A DNA stretch of 64,000 nt from NCBI RefSeq assembly GCF_003399645.1, contig NZ_NBXD01000007.1, positions 62,001 through 126,000 on the forward strand, written 5' to 3'. Shown here one piece after another: positions 1-64,000 of this stretch; the first letter of the stretch is position 1; each line of letters begins with the position of its first letter. The DNA is from Subtercola boreus (lineage in GTDB: Bacteria; Actinomycetota; Actinomycetes; Actinomycetales; Microbacteriaceae). Position numbers and translations under genes: made by a program. The notes below the pieces were generated by a model, which saw only the letters and a list, made by a program, of their open reading frames with translations, searched no databases and was not told where the DNA came from.

Positions 1-1
1 T

Positions 2-130
2 GTTTCAGTGCCCTTCGCCTTTCTTCTAGTACATGCAGGTTGGGCCCTAATCGTGTTCGGAATTGGTACTTGGCTGATCAACAAGACGGTCTACCACGAC
101 GTAATGAGGATCGTTCGAAAAAAATTGTGA
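2..130 (+). CDS. C-terminal fragment of an integral membrane protein
   Basis: Frame 2 is open from the window edge to a TGA at 128-130 and gives 42 residues. About 22 hydrophobic residues (one transmembrane helix) are followed by a short basic tail ending VRKKL, which would be cytosolic. The rest of the gene lies outside the window, so the family cannot be named. Because an acyltransferase and glycan-active genes follow, a polysaccharide flippase, polymerase or another acyltransferase would fit, but that is inference from context only. Confidence 0.55.
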   Translation, partial: VSVPFAFLLVHAGWALIVFGIGTWLINKTVYHDVMRIVRKKL

Positions 131-148
131 ACCCGCGGTGTTCACGTT

Positions 149-1255
149 ATGCGGACGGAAGCGACGTGGGCTAGCGTTCGCTTCATGGGGAACCGGCAGT
201 CAATCGCAGAGCGTTTCGACGCGAGGAGAAATAGTCTCAATTTCATCAGGCTCACTTTGGCCGGGCTGGTAGTTATCGCTCACACATGGCCGGTCGGCGG
301 ATACGGCTCGACACCCTTTCTTGGCGACCAGGACATTGGGGATTGGGCCGTCGCCGGATTCTTTACCATCTCGGGGTTTCTCATCACTGGCAGCCGACTT
401 GCATCGAGTTCTGCCCGAAGCTACTACTGGAAGCGATTTCTTCGAATCTACCCAGGCTTTCTCGCGGCCCTTCTTGTGGTTGCCTTCGTGGCGGCACCGG
501 TAGCAGGATTAATCAATTCAAACGGCTCGTACCAAATCGTGGATGGCATCACTTACGTCCTAAAGAACCTCGGTTTATTCATATTTCAGCGGGACATTGG
601 TAATACGCTCACCGGGATGCCATTTGATGAGGCCTGGAATTCCCCATTGTGGACTCTGTCCTACGAGGCGGCTTGCTACGTAGTGGTCGGAGTACTTGTC
701 TCGTTCCTGCCGCGTCGTCACGTGCGGTGGGTGGTGATTTGGGTTTTGGTCTTATGTGTCGCTGTCACGATCCCACAGGCGATAGACGCCGTAAACTTGC
801 CATTGTTGTTCGCGCGCGGCTTGCGGCTTGGAGGCTTTTTTGCAGCAGGCGCGACGCTGTACTTCTTCCGTGGAGCCGTACCCCTCACAGGTCTCCTTGC
901 CGCATGCGCGGCCGGTCTCACTGCAGTGACGATGTATCTCGGAGTGTTTCAAGCACTGGCTGGTTTGCCCGTTGCCTATCTTTTGCTCTATCTGGGTTCG
1001 ACGCTTCCGTTCCACCGGATTGGCGTACCAAACGATATTTCGTACGGAATTTATATTTATGGATTCCCGATTCAGCAATTGCTCGCGATGAGCCTCTCGG
1101 ATCTGTCAGTGCCGATTCCGGTCTTCGTGGCGCTTTCCTTGGGGCTGACCATGCCGCTTGCGCTAGCGTCATGGTTCGTCGTTGAAAAGCCCGCCCTGCG
1201 GCTCAGGCGCCTTCCCTCGAGTCGACGTATCCACGAGCAATCCTGGCCGGCGTAG
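149..1255 (+). CDS. Acyltransferase 3 (OafA/YrhL-type) membrane protein
   Basis: 368 residues if started at ATG 149; an in-frame ATG at 185 (MGNRQSIAERF) is an equally possible start. The family signature is visible: an N-terminal helix with 'LNFIRLTLAGLVVIAHT', whose His is the expected catalytic residue, then 'GFFTISGFLITGSR' and 'RFLRIYPGF', followed by roughly eight further hydrophobic segments and a C-terminal 'VEKPALRLR'. Members move acetyl or other acyl groups from the cytosol onto extracytoplasmic sugars or lipids. It starts 18 bases after the preceding membrane-protein stop, so co-transcription is likely. With secreted glycan-active proteins downstream, O-acylation of a surface polysaccharide is the likeliest role; the acceptor is unknown. 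Confidence 0.85.
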   Translation: MRTEATWASVRFMGNRQSIAERFDARRNSLNFIRLTLAGLVVIAHTWPVGGYGSTPFLGDQDIGDWAVAGFFTISGFLITGSRLASSSARSYYWKRFLRIYPGFLAALLVVAFVAAPVAGLINSNGSYQIVDGITYVLKNLGLFIFQRDIGNTLTGMPFDEAWNSPLWTLSYEAACYVVVGVLVSFLPRRHVRWVVIWVLVLCVAVTIPQAIDAVNLPLLFARGLRLGGFFAAGATLYFFRGAVPLTGLLAACAAGLTAVTMYLGVFQALAGLPVAYLLLYLGSTLPFHRIGVPNDISYGIYIYGFPIQQLLAMSLSDLSVPIPVFVALSLGLTMPLALASWFVVEKPALRLRRLPSSRRIHEQSWPA

Positions 1256-1440
1256 TCGGGCTTCGAAGAGGCCAATTGCACCGATGCCCGAACTGCGAAG
1301 TCGGAGGCGGTCGAGAGCGTCGATGATCCAGAGGCCGGTGAGCAACTGCATCCTTCGGGTTAAAAGCCCTCCCGCCACGCCGCGGAGTTGTTGAATCGCT
1401 AGCGAATATCACGACATGTCCATATACTCCGGAGAGATAG

Positions 1441-1455
1441 CCCCCTCTTTGGGGG
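1441..1455. promoter_or_regulatory. Palindrome CCCCC-N5-GGGGG upstream of the secreted beta-helix gene
   Basis: A perfect 5+5 inverted repeat with spacer TCTTT lies 54 bases before the preferred GTG start at 1509. It resembles two longer palindromes ahead of ugd (6192-6207) and of the GtrA-DprE1-DprE2 operon (17391-17408). It could be an operator or a short hairpin in the leader. The rest of 1256-1508 shows nothing else recognisable. Confidence 0.3.
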
Positions 1456-1508
1456 TGGTGACTGCGAACTCTCATCGGGGTTGTTCGCATCGCCGGTTTG
1501 GGAGCATC

Positions 1509-4500
1509 GTGCCGACAGTCCGAACGAACAAAGCGAAGCTGACCCTCGGTGCGGTTTCGGCCGCTCTTCTCGTCACAGCGGTTCTACCGGCTAGCCCCGC
1601 TTTCGCTTTAACCGCCGTCGGGCCAGGGCGTATCGAGAACAGTTCGTCCCAACTTAACTTCTCAGGCACGTGGCAACTATCGTCGCCTTCGAGTAAAGAC
1701 AGTGGCGGAAACAGTGCGGCAGCCAAGGCCGCTGGCGATTTCGTAGAGCTCGCCTTCAACTCGACTGGCGTGAAGTGGTTGGCTCGAACAGGCCCATCTT
1801 TGGGCTTGGCATCTGTCTACATGGATGGAGTCAAGGTCAAAGATGTCGATTTATATTCGGCCACCCAGTCATACCAGCAGGTCGTCTACTCGAGTTCAGG
1901 CCTCGCTGACGCCACACACGTCATCAAGATCGAGCGCCAGGGGAAGCACAGCTCCTCGTCGACGGGCAACGACGTGGTCTTGGACGCAATCGATGTTGTG
2001 GACTCGGTGGCTCCGGCGAGCGTAGCTGGATTGACAGCGACGCAGGCCCAGTCGGTTGTGCAAACCTCCTGGGCCGCAAGTGAAGCGCAAGACGTGGCTT
2101 CGTACAGGGTGTATCGGAAGACCAACTCGGGAACGTCAGCTGTTGTCCGGGAACTAGCGGCGCCCGCGACATCCTGGGCTGATGCGGGTGTTCTCCCCGG
2201 GTTGACCTACCAATACCAAGTGACTGCCGTGGACTCAAGCGGGAACGAGGGCCAGCCGAGCTCTGGGGTGTCGATCTCCGTGTCAACCGATTCGGTCGCC
2301 ACATCGGGAAGGCAGGAGAACACGTCGGGACTGATTCACTCTGAAGGGACCTGGCAGCTGTCCGCACCTTCAAGCAATGACAGCGGCGGCAATAGTTCGG
2401 CTGGAAAGATCACTGGCGACTATGTCGAGCTAGCGTTCAGTGGAAGCGCGGTGCAGTGGATTGCCCGGACTGGCCCCTATCTTGGGGTCGCAGCTGTGTT
2501 CATCGATGCGATTAAAGTTGCCGATGTCGATCTCTACAGCCCAGCTGCCGCCTACAACCAACGTGTCTTTGCAAGCCAGCCGTTGGCCAGTGGTATACAC
2601 ACCATTCAAGTGGTTCGATCGGGCGTCCAATCGAGCGCCTCGACAGGCAAGGATATTGTCCTCGATGCGTTCGACGTCCTGGACGTCGAGGCCCCGGCCC
2701 CGGTTTCGGGAGTCACAGCACAGATCTCAGGCTCAGTAGTGAACGTCAGCTGGACTGCCTCAACCTCACCCGATGTCTCTGGTTACGACGTGAACAGGGT
2801 CGTCGGTACAGAGCAATCTGTGCTTAGCCGTGTTCAGGCTGGCAATACCACTGTCGCTGATTTTTCCGCGCCCACCGGAGTGGACCTGAAGTACACAGTT
2901 TCGGCATTCGATTCCAGCGGCAATACTTCGGGCGCAGTATCGTCGTCGCCAGTAGCTGTGTCAACGACGACCACCGTCGCCTCCTCTCGCTATGAAGACG
3001 GCTCGACAGCGATTGGGTGGAGTGGCACGTGGGCCGCCCAGTCCAATAGTTCAGATAGCGGGGGAACTAGCCGGGCTGGGAAGGTGGCAGGCAGTTCTGC
3101 GCAGATCGCATTCAACCAAACCGGAATCGACTGGGTTTCGCGAACTGGACCGTCTCTCGGGCTTGCGGATGTTTTTCTGGATGACGTCAAGGTCGCTACG
3201 GTTGATCTCTACTCTCCTTCTCAGACATTTCAGCAGAAGGTCTACTCGAGCCATTCGCTCTCGGGCACTGGCCATAAGTTGCGAGTTGTGCGAACGGGAA
3301 CAAAAAATTCAGCGTCATCGGGGAATGACATCACCGTGGATGCGTTTGTTGTCTCGGATACGATCGCACCGCCCAGTGCCAGCAATCTGGCGGTTTCACC
3401 TCAGACAAGCGGCTTGCTCGTGTCCTGGAACGCGAGCTCTGCAGGTGACGTGGCTGGCTACCGTGTCTACCGCGCATTGGGTTCGGGCGCGCTGCTTGTA
3501 GTCAGCGGGTCGTCCCTGCTCACGACGACACAGTTCACCGACATCGGGCTCAGTGAAGGGGCGACCTACCGGTTCGCCGTCGGGGTGGTCGACTCCAGCG
3601 GAAACGAATCGATCAAGGGAAAGATCGTCTCGATGCAACAGCCCACGTTCTCGGCGCCATCCGTTCGGGCTGCGGACTGCCCGGCCGGAGGGGTGGCCGT
3701 CGCCAACATCACGCAGCTGCGAACCGCTTTGGTCAATGCAGGGCCCGGTTCGGTCATCAAACTAGCTCCGGGCACCTACCGCGGCGGCATAACCGTTACG
3801 ACCAGCGGCACATCGGCAAACCCGATCTGGATCTGTGGCCCGCGAACAGCAATCTTCGACAATTTCAACGTAGCTTCTGCAAACGGAGTCTTCATCAATA
3901 CCGCTTCTTACGTGAATCTGGCCGGATTTAGTATTCAGAACTTTCGTAAGGGTGTCGTGCTCTCGTCGGCAAGCCATATCTCAGTGGCAGACCTGGCTAT
4001 CAACAATGTCGGCAACGAAGCCATAAAGCTCCGCTACGGCACAGTCGACTCAATTGTCATCGGCAATGTCATCTCGAAAACTGGACTTGTCGACAGTGTC
4101 TATGGAGAAGGCGTATACATCGGGACTTCTCCAAAGGATTGGTGCGATGTCTACGCCTGTAAAGCCGATATGAGCGATCGGAACTGGGTCATAGACAACA
4201 CAATCAGCGGTACGACTGCTGACCCGATAGAGGCGAAGCCAGGAACTAGCGGAGGCGTAATACGGGGTAACCACGTTGACGGTACTGCTCTCATCGATGT
4301 CTCGACGATCATGGCGATAAAGGGAAAACAGTATTTCGTAGCAGACAATGTTGGGACGAACGGCAAGGCTGACGTGGGGTTCTTCAGTGCCGAAACCGAA
4401 GTCGCGGGTTACGGTCGCAACAATTCGTTCGCTCGCAACACAGTGAGCGTGCCGAAAGGCAGCACGGGGATCTATGTTGGAACGAATGCGGGCAACGTCG

Positions 4501-4565
4501 TTGACTGCACGAATTCGGTCTTGGTGTCTGGGTCTGTGTTGACCAACGTGACGTGTCAGAAGTAA
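1509..4565 (+). CDS. Large secreted modular protein: three CBM-like + FN3 modules and a C-terminal parallel beta-helix
   Basis: The open frame reaches back to ATG 1416, but the GTG at 1509 (GGAG just upstream) starts directly at a clear signal peptide: basic 'RTNKAK', a hydrophobic core, and a cleavage-like 'SPAFA'. From that start the protein has 1018 residues. A module of about 225 residues is repeated three times. Each has a jelly-roll, CBM-like part ('SGTWQLSSPSSKDSGG', 'ARTGPSLG', 'DLYS', 'LDAIDV') followed by a fibronectin-III domain ('YRVYRK', 'AVDSSGNEG'). The last ~290 residues carry repeated N/I/G-rich turns typical of a right-handed beta-helix, as in polysaccharide lyases and NosD-type proteins. 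No anchor or sorting signal is seen. Binding and perhaps cleavage of an extracellular glycan is inferred. It is convergent with the PL14-like gene, 18 bases away. Confidence 0.75.
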   Translation: MPTVRTNKAKLTLGAVSAALLVTAVLPASPAFALTAVGPGRIENSSSQLNFSGTWQLSSPSSKDSGGNSAAAKAAGDFVELAFNSTGVKWLARTGPSLGLASVYMDGVKVKDVDLYSATQSYQQVVYSSSGLADATHVIKIERQGKHSSSSTGNDVVLDAIDVVDSVAPASVAGLTATQAQSVVQTSWAASEAQDVASYRVYRKTNSGTSAVVRELAAPATSWADAGVLPGLTYQYQVTAVDSSGNEGQPSSGVSISVSTDSVATSGRQENTSGLIHSEGTWQLSAPSSNDSGGNSSAGKITGDYVELAFSGSAVQWIARTGPYLGVAAVFIDAIKVADVDLYSPAAAYNQRVFASQPLASGIHTIQVVRSGVQSSASTGKDIVLDAFDVLDVEAPAPVSGVTAQISGSVVNVSWTASTSPDVSGYDVNRVVGTEQSVLSRVQAGNTTVADFSAPTGVDLKYTVSAFDSSGNTSGAVSSSPVAVSTTTTVASSRYEDGSTAIGWSGTWAAQSNSSDSGGTSRAGKVAGSSAQIAFNQTGIDWVSRTGPSLGLADVFLDDVKVATVDLYSPSQTFQQKVYSSHSLSGTGHKLRVVRTGTKNSASSGNDITVDAFVVSDTIAPPSASNLAVSPQTSGLLVSWNASSAGDVAGYRVYRALGSGALLVVSGSSLLTTTQFTDIGLSEGATYRFAVGVVDSSGNESIKGKIVSMQQPTFSAPSVRAADCPAGGVAVANITQLRTALVNAGPGSVIKLAPGTYRGGITVTTSGTSANPIWICGPRTAIFDNFNVASANGVFINTASYVNLAGFSIQNFRKGVVLSSASHISVADLAINNVGNEAIKLRYGTVDSIVIGNVISKTGLVDSVYGEGVYIGTSPKDWCDVYACKADMSDRNWVIDNTISGTTADPIEAKPGTSGGVIRGNHVDGTALIDVSTIMAIKGKQYFVADNVGTNGKADVGFFSAETEVAGYGRNNSFARNTVSVPKGSTGIYVGTNAGNVVDCTNSVLVSGSVLTNVTCQK

Positions 4566-4583
4566 GCGCGCGGGTGACCGTTC

Positions 4584-6065
4584 TCAGTGCGTGATCGGGT
4601 CGGTGCTGAGCACCACATCGTCGTAATCAATTCTTGAGTCGGTGAGGGGCGCCCAACTGGAATCGTGGCCACCGTAGTAGCTAGTGAATTTAATAGTGTC
4701 TATGGAGTAGGAGAGGTCGTCTCTGAAACGGACATCCTTCTGATCGAGCACGAGTTGACCGTCATACCATGCCTTGAGGATGCCGTTGTGTTGACCGGGC
4801 GTATTCATGCTCACATAGCTTTCGATGGTGTGCCAGGCTCCATCGTTCAGGTAAACGTCGCTCCCATTGAGGTTGTAACGCAGGTCCGGAGCGTACTGCG
4901 TTGTCTGATCGGGCGTATATGGGTATTGAACCAGGTAGCCATTGGATCGCCACATTCCCCGTGCACTCCACCCGATGGCGGTCCCATTTGGGTCGTTCTG
5001 GCCGGACGATGAGTGAGGGGCATCCGTTGTGCTCTCGCCTCCGATGGGACAGATGCCTCCGCACAACCCCGGGAGCTTGCCTCCCTTTGCGGGGTCGAAG
5101 TCGCCCGATGTGCGGACACGATAGGCGAAGTACAGAGCGTTTTGAGGAGTCTTGAGGGACCACTGGAGGAGAACCCGGTCATCCTTTTCCGCATCCTGGC
5201 TGTTGTACTTCCCGGCCGGGAACGTCTTCTGGAGAAACCTGTTGCTCTGATCGTCCGCAATAACCAGTGAACCGGCAGGTCTGACCGTGAAACCCTGAAG
5301 CGCTCCGCCGTCGCTTTTCCATTCGTCCTTGGCCTCAGATTGCAAGTATGTCCCGACGGGGGCGCGATTGAAATCAACATTTAACAAGGCCTTGGAGACG
5401 TTCATCTTCAACAGTGAATGATCTGCCCCGGTCACGTCGTTTGCTAGGGTCACGACTCGTTCGAGAACGAGCGGTTTGGCTGTATTCGGCTCAGTCCAAC
5501 ATGCACGGATGTGAAAGTCAGTTGCAGGTTGGCCATTCGTCGAGGAACTAGACGGGGAGGCTTCAATCCAAATGCCCGTGGCTGCTGTCACAGCCCCCGT
5601 GGGGTCGAATACCACGGACACGGGTCCTTCAGCTATTCCTGTTAGGCGAGGAGGTATTTGAAACCCGGTTTTCGGGTTCAGCGTGAAGGCTCGGTCTATG
5701 TGTGCTGGATTGCGGCAGGCAACCTGGTTTTGAAGATCCTGCAGCGAGGACACGGACGAACCGCGCATTTTGGCCAACAGATTAGCCCAAGCAGCACTCT
5801 GGGCCGACGTCGCATACTGCTGGCTCGAGTCTGCTTTGCTGGCGTTCTGCAGTTGTGAAAGCATTGCCGCCTGCTGCGATATGGCTTGCTCTGCTGAGGT
5901 CGTATCCGTAGCCGATTTTTGTGAGGGCGAGTCGCGTCGGTTTGCGACTCCCGAGCCGAGAGTAATTAGGACGACCAGCAAAACTGCTCCACCGAGGACG
6001 AACCACCGAACCGTCGGGGACCAGCGACGGCGCGGTCGCTTCGACGCGTTCGACTGATCAGACAC
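4584..6065 (-). CDS. Membrane-anchored polysaccharide lyase family 14-like protein
   Basis: The frame is open back to TTG 6095, with an ATG at 6092. The GTG at 6065 follows a GGAGGG stretch at Shine-Dalgarno distance and precedes 'SDQSNASKRPRRRW', so I prefer it (about 493 residues). A basic N-terminus and a single hydrophobic helix ('WFVLGGAVLLVVLITLGSG') are followed by a Ser/Gln/Ala-rich stalk. That suggests an uncleaved anchor with the body outside. The C-terminal ~230 residues show PL14-type features: 'FAYRVRTSGDF', 'KGGKLPGLCGG', 'GWSARGMWRSNG', 'GAWHTIESYVSMNTPG', 'WYDGQLV' and 'YDDVVLS'. PL14 members cleave uronate-containing polysaccharides such as alginate. Lyase activity on the cell's own or a foreign polyuronate is inferred; ugd, which makes UDP-glucuronate, lies next door. 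Confidence 0.7.
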   Translation of the reverse strand: MSDQSNASKRPRRRWSPTVRWFVLGGAVLLVVLITLGSGVANRRDSPSQKSATDTTSAEQAISQQAAMLSQLQNASKADSSQQYATSAQSAAWANLLAKMRGSSVSSLQDLQNQVACRNPAHIDRAFTLNPKTGFQIPPRLTGIAEGPVSVVFDPTGAVTAATGIWIEASPSSSSTNGQPATDFHIRACWTEPNTAKPLVLERVVTLANDVTGADHSLLKMNVSKALLNVDFNRAPVGTYLQSEAKDEWKSDGGALQGFTVRPAGSLVIADDQSNRFLQKTFPAGKYNSQDAEKDDRVLLQWSLKTPQNALYFAYRVRTSGDFDPAKGGKLPGLCGGICPIGGESTTDAPHSSSGQNDPNGTAIGWSARGMWRSNGYLVQYPYTPDQTTQYAPDLRYNLNGSDVYLNDGAWHTIESYVSMNTPGQHNGILKAWYDGQLVLDQKDVRFRDDLSYSIDTIKFTSYYGGHDSSWAPLTDSRIDYDDVVLSTDPITH

Positions 6066-6191
6066 CTCTCTCGCTCCCTCCGCGATGGTCATCAATGAAA
6101 TCCACAGTACTAGCGGGGTCTGACGGTCGTGCAGATGACGACCGGTGAAGTCGTCAGGTCTGTGTCAGGCGAACCCCCGTGGTACTCGTTG

Positions 6192-6207
6192 ACCCCTGTT
6201 CGGGGGT
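6192..6207. promoter_or_regulatory. Palindrome ACCCC-N6-GGGGT upstream of ugd
   Basis: ACCCC TGTTCG GGGGT, followed by AT, sits 112 bases before the ugd ATG. The core CCCCTGTTC...GGGGTAT recurs almost exactly at 17391-17410 ahead of the GtrA-DprE operon, suggesting a shared regulator of envelope-sugar genes. Confidence 0.4.
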
Positions 6208-6318
6208 ATCTTGATCGCGGCGAGAACCTCTGGTTCACATTGCCGCAACAAATTGCTGGTACAAATGACCAGACTCTGGGGGGCAGCTTGCATCCCGGTC
6301 GGCGCGAAAGGGCACTGC

Positions 6319-7629
6319 ATGAAAATCTCGGTCATCGGCTGCGGCTATCTCGGGGCGGTTCACGCTGCGGCTATGGCCGAACTGGGGCATGAGGTCGTCG
6401 GTATCGACGTCGACCCGAACAAGGTCGCGATGTTGGCCGCCGGTAAGGCGCCGTTCTTCGAGCCGGGCCTGCCCGAGATTCTGGCGAGCGGTATCGCCTC
6501 GGGGCGCCTGTCGTTCTCGACCGACATGGCCGCTGTGCAGGGCGCGAAGGTGCATTTCGTCGCGGTCGGTACGCCGCAGCGCAAGGGGGAGAACGCCGCC
6601 GACCTGACCTATGTCGATGCGGCGATCGACGCGCTCATCCCGCACCTCTCCGACGGGGACCTCGTGGCCGGCAAGTCGACCGTGCCGGTCGGCACCGCGG
6701 CGCGCCTGGCGGCCAAGGTCACGGCCGGGTCGGGTGCCCAGCTTGCCTGGAACCCCGAGTTCCTGCGGGAGGGTTTCGCCGTGGAGGACACAATCAGCCC
6801 CGATCGTCTCGTGTACGGGCTGCCCTCGGGTGACGCCCACGAGGCGACGAAGGCCGCGCTCGACGAGGTCTACGCGGTCGCGCTCTCGAAGGAGACCCCG
6901 CTCGTCGTCACCGACTACGCGACGGCTGAGCTCGTGAAGGTCTCGGCGAATGCTTTTCTCGCCACGAAGATCTCCTTCATCAATGCCATGGCCGAGATCG
7001 CCGAGACGACGGGTGCCGACGTCACGCAGTTGGCGGATGCCATTGGTTTCGATGCGCGCATCGGCCGCCGGTTCCTGAACGCCGGGGTCGGCTTCGGCGG
7101 CGGATGCCTGCCGAAGGACATTCGGGCCTTCACCGCCCGGGCCGAGGAGCTCGGCCGCGGCGAGTCGGTCGCCTTCCTGAAGGAGGTCGACTCGATCAAC
7201 CTGCGCCGTCGCCAAAAGGTCGTCGACCTGGTGGTCGCGAGCTTCGACGGGCAGATCTTCGGTAAGAAGGTCGCTGTTCTCGGGCTCGCCTTCAAGCCCG
7301 ATTCCGACGACATCCGTGACTCGCCGGCCCTGGATGTTGCCGCGCGGTTGAAGGGCCTGGGCGCCGACGTCATCGCGACCGACCCCGAGGCCATCGAGAA
7401 CGCGAAGCGTACGCATCCGCAGCTCGACTTCACGACCGACGTCGATGCGGCCCTGCAGGGTGCCGACGCGGTCGTCGTGGTCACAGAGTGGAAGGCGTTC
7501 CGCCAGCTCGATCCCGCCCGTGTCGCGACGCTCGTCTCGCGGCCCTACGTCATCGATGGCCGAAACTGCCTCGACCCTGCCGCCTGGCGTGAAGCCGGAT
7601 GGACCTACCAGGGCCTCGGCCGGCCATAG
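6319..7629 (+). CDS. ugd: UDP-glucose 6-dehydrogenase (UDP-glucose/GDP-mannose dehydrogenase family)
   Basis: 436 residues from ATG 6319. The frame extends further upstream, but that part lacks family similarity. The N-terminal Rossmann motif 'VIGCGYLG' (residues 5-12) binds NAD. 'VGTPQRKG' and 'AWNPEFLREG' mark the substrate domain, and the catalytic cysteine is C263 in 'GFGGGCLPKD'. The C-terminal domain has the conserved 'LAFKPDSDDIRDSPA'. The enzyme oxidises UDP-glucose to UDP-glucuronate in the cytosol using two NAD+, supplying uronic acid or onward sugars for surface polysaccharide. GC content rises sharply here compared with the preceding 6 kb. Specificity for UDP-glucose rather than GDP-mannose is inferred. 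Confidence 0.92.
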   Translation: MKISVIGCGYLGAVHAAAMAELGHEVVGIDVDPNKVAMLAAGKAPFFEPGLPEILASGIASGRLSFSTDMAAVQGAKVHFVAVGTPQRKGENAADLTYVDAAIDALIPHLSDGDLVAGKSTVPVGTAARLAAKVTAGSGAQLAWNPEFLREGFAVEDTISPDRLVYGLPSGDAHEATKAALDEVYAVALSKETPLVVTDYATAELVKVSANAFLATKISFINAMAEIAETTGADVTQLADAIGFDARIGRRFLNAGVGFGGGCLPKDIRAFTARAEELGRGESVAFLKEVDSINLRRRQKVVDLVVASFDGQIFGKKVAVLGLAFKPDSDDIRDSPALDVAARLKGLGADVIATDPEAIENAKRTHPQLDFTTDVDAALQGADAVVVVTEWKAFRQLDPARVATLVSRPYVIDGRNCLDPAAWREAGWTYQGLGRP

Positions 7630-7694
7630 ATCGGGCTGCCGCGAAAACGCTCGGAACGGTCATCCGGAGCCCTTCAGGATATTAAGCTGGAACG

Positions 7695-9176
7695 GTGACT
7701 GACTCACCGAAACCTGTAGACGTCGTTCTGATCGGCGGCGGCATCATGAGCGCGACCCTCGGGGCCCTCATCAAGCTGCTGCAGCCCGAATGGTCGATCG
7801 CGGTCTACGAGAAACTGGGGCGGGTCGCGCTCGAGAGTTCGAACCCGTGGAACAACGCGGGAACGGGTCATGCGGCCCTCTGCGAGCTGAACTACATGCC
7901 GCAGGCGCCCGATGGTTCGGTCGAGACGTCGAAGGCCGTGGCCATCAACGAGCAGTTCCAGGTGAGCCGGCAGCTGTGGTCGTTCCTCATCTCGAAAGGG
8001 CTCATCAAAGACCCCGAGAGCTTCATCAACTCCACTCCGCACATGACCTTCGTCAAGGGCGCCGACAACGTCGAGTACCTGCGGAAGCGTTACGAAGCGC
8101 TGTCTCACGAACCGCTCTTCGCCGGCATCGAGTTCAGCGACGACCCGCGCGTGATTTACGGGTGGTCTCCGCTGCTCATGCGCGACCGCCAGAAAGACGA
8201 GGTCGTTGCGGCGACCCGCGTGCCCGCCGGCACCGACGTCGACTTCGGGTCTCTCACGAAGCAGCTCTTCGACTACATCACGGCCAACGGCGCGACTCTG
8301 AACACCGAGCACAACGTCACGGGGCTGAAGAAGCAGAAAGACGGCACCTGGAAGATCGCGATGAAGCACCTGGTCGGTGGTACGCCGACCATTGTCAATG
8401 CGCGTTTCGTCTTCGTGGGTGCCGGCGGCGGTGCGTTGAACCTGCTGCAGAAGGCAGGCATCAGCGAGATCAAGGGCTTCGGCGGCTTTCCGATCAGCGG
8501 CGAGTTCCTGCGCACTGACAACCCCGCCGTGGTCAGGGAGCACCAGGCCAAGGTCTACGGCAAGGCCTCCGTGGGGGCACCGCCCATGTCGGTTCCGCAC
8601 CTCGACAAGCGCGTCGTCGACGGTGAGGCATCGCTGCTGTTCGGCCCGTATGCGGGGTTCAGCCCGAAGTTCCTGAAGTCCGGTTCGTGGCTCGACCTTC
8701 CCCGCAGCATCCGGTTGCACAATCTCGGTCCCATGCTCGCTGTCGCCCGCGACAACCTCGACCTCATGAAGTACCTCATCGGCGAGGTTTTCGCCAGCCG
8801 CGCCAAGAAGATGGAGGCGCTGAAGGAGTTCATGCCCACCGCCGACCCGAAGGACTGGTACCTCATCACGGCCGGCCAGCGCGTGCAGGTCATGAAGAAA
8901 GACGCCAAGAAGGGTGGAGTGCTGCAGTTCGGCACCGAGGTCATCACGGCGAAAGACGGCAGCATCGCAGGTCTGCTCGGGGCATCCCCCGGGGCCTCGA
9001 CCGCGGTTCCTATCATGCTCGACCTCATCGAGCGCTGCTTTCCGAGCGAGTACCCCACGTGGGTGCCGCAGCTGAAGAAGATGATTCCTTCGCTCGGCAC
9101 GAGGCTCAACGAGTCGCCCGCGAAGGCGAAGAAGGAGATCTCTGCGACGGCCGAGGTGCTCAACATCTCGGCCTGA
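7695..9176 (+). CDS. mqo: Malate:quinone oxidoreductase
   Basis: 493 residues from GTG 7695, the usual family length. An N-terminal FAD-binding motif 'VVLIGGGIMSATLGALIK' is followed by 'ESSNPWNNAGTGHAALCELNY', a strongly conserved Mqo block. Near the C-terminus are 'DWYLITAGQRVQVMKKD' and 'LLGASPGASTA'. The enzyme is FAD-dependent and membrane-associated; it oxidises malate to oxaloacetate and reduces the quinone pool, serving both the TCA cycle and respiration. A TATTAA hexamer 9 bases before the GTG could be a -10 box for a leaderless or near-leaderless transcript (inference). Confidence 0.95.
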   Translation: MTDSPKPVDVVLIGGGIMSATLGALIKLLQPEWSIAVYEKLGRVALESSNPWNNAGTGHAALCELNYMPQAPDGSVETSKAVAINEQFQVSRQLWSFLISKGLIKDPESFINSTPHMTFVKGADNVEYLRKRYEALSHEPLFAGIEFSDDPRVIYGWSPLLMRDRQKDEVVAATRVPAGTDVDFGSLTKQLFDYITANGATLNTEHNVTGLKKQKDGTWKIAMKHLVGGTPTIVNARFVFVGAGGGALNLLQKAGISEIKGFGGFPISGEFLRTDNPAVVREHQAKVYGKASVGAPPMSVPHLDKRVVDGEASLLFGPYAGFSPKFLKSGSWLDLPRSIRLHNLGPMLAVARDNLDLMKYLIGEVFASRAKKMEALKEFMPTADPKDWYLITAGQRVQVMKKDAKKGGVLQFGTEVITAKDGSIAGLLGASPGASTAVPIMLDLIERCFPSEYPTWVPQLKKMIPSLGTRLNESPAKAKKEISATAEVLNISA

Positions 9177-9281
9177 CCCGCGACGACTTCGAGCCCCCGA
9201 CGCCCTCGGGCGACACGAACCGCAGTCGGGGGGAGTGTCCGGCTACGCTGACGCTACTCATTCAGCGAGGGGCGGTCACCG

Positions 9282-9938
9282 GTGGCACCTGCACGACCCC
9301 GTCGCATCCGCATTCATGTCGTCCATGAGAGCAGGATGCTCGCCGAGGCAATCAGCGTCAAGCTGAAGACCCTGCTCCCCGGGTCGTCGGTCGACGGTTG
9401 GACCAAGTCGTGGCACGTGTACACGAATCGCGACCAGAGCGTCGCCGACGTCGTCATTCTCTACAACGAGCTCGGCAACGGCTCACCCACCCCGGCGAAG
9501 GTGAGCGCGCTCGCGCCGCAGGGTACGGGCATCGTGGTGCTGGGCTCGACGACCTACGCGCCGGCCATTCGCCGGGTACTGGATGCGGGGGCACACTCGT
9601 ATGTGCTTCTCACCGAGCCGACGGACGTCATCGCGGCAGCGGTCGCGGCGGCCTTCCGCAACGAAGAGTTCATCTCGGGCGAGGTTCAGAAGCTCCTCGC
9701 CGACGACACTGCCGAGGCCGTTCCGCAGCTCACGCTCAGGGAACTCGAGATCGTGAGCGCCTACCTCTCGGGCTCCGGTTCCTCGGTTCCTGAGACGGCG
9801 GCCCAGTTCGGTCTCTCGGCCGAGACTGTTCGCACCCACATCTCCCACGCCCGGCGCAAGTACGCCTCAGGCGGGGAGCCCATCACCAAGATGGAACTTC
9901 GGCGCCGCATGATCCACGACGGCTGGATACTCCAATAA
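9282..9938 (+). CDS. LuxR/NarL-type response regulator with a degenerate receiver
   Basis: 218 residues from GTG 9282. The N-terminal ~125 residues look like a receiver fold: 'IRIHVVHESRMLAEAISVKL' at the first strand and helix, and 'AGAHSYVLLTE' with the conserved Gly-Ala turn. Where the phospho-accepting Asp should stand (consensus VVLLD) the sequence is 'VVILYNEL', so Asp is replaced by Tyr. The C-terminal domain (about 148-200) is a LuxR helix-turn-helix: 'LTLRELEIVSAYLSG', 'ETAAQFGLSAETVRTHISHARRKY'. No sensor kinase is nearby. It is probably an orphan DNA-binding regulator controlled by something other than phosphorylation. The esterase gene starts 10 bases downstream, so the two are likely co-transcribed. 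Confidence 0.8.
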   Translation: MAPARPRRIRIHVVHESRMLAEAISVKLKTLLPGSSVDGWTKSWHVYTNRDQSVADVVILYNELGNGSPTPAKVSALAPQGTGIVVLGSTTYAPAIRRVLDAGAHSYVLLTEPTDVIAAAVAAAFRNEEFISGEVQKLLADDTAEAVPQLTLRELEIVSAYLSGSGSSVPETAAQFGLSAETVRTHISHARRKYASGGEPITKMELRRRMIHDGWILQ

Positions 9939-9948
9939 TCTGATCTGC

Positions 9949-11256
9949 ATGAACGACGCCATCCTGAGCCTGAACATCACCAATGCGCCGTTGATCGTCA
10001 CAATGAGCGCGTTGAGCATCGCTCTCGTGCTCTATCTGCTGATCAGGCGGCCCACGACGCGGTGGGTGCTCACGGCGGCCCTCGCGCTGGTGGGCGGTGC
10101 ACTCGCGGGTGCCCTCACAATCCTCATCACGGTGAACGTGCTCGATCTGTTCGGCACCCGACTGTCGCCGGTGGTGGATGTGTGGATCATCCTGACCTTC
10201 ACCGGGGTCGCTGTCGCCATCGCGAACCTGTGGCTGTCGAGCTGGTGGCGAAAGCTGATCGCGGTGATCGGTATCGTGGTGATCGGACTGACCGGAACGC
10301 TGGGGGTCAACGCGGCTTTCGGTCTCAACAAGACGGTGGCGGCGTTCTTCGGCGTCACGAACGAGAAGCCGCTTGACATCGGCAGCAACACGAACTCGCC
10401 GACAGCCGACCCGAACATCGACCCGAATGCTCCCCTGTATTCCACGTGGAAGGCTCCGGCCGACATGCCGGCCACCGGCAGCCTCGGCACCGTCTCGATT
10501 CCGAACACCGAGTCGGGCTTCCTGGCGCGCACCCCGCTCGCCTATGTGCCACCGGCGGGCCTGGTCGACAACAAGCCGAAACTGCCGGTGATCATCCAGC
10601 TCAACGGCCAGCCCGGCAGCCCGGGCCTGGACGACCCGAAGGTCATTCTCGACAAGCTCGCTGCCGAGCACAACGGTCTGGGCCCGATCGTGGTGAACCC
10701 CGACCAGCTCGGTGACGACAGCAAAGACCCGCTCTGCCTCGACACCTCGATGGGCAATGTCGAGACCTACATCATGAAAGACGTCGTGCCGTGGGTGAAG
10801 TCGCACTTCGCGGTCTCCGACAACCCGAAGGACTGGACCATCCTCGGCTTTTCGAACGGTGGAATGTGTGCGTCGTACTTCGGTGCGAAGTACCCGCAGG
10901 TGTTCGGCAACTTCGTCGACCTCTCGGGCGACGAATACCAGGGTGTCGACGACCGCTCCACCCTCAGCCGCGTCTTCCAGGGAGACCAGGCGGCGTACGA
11001 GGCGGTCTGGCCCACGACGATCATGTCGAAGACGACCTATCCCGACTCGGTGGGGGTTTTCACGGTCGGTGAGTCCGACACGGAGGCCACTGCCGGTGTG
11101 AAGAAGAACTACGACGCGGCGGTGGCTGCGGGCATCATGGCCAGTTTCACCGTCATCCCGGGCGGAGGGCATGACAACGTCGCCCTCGACGGTGGCCTGA
11201 GCACGGCCTACGACGTGCTCTTTCCGCGGTGGGGGCTTATCGCACCCACGACCTGA
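9949..11256 (+). CDS. Membrane-anchored alpha/beta-hydrolase (esterase D / mycolyltransferase-like fold)
   Basis: 435 residues from ATG 9949. Four hydrophobic segments occupy about residues 10-135, followed by a Thr/Asn/Pro-rich linker and an extracytoplasmic hydrolase domain. The nucleophile elbow is 'GFSNGG' with Ser302, and a late His in 'GGGHDN' completes a plausible triad. Proteins with this arrangement belong to the esterase-D/antigen-85-like superfamily that acts on envelope or secreted esters. There are no mycolate genes here, so a mycolyl substrate is unlikely. The substrate is unknown. The gene is probably in an operon with the preceding LuxR-type regulator. Confidence 0.8.
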   Translation: MNDAILSLNITNAPLIVTMSALSIALVLYLLIRRPTTRWVLTAALALVGGALAGALTILITVNVLDLFGTRLSPVVDVWIILTFTGVAVAIANLWLSSWWRKLIAVIGIVVIGLTGTLGVNAAFGLNKTVAAFFGVTNEKPLDIGSNTNSPTADPNIDPNAPLYSTWKAPADMPATGSLGTVSIPNTESGFLARTPLAYVPPAGLVDNKPKLPVIIQLNGQPGSPGLDDPKVILDKLAAEHNGLGPIVVNPDQLGDDSKDPLCLDTSMGNVETYIMKDVVPWVKSHFAVSDNPKDWTILGFSNGGMCASYFGAKYPQVFGNFVDLSGDEYQGVDDRSTLSRVFQGDQAAYEAVWPTTIMSKTTYPDSVGVFTVGESDTEATAGVKKNYDAAVAAGIMASFTVIPGGGHDNVALDGGLSTAYDVLFPRWGLIAPTT

Positions 11257-11377
11257 CTGTCCAGTGAACGAACGCGACTTGTCCCATAAATGGGGGACGC
11301 GCTACAGTCAGGTCAAGCCAACTTCAAACGTTTTGCATATATCCGATCTGCTCGCATCCAGCGAAAGAGCCCGACCA

Positions 11378-11623
11378 GTGCCAGTCAACCTCGTGCCCCC
11401 TGCGTCAGACGCCGATTCCGACGTGCGCTGCATGATCAACCGTTGCGACGAACTCCCGACGAACGAGGTCTCGGTGGCCTCACGGGGCCAACTCTCCCGG
11501 TTCGCCGTCTGCGTCGAGCACGCCCACGACATTGACTGGGGCGTGATCGAACCCCGTCCCACCGCTGCCGCGCGAGGGTATCTCGGCCGGTCCGACGAGC
11601 CCGAGTCATCCCAGAGCGCTTGA
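11378..11623 (+). CDS. Small hypothetical cysteine-containing protein
   Basis: 81 residues from GTG 11378; the frame is open back to GTG 11264, but the added N-terminus is without pattern. The protein has a CxxxxC pair ('CMINRC') and a third Cys ('FAVCVEH') with His, so it might bind a metal or iron-sulfur centre. That is speculative. It ends 40 bases before the GGDEF-EAL gene on the same strand. I do not recognise the family. Coding status is moderately supported by third-position GC only. Confidence 0.4.
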   Translation: MPVNLVPPASDADSDVRCMINRCDELPTNEVSVASRGQLSRFAVCVEHAHDIDWGVIEPRPTAAARGYLGRSDEPESSQSA

Positions 11624-11663
11624 GATCGCCGACCAGGCACCCCTCGGCCATCGGAGGAGGAGG

Positions 11664-13529
11664 GTGACCGGCACCTTCGGAGGCACCGCCGCGATGGACG
11701 GGGAGCTCGATTTTCGTACCCGGGTCATCCAGGTTCTCGCCATCGAGACGGCCGTGCGATACGGCGTCTTCTCGTTCTTCGTCGATATCCAGCCCGTCTG
11801 GGTGCGGGTCAGCCTCGCCGTGATCGCCGTGATGGCGGTCATCGTCGCTGTTCTGGTTCGCCGGGCCAATCCCGTCTCGCACCTTCCCGGTCGGGTTCTG
11901 ATCGTCGCCTCCATGTTCGTCGTGACCGCACTGTCGCTCGCCGTCACCACCTCCGATCTGGCGGTCATCACCTCGTTCTCGCTGCTCGGACTCACGCTCT
12001 CGTCGATCACTCTCGACTCCTACCGCGCCGGTGTGGTCGTCGGTCTGATCGGAACCTCGCTGGCCGTCTTCGTCGCCGTGGCGCGCAGCACCAGTCCGCT
12101 CGCGGTCGTCCTCATCTACGTGGGGCTCTTCGTCACGGGCTCCTTCCTCATTCTGCGGCTGCGGCAGTTTCTCGAGCTAGCCCGTGACCAGGCCGTCTCG
12201 CAGGCCAATTCCGATTCGCTCACGGGTCTGCTGAACCGGCGCGGGATGGAGACGCGGGTGCCGGAGCTCGACAGCGAGGCGAACGCGCTCGGCAAGCGCA
12301 TCGGGTGCCTCGTTCTCGACCTCGATCACTTCAAGAGCATCAACGACAGCTTCGGGCACCATGTCGGCGATCTCGTGCTGATTCGAGCCGCGAAGCTGCT
12401 CAACGATCAGGTTCGCACTCCCGATATCGTCGTGCGAACGGGGGGAGAGGAGTTCGCGGTCTTCGCCCTCGTGAATGACGAACTGGAGCTCGCCCGGCTG
12501 GCGAACCGGCTGCACGCTGCGCTCCGAGCCAGTGCGATCGCCGGGGCCAGGGCGCCCGAACCCATTCCTGCGGTGACCGCCAGCATCGGTGGATCGGTCG
12601 GGAGAGCCGCTACCCCTTCAGATCTGTCGACGCTGTTCCGGCGGGCAGATCGACTGTTGTACGACGCGAAACGCGCCGGCCGGGATACCATTCGAATCCA
12701 ATCCAGTTCTCAGCTGCGAAAGGACGACACCCCGATGGTTGCCGAACCCGGTGCCGAAGCGAGTCTCATCGCCGAGGTACGGGAAGGCGTTCGAAACCAT
12801 TCGGTCACGGTGGCCTATCAGCCGATCGTCGATCTGCAGCGGGGCCAGATCATGGGCTATGAGGCGCTGGCACGCTTCACCGATCGGCTCGGTGCGCCCG
12901 TCAGCCCGCCGACGCTCATCGCGATCGCGCGCCAGCTCGGCCTGCTCGACGAGCTCACCCTTCAGATCGCCACCCGTGCGTTCGCCGACATGGCCGCCTT
13001 CATGCGGCTTGAGCCCCAGGCCAGGGCGCTGCACCTGAACGTCGAGGGGCCGCAGATACACGTGCAATCGCTCTTCGACGGCCTGCGTGAACTGCGGCGT
13101 GAGCATCCGATGGTCGCCCTGCGACTGGAGTTCACCGAGGCGTCGCTCACCCACTTCGACGACGAGGCGCTGAACCACATGAAGGTGCTCACCGAAGAGG
13201 GGTTCGTCTTCGCGCTCGACGACTACGGACAGGATCAGGCCGACGCGGCGGCTCTGCTCCGGCTGCCGGTGTCATCGGTGAAGATCGACAAGATCTTCCT
13301 CGCCGACGAGACCAACACCAGGCACCGCATCATTCTCGGCTCGTTCTCGCACCTCATCACCGCCCTGCGCATGGAGGCGGTCGTCGAGGGGGTCGAGACG
13401 AGATCGGGGCACGACACGGCGCGGGATCTCGGTATCGGCTTCGCCCAGGGCTACCTCTACGGGCGACCGGCCACGGCCGGTGACACGCTCGCGAGGCTGT
13501 CCGCGAGCGGGCTCCGTGTCGAAACGTGA
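11664..13529 (+). CDS. Membrane-bound GGDEF-EAL protein (c-di-GMP cyclase/phosphodiesterase)
   Basis: 621 residues from GTG 11664; an ATG at codon 11 is an alternative start. Five to six hydrophobic segments form the N-terminal ~170 residues, probably a sensory membrane domain. The GGDEF domain reads 'GGEEF' at 260-264, a functional variant, with 'DLDHFKSINDSFGHHVGD' upstream. The EAL domain retains 'YEALARF' (E400-A-L), 'NVEGPQ', 'DDYGQDQAD', 'KIDKIF' and 'EGVET', so the metal-binding residues appear intact. Both synthesis and breakdown of c-di-GMP are possible; which dominates cannot be read from sequence. It is followed at 61 bases by a secreted beta-helix gene and then a second GGDEF gene. 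Confidence 0.9.
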   Translation: MTGTFGGTAAMDGELDFRTRVIQVLAIETAVRYGVFSFFVDIQPVWVRVSLAVIAVMAVIVAVLVRRANPVSHLPGRVLIVASMFVVTALSLAVTTSDLAVITSFSLLGLTLSSITLDSYRAGVVVGLIGTSLAVFVAVARSTSPLAVVLIYVGLFVTGSFLILRLRQFLELARDQAVSQANSDSLTGLLNRRGMETRVPELDSEANALGKRIGCLVLDLDHFKSINDSFGHHVGDLVLIRAAKLLNDQVRTPDIVVRTGGEEFAVFALVNDELELARLANRLHAALRASAIAGARAPEPIPAVTASIGGSVGRAATPSDLSTLFRRADRLLYDAKRAGRDTIRIQSSSQLRKDDTPMVAEPGAEASLIAEVREGVRNHSVTVAYQPIVDLQRGQIMGYEALARFTDRLGAPVSPPTLIAIARQLGLLDELTLQIATRAFADMAAFMRLEPQARALHLNVEGPQIHVQSLFDGLRELRREHPMVALRLEFTEASLTHFDDEALNHMKVLTEEGFVFALDDYGQDQADAAALLRLPVSSVKIDKIFLADETNTRHRIILGSFSHLITALRMEAVVEGVETRSGHDTARDLGIGFAQGYLYGRPATAGDTLARLSASGLRVET

Positions 13530-13590
13530 GTTCGTCGAAGGCCCACGCATCACCCAGAGCAGGTCGAAGCAGTACGAGGGGTAGAGCACC

Positions 13591-14745
13591 ATGGTCGTAG
13601 AACTGATTGCCGCAGAACTCACGCGCAGAGCACTTCTGACGGGCGCCGTGTCGGGTGCGGCCGCGCCCGGCATGATGACGGGAGCTCCCCGGCAGAGCGT
13701 CGCGGTGCCCGAGCAGCTCGTCTTCAACGTGAGCGACTACGGCGCTGTCGGAGACGGGGTTCAGGATGATCTGCCGGCCATCAAAGCGGCGATCGCTGCC
13801 GCGGTGGCAGACGGCGGCGGCACGGTGTGGTTTCCCGTCGGTGTCTACTCCATCTCTGCAGCGATCGGTGACACGGGCCGGGGATTCACGAGCATCACTC
13901 TCGCGGGCGCCGGGTCGCAGGTCGCGACCATCAGGGCGGCGACGAACGCCCCCATCCTGACCGGGCTCTGGTACCTCTGCACCGTCGTCAACCTCGTGCT
14001 CGACGGGAACGGCATGGGTTCGCCCTGCATCTCTGCCCACCTCGACAAGACACACCTCGAGCGACTGTGGCTCCTGAACTGGAACGGGTACGGCATCACC
14101 GTCAACGACGGAACGTTCGCCGATGTGGGCGGGCTGCTGAATGTCATCGACCGGTGCAACATCCAGCAGAACACGGGAACCGGCATCCGCACCGGGTATC
14201 GCTTCTACGACTCGTGGATCATCAACAACAACATCGGGGCGAGCTACGCCGACCTCTCTCTCGAGGGTGGGCCGGTGCGTGTTCTCGGCAACCACCTCGA
14301 CGGGTCGCCGACCTACAACATCGAGTTCAGAGGGAACAAGCGCATCGTGGTCGCCGACAACATCCTCGAGGGTTCCCGCAAACAGTCGATCGTCTACACG
14401 ATGCCCTCCTGGATGAGCTCCGACAAGCCCCAGATACAGATCAACGGCAACACATTCTCGAACGGCGGCAAGCTCGCCCAGAACGTCTACCCCGCGATCT
14501 CGATCATCGGCGTCTCGAGCGCCGCCCGCACCGAGGGGTTCTCCATCACGGGCAACACCTTCGCGTGTGACGACGCCGGCGCCGGGTGGACCTACGTCGT
14601 CGAGGCCCAGTTCGCTCGCGCCATCTCGGCCGTGGGCAACCAGTGGCGGGAGGGCCACATGGCCGTTCAGCCCTGCCGATTTCTCACCTGCGCCAATACG
14701 GAGGTCATCGGAAACCATGCGGACAATGCCATCAAGACGACCTGA
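13591..14745 (+). CDS. Secreted pectate-lyase-3-type right-handed beta-helix protein
   Basis: 384 residues from ATG 13591, preceded by GAGGGG at good ribosome-binding distance. The N-terminus has a twin-arginine-like 'TRRALLTGAVSGAAAPG', consistent with Tat export. From residue ~43, 'FNVSDYGAVGDGVQDDLPAI' and 'GGGTVWFPVGVY' form the classic opening of Pectate_lyase_3 domains, followed by many 'NxI..N.F/G' beta-helix coils. This fold is used by glycan lyases, epimerases and hydrolases; the specific reaction cannot be assigned. It lies between two c-di-GMP enzyme genes on the same strand, suggesting a link between c-di-GMP control and exopolysaccharide remodelling. Confidence 0.78.
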   Translation: MVVELIAAELTRRALLTGAVSGAAAPGMMTGAPRQSVAVPEQLVFNVSDYGAVGDGVQDDLPAIKAAIAAAVADGGGTVWFPVGVYSISAAIGDTGRGFTSITLAGAGSQVATIRAATNAPILTGLWYLCTVVNLVLDGNGMGSPCISAHLDKTHLERLWLLNWNGYGITVNDGTFADVGGLLNVIDRCNIQQNTGTGIRTGYRFYDSWIINNNIGASYADLSLEGGPVRVLGNHLDGSPTYNIEFRGNKRIVVADNILEGSRKQSIVYTMPSWMSSDKPQIQINGNTFSNGGKLAQNVYPAISIIGVSSAARTEGFSITGNTFACDDAGAGWTYVVEAQFARAISAVGNQWREGHMAVQPCRFLTCANTEVIGNHADNAIKTT

Positions 14746-14772
14746 CTCAGTCTCTCCGCCACGGAACGGCTG

Positions 14773-15810
14773 GTGTTCCCTGTGAAGATCTTCGCCAATC
14801 GAACTCCGAGAGAGATCCGCGCAATCGCTCTTCAGATCGTGTTCCTGCCCGGAGCGCTGTTTCTGGCAGTGTTGGCGTTCGCGGGAGAGTTCAATCCGCA
14901 GTGGGTTCGATCGGTCGCCTACGGTGGCGTGGTGGCCGGTCTCGCGATCGTCGTCGTGGCGCGGATCACGGACTGGGTGACCCGCCAGTTCCTGACGGCG
15001 ATCGTGGTCTCGACGATGGTTCTCACCCTCGTGATCGGGCTCAGCATCCAGCCCCAGGCGATCGGAACGCTGTCTGCCTTCGTCTTTCTGGGCGTGGCCG
15101 TGGGATCGTCTGCTTTTCTGAGGGTCGACACCGCCCTGGTGATCAGCGTGCTCTGCACGGCGTTCGGAGTGTTCGTCATTTCGATGCGATCCTCGATCCC
15201 CGTGGTAGCCATCATCATCTTCCTTGCGCTCATGACGATCTGCACAATGGTGGTGATCGTGCTGCGGCAGAGCCTCCAGCGGGCGCGCGACGAGGCGATC
15301 GCGCTATCGCTGACCGATTCCCTCACCGGTCTCGCGAACCGCCGCAGCATGGAGGTGAATGTGCCGCTGATGAGTGCCCTCGCCGATCGCACCGGCCAGT
15401 ACCTCGGTTCCCTCTTGCTCGACCTCGACCACTTCAAAGCAGTGAACGACACCTACGGGCACCACGTCGGCGACGAGATCCTCTGCGCGGTCGCCGAGGC
15501 GCTGCGGCAGGGCACGCGGGAGAGCGACCTGTGCGTGCGCATCGGTGGCGACGAGTTCTCGGTGTTCACGATCGTGAGCGATCGGGATGACCTGCAGCGC
15601 ATCGCCGAACGGCTGCGCCAAGCGATCGCCGACATGCCGACCGAGCCGTCGATGACCGCGAGCGTCGGAGGTTCGGTGCTGGATCGGGCCCTCTCACCCC
15701 GGTCGCCTGTGGTCGGCACCGACCTGTTCCTCCGCCAGGCAGACCGGGCGCTCTACCAGGCCAAATCGGCCGGCCGCAACCTCATCCAGATCGATTGGCC
15801 CTCGTCATGA
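14773..15810 (+). CDS. Membrane-bound diguanylate cyclase (GGDEF)
   Basis: 345 residues from GTG 14773; GTG 14782 (VKIFANRTPREI) is equally likely. Six hydrophobic segments span about residues 15-165. A short linker leads to a GGDEF domain with 'LTDSLTGLANRRSME', 'LDLDHFKAVNDTYGHHVGD' and an intact 'GGDEF' at 258-262, so it should make c-di-GMP from two GTP. No EAL domain follows. Its stop overlaps the ATG of the PAP2 phosphatase gene in ATGA, so the two are translationally coupled. It starts 28 bases after the beta-helix gene. Confidence 0.9.
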   Translation: MFPVKIFANRTPREIRAIALQIVFLPGALFLAVLAFAGEFNPQWVRSVAYGGVVAGLAIVVVARITDWVTRQFLTAIVVSTMVLTLVIGLSIQPQAIGTLSAFVFLGVAVGSSAFLRVDTALVISVLCTAFGVFVISMRSSIPVVAIIIFLALMTICTMVVIVLRQSLQRARDEAIALSLTDSLTGLANRRSMEVNVPLMSALADRTGQYLGSLLLDLDHFKAVNDTYGHHVGDEILCAVAEALRQGTRESDLCVRIGGDEFSVFTIVSDRDDLQRIAERLRQAIADMPTEPSMTASVGGSVLDRALSPRSPVVGTDLFLRQADRALYQAKSAGRNLIQIDWPSS

Positions 15811-16379
15811 CGACTCTTCGAGCCCGCGAGATCGACGTCATCGTCAGAGTGCAGGGCACGACCTTCGCCCGAGCGGCTGTTCCGGTGGGCAAGGCGCTCA
15901 GCCTGTTCGGTGAGCACGCGGCAGGCTGGATCGTGCTGGGGCTGATCGGCGCCGTGCTCGACCTGCAGCGCGTGATGCCGTGGCTTGTCAGCGTGGGGGC
16001 GGTCATCGTCGCCCACGGATTGTCGGTCGTCATCAAGCGGTTCGTGCGACGGCCCAGGCCGGGTTCGGCGGCCCCGAGCGGCGCCGACGGGGCCGGTCCC
16101 GGCGGTAGGGCGTACCGGCCCGACAGCAGCGGCCCGGTGATCGTCTACGCGAAGGCGCCGAGCAAGCTCAGCTTTCCGAGCTCCCATGCTTCGTCGACTA
16201 TGGCTGCAGCGATCGTCTACACCGCGCTCGTTCCCGCGCTGTGGCCGGTCGCCGTGCTGGTCGTTCTCGCCATGGGCTACAGCCGCATCATCCTGGGCAT
16301 GCACTTCGTGACCGACGTGCTCGCCGGCTTCGCCATCGGTCTGATCGTGGGCCTGCCGACCGTTCTGCTGCTCGCCTGA
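15807..16379 (+). CDS. PAP2-family phosphatase, probable decaprenylphosphoryl-5-phosphoribose phosphatase
   Basis: 190 residues from ATG 15807, overlapping the diguanylate cyclase stop. The three PAP2 motifs are present: 'KRFVRRPRPG', 'PSSHAS' and 'SRIILGMHFVTDVLAG', among about five hydrophobic helices. In mycobacteria Rv3807c, next to the UbiA-type Rv3806c, is assigned to removing the 5-phosphate of decaprenylphosphoryl-5-phosphoribose. Here the UbiA homologue is the convergent neighbour 13 bases away, so the same job is likely. A general undecaprenyl-pyrophosphate phosphatase role is the alternative. An unusual feature is a Gly/Pro/Arg-rich insertion after motif 1. Confidence 0.82.
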   Translation: MTTLRAREIDVIVRVQGTTFARAAVPVGKALSLFGEHAAGWIVLGLIGAVLDLQRVMPWLVSVGAVIVAHGLSVVIKRFVRRPRPGSAAPSGADGAGPGGRAYRPDSSGPVIVYAKAPSKLSFPSSHASSTMAAAIVYTALVPALWPVAVLVVLAMGYSRIILGMHFVTDVLAGFAIGLIVGLPTVLLLA

Positions 16380-16392
16380 CACCCCGCCGCGG

Positions 16393-17316
16393 TCACAGCG
16401 TGGGGAGCTCCCAGCCGTACTGCCGGGCCAGCACGGAGACGAGGAACAGCGCTGCCCAGATGCCGCCGACCGCGAAGAGCTTGAGATCTTTGAACACCAC
16501 TTCCTCGGGCGCCGCAGCCTCGCCGCGCTCGATGTCGAACGCATACAGCAGCAATGCGACCCCGAAAGGGACGATGGATGCGATCGACCCGATCGACGTG
16601 CCACCGTTCAGGTCGAACGCCCACATCGCATAGGAGAGCATCGTGAGGGTGGCGGCGACGGTCCAGACGAAACGCAGGTAGCCGAGCGAGTACAGGTCGA
16701 GGGTCTTTCGCGTGTGGGCTGCCTCATTGCCCTCGCTGCTCACCTTCTCGGAGTACCTTTTGCCAGCCACCATGAAGAGCGAACCCGAGGAGATCACCAG
16801 CAGGAACCACTGGGTCACCGGCACGCCGACCACCGCGGCCCCGGCGATGGCCCGCAGCACGAATCCGCTGGCGACGACGATGATGTCGATGACGGGCTGG
16901 TGCTTGAGCCAGATGCAGTAGGAGACCTGGATGACAACGTAGGCGGCGAGCACCACGCCGAACGTCGCGTACCCGAGCAGCAGGGCGATCGCGGCCGGCG
17001 CGATCAACAGCACGATCGAGGTCGGCCAGGCCACCCGCGACGGGAACTCGCCCGAGGGGATCGGCCGGAACCGCTTCTTCGGGTGCAGTCGATCACTCTC
17101 GATGTCGAGGAGGTCGTTCAGCATGTACCCGCCCGAGGAGGTGAGGCTGAACGCGATGATCGCGAGCACGACCTCGGGAATGACCCCGGGCTCGAGAATC
17201 ACACCGGCCGAGAGGGGCGCGAGGGCGAGGAGCACATTCTTCAGCCACTGTTTCGGCCGCATCGCCCGCAGCGCGGCCGGGCCTCTCGGAGCAGCTTGCA
17301 CCTTGACACTCGTCAC
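16393..17316 (-). CDS. UbiA-type decaprenyl-phosphate phosphoribosyltransferase
   Basis: 307 residues. The Asp-rich prenyl-phosphate/Mg motif 'NDLLDIESDRLHPKKRFRPI' follows a basic 'RPKQWLKN' near the N-terminus, the signature of the Rv3806c branch of the UbiA superfamily. Eight to nine transmembrane helices are apparent. The enzyme transfers 5-phosphoribose from PRPP to decaprenyl phosphate, the first committed step to decaprenylphosphoryl-arabinose (DPA). The PAP2 gene is convergent, and the GtrA-DprE1-DprE2 operon is divergent across a 146-base shared upstream region. All DPA-pathway steps are therefore grouped here. Confidence 0.9.
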   Translation of the reverse strand: MTSVKVQAAPRGPAALRAMRPKQWLKNVLLALAPLSAGVILEPGVIPEVVLAIIAFSLTSSGGYMLNDLLDIESDRLHPKKRFRPIPSGEFPSRVAWPTSIVLLIAPAAIALLLGYATFGVVLAAYVVIQVSYCIWLKHQPVIDIIVVASGFVLRAIAGAAVVGVPVTQWFLLVISSGSLFMVAGKRYSEKVSSEGNEAAHTRKTLDLYSLGYLRFVWTVAATLTMLSYAMWAFDLNGGTSIGSIASIVPFGVALLLYAFDIERGEAAAPEEVVFKDLKLFAVGGIWAALFLVSVLARQYGWELPTL

Positions 17317-17390
17317 TGTCTACCCCCGATTCCCCGACGGTCAGCCGGGCTGTCATCCAGAGCGAGCCAGCCGTGGCAAACTTGGGATGC

Positions 17391-17408
17391 ACCCCCTGTT
17401 CACGGGGT
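17391..17408. promoter_or_regulatory. Palindrome ACCCC-N8-GGGGT between UbiA and GtrA-DprE genes
   Basis: ACCCC CTGTTCAC GGGGT followed by AT lies in the divergent intergenic region, 75 bases before the ubiA start codon and 54 bases before the GtrA GTG. It shares CCCCTGTTC and GGGGTAT with the site upstream of ugd, so one regulator may act on both directions here. An AAAGGTG stretch closer to GtrA is its probable ribosome-binding site. Confidence 0.4.
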
Positions 17409-17462
17409 ATGTGGCTCAGTCTAAGGGCCTGAGAGTCTCACCTGAAAGGTGCACCGATCGCT

Positions 17463-17879
17463 GTGAGAACCGGAGTGCTCTACGTCGTCTTCGCGGCCCT
17501 CTCCACGGTCACCAACCTCGGCTCGCAGGTCATTGTGCAGCACCTCTACACCGGGCCCTTTGCGCTCGTCGTGGCCGTCATCGTGGGCACCGGCGTGGGC
17601 GTCGTCACGAAGTACCTCCTCGACAAACGCTTCATCTTCCGTTTCGAAGTGAAGAGCATAAAACACCAGGCGCGTACGCTCGGTCTCTATACGCTGATGA
17701 GCGGGGTAACGACGCTCGTCTTCTGGGCCTTCGAGTTCGGGGCCTTCTACCTCTTCGGCACCGACCTGGCCAAGTATTCTGGGGCAGTGATCGGCCTGGC
17801 GCTCGGCTACCTCATCAAGTACCAGCTCGACAAGAACATCACCTTCAAGGCCGACACGACCGGAGTGAACACACTGTGA
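17463..17879 (+). CDS. GtrA-family membrane protein (Rv3789-like)
   Basis: 138 residues from GTG 17463. Four hydrophobic helices with 'NLGSQVIVQHLYTGPFAL', 'VTKYLLDKRFIFRF' and 'YLIKYQLDKNITFK' match the GtrA/DPMS-associated family. In mycobacteria the GtrA protein Rv3789 sits directly before dprE1 and was proposed to move or tether decaprenylphosphoryl-arabinose at the membrane; the exact role there is debated. The same gene order is seen here, with a 4-base overlap (GTGA) into dprE1, indicating translational coupling. Confidence 0.88.
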   Translation: MRTGVLYVVFAALSTVTNLGSQVIVQHLYTGPFALVVAVIVGTGVGVVTKYLLDKRFIFRFEVKSIKHQARTLGLYTLMSGVTTLVFWAFEFGAFYLFGTDLAKYSGAVIGLALGYLIKYQLDKNITFKADTTGVNTL

Positions 17880-19219
17880 GCAAGGTATCCTCCTGGGGCA
17901 GGCTCTCCGACGCCGATCACGAGGTGGTCGCGATCTCGTCGGCGGCTTCGGCTGCCGGGGTGCTGGCTGCCACCGCACCCGGTGTCGCCCGCGGCATGGA
18001 ACGCAGCTACGGCGACGTCGCGCTGAACAGCGGCGGAACCCTGTGGGACACCCGGTCGATGAACCGTTTTCTGGCCTTCGACGCCGAGACGGGCATCCTG
18101 AGCTGCGAACCGGGTGTACTGCTTCGTGACATCCAGGCCACCTTCAGCAGGCAGGGCTGGATGCTCGCCGTCACGCCCGGCAGTGAGATCGTGACCGTGG
18201 CGGGCGCCATCGCGAACGATGTGCACGGCAAGAACCATGCCACGCGGGGCACCTTCGCCGACCATGTCACGTCGATCACGCTGGTGCGAACGGATGGCGA
18301 GGTCATCGTGTGCGGGCCGGGAACGGGCCCGGGCGAGGAGTCGAGCCGACGCGAGTGGTTCGAGGCCACCTGTGGTGGGCTGGGGCTCACCGGGCTCATC
18401 GTCGAGGCGTCGCTGCGCCTGAAGCGGGTACCGGGGCCCTGGCTTCTGGCCGAAGACGTGGCGTACCAGTCCCTGCCCGAGTTCTTCGAGCTGTCGGACT
18501 CGTCTGAAGCGGAGTTCGAGCATGTGGTGTCGTGGATCGACATCACCACCGACGGCGGTCGCCGCGGAATCCTCTCGCGCGCCAACTCGGTCCCGTCTCC
18601 GCACCGCGAGCCACCGGCGTCGGCCACCGGGCTGGGCGCGGCCCGCGGGGGCATCACATTTCCGCTGGTGCCTCCCGTGTCACTCGTCAACCGGCTGACG
18701 CTGCCGGCGCTGAACCGCGCCTACTACCGGCTCAAGCGGGCGGGAGTCGGCTCGAGTGTCGTGCACTACAAGCCGTTCTTCTACCCTCTCGACGCCATCC
18801 AGGAGTGGAACCGGGCGTACGGCCCGCGTGGCTTCTACCAGTACCAGTGCGTGCTGCCCCGCGACGTCGGCATGGCGGCGGTGGAGGAGATCCTGGCGCT
18901 GGTCGCGCGGTCGGGCCAGGGGTCGTTCCTCGGCGTGCTGAAGACGCTCGGTGACCGCGAGCCGATCGGGATGCTCAGCTTCGCCCGGCCCGGAGTGAAC
19001 CTGACGATCGACTTTCCGAACCTCGGTGCCTCGACCCTCGCGCTGCTGTCGTCGCTCGACACCGTGGTCGCGGCGGCCGGCGGCCGGCTGTACCTCGCCA
19101 AAGACGCGCGCATGCCCGTCTCCCTGTTCGAGGCGGGGTATCCGCGCCTCGACGAATTCGTGACCTACCGCGACCCGGGCATCAGCTCGGAGATGTCGCG
19201 CCGACTGTTAGGAAGCTAG
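17876..19219 (+). CDS. dprE1: Decaprenylphosphoryl-beta-D-ribose 2'-oxidase
   Basis: 447 residues from GTG 17876, overlapping the GtrA stop. The N-terminal FAD_binding_4 domain has 'RGMERSYGDVALNSGG', 'TPGSEIVTVAGAIANDVHG' and 'GKNHATRGTFADHV', closely matching DprE1. The C-terminal part has 'VVHYKPFFYPLD', 'YQYQCVLP' and 'YLAKDAR', whose Lys (K409) corresponds to the active-site Lys418 of M. tuberculosis. The cysteine attacked by benzothiazinones (Cys387, in 'WNVCVDF') is Thr377 here ('VNLTIDF'). The enzyme oxidises decaprenylphosphoryl-ribose to the 2-keto intermediate that DprE2 reduces. A longer open frame starting at 17102 belongs to no known extension and is ignored. Confidence 0.93.
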   Translation: MSKVSSWGRLSDADHEVVAISSAASAAGVLAATAPGVARGMERSYGDVALNSGGTLWDTRSMNRFLAFDAETGILSCEPGVLLRDIQATFSRQGWMLAVTPGSEIVTVAGAIANDVHGKNHATRGTFADHVTSITLVRTDGEVIVCGPGTGPGEESSRREWFEATCGGLGLTGLIVEASLRLKRVPGPWLLAEDVAYQSLPEFFELSDSSEAEFEHVVSWIDITTDGGRRGILSRANSVPSPHREPPASATGLGAARGGITFPLVPPVSLVNRLTLPALNRAYYRLKRAGVGSSVVHYKPFFYPLDAIQEWNRAYGPRGFYQYQCVLPRDVGMAAVEEILALVARSGQGSFLGVLKTLGDREPIGMLSFARPGVNLTIDFPNLGASTLALLSSLDTVVAAAGGRLYLAKDARMPVSLFEAGYPRLDEFVTYRDPGISSEMSRRLLGS

Positions 19220-20020
19220 ATGCCGACCTCTGCAACCCGTCCCTCATCTGCGCCGTCTCCGGCCGGCTGGCCGACCGATCTCGTCATCGTGGGTGCCACG
19301 TCGGCCATCGCCGAGAACTGCACGCAGCTCTGGCTGGAGGGTGGGGCATCCCGCGCCCTGCTCATCGGGCGTGACGGGGCGAAGCTGGCGCGCATCCAGA
19401 CCGACCTCGGGGTGCGCTTCCCGTCGGCGGTCATTACGATCTCGGAGACCGACTTGGTGAACACGGCGTCGATCACGGCGGCTGTGGCCGGGTTCGCGGG
19501 TGCCGGCACACCGGGGGCGGCTGCTGGATCGGGTCTCACCGTGCTGATCGCCCACGGATCGATGACCGACCAGGCCGAGTCGCAGGCCGACCTCGAGAAG
19601 GCCGCCCAGGTGCTGCAGGTCACGGGGGTCTCGCCCTCGCTCTGGATGGAGGCGTGCGCCGACACCATGACCGCCGGCACGATCGCGGTGCTCGGCTCGG
19701 TCGCCGGCGACCGGGGCCGCAAGACGAACTACATCTACGGTGCGTCGAAAGGCCTGATCGAGAAGATGGCCGAGGGCCTGCAGCACCGCCTGGCGGGCTC
19801 GCCGCTTCGCGTGGTGCTGGTCAAGCCCGGGCCGACGGCGACCCCGATGACGGCACATCTCGACGCCTCCTCGCTCGCCTCGGTGTCGTCGGTGGCGGCC
19901 GAGATCGTGAAGGGTGTGAACGCGGGCACCCCCGTCGTGTACGCCCCCCTGAAGTGGAAGCTCATCATGGCGGTGGTGCGGGCGATCCCCCGCCCCATCT
20001 TCCACAAACTCAACTTCTGA
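19220..20020 (+). CDS. dprE2: Decaprenylphosphoryl-2-keto-pentose reductase (SDR)
   Basis: 266 residues; the ATG directly follows the dprE1 stop. Short-chain dehydrogenase features are present: 'VIVGATSAIAENC' for NAD(P) binding, 'IGRDGAKLARI', 'VLGSVAGDRGR', and the catalytic 'YGASKG' (Tyr-x-x-x-Lys), then 'VLVKPGPTATPMT'. Together with DprE1 it completes the epimerisation of decaprenylphosphoryl-ribose to decaprenylphosphoryl-arabinose, the arabinofuranose donor for wall arabinan. It is the last gene of the operon; a palindromic repeat begins 41 bases after the stop. An Ala/Gly-rich insertion ('GAGTPGAAAGSG') lies in the middle of the fold. Confidence 0.9.
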   Translation: MPTSATRPSSAPSPAGWPTDLVIVGATSAIAENCTQLWLEGGASRALLIGRDGAKLARIQTDLGVRFPSAVITISETDLVNTASITAAVAGFAGAGTPGAAAGSGLTVLIAHGSMTDQAESQADLEKAAQVLQVTGVSPSLWMEACADTMTAGTIAVLGSVAGDRGRKTNYIYGASKGLIEKMAEGLQHRLAGSPLRVVLVKPGPTATPMTAHLDASSLASVSSVAAEIVKGVNAGTPVVYAPLKWKLIMAVVRAIPRPIFHKLNF

Positions 20021-20060
20021 CGCCCCCCCGCCCGCCGGCCCCGCCCGCCCCACGCCGCGC

Positions 20061-20112
20061 ATTTTGCGCAAAAGCACCCATCCGCCGAGCGTTGGGTGCT
20101 TTTGCGCGAAAT
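20061..20112. repeat. Dispersed palindromic repeat, copy 1
   Basis: Perfect 15-bp arms GCGCAAAAGCACCCA (20066-20080) and TGGGTGCTTTTGCGC (20093-20107) around a 12-base loop. The outer ATTT/AAAT bases extend the stem to 20 bp with one mismatch. The same arms recur at 21168-21215 and, degenerated, at 27242-27287. Located 41 bases after dprE2, it could end that transcript, but there is no T-run. The identical arms with different loops point to a REP-like element. The remaining sequence to 20227 shows nothing else. Confidence 0.85.
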
Positions 20113-20227
20113 GGGTGGGCTCTGGTGGGTTCTGGTGGGCTGTGGGGGGCGCGCAGGGCGTGGAGGCCGGTGCGCGGCCTGTGGATAACTCGAGCGACGG
20201 AGGCCGGTGTGCGGTCATACTCGGCGC

Positions 20228-21166
20228 ATGCCCCGACTTGTGGTTCTACCAGACTCCCTTTTGCGACAGCCGTTTTCGGTCGCTCATGCCCGTGAGGCGG
20301 GGTTTCGGCGGGGCCGCATGCGCGGTCGCGACCTCGATCGACCGTTTCACGGTGTGCGCGCCGAAGCGGGCTCGATCGAATCTGTCGTCGCTCACTGTCG
20401 GGCCTACCTCCCTCGGCTGCGGCGGGGCGAGCATTTCAGTCATCTGACCGCCGCCCGCCTCTGGAACTCCCCGCTCGCTCAATCGCACCGAACGTCTGAC
20501 GGACTTGACGTCACCGCCGTAGCACCGGTCGTCGCGGCCAGAGGTCGCGGCGTGCGAGGGCACCAGGCCGTCGAGTTGCCCATCGACGTCACGCAGCGGT
20601 TCGGGCTCCCCGTGGCCGGAGCGGCGACCACCTGGCTGCAACTCTCCCGCGAACTGAGCCTCGGCGACCTCGTGGCCGTCGGCGACCACTTGGTGTTGGA
20701 GCCCAAGGTGCCTGACGGCGTCGAGCACCGGCCATACACATCGATCGACGAATTGAGACGTCGTTCGCTCGAATACAAGGGCCCCGGATGCTCGGCGGCA
20801 CGACGCGCCGTCGGAATGCTGAGGCAGGGGGCCGAGTCCCGTCCCGAAACCCTTCTCCGCTTGCTTCTCCATGCGGCTGGTCTTCCGGAGCCGGAGGTCA
20901 ACCCCGAGATCTGGCACAGCGCGGGCTACCGGATCGGTCGAGCCGACCTCGTCCACCCGCGCTGGAGGGTGATCGTGGAGTACGACGGCGACCAGCACAG
21001 AACAGACACCACGCAATACGAGAAAGACATGTGGAGGGTGGAGCAGTTTACGAGGGACAACTGGGATGTCATCCGCATCCGAAAGCACGGCCTGTTCGCC
21101 GACCCGCACGGCACGCAAGCCCTCGTGCGCGAGGCCCTCGCCCGAGCCGGGTGGCGTGCCCCCTGA
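20228..21166 (+). CDS. DUF559 / Vsr-like endonuclease-domain protein
   Basis: 312 residues from ATG 20228; GTG 20207 is in frame. The C-terminal ~110 residues have the DUF559 (Vsr/restriction-like) pattern: 'SRPETLLRLLLHAAGLPEPEVN', 'RADLVHPRWRVIVEYDGDQH' with the D...ExDG metal-binding arrangement, then 'KDMWRVEQFTRDNWDVIRI'. The N-terminus ('HVVLPD'-like opening, 'FSHLTAARLWNSPL') resembles the AbiEi-type winged-helix and linker part common in actinobacterial members. The function of these proteins is not established; DNA nicking or repair is inferred from the fold. The gene is bracketed by two near-identical palindromic repeats, the second starting 2 bases after the stop. Confidence 0.75.
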   Translation: MPRLVVLPDSLLRQPFSVAHAREAGFRRGRMRGRDLDRPFHGVRAEAGSIESVVAHCRAYLPRLRRGEHFSHLTAARLWNSPLAQSHRTSDGLDVTAVAPVVAARGRGVRGHQAVELPIDVTQRFGLPVAGAATTWLQLSRELSLGDLVAVGDHLVLEPKVPDGVEHRPYTSIDELRRRSLEYKGPGCSAARRAVGMLRQGAESRPETLLRLLLHAAGLPEPEVNPEIWHSAGYRIGRADLVHPRWRVIVEYDGDQHRTDTTQYEKDMWRVEQFTRDNWDVIRIRKHGLFADPHGTQALVREALARAGWRAP

Positions 21167-21167
21167 C

Positions 21168-21215
21168 TTTGCGCAAAAGCACCCACACCTGCGGCCTTGG
21201 GTGCTTTTGCGCAAA
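21168..21215. repeat. Dispersed palindromic repeat, copy 2
   Basis: Perfect 18-bp arms TTTGCGCAAAAGCACCCA (21168-21185) and its complement (21198-21215) around a 12-base loop. It starts 2 bases past the DUF559 stop and 46 bases before the end of the convergent MshEN-GT2 gene, so it could act as a bidirectional terminator. The arms are identical to copy 1 over the inner 15 bp, but the loop differs. Confidence 0.88.
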
Positions 21216-21260
21216 ACGCGCGGGAGGCGGGGAGGCGGGGGCGGGGGCGGACGCGCGGGG

Positions 21261-23207
21261 TCAGGCGGCGGCGTTGCCCTCGAAGGCGGAGTCTTCGTAG
21301 TCCTCGGTGAGGCCGTGGGGGGTCTTCTCCCAGTGGTGGGGGCTGAAGACGATCTGCCAGGCTGCGCGCCAGGCGGAGATGGAGTGCAGGATCCAGTACG
21401 CGGGGTTCAGCAGCGCGAACATCGCGACCCGCCAGTTGTACCGCTTCCACGCCGCCAGGCCGGAGACGATGATCATCAGCCCGTTCGAGAGGAGCATGTT
21501 CGTCGTTCCCGCCACGATCAGCCACTCCGGCAGGTCGAGCCCGATGAACTGCACCCCGAGGTAGGTGAAGATCGTGAATCCGAGCACAAGCGGGTACAGC
21601 AGGAAGGCCAGCGGCGTGCCCAGGATGAGGGCGACCAGCGACAGGGCGCCGAGAACGCCGTTCACCCGGAACCACCGCACAGGGTGCCGGGTGTTCACGG
21701 CGGCCGTCATGATGTAGCCCTTGATCCACCGGGTTCGCTGGCGGATCCACGCGCCCACCTCGGCGCACGCCTCTTCGCCGGTCGAGGCATCCACGACACC
21801 CACTCGGTACCCGTGCGCTGCGACGCGGAGGCCCAGGTCGGCATCCTCTGTCACGTTGTACGGATCCCAGGCGCCGAGCTGGCGGAGTACCGCGGTGTCG
21901 AAGTGGTTCGACGTGCCCCCGAGCGGGATGGGGAGGTGCGACTGGTCGAGGCCCGGCAGCATCGAGTCGAACCAGTGCGCGTACTCGACGGCGAACAGGC
22001 GGGTCAGCACGTTGTAGTCCGCATTGAAGTAGACCAGGGCTCCCTGCAGGCAGACCAGTTTCTTCTGGTCGGGATCGACGTAGCGTCGCTCGAACTCGTC
22101 CTGCCGGAAGGCGGCGACGGTGTCGCGCAGCTGGGACGGGTTGGGGCGGTCTTCGGCGTCGTAGATCACCACGAACTCGCCGCGGGCGAACGACAGGCCG
22201 TAGTTGCAGGCGCGGGGCTTCGTCTGCGGGCCCCCGGGCGGCACGATCACCATGCGCACATACTCCGGCGGGCGCATGGTGCGAACCGCCGAGATCGTCT
22301 CGTCGTCGTCGGCCTCGAGCAGCACCATGACCTCGAGCTTCGCCTTGGGATAGTCGATGGCGCCGAGGTTGACGAGCAGCTTGCTGATGATGTTCGCCTC
22401 TTTGTAGGCGGGAACGAGGATCGTGTAGATCGGCAGCTCATTGTCGGGAATGCGCGAGGGCAGCGGCTTCAGCCCTCGCCGTACCCGCTCGAGCGAGACC
22501 TCTGTGGCCCAGCGTTCCTTGTCGCGCAGGTTGAAGGGCGCGCGAAAGCCCGCCACCGCCTTGAACGTGATGTTCATCAGGAAGATGCAGTTGGCGAGCG
22601 TGAGCACGATCACGAGAGTGGTGGTCAGGTTGATCAGACAGCCCACCACGATGATGGCGACGATGATTCCAGGCACCACGATCTGCCAGCGACGAAGGCC
22701 CTCCTTGGCCGATTCATCAGAACTCTCAGTCGCCAGCGCATCGGAGGCACCGAACAGCAGGCGCGTGCGGCACGCCGCCTCGACGGCCTGGTTCAGGTCC
22801 CAGTCGGTGGTCGTCCGCACGCGGATGCTGCGCACCCCGAGCATGCGGCGGGCGGCGTACAGCACGTCTTCGGTGGGTGGCACCGTGGTCGCGATGACGG
22901 CCGCGTTGCCGTCCCGCTTCCACGGAACCCAGCCCGCCTCGATGTACTTCTCGGGCTCGTCGGTCGAGAACAGACCGGCCTGCGGCGGGTTCTCGAGGAG
23001 ATCGACGAGGGGGGCGTCCCACTGCACCGCGAGAGCTTCGTACATCTCGCGCCGGGTCACCGCGCCCGAGAGGATCAACTGCCGCCCCAGCAGGCCGCCC
23101 TCGAGCGACTGGCGGGCCAGGGCGTCCTGCAACTCGACCTCAGAGACGAGGCCGGCCTCGAGCAGGATCTCGCCCACGCGGCGGGGGGCGCGTTGGATGT
23201 CGGTCAC
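21261..23207 (-). CDS. MshEN-domain family 2 glycosyltransferase (probable c-di-GMP-responsive exopolysaccharide synthase)
   Basis: 648 residues from GTG 23207; the frame extends upstream only over the preceding gene. Residues ~8-68 form a MshEN (GspE N-terminal) domain: 'RRVGEILLEAGLVSEVELQD' followed by 'GGLLGRQLILSGAVTRREM' and 'ALAVQ', matching the two RxGxxL/LGxxL repeats that bind c-di-GMP in other proteins. Two helices (~176-212) precede a processive-type GT2 domain with 'VPAYKE', 'LEADDDE', 'YDAEDRP', 'GGTSNHF', 'TEDADLGLR' and 'QRTRW' (490-494), then four C-terminal helices. The layout resembles BcsA/NfrB-type synthases. It is the last gene of an operon with GT-C-like and BcsB-like partners; the upstream stop is 2 bases away. 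The product polymer is unknown. Confidence 0.85.
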   Translation of the reverse strand: MTDIQRAPRRVGEILLEAGLVSEVELQDALARQSLEGGLLGRQLILSGAVTRREMYEALAVQWDAPLVDLLENPPQAGLFSTDEPEKYIEAGWVPWKRDGNAAVIATTVPPTEDVLYAARRMLGVRSIRVRTTTDWDLNQAVEAACRTRLLFGASDALATESSDESAKEGLRRWQIVVPGIIVAIIVVGCLINLTTTLVIVLTLANCIFLMNITFKAVAGFRAPFNLRDKERWATEVSLERVRRGLKPLPSRIPDNELPIYTILVPAYKEANIISKLLVNLGAIDYPKAKLEVMVLLEADDDETISAVRTMRPPEYVRMVIVPPGGPQTKPRACNYGLSFARGEFVVIYDAEDRPNPSQLRDTVAAFRQDEFERRYVDPDQKKLVCLQGALVYFNADYNVLTRLFAVEYAHWFDSMLPGLDQSHLPIPLGGTSNHFDTAVLRQLGAWDPYNVTEDADLGLRVAAHGYRVGVVDASTGEEACAEVGAWIRQRTRWIKGYIMTAAVNTRHPVRWFRVNGVLGALSLVALILGTPLAFLLYPLVLGFTIFTYLGVQFIGLDLPEWLIVAGTTNMLLSNGLMIIVSGLAAWKRYNWRVAMFALLNPAYWILHSISAWRAAWQIVFSPHHWEKTPHGLTEDYEDSAFEGNAAA

Positions 23208-23209
23208 CG

Positions 23210-24931
23210 TCAGATCCGCTCGTAGATTCGGTAGTCGCCCTTTTCGAAGACGACCCGGTAGGCGGTCTGGAACGAGGACTGGTTCTTGATCTTGTCGTAG
23301 ACGAGGTCGGCCACGCCGGTCTGGCTGAGCTCGGGCGCGTCTGCGGTCGACACGAAAACCCACTTTGCGTGGGTGGCGGGGCTGGCGATCGCCGCGGTGA
23401 ACAGGTCGCCCGTCGATCGGTTGTAGTAGTCGACGAGCGGAATGCCGATCTCGGGCAGCAGCGCGCTACCGGCCGCCGATTCATCCATCAGCACCTGCCC
23501 GCCGTCGTAGTTGTCGTGCAGGAACCGTGCGGCGTCGGTCGCCCCGCTGGCCGCCTTGAGCTGTACGTAGCCGTCGGCTTCAGCGATGACGGATGATCGT
23601 GCCGGGTCGGTCGCCCACCACGCCGTCTGCAGCACCAACGCCAGGCCCACCAGCGCGACGAGCCCCGGAGCGACGCGGGGCACGCGCGTCAGGGAATCGA
23701 CGAAGACGGCCGCGAGCACGGCGAGCCACGGGATGACCGCCAGGGCGTACCGCGAATTCCACCAGTTCTCGGGCAGCGAGTGGTCGTTGTTCATGTGCGT
23801 CTGGCCGAGGAACAGGCTCAGCAGCGAGAAGCCGTAGGCGACCCCCATCACCCAGACCAGCAGGGCCTTGTTCGAGAGCCCCCAGCGCCAGGCGAGCACG
23901 ATGGCGCCGGCGATTCCGAGCAGCACCGTCACGAGGCCCGCGGTCTCGAGTACCGACCAGTTGTAGGTCCAGAGCGTCAGGCCGGCGTTGTGCGTGTAGG
24001 CGAGCAGCCCCGCGTCGGCCGTGGCTTTCTGCAGGTTCGCGGCCGAATACTGGCCGTTCAGAAACTCGAGCGGGTTGCTGTAGACCGCGAAGTTGTAGGC
24101 GAGCCACCACGCGATCGCCACGGCGGGCAGAGTGGCGAAGGCGGCGGCCATCTTGATGGCGTACCGGAGTTCCTGCTTGCGCCGCCAGGCCGCGATGAGC
24201 ACGACGAGGCTGCCCCCCACCACGAGCACCCAGCCCTCGTAACGGGACAGGGTGGCGCCGGCGGCAGGCAGCCCGGTGAAGACCATCATCTCGCCAGCAC
24301 TCAGGTTTCGCCTCGAGGTGACCCAGTGGGCGAGCCCGGCGAAACACCCCATCATGCAGAGGATGAGCACGGGCTCGGTGAGCGCCGTCGTGTACAGATA
24401 CAGGATGCTCGGATTGGCGATGATCAACAGAACGCCGACGATGCGTGCCGAACGCCCCAGCCCGACGCGGGCTGCCACGCGGTAGACGCCGCAGGCCGTA
24501 CCCATCAGGCAGACGAGGCCGAGCAGCCCGGCTGCCAGGCCCGTGTGCCAGAGCCAGAGGTTCTGCACGAACGGCACGAGGATGAGGCTGGGCACGGGCA
24601 GCCAGACGGTGCCCAGCTGAGTGAAGCCGGGTGCCTTGCTGTCGAAGATGCGCCGGGAGATGGTGAGATGGCTCTGCGAGTCGGCGTAGGCGATGTTGAT
24701 CCCGGAGGAGGTCGTCACGTAGACGGCGACGATGCCCACGGCCAGGGCGGCCACGGCGACGACCATGGTTCCCGGTACACGCCGGCCCGCGGCGGGGGCG
24801 GCGAGCGAGGCCCAGCGATCGAGCAGCCAGGTCTGGAAGCGCGAGGGTGTGGGTGCGGGTGCCGGTGCCGCGGGCGCGCTCTCGCCGGGCGTGGCGGGGG
24901 TGCCGCGGTGCTCCGACGTCAGCGCGCTCAC
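23210..24931 (-). CDS. Polytopic GT-C-like (GT39/ArnT-type) membrane glycosyltransferase
   Basis: 573 residues from GTG 24931. After an Ala/Pro-rich cytosolic tail there are about 12 hydrophobic segments. The first outer loop has 'AYADSQSHLTISRRIFDS' and 'GFTQLGTVWLP', the Asp-containing loop typical of GT-C enzymes that use polyprenyl-phosphate sugars. The C-terminal ~150 residues are a soluble extracytoplasmic domain ending 'FEKGDYRIYERI'. It lies 9 bases after the BcsB-like gene and 2 bases before the MshEN-GT2 gene, so all three are one transcription unit. It may add side sugars to the polymer or act in its export. The sugar donor is unknown, but decaprenylphosphoryl-linked sugars are made nearby. 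Confidence 0.78.
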   Translation of the reverse strand: MSALTSEHRGTPATPGESAPAAPAPAPTPSRFQTWLLDRWASLAAPAAGRRVPGTMVVAVAALAVGIVAVYVTTSSGINIAYADSQSHLTISRRIFDSKAPGFTQLGTVWLPVPSLILVPFVQNLWLWHTGLAAGLLGLVCLMGTACGVYRVAARVGLGRSARIVGVLLIIANPSILYLYTTALTEPVLILCMMGCFAGLAHWVTSRRNLSAGEMMVFTGLPAAGATLSRYEGWVLVVGGSLVVLIAAWRRKQELRYAIKMAAAFATLPAVAIAWWLAYNFAVYSNPLEFLNGQYSAANLQKATADAGLLAYTHNAGLTLWTYNWSVLETAGLVTVLLGIAGAIVLAWRWGLSNKALLVWVMGVAYGFSLLSLFLGQTHMNNDHSLPENWWNSRYALAVIPWLAVLAAVFVDSLTRVPRVAPGLVALVGLALVLQTAWWATDPARSSVIAEADGYVQLKAASGATDAARFLHDNYDGGQVLMDESAAGSALLPEIGIPLVDYYNRSTGDLFTAAIASPATHAKWVFVSTADAPELSQTGVADLVYDKIKNQSSFQTAYRVVFEKGDYRIYERI

Positions 24932-24940
24932 GGTGTGCCG

Positions 24941-27046
24941 CTACTCCGGGAGCCGGTCGGGGTTCGCGATCGCGGCAGGTGCGGCCGCGGCATCCGTTCG
25001 TTCCCTGTCGGCTACGAGCTGGGCATCCACATACTTCTTGAGTTTCGCGCGGCGTCGGCGACGCGTGAACTCGCCGATCGCTGCGGCGAACACGAGAACG
25101 ACGATGATGACGACCGCCCAGATCGCGTAACGGTTGTACTCGCTCGTCACCGCCGCCTGCGGCACGATGGCGTTGCTCGACAGGGCAACCGGGTCGGCGA
25201 GTCCCGGCTGGGCGATGATGACGTCGCCCGACAGGCCGAACCAGGCGCCCGGGTTGCTGACCGCATAGTCGGCGGCCTGTCGCTGCAGCTGCTCTGTCGC
25301 ACTGCTGGTCGACCCGTCGGGGGCCCAGCCGCCGAGCATCACGATGTTGCGGCCGCTGGACTCGAACGACTCCAGGGCGGCAAAGGGAGAGGTCGACCCG
25401 ACGCCGAAGCTCACCGCAGACGAGTCGATCGCTTTGAACGAGTCGAGCCGCAGGGGCGCCTTCAGCGACGACGAGTCGTCTGTTGTGGCCCCGACGATGA
25501 GCCCGGGCTGGGACGAGCCGGCGAAGTCTGCGGCCGACATGACCGTCACAGCGAGCTGGATGCTCGAGTTGCGCTGCAGAGAGGCGACGAGGTCACCGGC
25601 CGCCGCCACTGCTGCCGAGTCCGCCAGCCCGGCGCCGAACGCGACGGGAAGCGTGCCGCCGAGCGCCTGGGGAAAGCGCTGGAACCCGGCGTCGAGGCTC
25701 TGCCCCCGCGTCGCGGTGACGGTGGAGGCCTTGTTGTCGACGAACAGCTCGATCGGAATCGACCGCAGTGTCGACGAGCACTCGCCCGTGACCGATTCGG
25801 CGCTGAGCGAGACGCGCAGGGCATTGGATGCCGTCAGCCGGGTGGCCGCGACCGGCAGCGTCACGTCGAACGCGGGTGTGTGGCCGAGAACGCTCGACCC
25901 AATGAGGTAGCTGTTCCAGTACACGTTCATAGTCGCGGTGACGGTGTCGGGAATGTCGGAGTGCATGCCGAGGAGGTGCACGCTCGCCTCGCTGACCGGC
26001 CCGCCGAACGCGGACTGGTCGACGTTCACCACAGAACCGGTCTGCCCGTAGCCGGACAGCGAGAGTTCGTTGCCGGCCCCGAGGCTCTGCAGGGACTGCA
26101 CGAGGTTCGCCGGCACCTGGCCGGTCTGGGTCAGCCCCGAAACGTCGCCGGCATCTGCCAGCGCGAGGTAGTCGCTGCCGAGCGCGGCTCCCGCTGCGGC
26201 GAGCTCGGCCTCCGGGCCCGAGATGGTGAGCGTGGGTACGCCCGCGGCTCCGGTGGAGAGCTGGGTCGTGACGGTGTCTCCGGATGCGACGATGGCCACG
26301 ACGCGCCCGCGTTCGGGCTCGACACGTGTTGCGCTCCCGGTGTCGCCGGCCGTGCTGAGAGTGATCGCGACGCTCGAGGGGAAGGCGTGCGCCAGCGACC
26401 CCACAGCGGCAAGGCCGGCCTGTTTGAGGGCGGCTGTAGGAGCATCCGGAACCACCACGGAGACGGCATTCAGGGCGGGGGAGAAGAAATCGCCTACGGT
26501 CGTCGGAGCGGTGGCCTCACCCGTCACGGCCACGGTCACGGCGCTGAGGGAGACGGTGGCACCCGACGGTAGCAGGCAGGCAGCGTTGCCGGTCGACGAC
26601 GAGGTCGGGGTAGCGGGGAGGTACGTGAACCCAATGGCGACCTGGCCGTCGACGACGTCGGAGGCCGAGAGCGGGATGCTCACCGCGGCTGGCGCGGTCG
26701 GGTCGATGCTCTGGCGCACCTCGCCCTTGACGCTGACCTGCACTGAACCGGGTATGCCCGTCGAACTCGGAGTCTGCGGGGCGAGTGTCGCGGAGGCGCT
26801 CGCGGGGGAGAGGCCCGCGGGGATGTTCACCGTGACGAACACGGGAGCCGAGTCATCGGTGATCGTGTCGATCGCCGGCGCCGAGAGGGTACCGGGTGCA
26901 TCGGTGACCTGCCGGGCCTGCTGCGCCTGCGTGGTCACTGCGTGGGTGGTCTGCGCCGCGCTCGCCGCCAGGGGTGCTGACATCAGCACGGCTACGGCCC
27001 CCGTCAGGGTGAGTGCTCGCAGAGTCCAGGGAGAGAAGACGCTCAT
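24941..27046 (-). CDS. BcsB-like exopolysaccharide synthase accessory protein
   Basis: 701 residues from ATG 27046 ('MSVFSPWTLRAL'), the start that opens a normal signal peptide ending 'APLAASAAQ'; the frame runs back to 27097. A long extracytoplasmic region shows the BcsB layout: beta-rich jelly-roll and flavodoxin-like parts with 'ATMNVYWNSYLIGSSVLG', 'RLTASNALRVSL', 'SIPIELFVDNKAS' and 'RNIVMLGGWAPDG'. One C-terminal helix ('YAIWAVVIIVVLVFAAAIG') is followed by a basic cytosolic tail. In cellulose systems BcsB guides the polymer from BcsA through the periplasm. Here, in a Gram-positive, it would sit outside the membrane and pair with the MshEN-GT2 synthase. First gene of the operon. Confidence 0.8.
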   Translation of the reverse strand: MSVFSPWTLRALTLTGAVAVLMSAPLAASAAQTTHAVTTQAQQARQVTDAPGTLSAPAIDTITDDSAPVFVTVNIPAGLSPASASATLAPQTPSSTGIPGSVQVSVKGEVRQSIDPTAPAAVSIPLSASDVVDGQVAIGFTYLPATPTSSSTGNAACLLPSGATVSLSAVTVAVTGEATAPTTVGDFFSPALNAVSVVVPDAPTAALKQAGLAAVGSLAHAFPSSVAITLSTAGDTGSATRVEPERGRVVAIVASGDTVTTQLSTGAAGVPTLTISGPEAELAAAGAALGSDYLALADAGDVSGLTQTGQVPANLVQSLQSLGAGNELSLSGYGQTGSVVNVDQSAFGGPVSEASVHLLGMHSDIPDTVTATMNVYWNSYLIGSSVLGHTPAFDVTLPVAATRLTASNALRVSLSAESVTGECSSTLRSIPIELFVDNKASTVTATRGQSLDAGFQRFPQALGGTLPVAFGAGLADSAAVAAAGDLVASLQRNSSIQLAVTVMSAADFAGSSQPGLIVGATTDDSSSLKAPLRLDSFKAIDSSAVSFGVGSTSPFAALESFESSGRNIVMLGGWAPDGSTSSATEQLQRQAADYAVSNPGAWFGLSGDVIIAQPGLADPVALSSNAIVPQAAVTSEYNRYAIWAVVIIVVLVFAAAIGEFTRRRRRAKLKKYVDAQLVADRERTDAAAAPAAIANPDRLPE

Positions 27047-27241
27047 TGACCATCCGATAGAAAAGGCGCCACGGGGGCGCCACGCTGACAAGTTCACTGC
27101 ATTACGAGGGTGATTGCGTCGACGGGCGGGCGGGGTGTAGATGTTGCCACCGCCGTCAGTGCGATCCTAGGGGAAATCTCAGCCCGCTGTGCCCCGTTCG
27201 CGGGTCAGTCGCCCTCGGTGCAGCCCCGGCCCCCGCGCGTC

Positions 27242-27287
27242 TTGCGCAAAAGCACCCACCGGGCAGCGTGTGCGTGCTTCTGCGCAA
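27242..27287. repeat. Dispersed palindromic repeat, copy 3 (degenerate)
   Basis: Arms TTGCGCAAAAGCACCCA (27242-27258) and its complement with two mismatches (27271-27287). It lies between two divergent genes, 14 bases before the GTG at 27302, where a terminator would make no sense for either. This supports a mobile or REP-like origin rather than a terminator role. The rest of 27047-27241 must hold the EPS operon promoter, but I cannot define it. Confidence 0.7.
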
Positions 27288-27301
27288 AATAGACTGGCTG
27301 C

Positions 27302-27916
27302 GTGAACACCAGGCCGGCCCGCGTCATCCGTGGGCTGGCGGCTGCGCTCTTCGCGGTGTTCGTCGCATCGTTCTCCCACGTCGCGGGCGGCGGCACCGCA
27401 CCCGGAACCGTCGGTCTCGTGCTGGCGCTGGCGTTCTCCGCGGTGGTGTGCGTCGGGCTTGCGGGAAAGTCGCTCTCGATCATCCGGTTGTCGGCGTCTG
27501 TTGCCCTGAGCCAGCTCGTGCTGCATGCGCTGTTCAGTGTGGGTGCGAACGCGGGTGACGCAACACTCACGGTGAGCGGGATGGGGCACCACGGCTCCAT
27601 GCTCGTCTCGATCTCCGAAGGCACGGCTGCCGCAGCCGCGACGTTCTGCTCGTGGATGTGGGTCGCCCACGTACTCGCGGCCGTCGTGACGGTTCTCGCC
27701 CTGCGACGCGGCGAAGGCGCGTTCTGGGGCCTGGTGAGTCTCGCCGGCCGGCGGTTCACGCGGCTGGTGCGGCCTCTGTTCGTCGAACCGCGACCCGTAC
27801 TGCGGCCCGATCGCAGCCGGTTCTCGCTCGAACCCGATCACCCTCGTGACCTGGGAATCTTTCTCGGAAGGCTGCGTCATCGCGGCCCTCCCGTGTGTGT
27901 GCGAATCGCGAGCTGA
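27302..27916 (+). CDS. Hypothetical membrane protein of a copper-handling cluster
   Basis: 204 residues from GTG 27302. Four hydrophobic segments lie within residues 8-145, with His-rich loops ('ASFSHVAGGG', 'GMGHHGSML'), followed by a basic cytosolic tail. It precedes the YcnI and CopC genes by 56 bases on the same strand. Membrane proteins of this shape are often found beside YcnI/CopC in actinobacteria, so a part in copper handling is inferred from the neighbourhood and the His residues. The exact family is not recognised. Confidence 0.65.
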   Translation: MNTRPARVIRGLAAALFAVFVASFSHVAGGGTAPGTVGLVLALAFSAVVCVGLAGKSLSIIRLSASVALSQLVLHALFSVGANAGDATLTVSGMGHHGSMLVSISEGTAAAAATFCSWMWVAHVLAAVVTVLALRRGEGAFWGLVSLAGRRFTRLVRPLFVEPRPVLRPDRSRFSLEPDHPRDLGIFLGRLRHRGPPVCVRIAS

Positions 27917-27972
27917 CTCCCCACACACACGAAGCACGGCCGGGCCACCCCGGCCGAGAGAAGGAACACCCC

Positions 27973-28761
27973 ATGAAGAAGAGCACGATCGCGCGCGCCG
28001 CCGCATCGTCGGGCATCGCCCTCGCCCTCACCCTCGCAGCCCCCCTGGCCGCCAGCGCCCATGTGCATGTCGACCCCGACCGGGCTGCCCCCGGTTCGTA
28101 CTCCACCCTCACGTTCAAGGTTCCCACCGAGAGCGCAACCGCCAGCACCGTCAGGCTCGAGGTCGACCTCCCCACCGACACCCCCTTCGGCAGCGTCTCG
28201 TACCAACCGGTCGCAGGCTGGTCGGTGCAGGTCGTCGAGGGTACCCTCGCAACCCCCGTCACCACCGATGACAGCACGGTCACCGAGGCTCCCACACAGA
28301 TCATCTGGACAGCGGATGCGGCCACCGCGGGCGCGGCGACCGGTATCGCCCCGGGCCAGTTCGAGCTGTTCTCGATCTCGGCCGGACCCATTCCCGACAC
28401 CGGGAGCATCGCGCTGCCGACCCACCAGACCTATTCCGACGGGTCGGTGGTGGACTGGGTGGATGCCCCGCTCGCCTCGGGTGCAGAGCCCGAGCACCCG
28501 GCTCCGGTGCTCTACATCACGGATGCGCCGCCGGTCAGCGAGGAGGGCGCTGCGGGCACTTCGGGCACTGCGACCGTCTCTCCGGGCGCAGGTTCCGACT
28601 CGTCTGGCGGAGCGGTCGTGACCCAGGGAACGGCGGTGGTGGACTCATCGAGCAGCACGGTTTCTGTCATCGTCGCGATCGCCGCCCTCGTGCTGGCTGC
28701 GATCGCCCTCGTCGTGTCGGTCGTGGCCGTGACCCGTCGTTCAGGGCAGGGGCGCGCATGA
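27973..28761 (+). CDS. YcnI-family (DUF1775) copper-binding protein
   Basis: 262 residues from ATG 27973, preceded by AAGGA at 7 bases. A signal peptide ends 'APLAASA' and the mature protein would begin with His ('HVHVDPDRAAPG'), the histidine that coordinates copper in YcnI proteins together with a nearby Glu. The domain continues with 'STLTFKVPTESATASTVRLEV' and 'GWSVQVV'. A Ser/Gly/Thr linker leads to one C-terminal helix ('VIVAIAALVLAAIALVVSVVAV') and 'RR', so it stays anchored at the outer face of the membrane. The stop overlaps the start of the CopC gene (ATGA). Confidence 0.9.
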   Translation: MKKSTIARAAASSGIALALTLAAPLAASAHVHVDPDRAAPGSYSTLTFKVPTESATASTVRLEVDLPTDTPFGSVSYQPVAGWSVQVVEGTLATPVTTDDSTVTEAPTQIIWTADAATAGAATGIAPGQFELFSISAGPIPDTGSIALPTHQTYSDGSVVDWVDAPLASGAEPEHPAPVLYITDAPPVSEEGAAGTSGTATVSPGAGSDSSGGAVVTQGTAVVDSSSSTVSVIVAIAALVLAAIALVVSVVAVTRRSGQGRA

Positions 28762-29474
28762 GTCGCCTCCTCGGTACCTCGAAGCGGCGGCGGATGATCG
28801 GCGCCGCGACGGTCGTCATCGTGGCAGCGGCGCTCGCGCTGGTGCCGGCGAGTACCGCGAGCGCCCACGACTACCTCGTCTCGAGTTCTCCGGCCGCCGG
28901 TTCCACCGTCACGTCAGCGCCCTCCGAGGTCAGCCTGACCTTCAACGACCTCGTGCTCGATCTCTCACACGACAGTTCGTCGGCGATCGTCGAGGTGACA
29001 GGGCCGGATGCCTTGACCACCCATTTCGAGACGGGCTGTGCGAGCATCCTGAGTCACACTGTGAGCGCGCCGACCGCTCCCGGCGGGCCGGGAGACTACG
29101 TGGTGAGCTGGCAGATCGTGTCGTCTGACGGGCATCCCGTGAGCAGTTCGCTGACGTTCCATTACGCCCCGGCGGCGGGCACGGTCGCGGCGGCCGGAAG
29201 TGCGACCGCACCCGCCTGCGGGCGAGCCGGGGCGACCGGGCCGGGGGTGATTCCGGCCGACGGAACGAGTGCCGGCGACGGTGCGGCCGGCTGGGTCATC
29301 CTCGGCGTCGCGGGCGGCATCGTGCTGCTCGCGGTCATTGCGGGGGCCATCGTTCTGGTGCTTTCAGGCCGGCGCAGAGTCGGTGGGAAAGTTGCGCAAA
29401 AAAGATCTGAATCCGGGCAATCCGGTTTGCCCGGGGTTCCGAATGATGATTGTAGAGCCACACACGACTTCTAA
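28758..29474 (+). CDS. CopC-domain copper-resistance protein
   Basis: 238 residues from ATG 28758. A signal peptide ends 'ASTASA' and the mature chain begins 'HDYLVSSSPAAGSTV', typical of CopC with an N-terminal copper-binding His. The second conserved block is 'VVSWQIVSSDGHPVSSSLTF', whose DGH is the other copper site. A linker and a single helix ('GWVILGVAGGIVLLAVIAGAIVLVL') end in basic residues. Translationally coupled to YcnI. The last 25 codons contain strong inverted repeats, and the C-terminal tail may not be conserved. No CopD is adjacent. Confidence 0.88.
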   Translation: MSRLLGTSKRRRMIGAATVVIVAAALALVPASTASAHDYLVSSSPAAGSTVTSAPSEVSLTFNDLVLDLSHDSSSAIVEVTGPDALTTHFETGCASILSHTVSAPTAPGGPGDYVVSWQIVSSDGHPVSSSLTFHYAPAAGTVAAAGSATAPACGRAGATGPGVIPADGTSAGDGAAGWVILGVAGGIVLLAVIAGAIVLVLSGRRRVGGKVAQKRSESGQSGLPGVPNDDCRATHDF

Positions 29475-29556
29475 CTGCGATGGAAGTCGTGGCTCCACAT
29501 ATCCAGAAGCCAAGCGTTTTCTGCGGTCGACACCCCTCACCGCAGAGGGCGCTTGG
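29412..29556 (+). terminator. Three consecutive stem-loops at the end of the copper operon
   Basis: Stem 1: CCGGGCAA/TTGCCCGG at 29413-29434, inside the end of copC. Stem 2: 29455-29471 with 29483-29495 (13 bp with a 4-base bulge), spanning the stop codon. Stem 3: CCAAGCG...CGCTTGG at 29510-29556, enclosing CTGCGG...CCGCAG and followed by TTTCGTT. Stem 3 looks like a factor-independent terminator. The row of three is more elaborate than usual and might be a regulatory RNA. Confidence 0.5.
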
Positions 29557-29610
29557 TTTCGTTAACGGCCCGTTGCTCGGCCGGATACCCGACGCGCTCT
29601 TGCGGAACAA

Positions 29611-29626
29611 TCGAACATATGTTCGA
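29611..29626. promoter_or_regulatory. LexA (SOS) box
   Basis: TCGAACATATGTTCGA is a perfect 16-base palindrome that matches the actinobacterial LexA consensus TCGAAC-N4-GTTCGA exactly. It ends 8 bases before the ATG of the Rv2578c-like radical SAM gene, so bound LexA would cover the promoter or start region. The M. tuberculosis orthologue is also reported as LexA-controlled. Confidence 0.88.
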
Positions 29627-29634
29627 CTGTCTGC

Positions 29635-30768
29635 ATGCGATGGAACGGTCAGCAACTCGACACCCGAGACGATTCCGCGCTGCCCGGGCTCGCCCGCCTG
29701 AGCAACCTGGTGCGCTCGGTCACGACTCCCGAATTCGCGGGCATCACCTTTCACGAGGTTCTGGCGAAGTCGGCGATCAACCATGTGCCGGGGGCGAGCA
29801 CGATGCCGTTCAGCTACACGATCAATCCCTACCGGGGCTGTTCCCACGCCTGCACGTACTGCTTCGCGCGGCCGACGCACACCTACCTCGAGCTCGACTC
29901 GGGCGCCGACTTCGACAACCAGATCATCGTCAAGGTCAACGTCGCCGAGGTGCTCACGCGCGAGCTCGCGAAGCCCTCCTGGCAACGGATGCCTGTGGCC
30001 CTCGGCACGAACACCGACCCCTACCAGCGGGCTGAGGGGCGCTACCGGCTCATGCCCGGCATCATCGAGGCGCTCGCCGGTTCGAAGACGCCGTTCTCCA
30101 TCCTCACCAAGGGCACCCTGCTACGCCGCGACCTTCCGCTGCTCGTCGAAGCCGCCCGCACCGTGAGCGTCGACGTGGCGATGTCGATCGCCGTGTTCGA
30201 CGACGACCTGCAGCAATCGGTCGAGCACGGTACGCCCACCGCGAAGGCACGGCTGGCGACGGTGCGGGCGGTTCGGGATGCGGGGCTCGACTGCTCCGTC
30301 TTCATGATGCCGATCCTTCCCCACCTCACCGACACCACGACGCACCTCGACGATGCGCTCGCCCTCATAAAGGAGTCCGGCGCGACCAGCGTGCTGTACT
30401 CGGCTCTGCACCTGAGGCCGGGCGTCAAGCCCTGGTTCATGCAGTGGCTGGAGCGCGAACATCCTGAGCTTGTGGAGTCGTACCGGTCGATGTACTTCGG
30501 TGCCTCGACCTACGCGCCCAAGGAGTACCGGGCCTGGCTGGGCAGGCGCATCCGTCCGCTCATCGCGCGACACGGGCTCACCCGCGGGGAGGAAGACCCG
30601 TCGACCGGGGGCGTGAAGTCGAGCGCGCTCGGGTTGTTGCCGCTGATGGATGACGAGCGCACCTTCACCGCTCCCGGCGCGCCGACATTCCGGCGAACCG
30701 CAGGTGCCCGGGCGCCCGCGACCGGGCGAGCGGGTGCGGTCGCCGCTCTGCCGCCGACGCTCTTCTGA
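29635..30768 (+). CDS. Rv2578c-family radical SAM protein
   Basis: 377 residues from ATG 29635; the opening 'MRW' and 'ALPGLARLSNLVRSV' fit the family start. The 4Fe-4S/SAM cluster motif CxxxCxxC is C69-C73-C76 in 'GCSHACTYCFARPTH'. It continues with 'VALGTNTDPYQRAEG', 'ILTKGTLLRRDLP' and 'FMMPILPHLTD', as in SplB-related proteins. No intein is present, although some family members carry one. The biochemical reaction is not established; similarity to spore photoproduct lyase and the SOS box directly upstream suggest a DNA-damage role. The low-complexity Ala/Pro C-terminus is probably unstructured. Confidence 0.9.
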   Translation: MRWNGQQLDTRDDSALPGLARLSNLVRSVTTPEFAGITFHEVLAKSAINHVPGASTMPFSYTINPYRGCSHACTYCFARPTHTYLELDSGADFDNQIIVKVNVAEVLTRELAKPSWQRMPVALGTNTDPYQRAEGRYRLMPGIIEALAGSKTPFSILTKGTLLRRDLPLLVEAARTVSVDVAMSIAVFDDDLQQSVEHGTPTAKARLATVRAVRDAGLDCSVFMMPILPHLTDTTTHLDDALALIKESGATSVLYSALHLRPGVKPWFMQWLEREHPELVESYRSMYFGASTYAPKEYRAWLGRRIRPLIARHGLTRGEEDPSTGGVKSSALGLLPLMDDERTFTAPGAPTFRRTAGARAPATGRAGAVAALPPTLF

Positions 30769-30790
30769 CTGCTGCACCTAAGGTTGTCTG

Positions 30791-31408
30791 GTGGCAAAAC
30801 TCTACTTCCGGTACGGCGCGATGAACAGCGGCAAGAGCACGGCCCTGCTGCAGGCGGCCTACAACTACGAAGAGCGTGGGCACCACGTGCTGATCGCGAA
30901 GCCGTCCACCGACACCAAGGGCGAGCGCTCCATCATGTCTCGCCTGGGCGTCGTTCGCGACGTCGACTTCCTCGTGGGCCCCGACCAGAGCCTGCGCGAC
31001 GTCTTTCTGGCCGAGCGTGAGGCTGTGCGAGCATCCGGAGCCGGCGAGGTGAGCTGTCTTCTCGTCGACGAGGCGCAGTTCCTCACGGCGCGGCAGGTCG
31101 ACGACGCGCTGCGCATCGCCCTCATCGACGACGTGCCCGTGTTGGCCTACGGAATCCGCACCGACTTTCTCACCGCGGCCTTCCCGGGCAGCGGCCGGCT
31201 GCTCGAGGTGGCGCACAGCCTCGAAGAGTTGAAGACGATCTGCCGCTGTGGCCGGAAGGCCATCTTCAACCCGCGGAAGGTCAACGGCGCCTTCGTCTTC
31301 GACGGCGCCCAGGTCGCCATCGACGGCGACGAGGTCACCTACGAGGCCCTCTGCGGCCGCTGCTACCTCGAAGAGAGCGACGGCCAACTGAGCGCCGCCA
31401 CCGCCTAA
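30791..31408 (+). CDS. tdk: Thymidine kinase (type II)
   Basis: 205 residues from GTG 30791. P-loop 'YGAMNSGKST', the 'LVDEAQFL' Walker B/catalytic block, 'YGIRTDFLTAAFPGS' lasso region, and a zinc ribbon formed by 'CRCG' and 'CGRC' identify TK1-like thymidine kinase. It phosphorylates thymidine to dTMP in the salvage pathway. It follows the radical SAM gene by 22 bases and may share its transcript and therefore SOS control (inference). Two tandem hairpins downstream end the unit. Confidence 0.95.
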   Translation: MAKLYFRYGAMNSGKSTALLQAAYNYEERGHHVLIAKPSTDTKGERSIMSRLGVVRDVDFLVGPDQSLRDVFLAEREAVRASGAGEVSCLLVDEAQFLTARQVDDALRIALIDDVPVLAYGIRTDFLTAAFPGSGRLLEVAHSLEELKTICRCGRKAIFNPRKVNGAFVFDGAQVAIDGDEVTYEALCGRCYLEESDGQLSAATA

Positions 31409-31428
31409 CGATTCGTTCGCCGCGTACA

Positions 31429-31464
31429 TGAAAAGAAGGCCACCGGCAGGTGACCTTCTTTTCA
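31429..31464. terminator. Bidirectional terminator hairpin, copy 1 of a tandem pair
   Basis: Arms TGAAAAGAAGG and CCTTCTTTTCA (11 bp) plus inner CACC/GGTG around GGCA make a nearly perfect 36-base palindrome with A-rich and T-rich flanks in both directions. It begins 20 bases after the tdk stop. The surrounding 44-base unit (31428-31472) is repeated 55 bases later. Confidence 0.85.
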
Positions 31465-31483
31465 CTGTTCAACAAACCGTAAA

Positions 31484-31519
31484 TGAAAAGAAGGCCACCG
31501 GCAGGTGACCTTCTTTTCA
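31484..31519. terminator. Bidirectional terminator hairpin, copy 2 of a tandem pair
   Basis: Identical to the hairpin at 31429-31464, including the following CTGTTCA; only the 11 bases between units differ. It separates tdk (plus) from the tRNA-Pro and metallophosphoesterase genes (minus). An exact duplication of a terminator is most simply a recent local copying event. Confidence 0.85.
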
Positions 31520-31536
31520 CTGTTCAGCAAACACAG

Positions 31537-31610
31537 TCGGGGTAACAGGATTTGAACCTGCGACCTCGTCGTCCCGAACGACGCGCGCTACCAAGCTGCG
31601 CCATACCCCG
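31537..31610 (-). tRNA. tRNA-Pro (CGG)
   Basis: Read on the minus strand, a 74-base cloverleaf: acceptor CGGGGTA/TACCCCG with discriminator A, anticodon stem CGTCG/CGACG around loop TTCGGGA (anticodon CGG), and T-arm with GGTTCAAATCC. CCA is not encoded. It decodes CCG, a frequent Pro codon in this high-GC genome. Confidence 0.96.
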
Positions 31611-31667
31611 ATCTTCGTTCTCACCGGCGTGAACCGGCTTGAACAACCTACCCAGAATAGCCGACTT

Positions 31668-32636
31668 TCAGCTCGCGGGTACCAGTGTCAGCAGCGTCGC
31701 CTCGGGTAGGCAGGCGAACCGCACAGGGGCATAGATGGAGGTGCCGAGCCCCGCCGAAACGTGCAGGAACGCCACGCGCGCCCCGCGCCGCCACGTGCTG
31801 AGGCCCTTCACCTGGGTGCGGGGAATGTCGCAGTTCGTCACGAGCGCCCCATATCCCGGCACGCAGACCTGCCCGCCGTGGGTGTGCCCCGCGAAGATGA
31901 GCTGGGCGCCGTTCGTCACGAACGAGTTCAGGATGCGCTGGTACGGTGCGTGGGCCACCCCGATCGAAAGCGTCGTGCGCCGTCCGTTCGACCCGCTGCC
32001 GGGAACCGTGTCGTCGCTGCTCTCCGACCGCAGCTCGTCGAGTGCGCTCGAAACGGTCTCGAGCTCGTCGTAGCGTCTGTGCGGGTCGTCGACTCCGAAG
32101 AACTCGATCTGCGTACCGTTCACCTCGAAGGTGATCGCGCCGTTGTCGATGTCCTTCCACCCGAGCGACGAGAACAGCGCGTGCTCGCGATCGATGTCGA
32201 GTTTCTCGGCGACGACAGGGTTGTTCGTCGGCCCGAGGAAGTAGCGCAGCGGGTTGCGGAACGAGGGCGCCCAGTAGTCGTTCGACCCGTTCACGAAGAC
32301 ACCCGGAACGCCGCGGAAGGGCTCGAGCGTGTGCTCCAGCGACTCGAACGCGTCCCGGTGACCGACGTTGTCGCCGGTGTCGACGATGAGATCGGGCTTC
32401 AGCCGTGCGAGAGCCCTGACCCAACGCTGTTTGCGGTGCTGGAACGGTGCGAGGTGCATGTCGGAGAGGTGCAGCACGGTGATCGGCGTGGCCCCGGCGG
32501 GAAGCACGGGCACGCTCACCCGCCGCAGCGTGAACAGCTTGCGCTCCACCAGGGTGCCCCACGCGAGGGCTCCTGCCCCCGCGGCGGCCGTGGCCGCGAG
32601 GGTCGTCCAGACGGCACGTGACGTGCTGGTGCTCAC
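31668..32636 (-). CDS. Membrane-anchored metallophosphoesterase (Rv3683-like)
   Basis: 322 residues from 32636. One N-terminal hydrophobic helix is followed by a calcineurin-like phosphoesterase domain: 'LHLSDMHLAPF' (D-x-H), 'VDTGDNVGH' (GDN), 'VNGSNDYW' (GN[H/D] variant), and 'FAGHTHGGQV' (GHTHGGQ). These supply the two-metal centre. Family members act on phosphoesters of lipids or nucleotides; the substrate is unknown. It starts 7 bases after the class A PBP gene ends, and the same PonA2-phosphoesterase pairing exists in mycobacteria, hinting at an envelope role. Confidence 0.9.
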   Translation of the reverse strand: MSTSTSRAVWTTLAATAAAGAGALAWGTLVERKLFTLRRVSVPVLPAGATPITVLHLSDMHLAPFQHRKQRWVRALARLKPDLIVDTGDNVGHRDAFESLEHTLEPFRGVPGVFVNGSNDYWAPSFRNPLRYFLGPTNNPVVAEKLDIDREHALFSSLGWKDIDNGAITFEVNGTQIEFFGVDDPHRRYDELETVSSALDELRSESSDDTVPGSGSNGRRTTLSIGVAHAPYQRILNSFVTNGAQLIFAGHTHGGQVCVPGYGALVTNCDIPRTQVKGLSTWRRGARVAFLHVSAGLGTSIYAPVRFACLPEATLLTLVPAS

Positions 32637-32643
32637 TCGCGCC

Positions 32644-35166
32644 CTACTTGCAGACGACGAGCGCCACTGACGTCGTCGACTGGTTGTAGTCGCCCGTCGC
32701 CGGATCCTGGCTCAGCACGGTGTTGTTCTTGCACCCGGCGTCGGTGCTGAGCGTCGTCGTCACGTTCCACCCGTTGAGCAGTGACAGGGCACTGCCCGGG
32801 GAGCGGCCCGTGACATCCGGCAGCTTGATCAGCTTGCCGTTGCTGGTGAAGACGTCGACTTCGGAGCCCTTCGTAGCACTCGAGCCGCCGGCCGGATTGG
32901 TCGATGACACCTGTCCGGCCGGTTTGCTGGAGTCTTCGTCGCCCGCATCGTTCGCCGTGAAGCCGGCATTCTCGAGCTTGTTGAAGGCCTGGCTGATGGT
33001 CAGCCCCGAAACATCCGGAACCGTCACCGACTGCCCGCTGCTCAGACTGCGCGACGGTGCCGGGAATGCGTCTCCACCGTAGGAGTCACCGACCTGCTTG
33101 TAGAAGTCCTTCCACATGTACAGTCGCGACAGCCCGCTGCCGACGTTGCCGCTGCCGGCTCCGGCGACCGAGGTCTTTCTGATCGAGACATCGCCGACCA
33201 CATTGCCGACCCAGGATGCTGAGACGAGTTTGGTCGTGCCACCGATCAGCCAGACGTCCTTCTCGTTCTCACTGGTGCCGGTCTTGCCGAAGTGGGGCGT
33301 TCCGTCGTAGGGGTTCGCTGGGGTTGCAGTCCCTGACTGGACGACGCCCTGCATGGCGTACAGCGCTGCCGAAGCGATGGCGGGGTCGATGGCCTGCGTG
33401 CAGGTGGTCTGCGGAGCGGGAACGTCAGCACCATTCGCGTCGGTGATGTTCGTGATGGCTACCGGCGAGCAGTACATGCCCTTGTTGGCCACGCCAGCGT
33501 AGGCTGCGGCCATCGTGAGTGGGGCGACCTCGTTACCGCCGAGCACAATTCCGTAGGGGCCGTTCACGAGGGGAGTGTCATCGGCGCGATGCACGCCCAG
33601 CGACTTGGCGACGTTGGTGATGTCGCAGAGATCGAGCTTCGAGGCCATCGAAATGAACGCGTTGTTCACCGACTCTTCGAACTGGGTGAGAACTGAAGCT
33701 CGTGCTCCCGTTTCTCCGGCGTCGTTACCCGCCGTATACCCTGCCTCACCAACTGTGCCACCGCAACTGTTCGTGAAGTTCGACGCGGTGAAGTGCTGGT
33801 TGTTTGCGCCGTTCACGATGTCGCCGAGCGAGTGACCGGTCTGCAGCCAATTGATCAACGTGAAGAGCTTGAACGACGAACCCGGTTGGAAACCAGTGGA
33901 GCCGCCGAAGGCGAAATCAGTGTTGTAGTTGATAGCTGTAGACGTCGCCGGGTCGGATTCCGGGTCTTCGCTGTACGTCTTGTTTTGCGCCATCGCGAGC
34001 ACCTTGCCGGTGCCGGGCTGCACGGTGGTGAACGTTCCACCTATGTCGAGTTTGTCGCTCGAGTACGGCACATAGTTGTTCACGACATCGAAGGCTTTCG
34101 CCTGCAACTGCATGTCGAGTGTGGTGTAGATCTTGTAGCCGCCGGTGTTGAGGTTGTGCTGGCGCTCTTCATCACTCGCACCGAACGTCGGATCCTGTTC
34201 GATGATGCGCTTGACGTAGTCGCAGAAGAAACCCGCGCCGTAGACGGCGGTCTGGCAGCCGGTCGACGGCTCCGTGATCTTCGGCGTCACCTCGGTGGCG
34301 ACGGCGTCGGTGAACTGCTGCTGGGTGATCGTGTGCTCTTTGAGCATGGAGGCGAGAACGTCTTTGTCGCGCCGGGCCTTGTTCGCCGCGGTGTGCTCGG
34401 CATCGATGTCGATGCGCAGCGCCTCAGGCTCGTTCACGATCGCGATGAGGCTCGCGGCCTGGGGCAGGGTCAGGTCTTTCGCGGCCACACCGAAGTAGTA
34501 CTCGGATGCGGCCTGAATGCCATAGACACGACCGCCGAACAGGGCGATATTCATGTAGCCGAGAAGAATGTCGTCCTTGGTGTATTCCTTCTCGAGACCG
34601 ATGGCGAGCTTGGCCTCCTTGAGCTTGCGGTCGGTGGTCTGCGCGGTGGCCTCGGCGTATGCCGCTGCCTCCTGGGTGGGGTCGGTGATCGCTTCGGCGC
34701 GCTGCACGAGGATGTTCTTCACGTACTGCTGCGAGATGGTGGACGCACCGGAGCTGATGCCGCCCGACACGACGTTGCCGACGAGCGCGCGGAAGGTCGA
34801 CTGCACATCGACGCCGCCGTGAACGTAGAACCGCGGGTCTTCGGTCGAGACCAGAGCGTCTTTCGCGTACTGGGAGATCGCATCCCAGCCCACGGTCTGG
34901 CGGTTCTGCTCGTAGAACGAGGCGAGCAGAACGTCGGAACCGTCGGGGTTCTTGGCGTAGACACTCGACGTCTGTGAGAGAGCGTCGGGCTTGATGTAAC
35001 TGGGGAGGTTCTCGAACACGCCGATAGAATTGTTGGCAGCGAGACCGGTCACCGCGAGAGCCGGAGTGACCATGGCTGTGACCAAGACGCCTGCAATTGC
35101 GCTCATGCCCACAAGGCCAAGGATGGCTCCGACCGCGCCGCTAACCTTACGTTTTGGGGCAGACAT
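32644..35166 (-). CDS. Class A penicillin-binding protein with PASTA domains (PonA2-like)
   Basis: 840 residues from ATG 35166 (GTG 35172 also possible). One N-terminal membrane helix is followed by a glycosyltransferase domain with the catalytic block 'VSTEDPRFYVHGGVD' and 'GASTISQQYVKN'. The transpeptidase domain has 'PGSSFK' (SxxK), an SxN-type motif near 'ESVNNAF', and 'FGKTGTSENEKD' (KTG). Two C-terminal PASTA repeats follow ('VTVPDVSGLTISQAFNKLE', 'IKLPDVTGRSPGSALSLL'). It polymerises and crosslinks peptidoglycan outside the membrane; PASTA domains bind muropeptides. The neighbouring phosphoesterase, RidA and acs genes recall the region around mycobacterial ponA2. It is divergent from the DUF4177 gene. 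Confidence 0.93.
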   Translation of the reverse strand: MSAPKRKVSGAVGAILGLVGMSAIAGVLVTAMVTPALAVTGLAANNSIGVFENLPSYIKPDALSQTSSVYAKNPDGSDVLLASFYEQNRQTVGWDAISQYAKDALVSTEDPRFYVHGGVDVQSTFRALVGNVVSGGISSGASTISQQYVKNILVQRAEAITDPTQEAAAYAEATAQTTDRKLKEAKLAIGLEKEYTKDDILLGYMNIALFGGRVYGIQAASEYYFGVAAKDLTLPQAASLIAIVNEPEALRIDIDAEHTAANKARRDKDVLASMLKEHTITQQQFTDAVATEVTPKITEPSTGCQTAVYGAGFFCDYVKRIIEQDPTFGASDEERQHNLNTGGYKIYTTLDMQLQAKAFDVVNNYVPYSSDKLDIGGTFTTVQPGTGKVLAMAQNKTYSEDPESDPATSTAINYNTDFAFGGSTGFQPGSSFKLFTLINWLQTGHSLGDIVNGANNQHFTASNFTNSCGGTVGEAGYTAGNDAGETGARASVLTQFEESVNNAFISMASKLDLCDITNVAKSLGVHRADDTPLVNGPYGIVLGGNEVAPLTMAAAYAGVANKGMYCSPVAITNITDANGADVPAPQTTCTQAIDPAIASAALYAMQGVVQSGTATPANPYDGTPHFGKTGTSENEKDVWLIGGTTKLVSASWVGNVVGDVSIRKTSVAGAGSGNVGSGLSRLYMWKDFYKQVGDSYGGDAFPAPSRSLSSGQSVTVPDVSGLTISQAFNKLENAGFTANDAGDEDSSKPAGQVSSTNPAGGSSATKGSEVDVFTSNGKLIKLPDVTGRSPGSALSLLNGWNVTTTLSTDAGCKNNTVLSQDPATGDYNQSTTSVALVVCK

Positions 35167-35216
35167 GCTCACGAGCCTAAGTCACAAACCTGAAAAACGA
35201 GCCTAAGGAGAACCCC

Positions 35217-35522
35217 GTGACCTCATGGGAGTACGTGACCACGCCGCTGATGATCCACAACACGGCCGCAATTCTCAACAATTGGGGCTCCGATGGGTGG
35301 GAGCTGGTGCAGATCGTCACGAACGAGCAGGGCGGCATCGTCGCCTATCTGAAGCGTCCGCTGCAGGGCTCCGAGCCGGCTGCCGCTGCAGCTTCGGCCG
35401 CGGCCGCGGCCGGTTCGTGGAACGACGGGGCGGCGGCGGGGCCCGACGGCACGGGGGTCAGGGCCGAGCCCGGGCAGGACGGGACCGATACGGTGACCGG
35501 TGCTGCCGGGGATGCTCGATGA
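35217..35522 (+). CDS. DUF4177-family small protein
   Basis: 101 residues from GTG 35217, with AAGGAGA just upstream. The N-terminal ~50 residues ('WEYVTTPLMIHNTAAILNNWGSDGWELVQIV', interrupted here by description) form the DUF4177 beta-alpha-beta fold, ending 'GGIVAYLKRPL'. An Ala/Gly-rich tail of about 50 residues follows and looks disordered; it is longer than in typical family members. The stop overlaps the RidA start (ATGA), so the two proteins are coupled. Function unknown. Confidence 0.82.
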   Translation: MTSWEYVTTPLMIHNTAAILNNWGSDGWELVQIVTNEQGGIVAYLKRPLQGSEPAAAAASAAAAAGSWNDGAAAGPDGTGVRAEPGQDGTDTVTGAAGDAR

Positions 35523-35989
35523 GCGCGGTAGCCGAACGGCTTGCAGCTCTCGGCATCGAGGTTCCGGCGGTCTCGCCTCCTGCCGGCGCCTATGTTCCGG
35601 CGATCATCCACGGTGACCTCGTGTTCACCGCCGGTCAGCTGCCCTTCGTCGACGGGAAGCTCGGCCAGACCGGCAAGGTCGGCGACGGGCCGTCGCTGGT
35701 TTCTCCCGTCGATGCGAAGGCCTTTGCGCGGCTGGCGGCCATCAACGCGCTGGCTGCCGTGCAGAGCGTGCTCGGAAGCCTCGATCGCGTGACGCAGGTC
35801 GTCAAGGTCGTCGGGTTCGTGGCATCCGACCCCGCGTTCACCGGCCAGCCCGGTGTGATCAACGGGGCCTCCGAGCTGTTCGGCGAGGTGTTCGGTGACG
35901 CCGGTCTGCACGCCCGCTCGGCCGTGGGCGTCGCCGTTCTGCCGCTCGACTCGCCCGTCGAGGTGGAGCTCATCGTCTCGTTCGTCTAG
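35519..35989 (+). CDS. RidA-family protein (YjgF/YER057c/UK114)
   Basis: 156 residues from ATG 35519. Family motifs are 'HGDLVFTAGQLPFVDGKL', 'AAINALAAVQSVLGSLDRV', 'VVGFVASDPAFTGQPGVINGASE' and 'ARSAVGVAVLPLDSPVEVE'. RidA proteins hydrolyse reactive 2-aminoacrylate and related imines, usually as trimers. This belongs to the longer actinobacterial branch, and the usual catalytic Arg is present only in 'ARSAVG', so deaminase activity is likely but not certain. It is coupled to the DUF4177 gene, as in mycobacteria. The 144 bases to the next gene (convergent acs) show nothing clear. Confidence 0.88.
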   Translation: MSAVAERLAALGIEVPAVSPPAGAYVPAIIHGDLVFTAGQLPFVDGKLGQTGKVGDGPSLVSPVDAKAFARLAAINALAAVQSVLGSLDRVTQVVKVVGFVASDPAFTGQPGVINGASELFGEVFGDAGLHARSAVGVAVLPLDSPVEVELIVSFV

Positions 35990-36133
35990 CGGACCCGGAG
36001 CCGCCGCCAACCGTTCGTCATAAAGGATCGGGGGTGGAGCCGAGGTTCCTGCAGACCCAGCGCCCGCCCCCATCCTCCGTACGGCGTCCGCCCAGCGGCC
36101 TGTGCCCGAATCAGGGCCGCCACCCATTGCGGC

Positions 36134-38128
<1,995 letters not shown>

Positions 38129-38270
38129 GGTGCTCCTTTGCTCCAGGCGATCCGCCGACGTTCGGGCCGAGGCCCCCTCGATTCTGTCGGATGAACGGCA
38201 CGCAGTGTAACCGATGCTGGGAATATTCTGTATCGGTTTGCGTCCATGTTTCTGGTAGGTAAACTCTTCA

Positions 38271-38370
38271 CTACCAAGTCGATTTTGGCTTGGATGCAGC
38301 GCAATCATGATTCCCCCCAATCATGCGCTGCTACGGCGGCACCTTTTCCCCCAATAGGTGCCGCCCCCTT
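38271..38370 (+). ncRNA. Actinobacterial 6C small RNA
   Basis: Two adjacent hairpins carry C-only loops, the defining feature of 6C RNA. Hairpin 1: GCAGCGCA (38296-38303)/TGCGCTGC (38324-38331), with inner TGATT/AATCA closing a loop of exactly six C (38313-38318). Hairpin 2: GGCGGCACCT (38335-38344)/AGGTGCCGCC (38356-38365) with a loop of five C. A short 5' stem CCAAG/CTTGG lies at 38274-38293. A promoter-like TTGCGT (38238-38243) and TAAACT (38260-38265), 16 bases apart, predicts a start near 38271. The place between acs and the tad genes matches the mycobacterial 6C locus. The rest of 38129-38572 holds only the acs leader and no gene that I can see. Confidence 0.9.
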
Positions 38371-38572
38371 CATTTAACGGCTCAGATGCTCGAGTGGCCG
38401 CTTGCCCGGTGGGCTTTTCGGTCGGCTGGTGGGCGGTCGAGTGGTGCGCGGTCTGGTGGTGTGCGGTCTGGTGGTGCGTGGTCGCTCCTCCACAGGCGCC
38501 GGGGTGATCGTGTTGTCCACAGATCGTTGTCCCGGTCGATGCTTGCGCCGACGCACTTTCTAGGCTCGCCGC

Positions 38573-39748
38573 ATGACAGTGATCGACGGACGGTATGTGG
38601 CGGCGAGGCGCGGTGCGAGCCCTTCTCCGTTCACCCTTGCGGTGGCCGCACCGACACCTGCTCCCGCGCCGGCTTCTGCGTGTGCTCCGGCCCTACCGCC
38701 GCCGGCCGCCGTCGGGGCGCGTGACGCGACAGGCTTCGGCCCGCTCGAACGGTTCGTCGTCGAGCCCGGCGTCACCGACATCTTCATCAACGGTCCGAAC
38801 GACCTCTGGGTCGACCGCGGGAGCGGGTTGGCGCACGTGCCCGACTGGTCGTGCCCCAGCGAGAGCCATCTGCGCGAATTGGCCGTGCGACTCATCGCGC
38901 TCGGCGGGCGTCACATCGACGAGGCCACGCCGTGCGTCGACGTACGGATAGGCGACGGAATCCGCCTGCACGCCGTTCTGCCGCCCGTCTCGCCGCACGG
39001 CACGCTGGTGTCGGTTCGCCTGCCCCGAATGGGCTTCCTGAAATTCGACGATCTCGACCGCGGTGGGTTCTTCGCTGAGTCCGACGGTTCCGAGACCGCG
39101 TACCGCTCCGTCATCGAGACCGCAGTCTGTGAACGCTCGAATGTCCTGGTGACCGGCGCCGGCGGTTCGGGCAAGACCACCTTCCTCTCGGCCCTCCTCT
39201 CCTCCGCCCCGGCCGACGAACGGATCGTCGCGATCGAAGACGTCGCCGAGCTCCGGGTCGAGCATCCGCACTTCGTCTCACTCGAGGCACGGCAACCCAA
39301 CCTCGAGGGCGCCGGTGGCATCTCTCTCGAACGCCTCCTTCGCGAAGCTCTCCGGATGCGCCCCGACAGGCTCGTGCTCGGCGAGTGCCGCGGCGCGGAG
39401 ATTCGCGAGCTCCTGTCAGCCCTCAACACCGGCCACGATGGCGGCGCCGGCACCTTGCACGCCAACTCCCTCGCCGACGTACCCGCCCGCCTGGAAGCGC
39501 TCGGAACCCTGGCCGGTCTGGGCCCCGAGGCCATCGCGCGTCAGACTGTCAGTGCGATCAACCTCATCGTGCACATCGAGCGCCGCGGCCCCTACCGCCG
39601 CCTCGCCGGCCTCGGCGTCTTCGCGCTCGACGGCCGCGGCCGGCTCGAGGTGCGCGAGCACGCAACCGGTCTGCTCGCGACGCGCGATGCGGCGGCCAAC
39701 CCACCTGCGGCGCGCGCGACCGGTGTGGCGGCGGGCAAGCATGCCTAG
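38573..39748 (+). CDS. tadA: Tad-type secretion/pilus ATPase (CpaF/TadA)
   Basis: 391 residues from ATG 38573. After an Ala/Pro-rich N-terminus, 'VTDIFINGPNDLWVDRG' opens the T2SE domain. The Walker A is 'GAGGSGKTT', followed by 'AIEDVAELRVEHPHFVSLEAR', 'RMRPDRLVLGECRGAEIRELL' and 'NTGHDGGAGTLHANS' (Asp and His boxes). It powers assembly of Flp-type pili at the membrane. Equivalent to Rv3659c. The septum-site-like gene that precedes tadA in mycobacteria is absent; the 6C RNA comes directly before it. The stop overlaps the start of the next gene by 8 bases. Confidence 0.9.
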   Translation: MTVIDGRYVAARRGASPSPFTLAVAAPTPAPAPASACAPALPPPAAVGARDATGFGPLERFVVEPGVTDIFINGPNDLWVDRGSGLAHVPDWSCPSESHLRELAVRLIALGGRHIDEATPCVDVRIGDGIRLHAVLPPVSPHGTLVSVRLPRMGFLKFDDLDRGGFFAESDGSETAYRSVIETAVCERSNVLVTGAGGSGKTTFLSALLSSAPADERIVAIEDVAELRVEHPHFVSLEARQPNLEGAGGISLERLLREALRMRPDRLVLGECRGAEIRELLSALNTGHDGGAGTLHANSLADVPARLEALGTLAGLGPEAIARQTVSAINLIVHIERRGPYRRLAGLGVFALDGRGRLEVREHATGLLATRDAAANPPAARATGVAAGKHA

Positions 39749-40760
39749 CGCAGCGACCTCCACAGCCCAGATCGACGCCATCGCCGGGACCATCCAGCGC
39801 CTGGCAGTGCTCCTCGAGGCAGGAGTCGTCCCACAGAACGCCTGGGTCTACCTGGCTGAACCCGCAGACGGTGGTACCGGGCCACCAGGAGCCGCCACGG
39901 AAACCACGGCACGCCGACGGCGGGTCGCCCCGCCGCGACGCGACCCGGGCGCACGGCACCGAGAGGTGGTTCGCCTGATCGCCCGGGCGGTGAACCTCGG
40001 TGTCTCGAGCGACCAGGCGATCGATGCGGCCTGCCGCGCCTCAGACGCACGGTCTGCCCGCGCCTGGCGGTCGGTCGCGGCCGTCTGGGCGGTGGCGTCC
40101 GAATCCGGAGCCCCCATCGCCCTCTGCCTCCGCGAGGTGGCGACGGCACTGCGCGAGATCGGTGACAATCAGCGCGCAATCGCTGTCGCGCTCGCCGCGC
40201 CCGTCGCCACAGCCCGATTGATGACCGTGCTTCCCCTCGCCGCGCTCGGCTTCGGCGCCATCCTGGGCTTCGATACCCTCCACACCCTGACGGCAACGCC
40301 CCCGGGCATCATCTGTCTTCTGGCGGGGGCCGGCCTACTCCTGCTCTCGCGAATCTGGAACGGGCGCCTCGTACGCTCAGCGACTCCGAAGGCCACGGTC
40401 ACCGGCCTGTCACTCGAGCTGATGGCGGTGGCCATGGAGGGCGGAGCATCCGTCGCCCGTGCCCGCCGCCTCACCCAGACCGCGCTCGAGACCTATGACC
40501 TCCTCGAGCCGCGCGGTCTGCAGCTGGCCAGTTCCGTCGTCGACCTCGCCACTCGCGCCGGTGTACCCGCCGCAGAACTGCTCCGCAGCGAGGGCCACCA
40601 GGCACGACGTGAAGCCTTCGCAGTGAGCCAGAAGGTGTCAGCGGCCCTCTCGGTGAAGCTCATGCTCCCCCTGGGGCTCTGCGTACTCCCGGCCTTCATG
40701 GTGCTCGGAGTCGCCCCTCTCCTCCTTTCTGTCATCTCCTCCACATTCGGCTCCTGGTGA
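39741..40760 (+). CDS. Tad pilus inner-membrane platform protein (TadB/TadC in one chain)
   Basis: 339 residues from ATG 39741, overlapping tadA. The N-terminal half ('AGTIQRLAVLLEAGVVPQNAW', then 'IARAVNLGVSSDQAIDAAC' and 'AVWAVASESGAPIALCLREVA') and the C-terminal half ('LELMAVAMEGGASVARA', 'LLRSEGHQARREAFAV', 'LMLPLGLCVLPAFMVLGVAPLLLSVI') each resemble a T2SF domain, with three to four hydrophobic helices. In mycobacteria these parts are two genes (Rv3658c, Rv3657c). Here one continuous frame seems to hold both. Confidence 0.8.
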   Translation: MPSAATSTAQIDAIAGTIQRLAVLLEAGVVPQNAWVYLAEPADGGTGPPGAATETTARRRRVAPPRRDPGARHREVVRLIARAVNLGVSSDQAIDAACRASDARSARAWRSVAAVWAVASESGAPIALCLREVATALREIGDNQRAIAVALAAPVATARLMTVLPLAALGFGAILGFDTLHTLTATPPGIICLLAGAGLLLLSRIWNGRLVRSATPKATVTGLSLELMAVAMEGGASVARARRLTQTALETYDLLEPRGLQLASSVVDLATRAGVPAAELLRSEGHQARREAFAVSQKVSAALSVKLMLPLGLCVLPAFMVLGVAPLLLSVISSTFGSW

Positions 40761-40886
40761 CCGTTGTACACAGATCGCACGTTCTGCAGCGGAACGTGCG
40801 GCGCAGCGGCACAGCATTGTCGGTAGGCCCACCGGAGCGCGAGGGCCCGTCCCGCTCGATCCACAACCCACCACAGAAAGAACCTC

Positions 40887-41207
40887 ATGCGCATACCCGC
40901 CCCGATCCGAAATCATGCCGATCCGTCGGTGGAATCCCGCTCCGCCGGATGCAGGCAAGGGGGTGCGCCGCGATCGATGGTTCAGCACCCAACAGGGCTG
41001 AGACCCACGGTGCGCGGTGCGGGCCGCCGACGGTCCGCATGGGTCGGGGTGCTGGCCGACGACACCGGATCGGCGACGGCTGAGTACGCGATCGCCACGA
41101 TGGCCGCCGTCGGCTTTGCGGGGCTTCTGGTCGTCATCCTGCGCGGTGATGAGGTGAGGTCGATGCTCACCGACCTCATACACCGGGCCCTTACTGTTGC
41201 GGGCTGA
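40887..41207 (+). CDS. DUF4244 Flp-like pilin
   Basis: 106 residues from ATG 40887; the long basic N-terminus may be over-extended, and an internal ATG or GTG start is possible. The core 'DDTGSATAEYAIATMAAVGFAGLLVVIL' is a class III prepilin segment: Gly-Ser cleavage region, Glu at +5-like position, and a hydrophobic helix. It corresponds to Rv3656c in the mycobacterial tad locus. It would be cleaved by a prepilin peptidase that is not in this window and form the main pilus subunit. Confidence 0.82.
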   Translation: MRIPAPIRNHADPSVESRSAGCRQGGAPRSMVQHPTGLRPTVRGAGRRRSAWVGVLADDTGSATAEYAIATMAAVGFAGLLVVILRGDEVRSMLTDLIHRALTVAG

Positions 41208-41209
41208 TC

Positions 41210-41572
41210 GTGAAGTTCATGGTGGGGGTTCGTCGAGCGGTGCAGGATGACCGGGGGAGCATCACGGCGGAGTTCGCCGCCGGTCTTCCGGCAGTGATGA
41301 TCGTGCTGGTGCTCGCCCTCGCAGCGCTGCAGGCATCGACCCTTCAGGTTCGGGTGGTCGACGCAGCCGCCGTTGCGGCGCGAACCCTGGCGCGGGGCGA
41401 CTCCGACGCAGACGGGGCGGTGAACCTGCTCGTCGGCGCCCACTCGCTCTCAAGCACCCACGAGGGTGACTTCGTGTGCGCCACGGTGTCGGCGCCGATG
41501 TCCTTCGGGAGTCTCGGTCTGGCCGGGCTGGAGGCGACTGCTCGCTCGTGCGCTCTCGGTGACGGCCCATGA
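41210..41572 (+). CDS. TadE-family minor pilin
   Basis: 120 residues from GTG 41210, 2 bases after the pilin stop. 'QDDRGSITAEFAAGLPAVMIVLVLALAALQ' is the TadE N-terminal pseudopilin segment. The remainder ('RVVDAAAVAARTLARGDSD') is a short extracytoplasmic part with two Cys that could pair. Equivalent to Rv3655c. Its stop overlaps the next start (ATGA). Confidence 0.82.
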   Translation: MKFMVGVRRAVQDDRGSITAEFAAGLPAVMIVLVLALAALQASTLQVRVVDAAAVAARTLARGDSDADGAVNLLVGAHSLSSTHEGDFVCATVSAPMSFGSLGLAGLEATARSCALGDGP

Positions 41573-42102
41573 CCGGCCTGCGTGCGCGTGGGCGCGGCGA
41601 GGGAACCGTGGGTCATGTGGCCGGCCGCAGTGGCGGTTCTGGCGCCGGGGCCGCTGCACGTGGCCTGCGGCGGGCGTTCGGTGACGACCGCGGCTCGGGG
41701 TCGGTGCTGGCGCTCGCGCTGGTCGCGGCAGTGCTGATGTTCACCGCTGTCGTGCTCACCCTGACGGTGGCGCTCGGCGAGAAACGCGCGCTCGCTGCGG
41801 CCGCCGATGCGGCAGCGCTGGCCGCGGCCGACGTGGCGTCAGGCCTGGTTGCGGGTTCCCCCTGTGAGGCGGCAGCGCGAGCGGCCGAACTGGCCGGAGA
41901 TCATCTCGACCGGTGCTCCCTCTCGGAGTCGACAGCGGAGGTCAGCGTCAGCCGCACTATCGCGGGCCTTTCGCTGTCGATCGGGGCGCGGGCGGGCCCG
42001 CCCGCGTCGGGCCCGCCCCCGTCGGGCACCATGCGGCACACCCTCGCGCCAGGGGCCGAGCCCGCAGCTGCGAACCCGGCCCCTCGGCACAGCGTCGGAG
42101 AG
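41569..42102 (+). CDS. Rv3654c-like TadG/TadE-type protein without an in-frame stop
   Basis: From ATG 41569 the first ~145 codons match the family: a basic tail, 'GDDRGSGSVLALALVAAVLMF', and 'KRALAAAADAAALAAADVASG' followed by 'CEAAARAAELAG'. Relatives end near 'ARAGPP' (about 42003). Here no stop follows. The frame stays open across the antisense small gene (42103-42348) and the intergenic stretch and continues in phase into topA, giving a 1312-codon open frame. I end the feature where the opposite-strand gene ends, which is arbitrary. Possible explanations are a lost stop codon (degenerating gene), a nearby sequencing frameshift, or a real fusion. Confidence 0.6.
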
Positions 42103-42348
42103 TTACTCGAACACCGCCTGCACGAAGCGGTACTCGATCGCACTCGGGCGATCCGTCGCGCCCGAGCCCTCCGCGAACTCGATGCCGCTTCCCCTGATAT
42201 AGAGGTAGTGCTTCGTCGGCGAGTCGGTGGGGATGCTCATCCGCGGCTGCGGCTCACCCCCGTCGCTGAACCCGGTGCTGATGGTCTTGCCTTCGAGTGG
42301 TCCGTCGACGAGCTTCGCCGTATACGTTCCGAATCGGGTCATAGACAT
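42103..42348 (-). CDS. Small conserved-looking protein of unknown function
   Basis: 81 residues from ATG 42348, preceded by GAGAGGAG at good ribosome-binding distance. The sequence is compact and protein-like: 'TRFGTYTAKLVDGPLEGKTI', then 'GGEPQPRMSIPTDSPTKHYLYI' (shortened) and 'IEYRFVQAVFE'. It has no membrane segment or signal peptide and is neither basic nor repetitive. Its quality, ribosome-binding site and mixed amino-acid composition argue for a real gene on the minus strand between the tad genes and topA. The function is unknown. Confidence 0.65.
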   Translation of the reverse strand: MSMTRFGTYTAKLVDGPLEGKTISTGFSDGGEPQPRMSIPTDSPTKHYLYIRGSGIEFAEGSGATDRPSAIEYRFVQAVFE

Positions 42349-42597
42349 GGTGGTCTACTCCTCTCCATTGAGTTTCGTCCACCATCATCCTCGCGATTGC
42401 CGAACCCGCAAGGGGTGAACCCTTCGTTCGCTGAGCGCTTAGCCCACGGCCAAATGAGGTTAACGTCATCTGATGGTGTGTATGGTGACCCTGATGGGCC
42501 CAGCGCCCGTCAGGTTCGCCGCTCCTTCTTGTCAGAGATCTTCTTCGAGATTCCAGGCGGCAGTCACCACATCACATCCAGTGTTCAGGGAGCGCCC

Positions 42598-45507
42598 GTG
42601 TCAGGCCCGAGAAAGCTCGTCATCGTCGAGTCACCAACCAAGGTGAAGTCCATCGCCCAGTACCTCGGCGACGGCTATGAGGTTCAGGCCTCGGTTGGGC
42701 ACATCCGCGACCTCGTCGAGCCCAAGAACCTGCCCCCGGAGCTCAAGAAGGGCTCCCTCGGCAAGTTCTCCGTCGACGTCGAAAACGGTTTCGCTCCCTA
42801 CTACGTCGTCTCGGCCGAGAAGCGCAAGACCGTCGCAGAACTGAAGAAAGCCCTGGCCAACGCCGACGAGCTCTACCTGGCAACTGATGAAGACCGCGAG
42901 GGCGAAGCCATTGCATGGCACCTGCTCGAGGTGCTGAAGCCCAAGGTGCCCGTGCGCCGCATGGTGTTCCACGAGATCACCAAAGAGGCCATCGAGCACG
43001 CGAGGGACAACACCCGCGACATCGATGAGGCCCTCGTCGACGCACAGGAGACGCGCCGCATTCTCGACCGGCTCTACGGCTACGAGATCTCGCCCGTTCT
43101 GTGGCGGAAGGTCGGCCCCGGCCTCTCCGCGGGTCGGGTGCAGTCGGCAGCCACCCGTCTGGTCGTCGAACGCGAGCGTGAACGCCTCGCCTTCACGGCC
43201 GCCGGCTACTGGGACCTGAACGCCACTCTCGCCGACGCCGTGCAGAAGGGGTCGGATGCCCAGCAGTTCGCTGCGCGCTTGGTGAGGGTGAACGGCGAGC
43301 GTATCGCGACCGGTCGCGACTTCGACGAGTCCGGAAAGCTGAAGAGCACAGCGAGCATGCTCAGCGAATCGCAGGCGCACTCGCTCGCCGCTGCGTTGAA
43401 AGACCCGAGCGTCGGCATCCAGGTCGCCAACGTGGAGTCAAAGCCCTACACACGGCGCCCGGCGGCGCCGTTCACCACATCGACTCTGCAGCAGGAGGCG
43501 GCGCGCAAGCTGCGCTTCTCGGCCCGACAGACGATGAGCGTTGCGCAGTCGCTCTACGAGAACGGCTACATCACCTACATGCGTACCGACTCTCCGTCGC
43601 TGTCGCAGCAGGCCCTGAATGCGGCCCGCAGCCAGGCCACGTCGCTCTACGGCGCTGAGACAGTGCCCGACAAGCCCCGGCTCTACTCGGGCAAGGGAAA
43701 GAACGCGCAGGAGGCCCACGAGGCCATCCGCCCAGCCGGCGAGACCTTCCGCACCCCGTCGCAGGTCGCGTCTGCACTCCGCGGCAACGATTTCAAGCTC
43801 TACGAACTCATATGGAAGCGCACCGTCGCCTCGCAGATGGCTGACGCCAAGGGTTCCACGGCCTCTGTGACGATCACCGCTGGCCCCACCCCGGTCGACG
43901 GCCTCACCGCCACGACCGTCGCGGAGTTCTCCGCGAGTGGCACCGTCATCACGTTCCGGGGCTTCATGCTCGCCTACGAGGAGAGCCTCGACGAAGACCG
44001 CAACGCGTCGACCGATCCGACCGAGTCGAAACTGCCCCCCCTCACCACGGGCCAGAAGCTCCGCGCAGTGGAGGTCGAGGCAGCCGGTCACGAGACGAGC
44101 CCGCCCCCGCGCTATACCGAGGCGAGCCTGGTCAAGACGCTCGACGAGCTCGGAATCGGCCGCCCGTCGACCTACGCCTCCATCATTTCGACCATCATCG
44201 ATCGTGGCTACGTGACGCCGCGCGGGCAGGCGCTCGTTCCGAACTGGATCGCGTTCTCGGTCATCCGTCTGCTCGAGGAGTTCTTCTCCGAGCTCGTGAA
44301 CTACGAGTTCACGGCCGAACTGGAGTCCGACCTCGACAAGATCGCCGGCGGTGAAGAAGATCGCGTCGACTGGCTGAACGGGTTCTACTTCGGCAACGAG
44401 GGCCACCGGGGTCTCCGAAGCGTCATCGACAATCTGGGCGACATCGACGCGAAGGCGATCAACTCGATCCCGCTCTCCGATGAGATAACCCTCCGCATCG
44501 GAAAGTACGGCCCCTACCTCGAGGTCGCCGAGGAGGCCGAGGTCGATCTCGCCACAGGCGAGGTCAAGCCTCCCCGTCGGGTCAACATCCCGCCCGAGCT
44601 GGCTCCCGACGAGTTGACCCTCACGAAGGCCGTCGAGCTGATCGAGGCACCCGTCGTCGTCGACCGCGTGATCGGGGTCAACCCCGAGAACGGCAAGAAC
44701 ATCGTCGCGAAGGATGGCCGGTTCGGCCCCTACGTGACCGAGGTCGACCCCGAACTCACGGCCGAGCAGGAGGCCGAGGCCGCCGCAGCCCTGCTCGCCG
44801 CAGCCGCACTCCTGGTCGAGCCTCCGGCCGAGGCAGCGACCGCTGCCGCCGGCGCTGCCACGGGCACGGGCGCCACTACGGCCACCACGGCCACCAAGGC
44901 AGTGAAGAAGCCCGCGGCCAAGAAGCCGGCGGCGAAAAAGGCCCCCGCCAAGGCTGCCGCCGTCAAGCCGCGCACTGCGTCGCTGTTCAAGTCGATGGAT
45001 CTCGCCGCCATCGACATCGATACGGCTCTCAAGCTGCTGGCACTGCCGCGAACCGTCGGCGAAGACCCCGAACTCTCGGAGACGATCACCGCGCAGAACG
45101 GCAAGTTCGGCCCCTATCTGAAACGCGGAACCGACACCCGCTCACTCGACAACGAAGACCTGATCTTCGAGATCGACCTTCCCGGGGCGCTGGAGCTGTT
45201 CGCCCAGCCGAAGTACGGCGCTCGCCGTGCATCCAGTGCTCTGAAAGACTTTGACGAGCCCGACCCCGAGAGCGGTAAGGCCATCAAGATCAAAGACGGT
45301 CGTTTCGGCGCCTACGTCACCGACGGAGTGACGAACGCCACCATTCCCAAGGCAGAGACGATCGAGGAGATCGACTTCGACCGGGCCGTGCAGCTTCTTG
45401 CCGACAAGCGTGCGAAGGGCCCGGCGAAGCCGCGCACTCCAGCGAAGCGCGCGACTGCCGCGACCACCCGAAAGGCTCCCGCTCGAAAGGCTGCTCCCAA
45501 AAAGTGA
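42598..45507 (+). CDS. topA: DNA topoisomerase I
   Basis: 969 residues from GTG 42598, where 'GPRKLVIVESPTKVKSIAQYL' opens the Toprim domain. 'TDEDREGEAIAWHLLEVL' supplies the acidic metal ligands, and 'GRVQSAATRLV' and 'YITYMRTDS' the active-site tyrosine (Tyr327). Several C-terminal topo-I repeats ('NGKFGPYLKRG', 'DGRFGAYVTDG') carry no Cys zinc fingers, and a Lys/Ala/Pro-rich tail ends the chain, as in other actinobacterial enzymes. It relaxes negative supercoils. It is coupled to tmk by a GTGA overlap. The frame is open upstream into the tad region, but that is not part of TopA. Confidence 0.96.
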   Translation: MSGPRKLVIVESPTKVKSIAQYLGDGYEVQASVGHIRDLVEPKNLPPELKKGSLGKFSVDVENGFAPYYVVSAEKRKTVAELKKALANADELYLATDEDREGEAIAWHLLEVLKPKVPVRRMVFHEITKEAIEHARDNTRDIDEALVDAQETRRILDRLYGYEISPVLWRKVGPGLSAGRVQSAATRLVVERERERLAFTAAGYWDLNATLADAVQKGSDAQQFAARLVRVNGERIATGRDFDESGKLKSTASMLSESQAHSLAAALKDPSVGIQVANVESKPYTRRPAAPFTTSTLQQEAARKLRFSARQTMSVAQSLYENGYITYMRTDSPSLSQQALNAARSQATSLYGAETVPDKPRLYSGKGKNAQEAHEAIRPAGETFRTPSQVASALRGNDFKLYELIWKRTVASQMADAKGSTASVTITAGPTPVDGLTATTVAEFSASGTVITFRGFMLAYEESLDEDRNASTDPTESKLPPLTTGQKLRAVEVEAAGHETSPPPRYTEASLVKTLDELGIGRPSTYASIISTIIDRGYVTPRGQALVPNWIAFSVIRLLEEFFSELVNYEFTAELESDLDKIAGGEEDRVDWLNGFYFGNEGHRGLRSVIDNLGDIDAKAINSIPLSDEITLRIGKYGPYLEVAEEAEVDLATGEVKPPRRVNIPPELAPDELTLTKAVELIEAPVVVDRVIGVNPENGKNIVAKDGRFGPYVTEVDPELTAEQEAEAAAALLAAAALLVEPPAEAATAAAGAATGTGATTATTATKAVKKPAAKKPAAKKAPAKAAAVKPRTASLFKSMDLAAIDIDTALKLLALPRTVGEDPELSETITAQNGKFGPYLKRGTDTRSLDNEDLIFEIDLPGALELFAQPKYGARRASSALKDFDEPDPESGKAIKIKDGRFGAYVTDGVTNATIPKAETIEEIDFDRAVQLLADKRAKGPAKPRTPAKRATAATTRKAPARKAAPKK

Positions 45508-46163
45508 CCGGTCGAGCTGGGCAATCGGTCGAACCCGGCCTCTTCGTGACCATCGAGGGCGGTGACGGCGCAGGCAAGTCCACCCAGGCCGCCCTGCTCG
45601 AGGAGTGGCTGGTCGCCTCCGGTCGCACGGTCGTGCGCACCCGCGAACCCGGTGGAACCGACTTCGGGCTCGAGGTGCGCGAGATCGTGCTGCACAGCCG
45701 TGGCCACATCACGCCGCGCGCCGAGGCGCTGCTGTACGCGGCCGACCGCGCCCAGCACATCGCCACGAAGGTCAGGCCCGCTCTCGACAGAGGCGAGGTG
45801 GTGATCCAGGATCGCTACATCGACTCATCGGTCGCCTACCAGGGTGCCGGCCGGGTGCTCGACGGGGCTGAGATCCGGCGGCTCTCCGAATGGGCGACCG
45901 AAGATCTGGTTCCCGACCTCACGGTGCTCATCGATCTCGACGAATCTCTCGCGCGCGAACGGCTGAACAGTGCACAGAAGCGTTTCGACAGGCTGGAGGC
46001 CGAGAAGAACGAGTTTCACCGGCGTGTTCGCGAGTCGTTTCTCTCAATTGCCAAGGCCGAGCCCGAGCGGTTCGTCGTCGTCGACGGGGCGCTCTCGCCG
46101 GCCGAGATCTCGGCCCGCATTCGACACCGTCTCACACCGCTTCTCGTCAGCCCTGCCCGGTAG
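45504..46163 (+). CDS. tmk: Thymidylate kinase
   Basis: 219 residues from GTG 45504, overlapping the topA stop. P-loop 'TIEGGDGAGKSTQAALLEEWL', then 'TREPGGTDFGLEVREI', the DRY-type 'IQDRYIDSSVAYQGAGR', and a lid segment 'EKNEFHRRVRESF'. It converts dTMP to dTDP in the cytosol. The order topA-tmk-holB is a common actinobacterial arrangement. Confidence 0.96.
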   Translation: MTGRAGQSVEPGLFVTIEGGDGAGKSTQAALLEEWLVASGRTVVRTREPGGTDFGLEVREIVLHSRGHITPRAEALLYAADRAQHIATKVRPALDRGEVVIQDRYIDSSVAYQGAGRVLDGAEIRRLSEWATEDLVPDLTVLIDLDESLARERLNSAQKRFDRLEAEKNEFHRRVRESFLSIAKAEPERFVVVDGALSPAEISARIRHRLTPLLVSPAR

Positions 46164-46172
46164 GTTGTGCGT

Positions 46173-47336
46173 ATGAGCGTGTGGAGCGAGCTGACCGGCC
46201 AGTCAGAGGCGATCGACCTCTTCAAGGATGCCGCCGGCAACGTCGGCGGCGCCATGACCCATTCGTGGCTGATCACCGGGCCTCCCGGCTCGGGTCGCTC
46301 GAACCTCGCCTACGCTTTCGCATCTGCCCTGCTCTGCCGTGACGGCGGATGCGGCCACTGTCGTGACTGCCGGCAGGTCGCGGCCCGCACTCACCCCGAC
46401 CTCGCCGTGCTCAGCACCGACCGGGTGATCATCTCCATCGAGGAGGTGCGTTCGCTGGTGTCGAGTTCACAGTTCTCGCCCTCGGTCTCGCGCTACCGCG
46501 TGATGGTCATCGAAGACGCCGACCGGATGGTGGAGCGAACCTCCAACGTGCTGCTGAAGGCCCTCGAAGAGCCGCCCGAGCGAACCGTCTGGATTCTCTG
46601 CGCGCCCAGCGAAGCCGACCTCCTCCCGACGATCCGATCGAGGGTGCGTTCCGTGCGGCTTCGCGTTCCGGCCGTCGACGACGTCGCCCGGCTGCTCGAG
46701 CGTCGAGACGGTGTCGACCCCGAGACCGCGCGGCGCGCGGCGCGTGAGGCGCAGAGCCACATCGGCATGGCCCACCGTCTGGCCACGAACGCGGAGGCCC
46801 GAGCGCGACGGGATGAGACGCTCTCGGTGGCCCTGGGCATCCGGAGTGTGCCGGAGGCGGTCATGGCCGCAGCTCGGCTGCTCGAGCTCGCGAAAGACGA
46901 CGCCCAGGCGATCACCGAGGAGCGCGACGCCCACGAGCGCGAGAACACCCTGCGAACGCTCGGCGTCGAGCCGGGCCAGGCCGTACCGATGGCACTGCGC
47001 TCACAGGTGAAGGCGCTCGAAGACGACCAGAAGCGTCGTTCGACGCGCAGCCTCCGCGACGGTATCGACCGCATTCTCGTCGACCTGCTCTCGCTCTACC
47101 GCGACGTGCTGCTGCAGCAACTCGCTGCCAGCCTCGAACCCATCAACGCCGCCATCCAGTCGAAGGTCGATGCCCTCGCGCAGCAGGGCGAACCGGCCGA
47201 CACCCTGGCCATCATGGATGCGATCTCCGACGCCCGACGCCGCATCGCCGCGAATGTCACCCCCGCCCTAGCCCTCGAGGCCATGCTCATCACCGTGGCT
47301 CTGCCGCGCACCGCACCACGAAAGGTCCTTCCGTGA
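46173..47336 (+). CDS. holB: DNA polymerase III subunit delta'
   Basis: 387 residues from ATG 46173 (GTG 46167 in frame). 'WLITGPPGSGRSNLAYAFASAL' is a degenerate P-loop with Arg in place of the Lys, as expected for the non-ATP-hydrolysing delta' subunit. A zinc module 'CRDGGCGHCRDC' and 'RVMVIEDADRMVERTSNVLLKALEEPP' follow, and 'SRVRSVRLRVP'. It is part of the clamp-loader complex. It follows tmk by 9 bases and overlaps the next gene by 4. Confidence 0.94.
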   Translation: MSVWSELTGQSEAIDLFKDAAGNVGGAMTHSWLITGPPGSGRSNLAYAFASALLCRDGGCGHCRDCRQVAARTHPDLAVLSTDRVIISIEEVRSLVSSSQFSPSVSRYRVMVIEDADRMVERTSNVLLKALEEPPERTVWILCAPSEADLLPTIRSRVRSVRLRVPAVDDVARLLERRDGVDPETARRAAREAQSHIGMAHRLATNAEARARRDETLSVALGIRSVPEAVMAAARLLELAKDDAQAITEERDAHERENTLRTLGVEPGQAVPMALRSQVKALEDDQKRRSTRSLRDGIDRILVDLLSLYRDVLLQQLAASLEPINAAIQSKVDALAQQGEPADTLAIMDAISDARRRIAANVTPALALEAMLITVALPRTAPRKVLP

Positions 47337-48949
47337 CAGAACAGCACCGCACCGAACGGCCACCGACCCGCATGCGTCGCCGGGTTCTCGGTGGCGTCGG
47401 AATGGCCGCGATCGCCGTTCTCGCTCTCTCGGGCTGCACGACCTGGTTCGCATCGGGCGGCAGCGGCAGCGGCGCGGCCTCGGGTTCCGGCCAGTCCACG
47501 GGTGCGCCCGCAGGCACCTCGACCCCCACGGGCGAGAACGTTGCAGCCGACCTCAAGCCGTTCTACGACCAGACCCTCGCCTGGACGGACTGTGACAACG
47601 GCTTCGAGTGCACGACGGCTGTGGTACCGCTCGACTGGAGCGCGCCGACCGGCGACACCATCACTCTCGCCCTCATCAAGCAGCCGGCCAAGAGCGGCAC
47701 GCGCCAGGGCACCCTCTTCGTCAATCCCGGCGGCCCCGGCGTCTCTGCTCTCGATTTCGTCAAAGACAGCGTCGATTTCGCCGTCGACCCCTCTGTTCAG
47801 CAGCAGTACGACATCGTGGGGTTCGACCCGCGGGGTGTCGGTGCATCGTCGGCTGTCACCTGTGTGACGTCGGCCCAGATGGACGCCTACCTCTACGACA
47901 TCATCCCCGGCAAGCGTGGCTCGGCCGAGTGGCTGACCGCAGCGAACGCCAGCGCGAAAGCGTTCGGTGACGGCTGTAAGTCAGGAACGGGTGCCCTGCT
48001 CGGTACCATCGACACCGAGAGCACCGTTCGCGATCTCGACGCCCTGCGTGCATCCGTCGGCGACACCGGCCTCAACTACCTCGGGTACTCCTACGGCACG
48101 TTCATCGGCGGCGAGTACGCGACGCTCTTCCCCGACAAGGTTCGCCGCATGACGATCGACGGCGTGGTCGATCCCACGTCGACTGGCTTCGCGTCGAGCA
48201 TCGGCCAGGCGAAGGGTTTCGAGGGCGCCCTCAAGGCCTACCTCACCGACTGTCTGCAGGGTTCCGGATGCCCGTTCTCGGGCTCCGTGGACAATGCCAC
48301 GATGCAGGTTCAGACCCTCCTGAACGCCGTCGACACCACACCGATCACCGCATCGGATGGCCGCAAGCTCGGGTCGGCCAGCCTGCTCACAGCGATCTTC
48401 TACCCGCTGTACACCCAGAGCAGCTGGCCCTACCTCTCACAGATGATCGCCCAGGTGAAGCAGGGCAATGCCGAGTTGGCCTTTCAACTGGCAGACGCCT
48501 ACAACGGTCGCAACGCAGACGGCAGCTATCAGAACAATCAGACCGAAGCCTTCACGGCCATCAACTGTCTCGACTACCCGGCGGTGACGGATGCCGCGAC
48601 CATCGCCCAGCAGAATGCCGAGCTCATCGCCGCTGCTCCCACCTTCGGCCCGTGGTGGACCTACGGAGACATCGGCTGCGCGAACTGGCCCGTGCCGGCG
48701 ACGCGCACGCCCGCTCCGGTGAGCGATACGGGTGCCCCGACCATCCTCGTCGTCGGAACGACCGATGATCCGGCTACGCCGTACGAAGACGCGGTCGCGG
48801 TGTCGAAGCAGCTGACCGGCTCGCAGTTGATCACCTACGTCGGCGAGGGTCACACCGCCTACGGAACATCGTCGTGCGTGCATTCGCTCGTCGACGAGTA
48901 CTTCCTCACCGGCGACGCTCCCAGTTCAGACCCGCGGTGCACCCGGTGA
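47333..48949 (+). CDS. Lipoprotein alpha/beta-hydrolase with TAP-like C-terminal domain
   Basis: 538 residues from GTG 47333. A signal peptide ends in the lipobox 'LSGC', followed by a Gly/Ser linker, so the enzyme is tethered outside the membrane. The hydrolase domain has 'LFVNPGGPGVSALDF' (oxyanion region), 'VGFDPRGVGAS', and the nucleophile elbow 'GYSYGTFIGGEYA'. The C-terminal TAP-like domain has 'PTILVVGTTDDPATPYEDA' (Asp) and 'VGEGHTAYG' (His). Such proteins resemble tripeptidyl aminopeptidases and other S33 hydrolases; the natural substrate is unknown. The stop precedes a divergently unrelated TetR gene by 54 bases. Confidence 0.9.
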   Translation: MTEQHRTERPPTRMRRRVLGGVGMAAIAVLALSGCTTWFASGGSGSGAASGSGQSTGAPAGTSTPTGENVAADLKPFYDQTLAWTDCDNGFECTTAVVPLDWSAPTGDTITLALIKQPAKSGTRQGTLFVNPGGPGVSALDFVKDSVDFAVDPSVQQQYDIVGFDPRGVGASSAVTCVTSAQMDAYLYDIIPGKRGSAEWLTAANASAKAFGDGCKSGTGALLGTIDTESTVRDLDALRASVGDTGLNYLGYSYGTFIGGEYATLFPDKVRRMTIDGVVDPTSTGFASSIGQAKGFEGALKAYLTDCLQGSGCPFSGSVDNATMQVQTLLNAVDTTPITASDGRKLGSASLLTAIFYPLYTQSSWPYLSQMIAQVKQGNAELAFQLADAYNGRNADGSYQNNQTEAFTAINCLDYPAVTDAATIAQQNAELIAAAPTFGPWWTYGDIGCANWPVPATRTPAPVSDTGAPTILVVGTTDDPATPYEDAVAVSKQLTGSQLITYVGEGHTAYGTSSCVHSLVDEYFLTGDAPSSDPRCTR

Positions 48950-49003
48950 TGATTGCGGGCACGGTCCTGTCACATTCTTGCGGTGTCTGCAACAATTGAC
49001 ATC

Positions 49004-49702
49004 GTGAGTACCGCTATCAGCACTGCAGCTGGAGCCCCATCGGCCCCGGCCTCCGACGGGGGCCCGGAAGAGCTTCCCGATGTGGGGCTGCGCGAGCGCA
49101 AACGCCGCGCCACCAGCCGTAGCATCCAGCGCGCCGTTCTGGAGTTGAGCCGCGACAAGGGCCTCGACAACGTCACTGTCGACGAGATCAGCCGCCGGGC
49201 AGACGTGTCGCCGCGCACCTTCTTCAACTACTTCTCCTCGAAAGAGTCTGCGGTTCTCGGTGAGTCCCCGTTCTCCTTGAAATCCGCCGATGTGCAGACC
49301 TTCATCGCCGCCGGGCCCGGGCAGCCGATCTTCGACGGGCTCCTTGTCATCATGCGCTCCATGGCCGAGACCGACGACCATGACCTGGAGATGCACCAGT
49401 TGCGCAAGATGGTCGTACGCGACTACCCCCACCTGCTCGTGCAGAGAATTACCAGCATGCACGAATTCGAGCTCGAGCTCACCGGAGCGATCGAAGAGCG
49501 GCTGGTGACGGATGCGCGGCAGGGAGCATCCGGTACCGAAATACCCGATCAGGCGGTGATCAGCGAACGCGCCCGTCTCATTGCCATGGTCTCCATCGCC
49601 ACGATGCGGCACGCCTGGGCGAGGTGGGCGGCCGCGGCGGAGACCCAGTCGATGTCGACGCTGTTGACGCATTCGTTCCGCGAGCTGCAAACACTCCTAT
49701 AA
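49004..49702 (+). CDS. TetR-family transcriptional regulator
   Basis: 232 residues from GTG 49004 ('VSTAISTAAGAPSAP'); the frame is open back to 48953. The N-terminal helix-turn-helix reads 'RATSRSIQRAVLEL', 'VTVDEISRRADVSPRTFFNYF' and 'SSKESAV'. The C-terminal ligand domain shows no recognised subfamily. No transporter or enzyme lies next to it, so the controlled gene is unknown; self-regulation is likely, as in most of the family. tRNA-Thr follows 35 bases downstream on the same strand. Confidence 0.9.
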   Translation: MSTAISTAAGAPSAPASDGGPEELPDVGLRERKRRATSRSIQRAVLELSRDKGLDNVTVDEISRRADVSPRTFFNYFSSKESAVLGESPFSLKSADVQTFIAAGPGQPIFDGLLVIMRSMAETDDHDLEMHQLRKMVVRDYPHLLVQRITSMHEFELELTGAIEERLVTDARQGASGTEIPDQAVISERARLIAMVSIATMRHAWARWAAAAETQSMSTLLTHSFRELQTLL

Positions 49703-49737
49703 GATTGCTTGCTGTGCCGGTGACTCTTGCCGGCCAG

Positions 49738-49810
49738 GCCGCCTTAGCTCAGTCGGTAGAGCGATTCACTCGTAATGAATAGGTCATCAGTTCGATTCTG
49801 ATAGGCGGCC
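49738..49810 (+). tRNA. tRNA-Thr (CGT)
   Basis: A 73-base cloverleaf: acceptor GCCGCCT/AGGCGGC, D-arm with AGCTCAGTCGGTAGAGC, anticodon stem ATTCA/TGAAT around loop CTCGTAA (anticodon CGT), T-arm with AGTTCGATTCT. CCA is not encoded. It decodes ACG. Confidence 0.96.
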
Positions 49811-49819
49811 CGATCTGAA

Positions 49820-49844
49820 GGCCCGGGAGATCCGGGCCTTTTTT
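49820..49844 (+). terminator. Rho-independent terminator of tRNA-Thr
   Basis: GGCCCGG GAGAT CCGGGCC followed by six T, starting 10 bases after the tRNA. A textbook factor-independent terminator. Confidence 0.92.
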
Positions 49845-49886
49845 CTGTCTGACGGTGAGTCGGGCCACACATGCGAGGGAGCACAG

Positions 49887-50870
49887 ATGCCACAGGGACT
49901 TCGATGGGGAATTCTCGGAACGGGTGGCATTGCGGCTTCGTTCGCGGCAGATCTCCTGGCGAACGGGTTGCAACTCACCGCTGTGGGCTCTCGTTCGCAG
50001 GTCTCCGCCGATGAGTTCGCGGGGCGGTTCGGCAGTCCGACCGCCCACGCGAGCTACGAGGCCCTGGCCAGCGATCCGGATGTCGACGTGGTCTACGTCG
50101 CCACGCCGCATCCGTTCCATGAACAGAACGCTCTGCTGGCCATCCGGTCGGGCAAGCACGTGCTCGTCGAGAAGTCGTTCACGGTCAATGAGCGTGAAGC
50201 CCAGGCGATCGCCGATGCGGCCGCCGCGGCAGGTGTCGTCGTTCTCGAGGCCATGTGGACGAGGTTCTTGCCGCACATGGTGCGCATCCGGGAGATCATC
50301 GCGGCGGGCACCCTGGGTGACGTGCGCACCGTCATTGCCGACCACACCCAGAAGCTCCCCTCCGACCCGGCGCACCGCATCAACGCACCCGAGCTCGGTG
50401 GCGGGGCGCTGCTCGACCTGGGCATCTACCCCGTCTCCTTCGCCGTCGACGTGCTCGGTCTGCCGACACGGGTGATCGCGACGTCGTCGCCCACCGAGAC
50501 GGGTGTCGATCGGCAGACCGCGATCGTGCTCGAGCACGACGGCGGCCGCCAGTCTGTACTGCACACGGCGCTCGATACGGCAGGCCCCACCGCGGCCTCG
50601 GTTCTCGGAACAGAAGGCCGAATCGACATCGATCGCATCTGGTATGCACCGACGACGTTCCGGGTGATCGACTCTCAGCAGAACGTGATCGAAGAGTTCG
50701 ATCACCCGGTCGTCTCCCGGGGCATGCAGTACCAGGCCTGGGAGTTCGAGCGTGTCGTCGCGTCGGGCGAGCACGAGAGCCCCCTGCTCCCGGTCGCTGA
50801 GAGCGTCGCCATCATGGGTGTGCTCGACGAGGTGCGGCGGCAGATCGGGCTGGTCTACCCGGGCGAGTAG
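49887..50870 (+). CDS. Gfo/Idh/MocA-family oxidoreductase
   Basis: 327 residues from ATG 49887. The N-terminal Rossmann domain opens 'RWGILGTGGIAASFAADL' and continues 'DVDVVYVATPHPFHEQNALLAI' and 'GKHVLVEKSFTVNEREA', with the conserved 'EK' Lys. The C-terminal domain has 'EAMWTRFLPHMVRIREII' and 'GGGALLDLGIYPVSFAVDVLG', typical of the dihydrodiol-dehydrogenase-like branch. It is an NAD(P)-dependent dehydrogenase of a sugar, inositol or related compound; the substrate cannot be told. It is a single gene with no catabolic partners nearby. Confidence 0.92.
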   Translation: MPQGLRWGILGTGGIAASFAADLLANGLQLTAVGSRSQVSADEFAGRFGSPTAHASYEALASDPDVDVVYVATPHPFHEQNALLAIRSGKHVLVEKSFTVNEREAQAIADAAAAAGVVVLEAMWTRFLPHMVRIREIIAAGTLGDVRTVIADHTQKLPSDPAHRINAPELGGGALLDLGIYPVSFAVDVLGLPTRVIATSSPTETGVDRQTAIVLEHDGGRQSVLHTALDTAGPTAASVLGTEGRIDIDRIWYAPTTFRVIDSQQNVIEEFDHPVVSRGMQYQAWEFERVVASGEHESPLLPVAESVAIMGVLDEVRRQIGLVYPGE

Positions 50871-50884
50871 GTTCGGCGCTTCGG

Positions 50885-50956
50885 GCAGGCTGCGGCTGGG
50901 AGCTGCAACCGACGGTTCGGGCGGGCTGCGGCTGGGAGCTGCAACCGACGGTTCGG
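50885..50956 (+). repeat. Two tandem copies of a 36-bp repeat
   Basis: The unit with core GGCTGCGGCTGGGAGCTG is present at 50885-50920 and 50921-50956, almost identical apart from one base at the start. It lies between the oxidoreductase stop and the start of the carboxypeptidase gene, just ahead of its probable promoter (GGTACATTGACC). Function unknown; possibly a slippage or recombination product. Confidence 0.85.
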
Positions 50957-50997
50957 GCGCTTCGAGCCCGTGCAGGGTCGGCTGGTACATTGACCGG

Positions 50998-52434
50998 ATG
51001 CCCGCCCACTCCGCCCCGCAGAAACGCTCGTGGCGCGGTGTGCGGCTAGCGGCGGCCTGGGTGGTCGTCGGCCTGCTGGCGGCAGGGTCGCTCGCTGGAG
51101 GAGCGGCTTTCGCCTCGGCCCAGGCGGCACCGCCCGCGGAGCTCACCGCCACCGCGACCGCCGTTCCCGCACCGATCTCGACGGTCGCCGTGCCGGAGAG
51201 ACGGCCCCAACCCGCTGTTGCGGCACCGGCCACGATCATCCGCACCTGTTCGGTCAGTGCGCTGGCGTCAGCGGCGGGGCTCGGCACCTTTCAGGGCGTC
51301 GTGCGCGATGCGGCGACCGGCAGCATCCTGTTCGACCGATCGGGTGACCAGTTCTCACGCACGGCGAGTGTGATGAAGGTGCTCACCTCGTCTGCGGCGC
51401 TCGCCGTGCTCGGACCTGACCACCCAGTGACGACCAGCGTGGTGCGGGGCGCTGAGGCGGGGCAGGTGGTGCTGGTCGGCGGCGGTGATGTCACGCTGGC
51501 GAGCGGATCGTCGAACATCTACAACGACAGTGCGTCGATTCTCGACCTGGCCGCGCAGGTGAAGGCGGCGTGGGCAGCAGATCCGTCGGCCGGAGGTGGG
51601 GAGATCACGTCGATCGTGCTCGACTCGTCGCTGTTCTCCGGGGACACGTGGCAGCCCTCATGGAGCCGGGTCGAACAGACCGAGGGATCCACCGCCGAGG
51701 TGACGGCTCTGATGGTCGACGGCGATCGAGCGAATCCATCGGCCGACACCTCCCCGCGAAGCACCGACCCGGTCGGGCGGGCGGGGCAGGCGCTGCGGTC
51801 GGCGCTCGGTTCGGTGGCCTCCGGCGCGCGGCTGCAGGCGGGGGTCGCACCGGCGGGTGCCACCGTGCTCGGGGCCGTGCAGTCCGCGCCGGTTTCGACG
51901 ATGGTGCAGGAGGCCGTGCTTCGCTCCGACAACAACGAAGCCGAGATGCTCGCGCGGCTCACGGCGATCGCGCTCGGTGCGGGGTCGTCGTTCTCGGCGC
52001 TCCAGACGGCGATTCCGGCGGCGTTGCACGACTCCTACGGTCTGAACGTCGACGGCCTCGTCATCGTCGACGGATCGGGTCTCAGCGACAACGATGCTGT
52101 GTCGGCGCTGTTCATCACGGCACTGTTCGACCGGGTGGACGCCCGGGTGGGCAACCTCGGCGTGCTGCTCGACGGATTGCCGATCGCCGACCAGACGGGC
52201 ACACTCTCCTACCGCTTCACCGGATCGAATTCCGTGGTGGACGGGAAAGTGTTCGCCAAGACGGGGTCGATCGATTCCGCGAACACCCTCGCCGGGGTGG
52301 TGCACGCGGCCGACGGCACGGTGCTGACATTCGCGTTCTTCGCGCTCGACAGTCAGATCGGTTCGGGCCGGGAGGCACTGGACGCACTCACAGTGGGTGT
52401 GTACAACTGCGGGAACGCACTGTCGAATAACTGA
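50998..52434 (+). CDS. dacB: D-alanyl-D-alanine carboxypeptidase, PBP4/DacB type
   Basis: 478 residues from ATG 50998; the frame extends upstream over the tandem repeat but is not coding there. A signal anchor ('LAAAWVVVGLLAAGSLAGGAAFA') is followed by an Ala/Pro-rich stretch. Active-site motifs are 'TASVMK' (SxxK), 'SDNNEAEML' (SxN) and 'FAKTGSI' (KTG), with 'GGGDVTL' typical of the S13 family. It trims the terminal D-Ala of peptidoglycan peptides or cuts crosslinks outside the cell. A TACATT box 6 bases before the ATG suggests a leaderless mRNA (inference). Confidence 0.92.
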   Translation: MPAHSAPQKRSWRGVRLAAAWVVVGLLAAGSLAGGAAFASAQAAPPAELTATATAVPAPISTVAVPERRPQPAVAAPATIIRTCSVSALASAAGLGTFQGVVRDAATGSILFDRSGDQFSRTASVMKVLTSSAALAVLGPDHPVTTSVVRGAEAGQVVLVGGGDVTLASGSSNIYNDSASILDLAAQVKAAWAADPSAGGGEITSIVLDSSLFSGDTWQPSWSRVEQTEGSTAEVTALMVDGDRANPSADTSPRSTDPVGRAGQALRSALGSVASGARLQAGVAPAGATVLGAVQSAPVSTMVQEAVLRSDNNEAEMLARLTAIALGAGSSFSALQTAIPAALHDSYGLNVDGLVIVDGSGLSDNDAVSALFITALFDRVDARVGNLGVLLDGLPIADQTGTLSYRFTGSNSVVDGKVFAKTGSIDSANTLAGVVHAADGTVLTFAFFALDSQIGSGREALDALTVGVYNCGNALSNN

Positions 52435-52528
52435 CGCAGGCCCGGGCGGAGGGGTGCGTCGTAGAATTGTGGGGTTCATCACTGGCACGCTGGAACCCTG
52501 TGCGTGCCCCACCGAGGAGGAGCCCGCC

Positions 52529-53125
52529 GTGGCGAAAGCCCTGTTCATCATCGACGTGCAGAACGACTTCACCGAGGGCGGCGCCCTGGGGGTCGAGGGG
52601 GGTGCTGCGGTCGCTCGGGGCATCTCGACACTGCTGGCCGAGCATCCGCACACCTACGACGTGGTCTTCGCCTCCCGCGACTGGCACAGCGCCGAGAACG
52701 ACAACGGGGGTCACTTCGCCACCGGCGAGGCGCCCGACTTCATCACGACCTGGCCCGTGCACTGCGTCGCCGGAACCAACGGTGCCGAATACCACGACGC
52801 TCTCACGGCCGAGGCGGTCACGTTCCATGTGCGGAAGGGGCAGGGTGAGCCCGCCTACTCCATCTACGAGGGCACGACCGAAGAGGGCAGCACCGTTCAC
52901 CAGCTGCTCGATGAGCACGGCGTGGCCGAGGTGGATGTCGCGGGCCTGGCAACCGACTACTGCGTTCGGGCGTCGGCTCTCGATGCGATCGAGCACGGCC
53001 GCCGGGTGCGCATTCTGACCGACCTGGTGGCGGGTGTCGACCCCGCGTCGAGCCAGGCCGCGCTCGCCGAATTGGGGCACGCAGGCGCAGAGCTGATCGT
53101 CTCGGCTTCGGTCGACGCGGAGTGA
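52529..53125 (+). CDS. pncA: Nicotinamidase
   Basis: 198 residues from GTG 52529, preceded by GGAGGAG. The isochorismatase-like fold shows the catalytic Asp in 'FIIDVQNDF', metal ligands in 'SRDWHSAEND' and 'GGHFA', a conserved Lys in 'HVRKGQ', and the nucleophilic Cys in 'LATDYCVRASALDA'. It deamidates nicotinamide to nicotinic acid for NAD salvage and would also activate pyrazinamide. The stop overlaps the start of the SpoU gene (GTGA). Confidence 0.94.
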   Translation: MAKALFIIDVQNDFTEGGALGVEGGAAVARGISTLLAEHPHTYDVVFASRDWHSAENDNGGHFATGEAPDFITTWPVHCVAGTNGAEYHDALTAEAVTFHVRKGQGEPAYSIYEGTTEEGSTVHQLLDEHGVAEVDVAGLATDYCVRASALDAIEHGRRVRILTDLVAGVDPASSQAALAELGHAGAELIVSASVDAE

Positions 53126-54057
53126 GCGACCCGCTCATCCCGGGGCCCGGCGCAGGCGTGAGCCTGGGCGCGGGCGCGCAGCTGAGCGCTGAGCCTGGCG
53201 TGGGCAGCGTGCAGCTGAGCGCTGAACCCGGCATGGGGGGAGGAGCACACCTCCTAGAGATCGATGAGCTGAGTGACCCGCGGCTGGCGGACTACTCCCA
53301 CCTCACCGATGTGGCGCTGCGCAAGGCTCGCAGTTCTGAGCACGGGGTCTACCTCGCCGAGTCTGCCCTCGTACTCGAGCGCGCCGTGCGTGCGGGGCAC
53401 GTGCCGCGCTCTGTGCTGGCGCTCGGGGGCTCGGTCGATGACGCCGTGGCTGCTCTCGGTGACCACGCCGCATCTACTCCGATCTTCGTCGGCCCCGGAG
53501 AACTGCTCGCTGAACTCACCGGCTACATTCTGCACCGTGGCATCGTCGCTGCCATGAACCGACCGGCCCTCGCCACGGTCGACGACCTGCTGGCGGATGC
53601 CCGTCTCGTCGTCGTGCTCGAGAACGTCGCCGACCCGACCAACGTGGGTGCGATCTTCCGTTCCGTCGCCGCGATCGGCGCGGATGCCGTGCTGGTGACG
53701 CCGCGCTGCTCCGATCCGTTCTATCGACGCGCGATCAGGGTCAGCATGGGCACTGTGCTGCAGGTTCCGTGGACGCGCACCGGTGACTGGTCAGAACTCG
53801 GCCCGACCCTCCAGGGGGCGGGCTTCCACATCGCCGCGCTCGCCCTGAGCCCCGACGCCGTCTCACTGCGTGAGTTTCAAGCCAGGGATGCCCGACCCGA
53901 CCGGCTCGCTCTGGTGCTCGGTGCTGAGGGAGATGGGCTCACCCCGGAGGCGCTCGCTGCGGCAGACACGGTCGTGAGCATCCCGATGGCGCACGGAATC
54001 GACTCCCTGAACGTGGCAGCGGCCAGTGCGGTGGCGCTCTGGGCCCTGTCGGGTTGA
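53122..54057 (+). CDS. SpoU-type (TrmH family) rRNA/tRNA 2'-O-methyltransferase
   Basis: 311 residues from GTG 53122. The SPOUT domain motifs are 'LENVADPTNVGAIFRSVAAI' (motif 1), 'LVLGAEGDGL' (motif 2) and 'IPMAHGIDSLNVAAASAVAL' (motif 3), which form the knotted SAM-binding site. Before the usual N-terminal substrate-binding region ('HLLEIDELSDPRLADY') lies an odd stretch with an 11-residue repeat 'QLSAEPGVGSV / QLSAEPGMGGG'. A later start after this stretch cannot be excluded. The RNA target is unknown. It is translationally coupled to pncA. Confidence 0.9.
   Translation: MSDPLIPGPGAGVSLGAGAQLSAEPGVGSVQLSAEPGMGGGAHLLEIDELSDPRLADYSHLTDVALRKARSSEHGVYLAESALVLERAVRAGHVPRSVLALGGSVDDAVAALGDHAASTPIFVGPGELLAELTGYILHRGIVAAMNRPALATVDDLLADARLVVVLENVADPTNVGAIFRSVAAIGADAVLVTPRCSDPFYRRAIRVSMGTVLQVPWTRTGDWSELGPTLQGAGFHIAALALSPDAVSLREFQARDARPDRLALVLGAEGDGLTPEALAAADTVVSIPMAHGIDSLNVAAASAVALWALSG
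53179..53244 (+). repeat. Two in-frame copies of a 33-bp repeat in the SpoU gene
   Basis: CAGCTGAGCGCTGA begins at 53179 and again at 53212, 33 bases apart, and the similarity runs through the whole unit. Because 33 is a multiple of three, the repeat adds 11 residues without a frame change. It lies ahead of the conserved part of the enzyme. Confidence 0.8.
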
Positions 54058-54151
54058 CGCCCGAGTCGCCACAGCCATCGCGGGTCAGGGGAGGCCCTCC
54101 AGACCCGTTACCGTTGTATCGACACATTTCTACCGAGGAGATCGCCCGCAC

Positions 54152-55057
54152 ATGGTGCCCGAACAGCCCGCGTTCGCCGACGCCCGACCCGCGACCCCTC
54201 CTCCCTCTGACATGGGCCGGCTGAGCATCCAGTGCTCCGACCAGCCGGGGATCGTGGCAGCCGTGGCCGGGTTTCTCGCTGAGCACGGCGCCAACATCGT
54301 CGAACTCGGCCAGTTCTCGACCGACTCGGAGAACGGCGAGTTCTTTCAGCGCACCGTCTTTCACTGCGATGACCTGGCGGCGCGCCTCGGCGATCTCGAT
54401 CGTGACTTCGCCCGGCAGGTCGGGCGCCGCTTCGGTATGACCTACACCTTCACCAGCGTGGCGTCGCCGAAGCGCGTGGCCATCATGGTCTCGAAGTACG
54501 ATCACTGCCTGCTCGAACTTCTGTGGCGCAACAAGCGTGGCGACCTCGACATGGACGTGACCCTGGTGATCTCGAATCACGGTGACCTCGCTGCCGATGT
54601 GGCGGGTTTCGGTGTTCCGTTCGTGCACATTCCGGTGTCGCGGGCGACCAAGGCCGAGGCCGAGGCGGAGCAGCTCGAACTGCTGGCCGGCAAGGTCGAC
54701 TTGGTCGTGATGGCGCGGTACATGCAGATTCTCTCCGCCGACTTTCTCGACAGCGTCGGCTGCCCGGTGATCAACATCCACCACTCCTTTCTCCCGGCCT
54801 TCGCCGGCGCCGGTCCCTACCTCAAGGCGAAGGAGCGTGGCGTCAAACTCATCGGGGCCACAGCGCACTACGCCACAGCGAACCTCGACGAGGGACCGAT
54901 CATCGAACAGGACGTGGTTCGCGTCAGCCACCGCGAGAGTGTCGGCGAGCTCGAACGGCGGGGTGCGGAAGTCGAGCGCAGCGTGCTCGCCCGTGCGGTG
55001 AAGTGGCATTGCGAAGATCGTGTGATGACATACGGGAATTCCACCACCATCCTCTAG
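54152..55057 (+). CDS. purU: Formyltetrahydrofolate deformylase
   Basis: 301 residues from ATG 54152 (GAGGAG 13 bases upstream; GTG 54155 is in frame). An N-terminal ACT domain ('LSIQCSDQPGIVAAVAGFLAEHGANI') is followed by the formyltransferase-fold domain with 'SKYDHCLLELLWRN', 'VISNHGDLA', 'NIHHSFLPAFAGAGPY' and 'GATAHYATANLDEGPIIEQD'. It hydrolyses 10-formyl-THF to THF and formate, balancing one-carbon pools. folD follows 68 bases later, so one-carbon metabolism genes are paired. Confidence 0.95.
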   Translation: MVPEQPAFADARPATPPPSDMGRLSIQCSDQPGIVAAVAGFLAEHGANIVELGQFSTDSENGEFFQRTVFHCDDLAARLGDLDRDFARQVGRRFGMTYTFTSVASPKRVAIMVSKYDHCLLELLWRNKRGDLDMDVTLVISNHGDLAADVAGFGVPFVHIPVSRATKAEAEAEQLELLAGKVDLVVMARYMQILSADFLDSVGCPVINIHHSFLPAFAGAGPYLKAKERGVKLIGATAHYATANLDEGPIIEQDVVRVSHRESVGELERRGAEVERSVLARAVKWHCEDRVMTYGNSTTIL

Positions 55058-55125
55058 TCGCTTCGGCGGCCACTTCGTTATCTGTGGAGAGTTCTAAAAA
55101 GAGCGTGACTGTGAAGGAGAAGAGC

Positions 55126-55989
55126 ATGGCTGAAGCCGGCATCATCGACGGTAAAGCGGTCGCCGCCCGCGTTCGTGAACAGCTGAAGGGCGACGTCGCG
55201 CAGTTCGTGGCGCGAACGGGCGTTCAACCCGGCCTCGCAACCGTGCTCGTCGGGGGCGACCCCGCATCCGAGGTCTACGTGGCGAGCAAGCGCAAGTCGT
55301 CGGTGGCGGCGGGAATGGCCGACCTGCACCAGCATCTGCCCGAAGACGCGACGCAGCAGGAGGTCGAAGGCCTGCTGAGGGAGCTCGCTGCGAGCCCGGC
55401 GGTGTCGGGCATCCTGTTGCAACTGCCGGTTCCCGCACATCTCGATGCCGCTTCGCTGATCGAGCTGATTCCGTTCGAGAAAGACGTCGACGGCCTCACG
55501 ACGATGAGCGTGGGGCTGCTCGCCCAGGGTAAGAAGGGGCTGCGGCCGTGCACGCCGTCGGGTGTGATCGAGCTGCTCGATGCCTACGACGTGCCGATCG
55601 AGGGCGCGAACGTCGTGGTGATCGGGCGTTCAGAGCTGGTCGGGCGACCGGTGGCGCAGCTGCTGGTGAACCGCAATGCGACAGTGACGATCGCGCACTC
55701 CCGCACGAAGGACCTGGCCGGGATATGCAGATCGGCGGATGTGATCGTGGCTGCGGTCGGAGTGAAGGGGCTGGTCAATGCCGACTTCGTCAAGCCGGGC
55801 GCCGTGGTGATCGACGTGGGAATCCACCGCGGGCCCGACGGCCTGAGCGGCGATGTGGACTTCGCGGCGGTGTCGCCGGTGGCGAGCCTGATCACTCCGG
55901 TGCCGGGCGGTGTCGGGCCGATGACCATCGCGATGCTGCTCGCGAACACGCTCCGCGCGGCGGAACTGCAGCACACGCTCACCGGCTGA
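55126..55989 (+). CDS. folD: Methylenetetrahydrofolate dehydrogenase / methenyltetrahydrofolate cyclohydrolase
   Basis: 287 residues from ATG 55126, preceded by AAGGAGA. 'VLVGGDPASEVYVASKRKS' includes the catalytic Tyr and Lys, followed by 'GILLQLPVP', 'EKDVDGLT', 'PCTPSGVIELL', the NADP-binding 'VVIGRSELVGRPVAQLLV' and 'PVPGGVGPMTIAMLL'. This bifunctional enzyme interconverts 5,10-methylene-THF, 5,10-methenyl-THF and 10-formyl-THF. The 113 bases up to the next gene (convergent) are extremely GC-rich and otherwise featureless. Confidence 0.96.
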   Translation: MAEAGIIDGKAVAARVREQLKGDVAQFVARTGVQPGLATVLVGGDPASEVYVASKRKSSVAAGMADLHQHLPEDATQQEVEGLLRELAASPAVSGILLQLPVPAHLDAASLIELIPFEKDVDGLTTMSVGLLAQGKKGLRPCTPSGVIELLDAYDVPIEGANVVVIGRSELVGRPVAQLLVNRNATVTIAHSRTKDLAGICRSADVIVAAVGVKGLVNADFVKPGAVVIDVGIHRGPDGLSGDVDFAAVSPVASLITPVPGGVGPMTIAMLLANTLRAAELQHTLTG

Positions 55990-56102
55990 CCGCCCGCGGG
56001 CCCACACCGTGGCGGGCCGGCGCGCTGGCGGGCGGGTGCGTTGGGGGGCCGGCGCGGTGGCGGGCCGCCGCAGGGTAACCGCCGCGCACTGCGCGCGACG
56101 CC

Positions 56103-58091
56103 TCAGACGAGCAGCTGGCGCTTCGCGAGCTCGCGGTAGAGCGGCGTCGACACGACGAGCTCGGAGTGCGTTCCGACGCCCACCACCGCGCCGTGGTCGA
56201 GCACGATGATCTGGTCGGAATCCACCACGGTCGACAGGCGGTGCGCGATCACGATCAGCGTGCGATTCTCGGCGACCGCGTCGATGGCCTCCCGCAGCAT
56301 CTGCTCGTTGAGCCCGTCGAGGCTGGAGGTCGATTCGTCGAGCAGCAGAATGGGGGGAGCGGCCAGCAGCGCCCGCGCGATCGCGAGGCGCTGGCGTTCG
56401 CCGCCCGACAGCATCACACCCTCTTCGCCGACCGGGGCATCCAGCCCCTGCGGCGAGCGGTCGAGCACTTCGAGCAGGTTGACGGCGCCAAGCACCGCCA
56501 CGCACTGTTCGTCGGTTGCGTCGGGCGTCGCGAGCAGCAGATTCGAGCGGATGCTCCCCGCCAGCACCGGGGCATCCTGCTCGACGTAGCCGATCTGCGA
56601 CCGCAGTTCCTTCCGGTCGAGCGCGCGGATGTCGACGCCACCGACCCTGATCGCGCCCGCGGTCACATCGTAGAACCGCTCGATGAGCGCCAGAGTGGTG
56701 CTCTTGCCCGCTCCCGAGGGTCCCACCAGGGCGACGCGTTTACCGCGGGGCACGCTGAAACTCACCCCGCGCAGCACGGTTGTACTCAGGATGCCCGGCT
56801 GATCGGCCCCGGATGTCGCACCCGCCGCCGACGGGTCATCGCGAACACCATCTGCCCCACCGCGCGGCTCCGCACCTCGACCACGCGGCTCCGCACCCTC
56901 ACCCCGCGGCACAGGAGCCTCGGCGTAGGCGAACTCGACCCCGTCGAACTCGACAGCGATGTCGTCTCGGGTGGAAGCCACCCCGACGCCGGTCGCGGCA
57001 CCGCTTCCCGTCGCGGCCCCGACCGCTGCTGCACCGACCGCGCCCCCCTCGCCCAGCGGCGAGAAGTCACGATCATTCTGTCCCTCCCCGGGCAGATCTA
57101 TGATCTCCTGGATGCGCCCGAGCGCCCCGAGCGCCGAGTTCACCGATGTGAAGGCCCCGAACGCCTGCCCCAGCGGCAGAATCATCAGGAAGAGGAACAG
57201 GATGAACGACACCAGCGACGCGATCGTGATCGACCCGCTCGCCACCCGGTAGCCGCCGACGCCGATCACGGTGAGAAACGCAACCTGCAGCGCGATACCC
57301 GCCACCGGAACCACGAGCGCCGAGATCTTCGCGACCTGGATGCCCATCAGCCACGCGCCCTCGGCGTCTTTCTCCACAGCGGCCACCTCGCGCTCGGTCG
57401 CGTTCGCCGCGCGAACGGTACGCACGGCAGTGATGGCCCGTTCGACGCTCGCAGCGAGGTCGCCCACCTTCTCTTGCGCCTTACGGCTGGCCACGCGGAT
57501 ACGGGCCGACAGCAACACCACGACCACGATCGACACCCCGACGACCAGAACGGTCAGGCCGAGCAGCACGGGGTCGATGATGAACATCGCGATGAGCGCT
57601 CCGACGAAGGTGACCGAGCCGCCGATCGCCTCGACGAGTCCCTGCGTGAGCACCGCGCGAAGCAGTGTGGTGTCCGAACCCACCCGCGAGACGAGATCGC
57701 CGGTGCGGCGAACATCGAATTCGCGAATGGGGAGGTTGAGCATCCGGCCCACCAGTCTGCGGCGCGACGACAGCACCACGCCCTCGCCGGTGCGCTGCAG
57801 GAGGTAGTGCTGAAAACCACTGATGAGGCCCGAGACGACGACGAGGGCGACGAGTCCCCAGACCAGCCCGCTCAGGCTCTTTCCGTCGGTGACGAGGGTG
57901 ATGACCTGGCTGACGAGTAGCGGCTGCGCGAGGCTGGCGGCCGCGCCCAGCACGCTCAGCACGGTCACGAACACGAGTACCTTCTTGTGCTCGAGGAGGT
58001 AGGGCAGCAGGTCGCTGAAGCGTGCCCGGGGGCCTTCGGGCTCTGTGCCTCCACGTCGGCGGCGGCCGCGGGGTGCTGCAGTATTCGTCAT
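56103..58091 (-). CDS. ABC exporter (fused membrane and ATPase domains)
   Basis: 662 residues from ATG 58091. Six helices in the N-terminal ~320 residues form an ABC_membrane domain ('REFDVRRTGDLVSRVGSDTT' is the coupling-helix region). The ATPase domain has 'ALVGPSGAGKSTTLALIERFY' (Walker A), 'SQIGYVEQDAPVL' (Q-loop), 'LSGGERQRLAIARALL' (signature), 'ILLLDESTSSLD' (Walker B) and 'VIAHRLSTV' (H-loop). Two unusual insertions stand out: a Gly/Ala-rich linker before the ATPase domain, and a ~45-residue Arg/Gly/Glu/Pro segment with 'GAEPRGRGAEPRG' between the A-loop and Walker A. It should work as a homodimer; the substrate is unknown. Confidence 0.93.
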   Translation of the reverse strand: MTNTAAPRGRRRRGGTEPEGPRARFSDLLPYLLEHKKVLVFVTVLSVLGAAASLAQPLLVSQVITLVTDGKSLSGLVWGLVALVVVSGLISGFQHYLLQRTGEGVVLSSRRRLVGRMLNLPIREFDVRRTGDLVSRVGSDTTLLRAVLTQGLVEAIGGSVTFVGALIAMFIIDPVLLGLTVLVVGVSIVVVVLLSARIRVASRKAQEKVGDLAASVERAITAVRTVRAANATEREVAAVEKDAEGAWLMGIQVAKISALVVPVAGIALQVAFLTVIGVGGYRVASGSITIASLVSFILFLFLMILPLGQAFGAFTSVNSALGALGRIQEIIDLPGEGQNDRDFSPLGEGGAVGAAAVGAATGSGAATGVGVASTRDDIAVEFDGVEFAYAEAPVPRGEGAEPRGRGAEPRGGADGVRDDPSAAGATSGADQPGILSTTVLRGVSFSVPRGKRVALVGPSGAGKSTTLALIERFYDVTAGAIRVGGVDIRALDRKELRSQIGYVEQDAPVLAGSIRSNLLLATPDATDEQCVAVLGAVNLLEVLDRSPQGLDAPVGEEGVMLSGGERQRLAIARALLAAPPILLLDESTSSLDGLNEQMLREAIDAVAENRTLIVIAHRLSTVVDSDQIIVLDHGAVVGVGTHSELVVSTPLYRELAKRQLLV

Positions 58092-58235
58092 GGCTGCTTT
58101 CGTGGTCACAACAAGTTTAGGTCGCGCGAAACGGCCCGGGCGACGGATGTCCGGCTGACGCCTCGCGTGACCCGAACCCTCTGCACCCACTCTCGAAGGG
58201 CGTGGCTGCCGGGCGGTGTCAGGCCCTGCAGGCGG

Positions 58236-59576
58236 TCAGCTGAGGTTGTTGTCGTACTCCACGTCGCGGGTCTCCTTGCTGAGGAACAGCGCCACGAGGG
58301 TGATCGCCGCCATCACCGACAGGTACACGCCGACCAGCACGGGGCTGCCACCGGCCGCGGCCCAGAGGGCGACGGCGACGAAGGGAGCGACGGCGGCACC
58401 GAGGATGGAGGCGAAGTTGTAGCTGATCGCCGAACCGGTGTAGCGCACGTTGGCCGGGAACAGCTCCGGCAGCACGGAGGCCATCGGGCCGAAGGTCAGC
58501 CCCATCAGGGTGAACCCGATGATCAGCAGGGCCATCGTACCGATGAAGCCGCCGCCGAAGAGCGGAACGAAGAGCAGCCCGAAGACGAGGATGCCGATGG
58601 TCGTGACGATCAGGGTGAGGCGTCGGCCGTACTTCTCGGCGAGTGGCCCGGAGACGAGCGTGAAGATGCCGAAGAAGACGACGCCGACGATGAGCATGAT
58701 GAGGAAGTCGGTGCGCGAGAAGCCGAGGCCCGGGGTGGCGGCAGTGGTGGCCGTCGTTCCGTAGGTCAGCGTGTAGGTCGTCATCAGGTAGAAGAGCGTG
58801 TAGGTCGCGAGCATGATGAACGTGCCCAGGATGAGCGGGCGCCAGCTCGATTTGAAAACACGCACAACCGGAACCTTGGCGACCTCGCCGCGCTCGACGA
58901 CCTTCTGGAAGGCGAGGGTCTCGACGAGCTTGAATCGCACATACAGACCGACGATCACCAGCACGGCGCTGATGATGAACGGCACGCGCCACCCCCAGGC
59001 GGCGAAGGCGTCTGCCGACATCGCGAGGCTCAGCACCAGGAAGATACCGTTCGCGAGGATGAAGCCGATCGGGGCACCCATCTGCGGAAAGGTGCCGTAG
59101 ATGGCGCGCTTGCCGCGGGGGGCGTTCTCGGTCGCGAGCAGAGCCGCGCCACTCCACTCGCCGCCGAGGCCGAGGCCCTGGGCGAAACGGAACACGGTGA
59201 GCAGAAGCGGAGCCCATATGCCGATCTGTGCATATGTCGGCAGGAAGCCGATGAGAACGGTGGCGATACCCATCGTCAGCAGAGACGCGACCAGGGTCTT
59301 CTTGCGCCCGATGCGGTCGCCGAAGTGCCCGAAGATGATCGAACCGATCGGCCGTGCGATGAAGGCGATGCCGAAGATCAGGAACGACGACAGCAGCGAG
59401 ACGGTCGGGTTGGTGTTGTCGGGGAAGAAGAGTTTGGGAAAGACGAGCACGGCGGCGGTTCCGTAGACGTAGAAGTCATAGAACTCGATCGATGTGCCGA
59501 TGAGGCTTGCGAGGATGACCCTCGAGCGGGTGTTGGCGGCAGCGACAGGTGGGGCGGCGAGCTGGGGCGAAGACAT
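58236..59576 (-). CDS. MHS-family (metabolite:H+ symporter) MFS transporter
   Basis: 446 residues from 59576. Twelve hydrophobic helices with 'IGTSIEFYDFYVYGTAAVL' in helix 1, 'RPIGSIIFGHFGDRIGRKKTL' in the loop 2-3, 'QGLGLGGEWSGAALLATENAP' in helix 4-5, and 'GPLAEKYGRR' at the second-half repeat identify the MHS subfamily (shikimate, proline/betaine, citrate or alpha-ketoglutarate type). It imports an organic acid or osmolyte by proton symport; the substrate cannot be assigned. A small palindrome lies upstream. Confidence 0.9.
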   Translation of the reverse strand: MSSPQLAAPPVAAANTRSRVILASLIGTSIEFYDFYVYGTAAVLVFPKLFFPDNTNPTVSLLSSFLIFGIAFIARPIGSIIFGHFGDRIGRKKTLVASLLTMGIATVLIGFLPTYAQIGIWAPLLLTVFRFAQGLGLGGEWSGAALLATENAPRGKRAIYGTFPQMGAPIGFILANGIFLVLSLAMSADAFAAWGWRVPFIISAVLVIVGLYVRFKLVETLAFQKVVERGEVAKVPVVRVFKSSWRPLILGTFIMLATYTLFYLMTTYTLTYGTTATTAATPGLGFSRTDFLIMLIVGVVFFGIFTLVSGPLAEKYGRRLTLIVTTIGILVFGLLFVPLFGGGFIGTMALLIIGFTLMGLTFGPMASVLPELFPANVRYTGSAISYNFASILGAAVAPFVAVALWAAAGGSPVLVGVYLSVMAAITLVALFLSKETRDVEYDNNLS

Positions 59577-59595
59577 GGCGGCTTTCAGACAGAAG

Positions 59596-59609
59596 GGTAC
59601 GGTCGTACC
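59596..59609. promoter_or_regulatory. Possible operator palindrome upstream of the MHS transporter
   Basis: GGTACG-GT-CGTACC is a 14-base inverted repeat 20 bases before the transporter start, close enough to block initiation if bound. A GntR- or TetR-type repressor would fit in size, but none is encoded nearby. The rest of 59577-59738 shows nothing distinct. Confidence 0.3.
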
Positions 59610-59738
59610 AGAGGTTCACGGTGACGGAGCGTCGATCGGGCGCAGCATCGACCACGGTGTGACGAGAAGCGGCCTGTGGACCGCTCCAATACCATACCGC
59701 GGTTACGCCCGGATGGCCGGGCCGTCTGAATCCGCTCC

Positions 59739-60260
59739 TCAGGCCGCGGCGATGCCGTCCTCCGGCCGCCGTTCCGGTTGCCCTTTTGGTACCCGGAGGG
59801 AACGGAGCGCCAGAGCGGTCGCCACCGCTGCCTCTGCAGCCTCGCGACCCTTGTCTTCCTTCGAGCCCGGCAGGCCCGCCCGGTCCAGGCCCTGCGCCTC
59901 ATCGTCGAGGGTGAGCACGCCGAACCCCACGGGTTTGCCGGTCAGGATGCTGACCTGGGTCAGACCGCTAGTGGCGGCGTCTGCGACGTACTCGAAGTGC
60001 GGCGTGCCACCGCGAATGATCACGCCCAGCGCGACCACCGCATCCGCCCCTGCCTCGAGTGCTGCCCGACTCACGACCGGCAGTTCGAAGCTGCCGGGCA
60101 CGCGGATCTCGACGAACTCGACGTTCGCCGCCTCCAGTGCCCGGCGGGCGCCAGCGAGCAGCCCTTCGGTGATGACGTCATGCCAGCGGCCGGCGACGAT
60201 GGTCACCCTCAGGCCGGTGCCGTCGAGGGTGGTGGGGCTGGGGATGCCGGAGCCGCTCAT
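59739..60260 (-). CDS. ribH: 6,7-dimethyl-8-ribityllumazine synthase
   Basis: 173 residues from ATG 60260. 'VTIVAGRWHDVITEGLLAGA', 'VEIRVPGSFELPVVS', 'VVALGVIIRGGTPHFEYVAD', and 'SILTGKPVGFGVLTLDDEAQGLDRAG' are the core lumazine synthase blocks. It joins ribityl-aminouracil with dihydroxybutanone phosphate and forms the penultimate step of riboflavin synthesis. A Lys/Arg-rich tail follows. It is the last gene of the rib operon, 25 bases after ribBA. Confidence 0.96.
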   Translation of the reverse strand: MSGSGIPSPTTLDGTGLRVTIVAGRWHDVITEGLLAGARRALEAANVEFVEIRVPGSFELPVVSRAALEAGADAVVALGVIIRGGTPHFEYVADAATSGLTQVSILTGKPVGFGVLTLDDEAQGLDRAGLPGSKEDKGREAAEAAVATALALRSLRVPKGQPERRPEDGIAAA

Positions 60261-60285
60261 GGTGTCATTCCTTTTGATGGTGTGG

Positions 60286-61515
60286 TCAGAGCCCGGAGGG
60301 CAGCAGGTGGCCCATCCGGTCGCGTTTCGTGTCGAGGTAGCGTTCGTTGGCTGGGGTGCGGCCCACGATGAGCGCCTCCTGTGTCGAGACGCCGATGCCG
60401 TGCGCCTGCAACTGCCGAACCTTCTCGGGGTTGTTCGTGAGCAGGTGGATGTTCCCGAGTCCCAGGTCGCGGAGGATCGCTGCTGCGGAACCGTAGTCCC
60501 GCGCATCGACCGGCAGCTCCAGCGCGGTGTTGGCATCGATGGTGTCGAGCCCGTCTTCCTGCAGCCGGTAGGCGCGCAGTTTGTTGAGCAGCCCGATGCC
60601 CCGCCCTTCATGCCCGCGGAGGTATACGACGACACCACCATGTTCGGCGATGAGGTCGAGCGCGGCATCCAACTGCGGTCCGCACTCGCACTTCAGCGAA
60701 CCGAAAGCTTCGCCGGTGAGACACTCGGAGTGCACGCGCACCAGCGCTCCGGCGACCGACGGGTCACCCGAGACGATCGCCAGATGGTCGGCCCCGGTGA
60801 CCTGGTCGTGGTACGCCCGAAACTCGAACGACCCGTGGATGGTCGGCACCCGGGTCTCGACCTCGAAGGTGACGCGGGGTGAGGGTTCGACGGCCGCTCG
60901 GGGCGCGTCGAGCTCCGACAACCACGTCAGCAGCGCCTCGATCGTCGTCACCGGCAGTCCTTCACGCTCACCCAGCGCGAGCAGCCCGGGAAGCCGCTCC
61001 ATCGATCCATCGTCGGCCACGACCTCGCCGATCACGCCCACCGGCACCAGCCCCGCCAGTTTCAGAAGGTCCACCGTCGCCTCGGTATGCCCGGCTCGCT
61101 GCCGAACCCCACCCTCGACCGCGACCACCGGGAGGACATGCCCGGGCCGGATGAAGCTCGACGGCGAAGCCGTGCCCGATGCGAGCGTGCGCAGGGTGTG
61201 GGCCCGGTCGCTCGCGCTGATGCCCGTGGTCACGCCCGTCGACGCGTCGACAGTGACCGTGTAGGCCGTGCGCAGCGAATCCTCGTTGCGCACGACCATC
61301 GGCGGCAACTCCAGCTCGGCGGCGCGCGAGGCCGTCATGGGTGCGCAGAGGAAACCCGAGGTGTGCCGCACCATCCAGGCGATCCACTCCGGCGAGGCCA
61401 GCTCGGCCGCCAGGATCGCGTCGCCCTCGTTCTCGCGATTCTCGGCATCGGCCACGATCACGGGCCGGCCCGCCCTCAGGGCCTCGAGAACCTCGGGAAT
61501 GCTCGCCAGGCTCAT
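60286..61515 (-). CDS. ribBA: Bifunctional 3,4-dihydroxy-2-butanone-4-phosphate synthase / GTP cyclohydrolase II
   Basis: 409 residues from ATG 61515 with GGAG 7 bases upstream. The N-terminal RibB half has 'IVADAENRENEGDAILAAEL' and 'FIRPGHVLPVVAVEGGVRQRAGHTEA' (abbreviated core). The C-terminal RibA half carries the zinc ligands in 'HSECLTGEAFGSLKCECG' and 'YLRGHEGRGIGLLNKLRAY'. It feeds both entry branches of riboflavin synthesis. It overlaps the ribE stop by 4 bases (ATGA). Confidence 0.96.
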   Translation of the reverse strand: MSLASIPEVLEALRAGRPVIVADAENRENEGDAILAAELASPEWIAWMVRHTSGFLCAPMTASRAAELELPPMVVRNEDSLRTAYTVTVDASTGVTTGISASDRAHTLRTLASGTASPSSFIRPGHVLPVVAVEGGVRQRAGHTEATVDLLKLAGLVPVGVIGEVVADDGSMERLPGLLALGEREGLPVTTIEALLTWLSELDAPRAAVEPSPRVTFEVETRVPTIHGSFEFRAYHDQVTGADHLAIVSGDPSVAGALVRVHSECLTGEAFGSLKCECGPQLDAALDLIAEHGGVVVYLRGHEGRGIGLLNKLRAYRLQEDGLDTIDANTALELPVDARDYGSAAAILRDLGLGNIHLLTNNPEKVRQLQAHGIGVSTQEALIVGRTPANERYLDTKRDRMGHLLPSGL

Positions 61516-62147
61516 GATCTGCTCCGAAACGACAGCAGTCGCTCCACGTGCCGGGCCAGGATGTCCGTCTCGATGTTCACGGTGTCGCCCGCGGCGAGCG
61601 AACCCAGTGTCGTGGCGGCGAGCGTCTCGGGAATGAGCGAGACCTCGAACCAGTGCCCTTCGCCTGTAGCGGGCTCCGGATGCCCGGGGGAGCCGTCGAC
61701 GTTCGACACCGTCAGAGACACCCCCGCCACCGCGATCGAGCCCTTGTCGACCACGAGGGCAGCCAGGTCGTCGTCGAGGCTGAAACGCAGCACGCTCCAC
61801 GCCTCACCGGGAGTCACGGCCAGAACGGTGCTCGTTCCGTCGATGTGGCCCTGCACGATGTGCCCGCCGAGCCGGTCGCCGACGAGGGCGGCGCGCTCGA
61901 GGTTGACCGCATCGCCCGGCCGCAGGGTGCCGATCGTCGACATGTCGAGGGTCTGCTGCATCACATCTGCCGTGAAGCTGTCGTCGGTCTGGGCGACGAC
62001 GGTGAGGCAGACACCGCTCACCGAAATGGAGTCTCCGTGCTTGGCGCCCTGAACGGCCAGCGGCGCACGCAGGGTGAGCCGCATGACGTCGGCGCTGGGC
62101 TCCAGGGCGAGAACCTCGCCCCGCTCTTCAATGATTCCGGTGAACAC
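61512..62147 (-). CDS. ribE: Riboflavin synthase, alpha subunit
   Basis: 211 residues from GTG 62147, with AAGGAG 7 bases upstream inside the end of ribD. Two lumazine-binding domains repeat the pattern: 'FTGIIEERGEVLALE', 'DSISVSGVCLTVV', then 'GHIVQGHIDGTSTVLAV' and 'GSIAVAGVSLTVSNV'. It dismutates two lumazines to riboflavin. It overlaps ribD by 20 bases. Confidence 0.96.
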   Translation of the reverse strand: MFTGIIEERGEVLALEPSADVMRLTLRAPLAVQGAKHGDSISVSGVCLTVVAQTDDSFTADVMQQTLDMSTIGTLRPGDAVNLERAALVGDRLGGHIVQGHIDGTSTVLAVTPGEAWSVLRFSLDDDLAALVVDKGSIAVAGVSLTVSNVDGSPGHPEPATGEGHWFEVSLIPETLAATTLGSLAAGDTVNIETDILARHVERLLSFRSRS

Positions 62148-63243
62148 TGTCGGTCTCCTTCATGGTTGTCGCGATGGTGGGTGGGACACGAACGGGCGCG
62201 GGATGCGCAACGATGCGCACATCCGCATCCAGCAGGTCGATCGACGTGATCGACAGGCGGCGGGCCTCCCCGATCGACGCAACACCGAGGTCACCGAGGG
62301 CGAGTATCGGCCCGCCGAGCAGTGCGGGGGCGAGGTAGACGACCAGCTCGTCGACCAGGTCGGCTTCGATGAAGGCACTGGCGAGCGTCGGGCCGCCCTC
62401 GACGTACACCGACCGCACTCCCGCGGCGAACAGGTCGGCCAGTACGGCGGCGACGTCGTGCGTACGGTACTCACGCACACGCTCAGGATGCTGCCACACC
62501 GCCCGATCCAGAGGCGCTCCGCGCAGACCGATCACCACGGGCACCGGCTGGTGCGCGAACGGGTCGCCGTCTGCGCCGCGAGCCGTCAGAGCGGGGTCGT
62601 CGGTCAGAACGGTACCCGTTCCCACGACGATCGCGTCGACACGGCTCCGGCGCGCATGCACGTCGAGGCGGGCATCCGGGCCTGTGATCCAGCGGCTCGA
62701 CCCGTCGGCCGCGGCCGCGCGCCCGTCGAGGCTCGATGCCCACTTCAGTGTCACGTGCGGCCGCCCCGCGCGCACCGCGGTGAGCCAGGGCCGGATGCTC
62801 TGCTCCACGTCGTTGGCCGCGATGCCTCCCTGCACCGGCACTCCCGCCGCGTCGAGGCGTCTCGCGCCCCCAGCGGACTCCACCCCCGGATCGTCGACAC
62901 CGAAGTACACCTCACCGACCCCCGCAGCGACCAGTGCCTCGCTGCACGGACCCGTCCGGCCCCGGTGGTTGCAGGGTTCGAGGGTGACGACGACGGTCGC
63001 ACCCCGGGCGAGCGCGGGTGAGGCGAGGCGGGAGAGAGCATCCTGCTCGGCATGCGGTGTTCCGCTGCCACGGTGCCAGCCTTCGGCGAGAATGCTGCCG
63101 TCCGGGCCGAGAATGACGCAGCCGACCTGCGGGTTGACACCCCAGGCGGGCCCGTTTTGAGACAGCTCGACGGCCCGGGCCATCGCCGCAGCGATCTGCA
63201 CGGCCTGAACAGCCTCGGCTGCCTTCTCGCTCGCTGCATGCAT
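62128..63243 (-). CDS. ribD: Bifunctional diaminohydroxyphosphoribosylaminopyrimidine deaminase / 5-amino-6-(5-phosphoribosylamino)uracil reductase
   Basis: 371 residues from ATG 63243; the open frame beyond it overlaps the riboswitch. The deaminase domain has the zinc motif 'GTPHAEQDAL' (HAE) and 'VTLEPCNHRGRTGPC' (PCxxxGxxxxC). The reductase domain has 'HVTLKWASSLDGRAAAADG', 'SRWITGPDARLDVHARRSR' and 'YVEGGPTLASAFIEADLVDEL'. It carries out steps two and three of the pathway. First gene of the operon, directly under the FMN riboswitch. Confidence 0.95.
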   Translation of the reverse strand: MHAASEKAAEAVQAVQIAAAMARAVELSQNGPAWGVNPQVGCVILGPDGSILAEGWHRGSGTPHAEQDALSRLASPALARGATVVVTLEPCNHRGRTGPCSEALVAAGVGEVYFGVDDPGVESAGGARRLDAAGVPVQGGIAANDVEQSIRPWLTAVRAGRPHVTLKWASSLDGRAAAADGSSRWITGPDARLDVHARRSRVDAIVVGTGTVLTDDPALTARGADGDPFAHQPVPVVIGLRGAPLDRAVWQHPERVREYRTHDVAAVLADLFAAGVRSVYVEGGPTLASAFIEADLVDELVVYLAPALLGGPILALGDLGVASIGEARRLSITSIDLLDADVRIVAHPAPVRVPPTIATTMKETDSVHRNH

Positions 63244-63319
63244 CCGGAATCCTCGCCCATGACGGCACCCGGGTAGCGCAAAACGCCCGCGCACCCCCAC
63301 GGCGACGCGGGACTGCACG

Positions 63320-63490
63320 CGTGCACCTCTCATCCGGACTCCTGGCCGAGCAGGCCCGAAGACCTGCCACGCCATGACCGTCGGTCTCGGAATTCCACCG
63401 AGTCAGCCACGCTCTTCTCCACGGTTGTGAAGTCGGGCGCAGCTCGCGGACTCTCACCGCCGGTTCGGATTCTCACCGACCCCGGGCACG
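63320..63490 (-). promoter_or_regulatory. FMN riboswitch (RFN element)
   Basis: Read on the minus strand, the conserved RFN blocks come in order: CGGGGTCGGTGAGAATCC, ACCGGCGGTGAGAGTCCGCG, then ACTCGGTGGAATTCCGAGAC with CGACGGTCA, and AGTCCGGATGAGAGG. CGTGC (63486-63490) pairs with GCACG (63320-63324) to close P1. It lies 77 bases before the ribD ATG. High FMN should stop expression; between P1 and the start codon no clear T-run is seen, so control at translation is likely, though not proven. Confidence 0.95.
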
Positions 63491-63542
63491 ATCCCGCCAG
63501 TGTACCCGCTGCAGATGCACCCGGGTCGGGGGCGCCGGACTG

Positions 63543-64000
63543 TTACAGCGTCGCGTCTTTCGGCGGTGCCAGCGCCTGCGACTTCGGAATGCGGCCGAGC
63601 CGGGAGGCAATGCCCCAGGAGGTCACTTTCGCGAGGGCCTCCACCACGATGCCGCTCGTCATCTTCGACTGGCCCTCAAGGCGTTCGACGAACGTGATGG
63701 GGAACTCGCGAACGACCCCGCCCGAGCGCTCGACAAGCCAGGCGAGCTCGATCTGGAAGCAGTAGCCGGCGCTGTCGAGGCGCGAGAGGTCGAGGTCACG
63801 AAGCGTCGCTGCGCTGAAACCACGGTAGCCCGAGGTGATGTCGTGCAGCTTCGACGAGAGCATGATGCGGGCGTAGGTCGTACCCGAACGGGAGATGAGC
63901 TTGCGGTACCACGGCCAGTTCTCGGTCTTGCCCCCGGCGATCCAACGGGCGCCGATACCGAGGTTCGCGCCCCCGTCGAGCAGTTTCAGCAGTCGGGGGA
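63543..64000 (-). CDS. Polyprenol monophosphomannose synthase-like GT2 protein (partial, C-terminal part)
   Basis: The frame is open to the window end and gives about 152 residues. 'LLKLLDGGANLGIGARWIAGG', 'NWPWYRKLISRSGTTYARI', 'LHDITSGYRGFSA', and 'GYCFQIELAW' with 'EFPITFVERLEGQSKM' match the C-terminal half of dolichol/polyprenol-phosphate mannose synthases (Ppm1/DPM1 catalytic domain). The enzyme moves mannose from GDP-mannose to polyprenyl phosphate for use outside the membrane by GT-C enzymes. The N-terminus lies outside. No C-terminal membrane region follows. Another GT2 donor specificity is possible. Confidence 0.88.
   Translation of the reverse strand, partial: PRLLKLLDGGANLGIGARWIAGGKTENWPWYRKLISRSGTTYARIMLSSKLHDITSGYRGFSAATLRDLDLSRLDSAGYCFQIELAWLVERSGGVVREFPITFVERLEGQSKMTSGIVVEALAKVTSWGIASRLGRIPKSQALAPPKDATL

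Follow-up and report, generated by a model that had tools for sequence, protein, structure and literature searches.

A predicted c-di-GMP-switched exopolysaccharide operon joining an MshEN-GT2 synthase to BcsB-like and GT-C-like partners in Subtercola boreus

Introduction

NfrB of Escherichia coli is a tested GT2-MshEN protein (PMC8669469), and is described with NfrA and YbcH as c-di-GMP-dependent and as having an exopolysaccharide product (PMC8669469, PMC8669472). Among monoderms, the YdaJKLMN operon of Bacillus subtilis is reported to encode a putative exopolysaccharide synthase under the control of c-di-GMP, which is sensed there by a separate protein, YdaK (PMC13274460, PMC7064775), and the clostridial cellulose synthase CcsZABHI is described as lacking BcsC, with a BcsB-like partner that faces outward, with PilZ in CcsA, and with a CcsB said to be non-homologous to BcsB (PMC7710045).

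The locus considered here lies in a 64,000-nucleotide stretch of Subtercola boreus DNA (the window) and consists of three minus-strand open reading frames, with intergenic gaps of 2 and 9 bases that agree with the tight spacing described in an earlier note on this DNA:

21261..23207, minus strand: MshEN-GT2 synthase (P0001), 648 aa, GTG start
23210..24931, minus strand: GT-C-fold membrane protein (P0002), 573 aa
24941..27046, minus strand: BcsB-like protein (P0003), 701 aa

The synthase resembles NfrB in holding GT2 and MshEN in one chain, but the domain order is reversed, with MshEN first, and the locus differs further in that no NfrA was recognised and a GT-C partner is added. That partner also sets it apart from the BcsA-BcsB cellulose synthase, as does the presence of MshEN in place of PilZ. 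The monoderm setting is shared with YdaJKLMN and CcsZABHI.

We propose, with a probability of about 0.75, that the operon encodes a synthase-dependent exopolysaccharide machine predicted to be switched by c-di-GMP inside the synthase, a reading built from sequence or model in the form of domains, motifs, folds, gene order, neighbourhood and co-occurrence. Nearby plus-strand GGDEF and GGDEF-EAL proteins would set the c-di-GMP level, the N-terminal MshEN domain would bind the nucleotide, and the resulting change would be relayed to the GT2 domain, which would polymerise sugar from a nucleotide donor and push the chain outward through the synthase's own membrane helices. Outside, the BcsB-like protein, with its one C-terminal helix as anchor, would take up the chain, and the GT-C protein would use a polyprenyl-phosphate sugar to add side sugars (or to cap or prime chains) at the outer face, the donor in this lineage possibly being decaprenyl-phosphate-arabinose made by adjacent phosphoribosyltransferase, DprE1-like and DprE2-like genes. 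To our knowledge, few c-di-GMP targets are known in actinobacteria beyond Streptomyces development, and here a surface polymer becomes a concrete candidate for the output of c-di-GMP in this group.

Results and Discussion

The synthase is divided as follows:

Residues ~1-145: MshEN domain, with motif I at 10-33 and motif II at 39-62
Residues 170-221, and more up to ~582: hydrophobic stretches
Residues ~250-500: GT2 domain, including QRTRW490

Each GT2 motif claimed in the earlier note (EAD, DAED, TED and QRTRW) was located, as EADD298, DAED350, TED453 and QRTRW490, and with hydrophobic stretches flanking the GT domain the protein has the predicted make-up of a processive GT2 synthase (DxD-type, TED, QxxRW). 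Assignment to two named families was rejected: the NfrB equivalog NF008411 gives 22.5 of 1170 bits, with MshEN at the N-terminus whereas NfrB has GT2 before MshEN, and the BcsA model TIGR03030, a CelA equivalog, gives 42.5 of 699 bits, with PilZ finding no match in the genome.

Against Pfam PF03170 the BcsB-like protein gave no match at E up to 0.1 and so stays below the membership cut-off, which four of the five relatives tested passed. A second look at the structural comparison of its model returned BcsB chains in all nine best rows, the predicted BcsB fold spanning most of the protein length in the order signal-like helix, beta-sandwich, alpha/beta, beta-sandwich, alpha/beta and C-terminal membrane helix. 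The predicted fold backs the BcsB-like call made earlier. Cys157 and Cys423 are invariant in 40/40 aligned sequences.

The GT-C-like protein had no match in Pfam and a single NCBIfam match far under cut-off (24.2 of 200 bits). Its predicted model aligns to ArnT, PMT, OST and AftB, in keeping with the GT-C fold that had been proposed, and Asp84, present in 21/21 aligned trio-type sequences, is the conserved acid near the first outer loop that we infer to be the candidate catalytic residue. Entry titles of the aligned structures name Dol-P-Man, undecaprenyl phosphate and decaprenyl-phosphate-arabinose (DPA), and on the model the protein is a candidate for sugar transfer from a lipid-phosphate donor.

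The earlier note called the pairing of a BcsB-like protein with a GT-C enzyme unusual where no outer membrane is present. This view is not borne out, because the trio is grouped in 50 of 80 loci surveyed, across ten phyla and in monoderms and diderms alike, and occurs on a Geobacillus plasmid, and because a BcsB homologue is described within the Achromobacter xylosoxidans nfr cluster (PMC8669472). A literature search of open-licence papers found no publication on the trio, which in monoderms and diderms couples a GT-C enzyme and a c-di-GMP sensor of another kind with Bcs-type export.

Beside the operon lie arabinose-donor genes, an addition to the earlier note's reading:

16393..17316, minus strand: UbiA-family decaprenyl-phosphate phosphoribosyltransferase, candidate for the first step towards the GT-C donor
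17876..19219, plus strand: DprE1-like oxidase, candidate second step
19220..20020, plus strand: DprE2-like reductase, candidate third step

The phosphoribosyltransferase scores above the cut-offs of NF008978 (332.1 bits, cut-off 207) and PF01040. The oxidase and reductase stay below their equivalog cut-offs (NF053785, 328.9 of 500 bits; NF053786, 122.5 of 250 bits), and the oxidase matches solved DprE1 chains best (6hfv, E 2e-69). The mycobacterial DPA pathway (DprE1, AftB, EmbB) serves cell-wall arabinogalactan; the likeness lies in the grouping of phosphoribosyltransferase, DprE1-like, DprE2-like and GT-C genes, and the differences in the equivalog cut-offs missed here and in the joining of these genes to an exopolysaccharide synthase rather than to cell-wall arabinogalactan. 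This points to a role for the DprE pathway beyond the mycobacterial wall. DprE1 matches occur in 10 of 299 family genomes, namely 7/11 with the trio and 3/288 others, and within the genus in 4/4 genomes with the synthase and 0/3 without it. DprE1 is absent (E 1e-40) from 4/11 trio genomes, and the trio genomes that bear it fall in two genera that are near neighbours on the tree. DPA may be the GT-C donor in this lineage.

These neighbours, together with a GT-C fold that is that of enzymes with polyprenyl- or dolichyl-phosphate donors and a GT-C partner commoner than BcsB (73 vs 52 of the 80 loci), would also suit an arrangement that we consider unlikely, in which the GT2 protein is not a polymer synthase but charges a lipid carrier with one sugar (or builds a short glycan), the GT-C protein glycosylates a cell-wall polymer or protein, and the BcsB-like protein is a scaffold. 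Such an arrangement leaves a chain-guiding BcsB fold without a role, and the motifs QRTRW, DAED and TED together are those given for NfrB as a processive synthase (PMC8669469). The case against it is not decisive, since the best-matching curated synthase models (NfrB-, BcsA- and PgaC-type) all score far under cut-off.

For the exopolysaccharide machine that we favour, the switch is the next element. The MshEN domain lies at the synthase N-terminus, where the earlier note had placed it, with two profiles over their curated cut-offs (PF05157, 28.0 bits, cut-off 23.1; the c-di-GMP motif profile NF053729, 47.7 bits, cut-off 38). Its two 24-residue motifs, at 10-33 and 39-62 with a 5-residue spacer, follow the anchors (R/K/L)LG...L...L..Q; both keep Gly and Gln, the sole anchor change is Arg38 to Leu39, and the hydrophobic changes are Leu to Val11 and Leu to Met55. 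Contact scoring, in which hydrophobic positions were treated leniently, gives 14/14 with the (R/K/L) anchor set and 13/14 with Arg/Lys only. The MshEN-type GSPII-B domain of Thermus thermophilus PilF, a pilus ATPase rather than a synthase, is reported to carry Leu at the same motif II anchor (L196) and to bind c-di-GMP at 6 nM, and its authors broadened the consensus to (R/K/L)LG (PMC11731258); Ser at that anchor in a PilF GSPII-A construct is reported to abolish binding (PMC12002112).

Two c-di-GMP enzymes, with GGEEF, GGDEF and EALAR motifs, are encoded in the window:

11664-13529, plus strand: membrane GGDEF-EAL protein, candidate supplier or remover of c-di-GMP
14773-15810, plus strand: membrane GGDEF protein, candidate supplier of c-di-GMP

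Their presence had been noted earlier, but measured from the 3' end of the synthase gene they lie nearer, at 5.5-9.6 kb, than the 6-15 kb then given; they are on the opposite strand to the operon, with other genes intervening. A beta-helix gene (13591-14745) sits between them, and at one other locus (L146) the EAL and GGDEF open reading frames overlap. In L150-L153, L156, L157 and L042, GGDEF/EAL genes adjoin the trio and share its strand, and such genes were present in the fetched stretch of 10/12 same-family loci with BcsB vs 0/25 without. Profile matches in the genome number 0 for PilZ, 1 for MshEN and 5 for GGDEF, and a search of window positions 8000-32000 for a riboswitch or other RNA control returned only a tRNA above gathering score. 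The intact motif, the PilZ-free genome and the c-di-GMP enzymes adjoining the operon in near relatives support the prediction, already put forward in the earlier note, that an MshEN switch in cis replaces PilZ.

Across the 80 loci, GGDEF/EAL genes lie in the fetched stretch in 12 of 36 with an intact motif (expected 2.4) and in 1 of 17 with a decayed motif in GGDEF genomes (expected 0.8). An intact motif is always accompanied by GGDEF in the genome (36/36 in the 80-locus set, and 12/12), and the motif is decayed in 17/53 GGDEF-bearing genomes of that set. Among the 36 "intact" loci, six from Arthrobacter and Paenarthrobacter are without the motif I Arg and Gln; when both Gly and both Gln anchors are demanded, 11/80 loci remain, all in GGDEF genomes (p 0.013). 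The tree offers only 6 independent GGDEF contrasts on well-supported branches, of which motif state is concordant with GGDEF in a mean of 1.4 and opposite in none; because this kinship-corrected test is not significant, the association is weakened as proof of sensing.

Less probable still is a real machine whose MshEN domain no longer senses c-di-GMP and is a structural N-terminal cap, with control transcriptional or by substrate, as might be drawn from Arthrobacter relatives that retain the operon with the motif partly lost (score 9-10 of 14), from Bacteroidota, where the trio persists although the motif is decayed and GGDEF mostly absent, and from Romboutsia RiGT2, reported to need a PilZ domain unresponsive to c-di-GMP (PMC10374906), but the motif is intact in the window and, at the same score of 13, in the three congeners fetched, where c-di-GMP enzymes lie 3.6-4.3 kb from the trio. 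Loci with a decayed sensor and a kept machine are natural experiments.

Beyond the c-di-GMP-switched machine itself, we tentatively suggest, as an idea with somewhat more against it than for it, that the MshEN-GT2/BcsB/GT-C trio forms a class of exopolysaccharide machine, so far unrecognised and spanning phyla, whose product is a decorated beta-glycan; that here the GT-C protein adds arabinose from a dedicated DPA pathway, outside any arabinogalactan wall; and that the c-di-GMP switch is detachable, being kept (perhaps with very high affinity, Leu-anchored) alongside diguanylate cyclases and decaying once these are lost, while the machine persists.

Assignment of the backbone sugar from distant neighbours was rejected, as none of the gene types concerned was recognised among the window proteins scanned. 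A link to GmsA glucomannan (PMC11406972) is a lead only. Elsewhere, 4 loci have GMP-PMI-like genes, 2 of which exceed the equivalog cut-off; a cluster holding GH113 occurs in 6 loci, with beta-1,4-mannanases as the nearest solved chains of the one member tested, and a cluster holding GH5 occurs in 14 loci, the one member tested being nearest to endoglucanases.

A three-gene operon with an MshEN-GT2 synthase

The minus-strand operon claimed in the earlier note was confirmed. It consists of the following genes, listed in transcript order and separated by 9 and 2 bases:

24941-27046, minus strand: BcsB-like protein, 701 aa
23210-24931, minus strand: polytopic GT-C-type protein, 573 aa
21261-23207, minus strand: MshEN-GT2 synthase, 648 aa

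In profile searches the synthase exceeded the curated thresholds for both MshEN (Pfam) and the c-di-GMP motif model of NCBIfam, and it carries the GT2 motifs EADD298, DAED350, TED453 and QRTRW490. A Pfam search to E 0.1 gave zero matches for the BcsB-like and 573-aa polytopic proteins; Cys157 and Cys423 of the former, which might form a disulfide or take part in sugar binding, are invariant in 40/40 aligned BcsB-like sequences.

The published MshEN consensus (PMC5013675) has two motifs of 24 residues each, set apart by a 5-residue spacer. The window synthase reads RVGEILLEAGLVSEVELQDALARQ, spacer SLEGG, LLGRQLILSGAVTRREMYEALAVQ; it retains the glycines of the motifs and the glutamine that ends each of them, and deviates by Leu to Val, Leu to Met, and second Arg to Leu. 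The authors of PMC11731258, whose PilF stretch was aligned to the window MshEN, widen the consensus to (R/K/L)LG and describe a hydrophobic residue there as a predictor of very high affinity. Counting against this, Ser at the (R/K/L) anchor position abolished binding in a GSPII-A construct (PMC12002112).

Distribution and gene order

The closest named relative is a Subtercola metagenome-assembled genome (L042, 85% identity); the synthase occurs at 91-92% identity in three of six other same-genus genomes sampled, and the other three gave zero matches at E 1e-60. In a phylum sample of 296 genomes, eight besides its own had matches over most of the query at E < 1e-110. A contig profile search with a nine-sequence alignment confirmed at least 579 of at least 591 stretches, from which the best 80 loci were kept, and partner genes were sought within 4 kb of the synthase using iterated profiles made for this analysis. 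Among these best 80 of at least 579, some with incomplete flanks, a GT-C-type gene was found at 73, a BcsB-like gene at 52 and both at 50. The 50 loci span ten phyla, with all three genes on one strand in 49. The main line of the earlier interpretation stands, but a BcsB-like protein in a cell lacking an outer membrane, paired with a GT-C enzyme, is not the rarity it was taken for.

The BcsB-like gene precedes and the GT-C gene follows the synthase at 35 loci. Both partners lie upstream at 12, ten of them from Actinomycetota, in the window's order BcsB, GT-C, GT2 except in Aquificota (L063), where GT-C comes first. Two genomes (G457, G518) hold two trio copies each (L149/L156 and L157/L158). 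The trio also occurs on plasmids of Geobacillus (typed conjugative) and Hyphomicrobiales; that of Geobacillus stearothermophilus carries it (L032, 6952-12310) together with a GDP-mannose pyrophosphorylase-like gene, and judged from this plasmid the machine can be mobile.

MshEN motif state and c-di-GMP enzymes

Each synthase was scored over 14 contact positions, using lenient residue sets that we chose ourselves, and nine or more counted as intact. Across the 80 loci, the counts for intact with GGDEF in the genome, intact without, decayed with and decayed without were 36, 0, 17 and 27 (Fisher 8e-10), the 36 including six loci of Arthrobacter/Paenarthrobacter in which Arg and Gln of motif I are missing; the Actinomycetota loci of the 80 gave 15, 0, 5 and 8 (Fisher 4e-4). 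The family sample (299 genomes, 37 holding a relative of the synthase at E 1e-60 or lower, 154 with GGDEF) gave 12, 0, 7 and 18 (3.7e-5), the two samples overlapping at G445 (the L041 contig), G402 (L043) and G614 (L085). Allowing Leu in an extended anchor set left the tables unchanged at thresholds 9 and 10, and requiring both Gly and both Gln gave 11, 0, 42 and 27 (p 0.013) for the 80 loci and 12, 0, 7 and 18 for the family sample. A tree of the catalytic columns requires 10 or more changes of GGDEF state and 11 of motif state. Its starred branches offer six independent GGDEF contrasts; the motif moves in the same direction in a mean of 1.4 of these and in the opposite direction in none, too few for significance. 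The one-sidedness of the pattern therefore derives from a small number of independent events.

One family locus (L155) retains the trio with a decayed motif (score 6), and its 1.4 Mb genome gave zero GGDEF matches. The family also holds another class (L159-L182), whose GT2 gene usually has a short GT-C-type gene beside it and whose N-terminal MshEN is decayed or missing; no BcsB, and no c-di-GMP enzyme within the fetched stretches, was found there. Bacteroidota (L082, L086 and other Mucilaginibacter loci) retain the trio with a decayed MshEN. At L082 a histidine kinase gene and a GH5 gene are found upstream, and the clusters to which they belong recur at other loci, so control there is possibly different.

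In the Subtercola boreus genome (98% complete), GGDEF was matched five times, twice within the window, MshEN once and PilZ not at all. The window genes between and including the two enzymes are:

11664-13529, plus strand: GGDEF-EAL
13591-14745, plus strand: right-handed beta-helix protein (rhamnogalacturonase/epimerase-like), which could act on surface polysaccharide
14773-15810, plus strand: GGDEF

Thirty-seven stretches, each 11-20 kb long, were taken from all but one of the 36 other synthase-bearing family genomes; in them GGDEF or EAL was found at 10/12 loci with a BcsB-like gene versus 0/25 without (Fisher 1.9e-7, kinship ignored), one of the 25 (L154) ending at a contig edge. The trio has a GGDEF-EAL gene as its direct same-strand neighbour either upstream of BcsB (L150-L152, L042) or downstream of the synthase (L153, L156, L157); in three congeners (L146-L148) this gene is 3.6-4.3 kb away on the opposite strand, and in Paenarthrobacter (L037) GGDEF and GGDEF-EAL genes follow the synthase. 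Within the 80-locus set, 12/36 intact loci have GGDEF/EAL in the stretch versus 2.44 expected from each genome's own GGDEF count (0/200,000 draws reach 12), compared with 1/17 versus 0.80, likewise derived, for decayed loci in GGDEF genomes; the GGDEF and EAL profiles derive from sequences of the window, L037 and L062, the latter two also among the counted loci.

Proposed mechanism and candidate donor

The trio likely works as a synthase-dependent exopolysaccharide system, in which c-di-GMP would bind the MshEN domain, the GT2 domain would polymerise a sugar and thread the chain outward, the BcsB-like protein would guide it, and the GT-C enzyme would add decoration, which in this lineage may be arabinose. 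For control of a GT2 synthase by MshEN there is a tested precedent in NfrB (PMC8669469); the Achromobacter nfr cluster holds a BcsB homologue (PMC8669472), and a BcsB-like partner of a monoderm synthase also has precedent (PMC7710045). Neither the trio with its GT-C enzyme nor its breadth was found in the open-licence literature searched.

Between the window cyclase genes and the operon lie genes of a candidate decaprenyl-phosphate-arabinose pathway:

16393-17316, minus strand: decaprenyl-phosphate phosphoribosyltransferase, above curated cut-off
17876-19219, plus strand: DprE1-like oxidase, below equivalog cut-off, best matches being solved DprE1 chains
19220-20020, plus strand: DprE2-like reductase, below equivalog cut-off

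Since GT-C arabinosyltransferases use decaprenyl-phosphate-arabinose, as in an EmbB structure entry titled DPA-bound, the simplest reading is that this is the donor of the window GT-C enzyme. DprE1 matches (E 1e-40) were found in 10/299 family genomes, 7/11 with the trio versus 3/288 others (Fisher 9.7e-10, kinship ignored), and within the genus in 4/4 synthase-bearing genomes versus 0/3 without (p 0.03); the phosphoribosyltransferase was found in 7/11 versus 11/288. The distance between DprE1 and the trio is 0.8-2.0 kb in five of the seven genomes and 25 kb in one; in the remaining one DprE1 is on a separate contig. Among the 37 family loci, L042 and L037, stretches with DprE1- and DprE2-like genes are L146, L147, L148, L042 and L152; the remaining first-set stretches (L032-L116) gave zero matches at E 1e-15. 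DprE1 is absent from four trio genomes, so the donor there differs or is made otherwise.

At distant loci, GDP-mannose pyrophosphorylase-like genes (4 loci), a GH113 cluster (6) and a GH5 cluster (14) hint at beta-mannan- or glucan-like chains, a hint that does not extend to the window.

Flanking features

A hairpin element of 50 bp (TTTTGCGCAAAAGCACCCA, then a 12-nt loop and the reverse arm) is present in three copies in the window, two flanking the operon, one per side:

20062-20111: hairpin element
21167-21216: hairpin element
27240-27289: hairpin element

Its arms gave six matches versus 0.01 expected, and the rest of the genome contains 9 perfect copies; it looks like a REP-type dispersed repeat. 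Near the upstream end of the trio lie DUF1775 and CopC genes (27895-29474, plus strand), likely a copper-handling pair.
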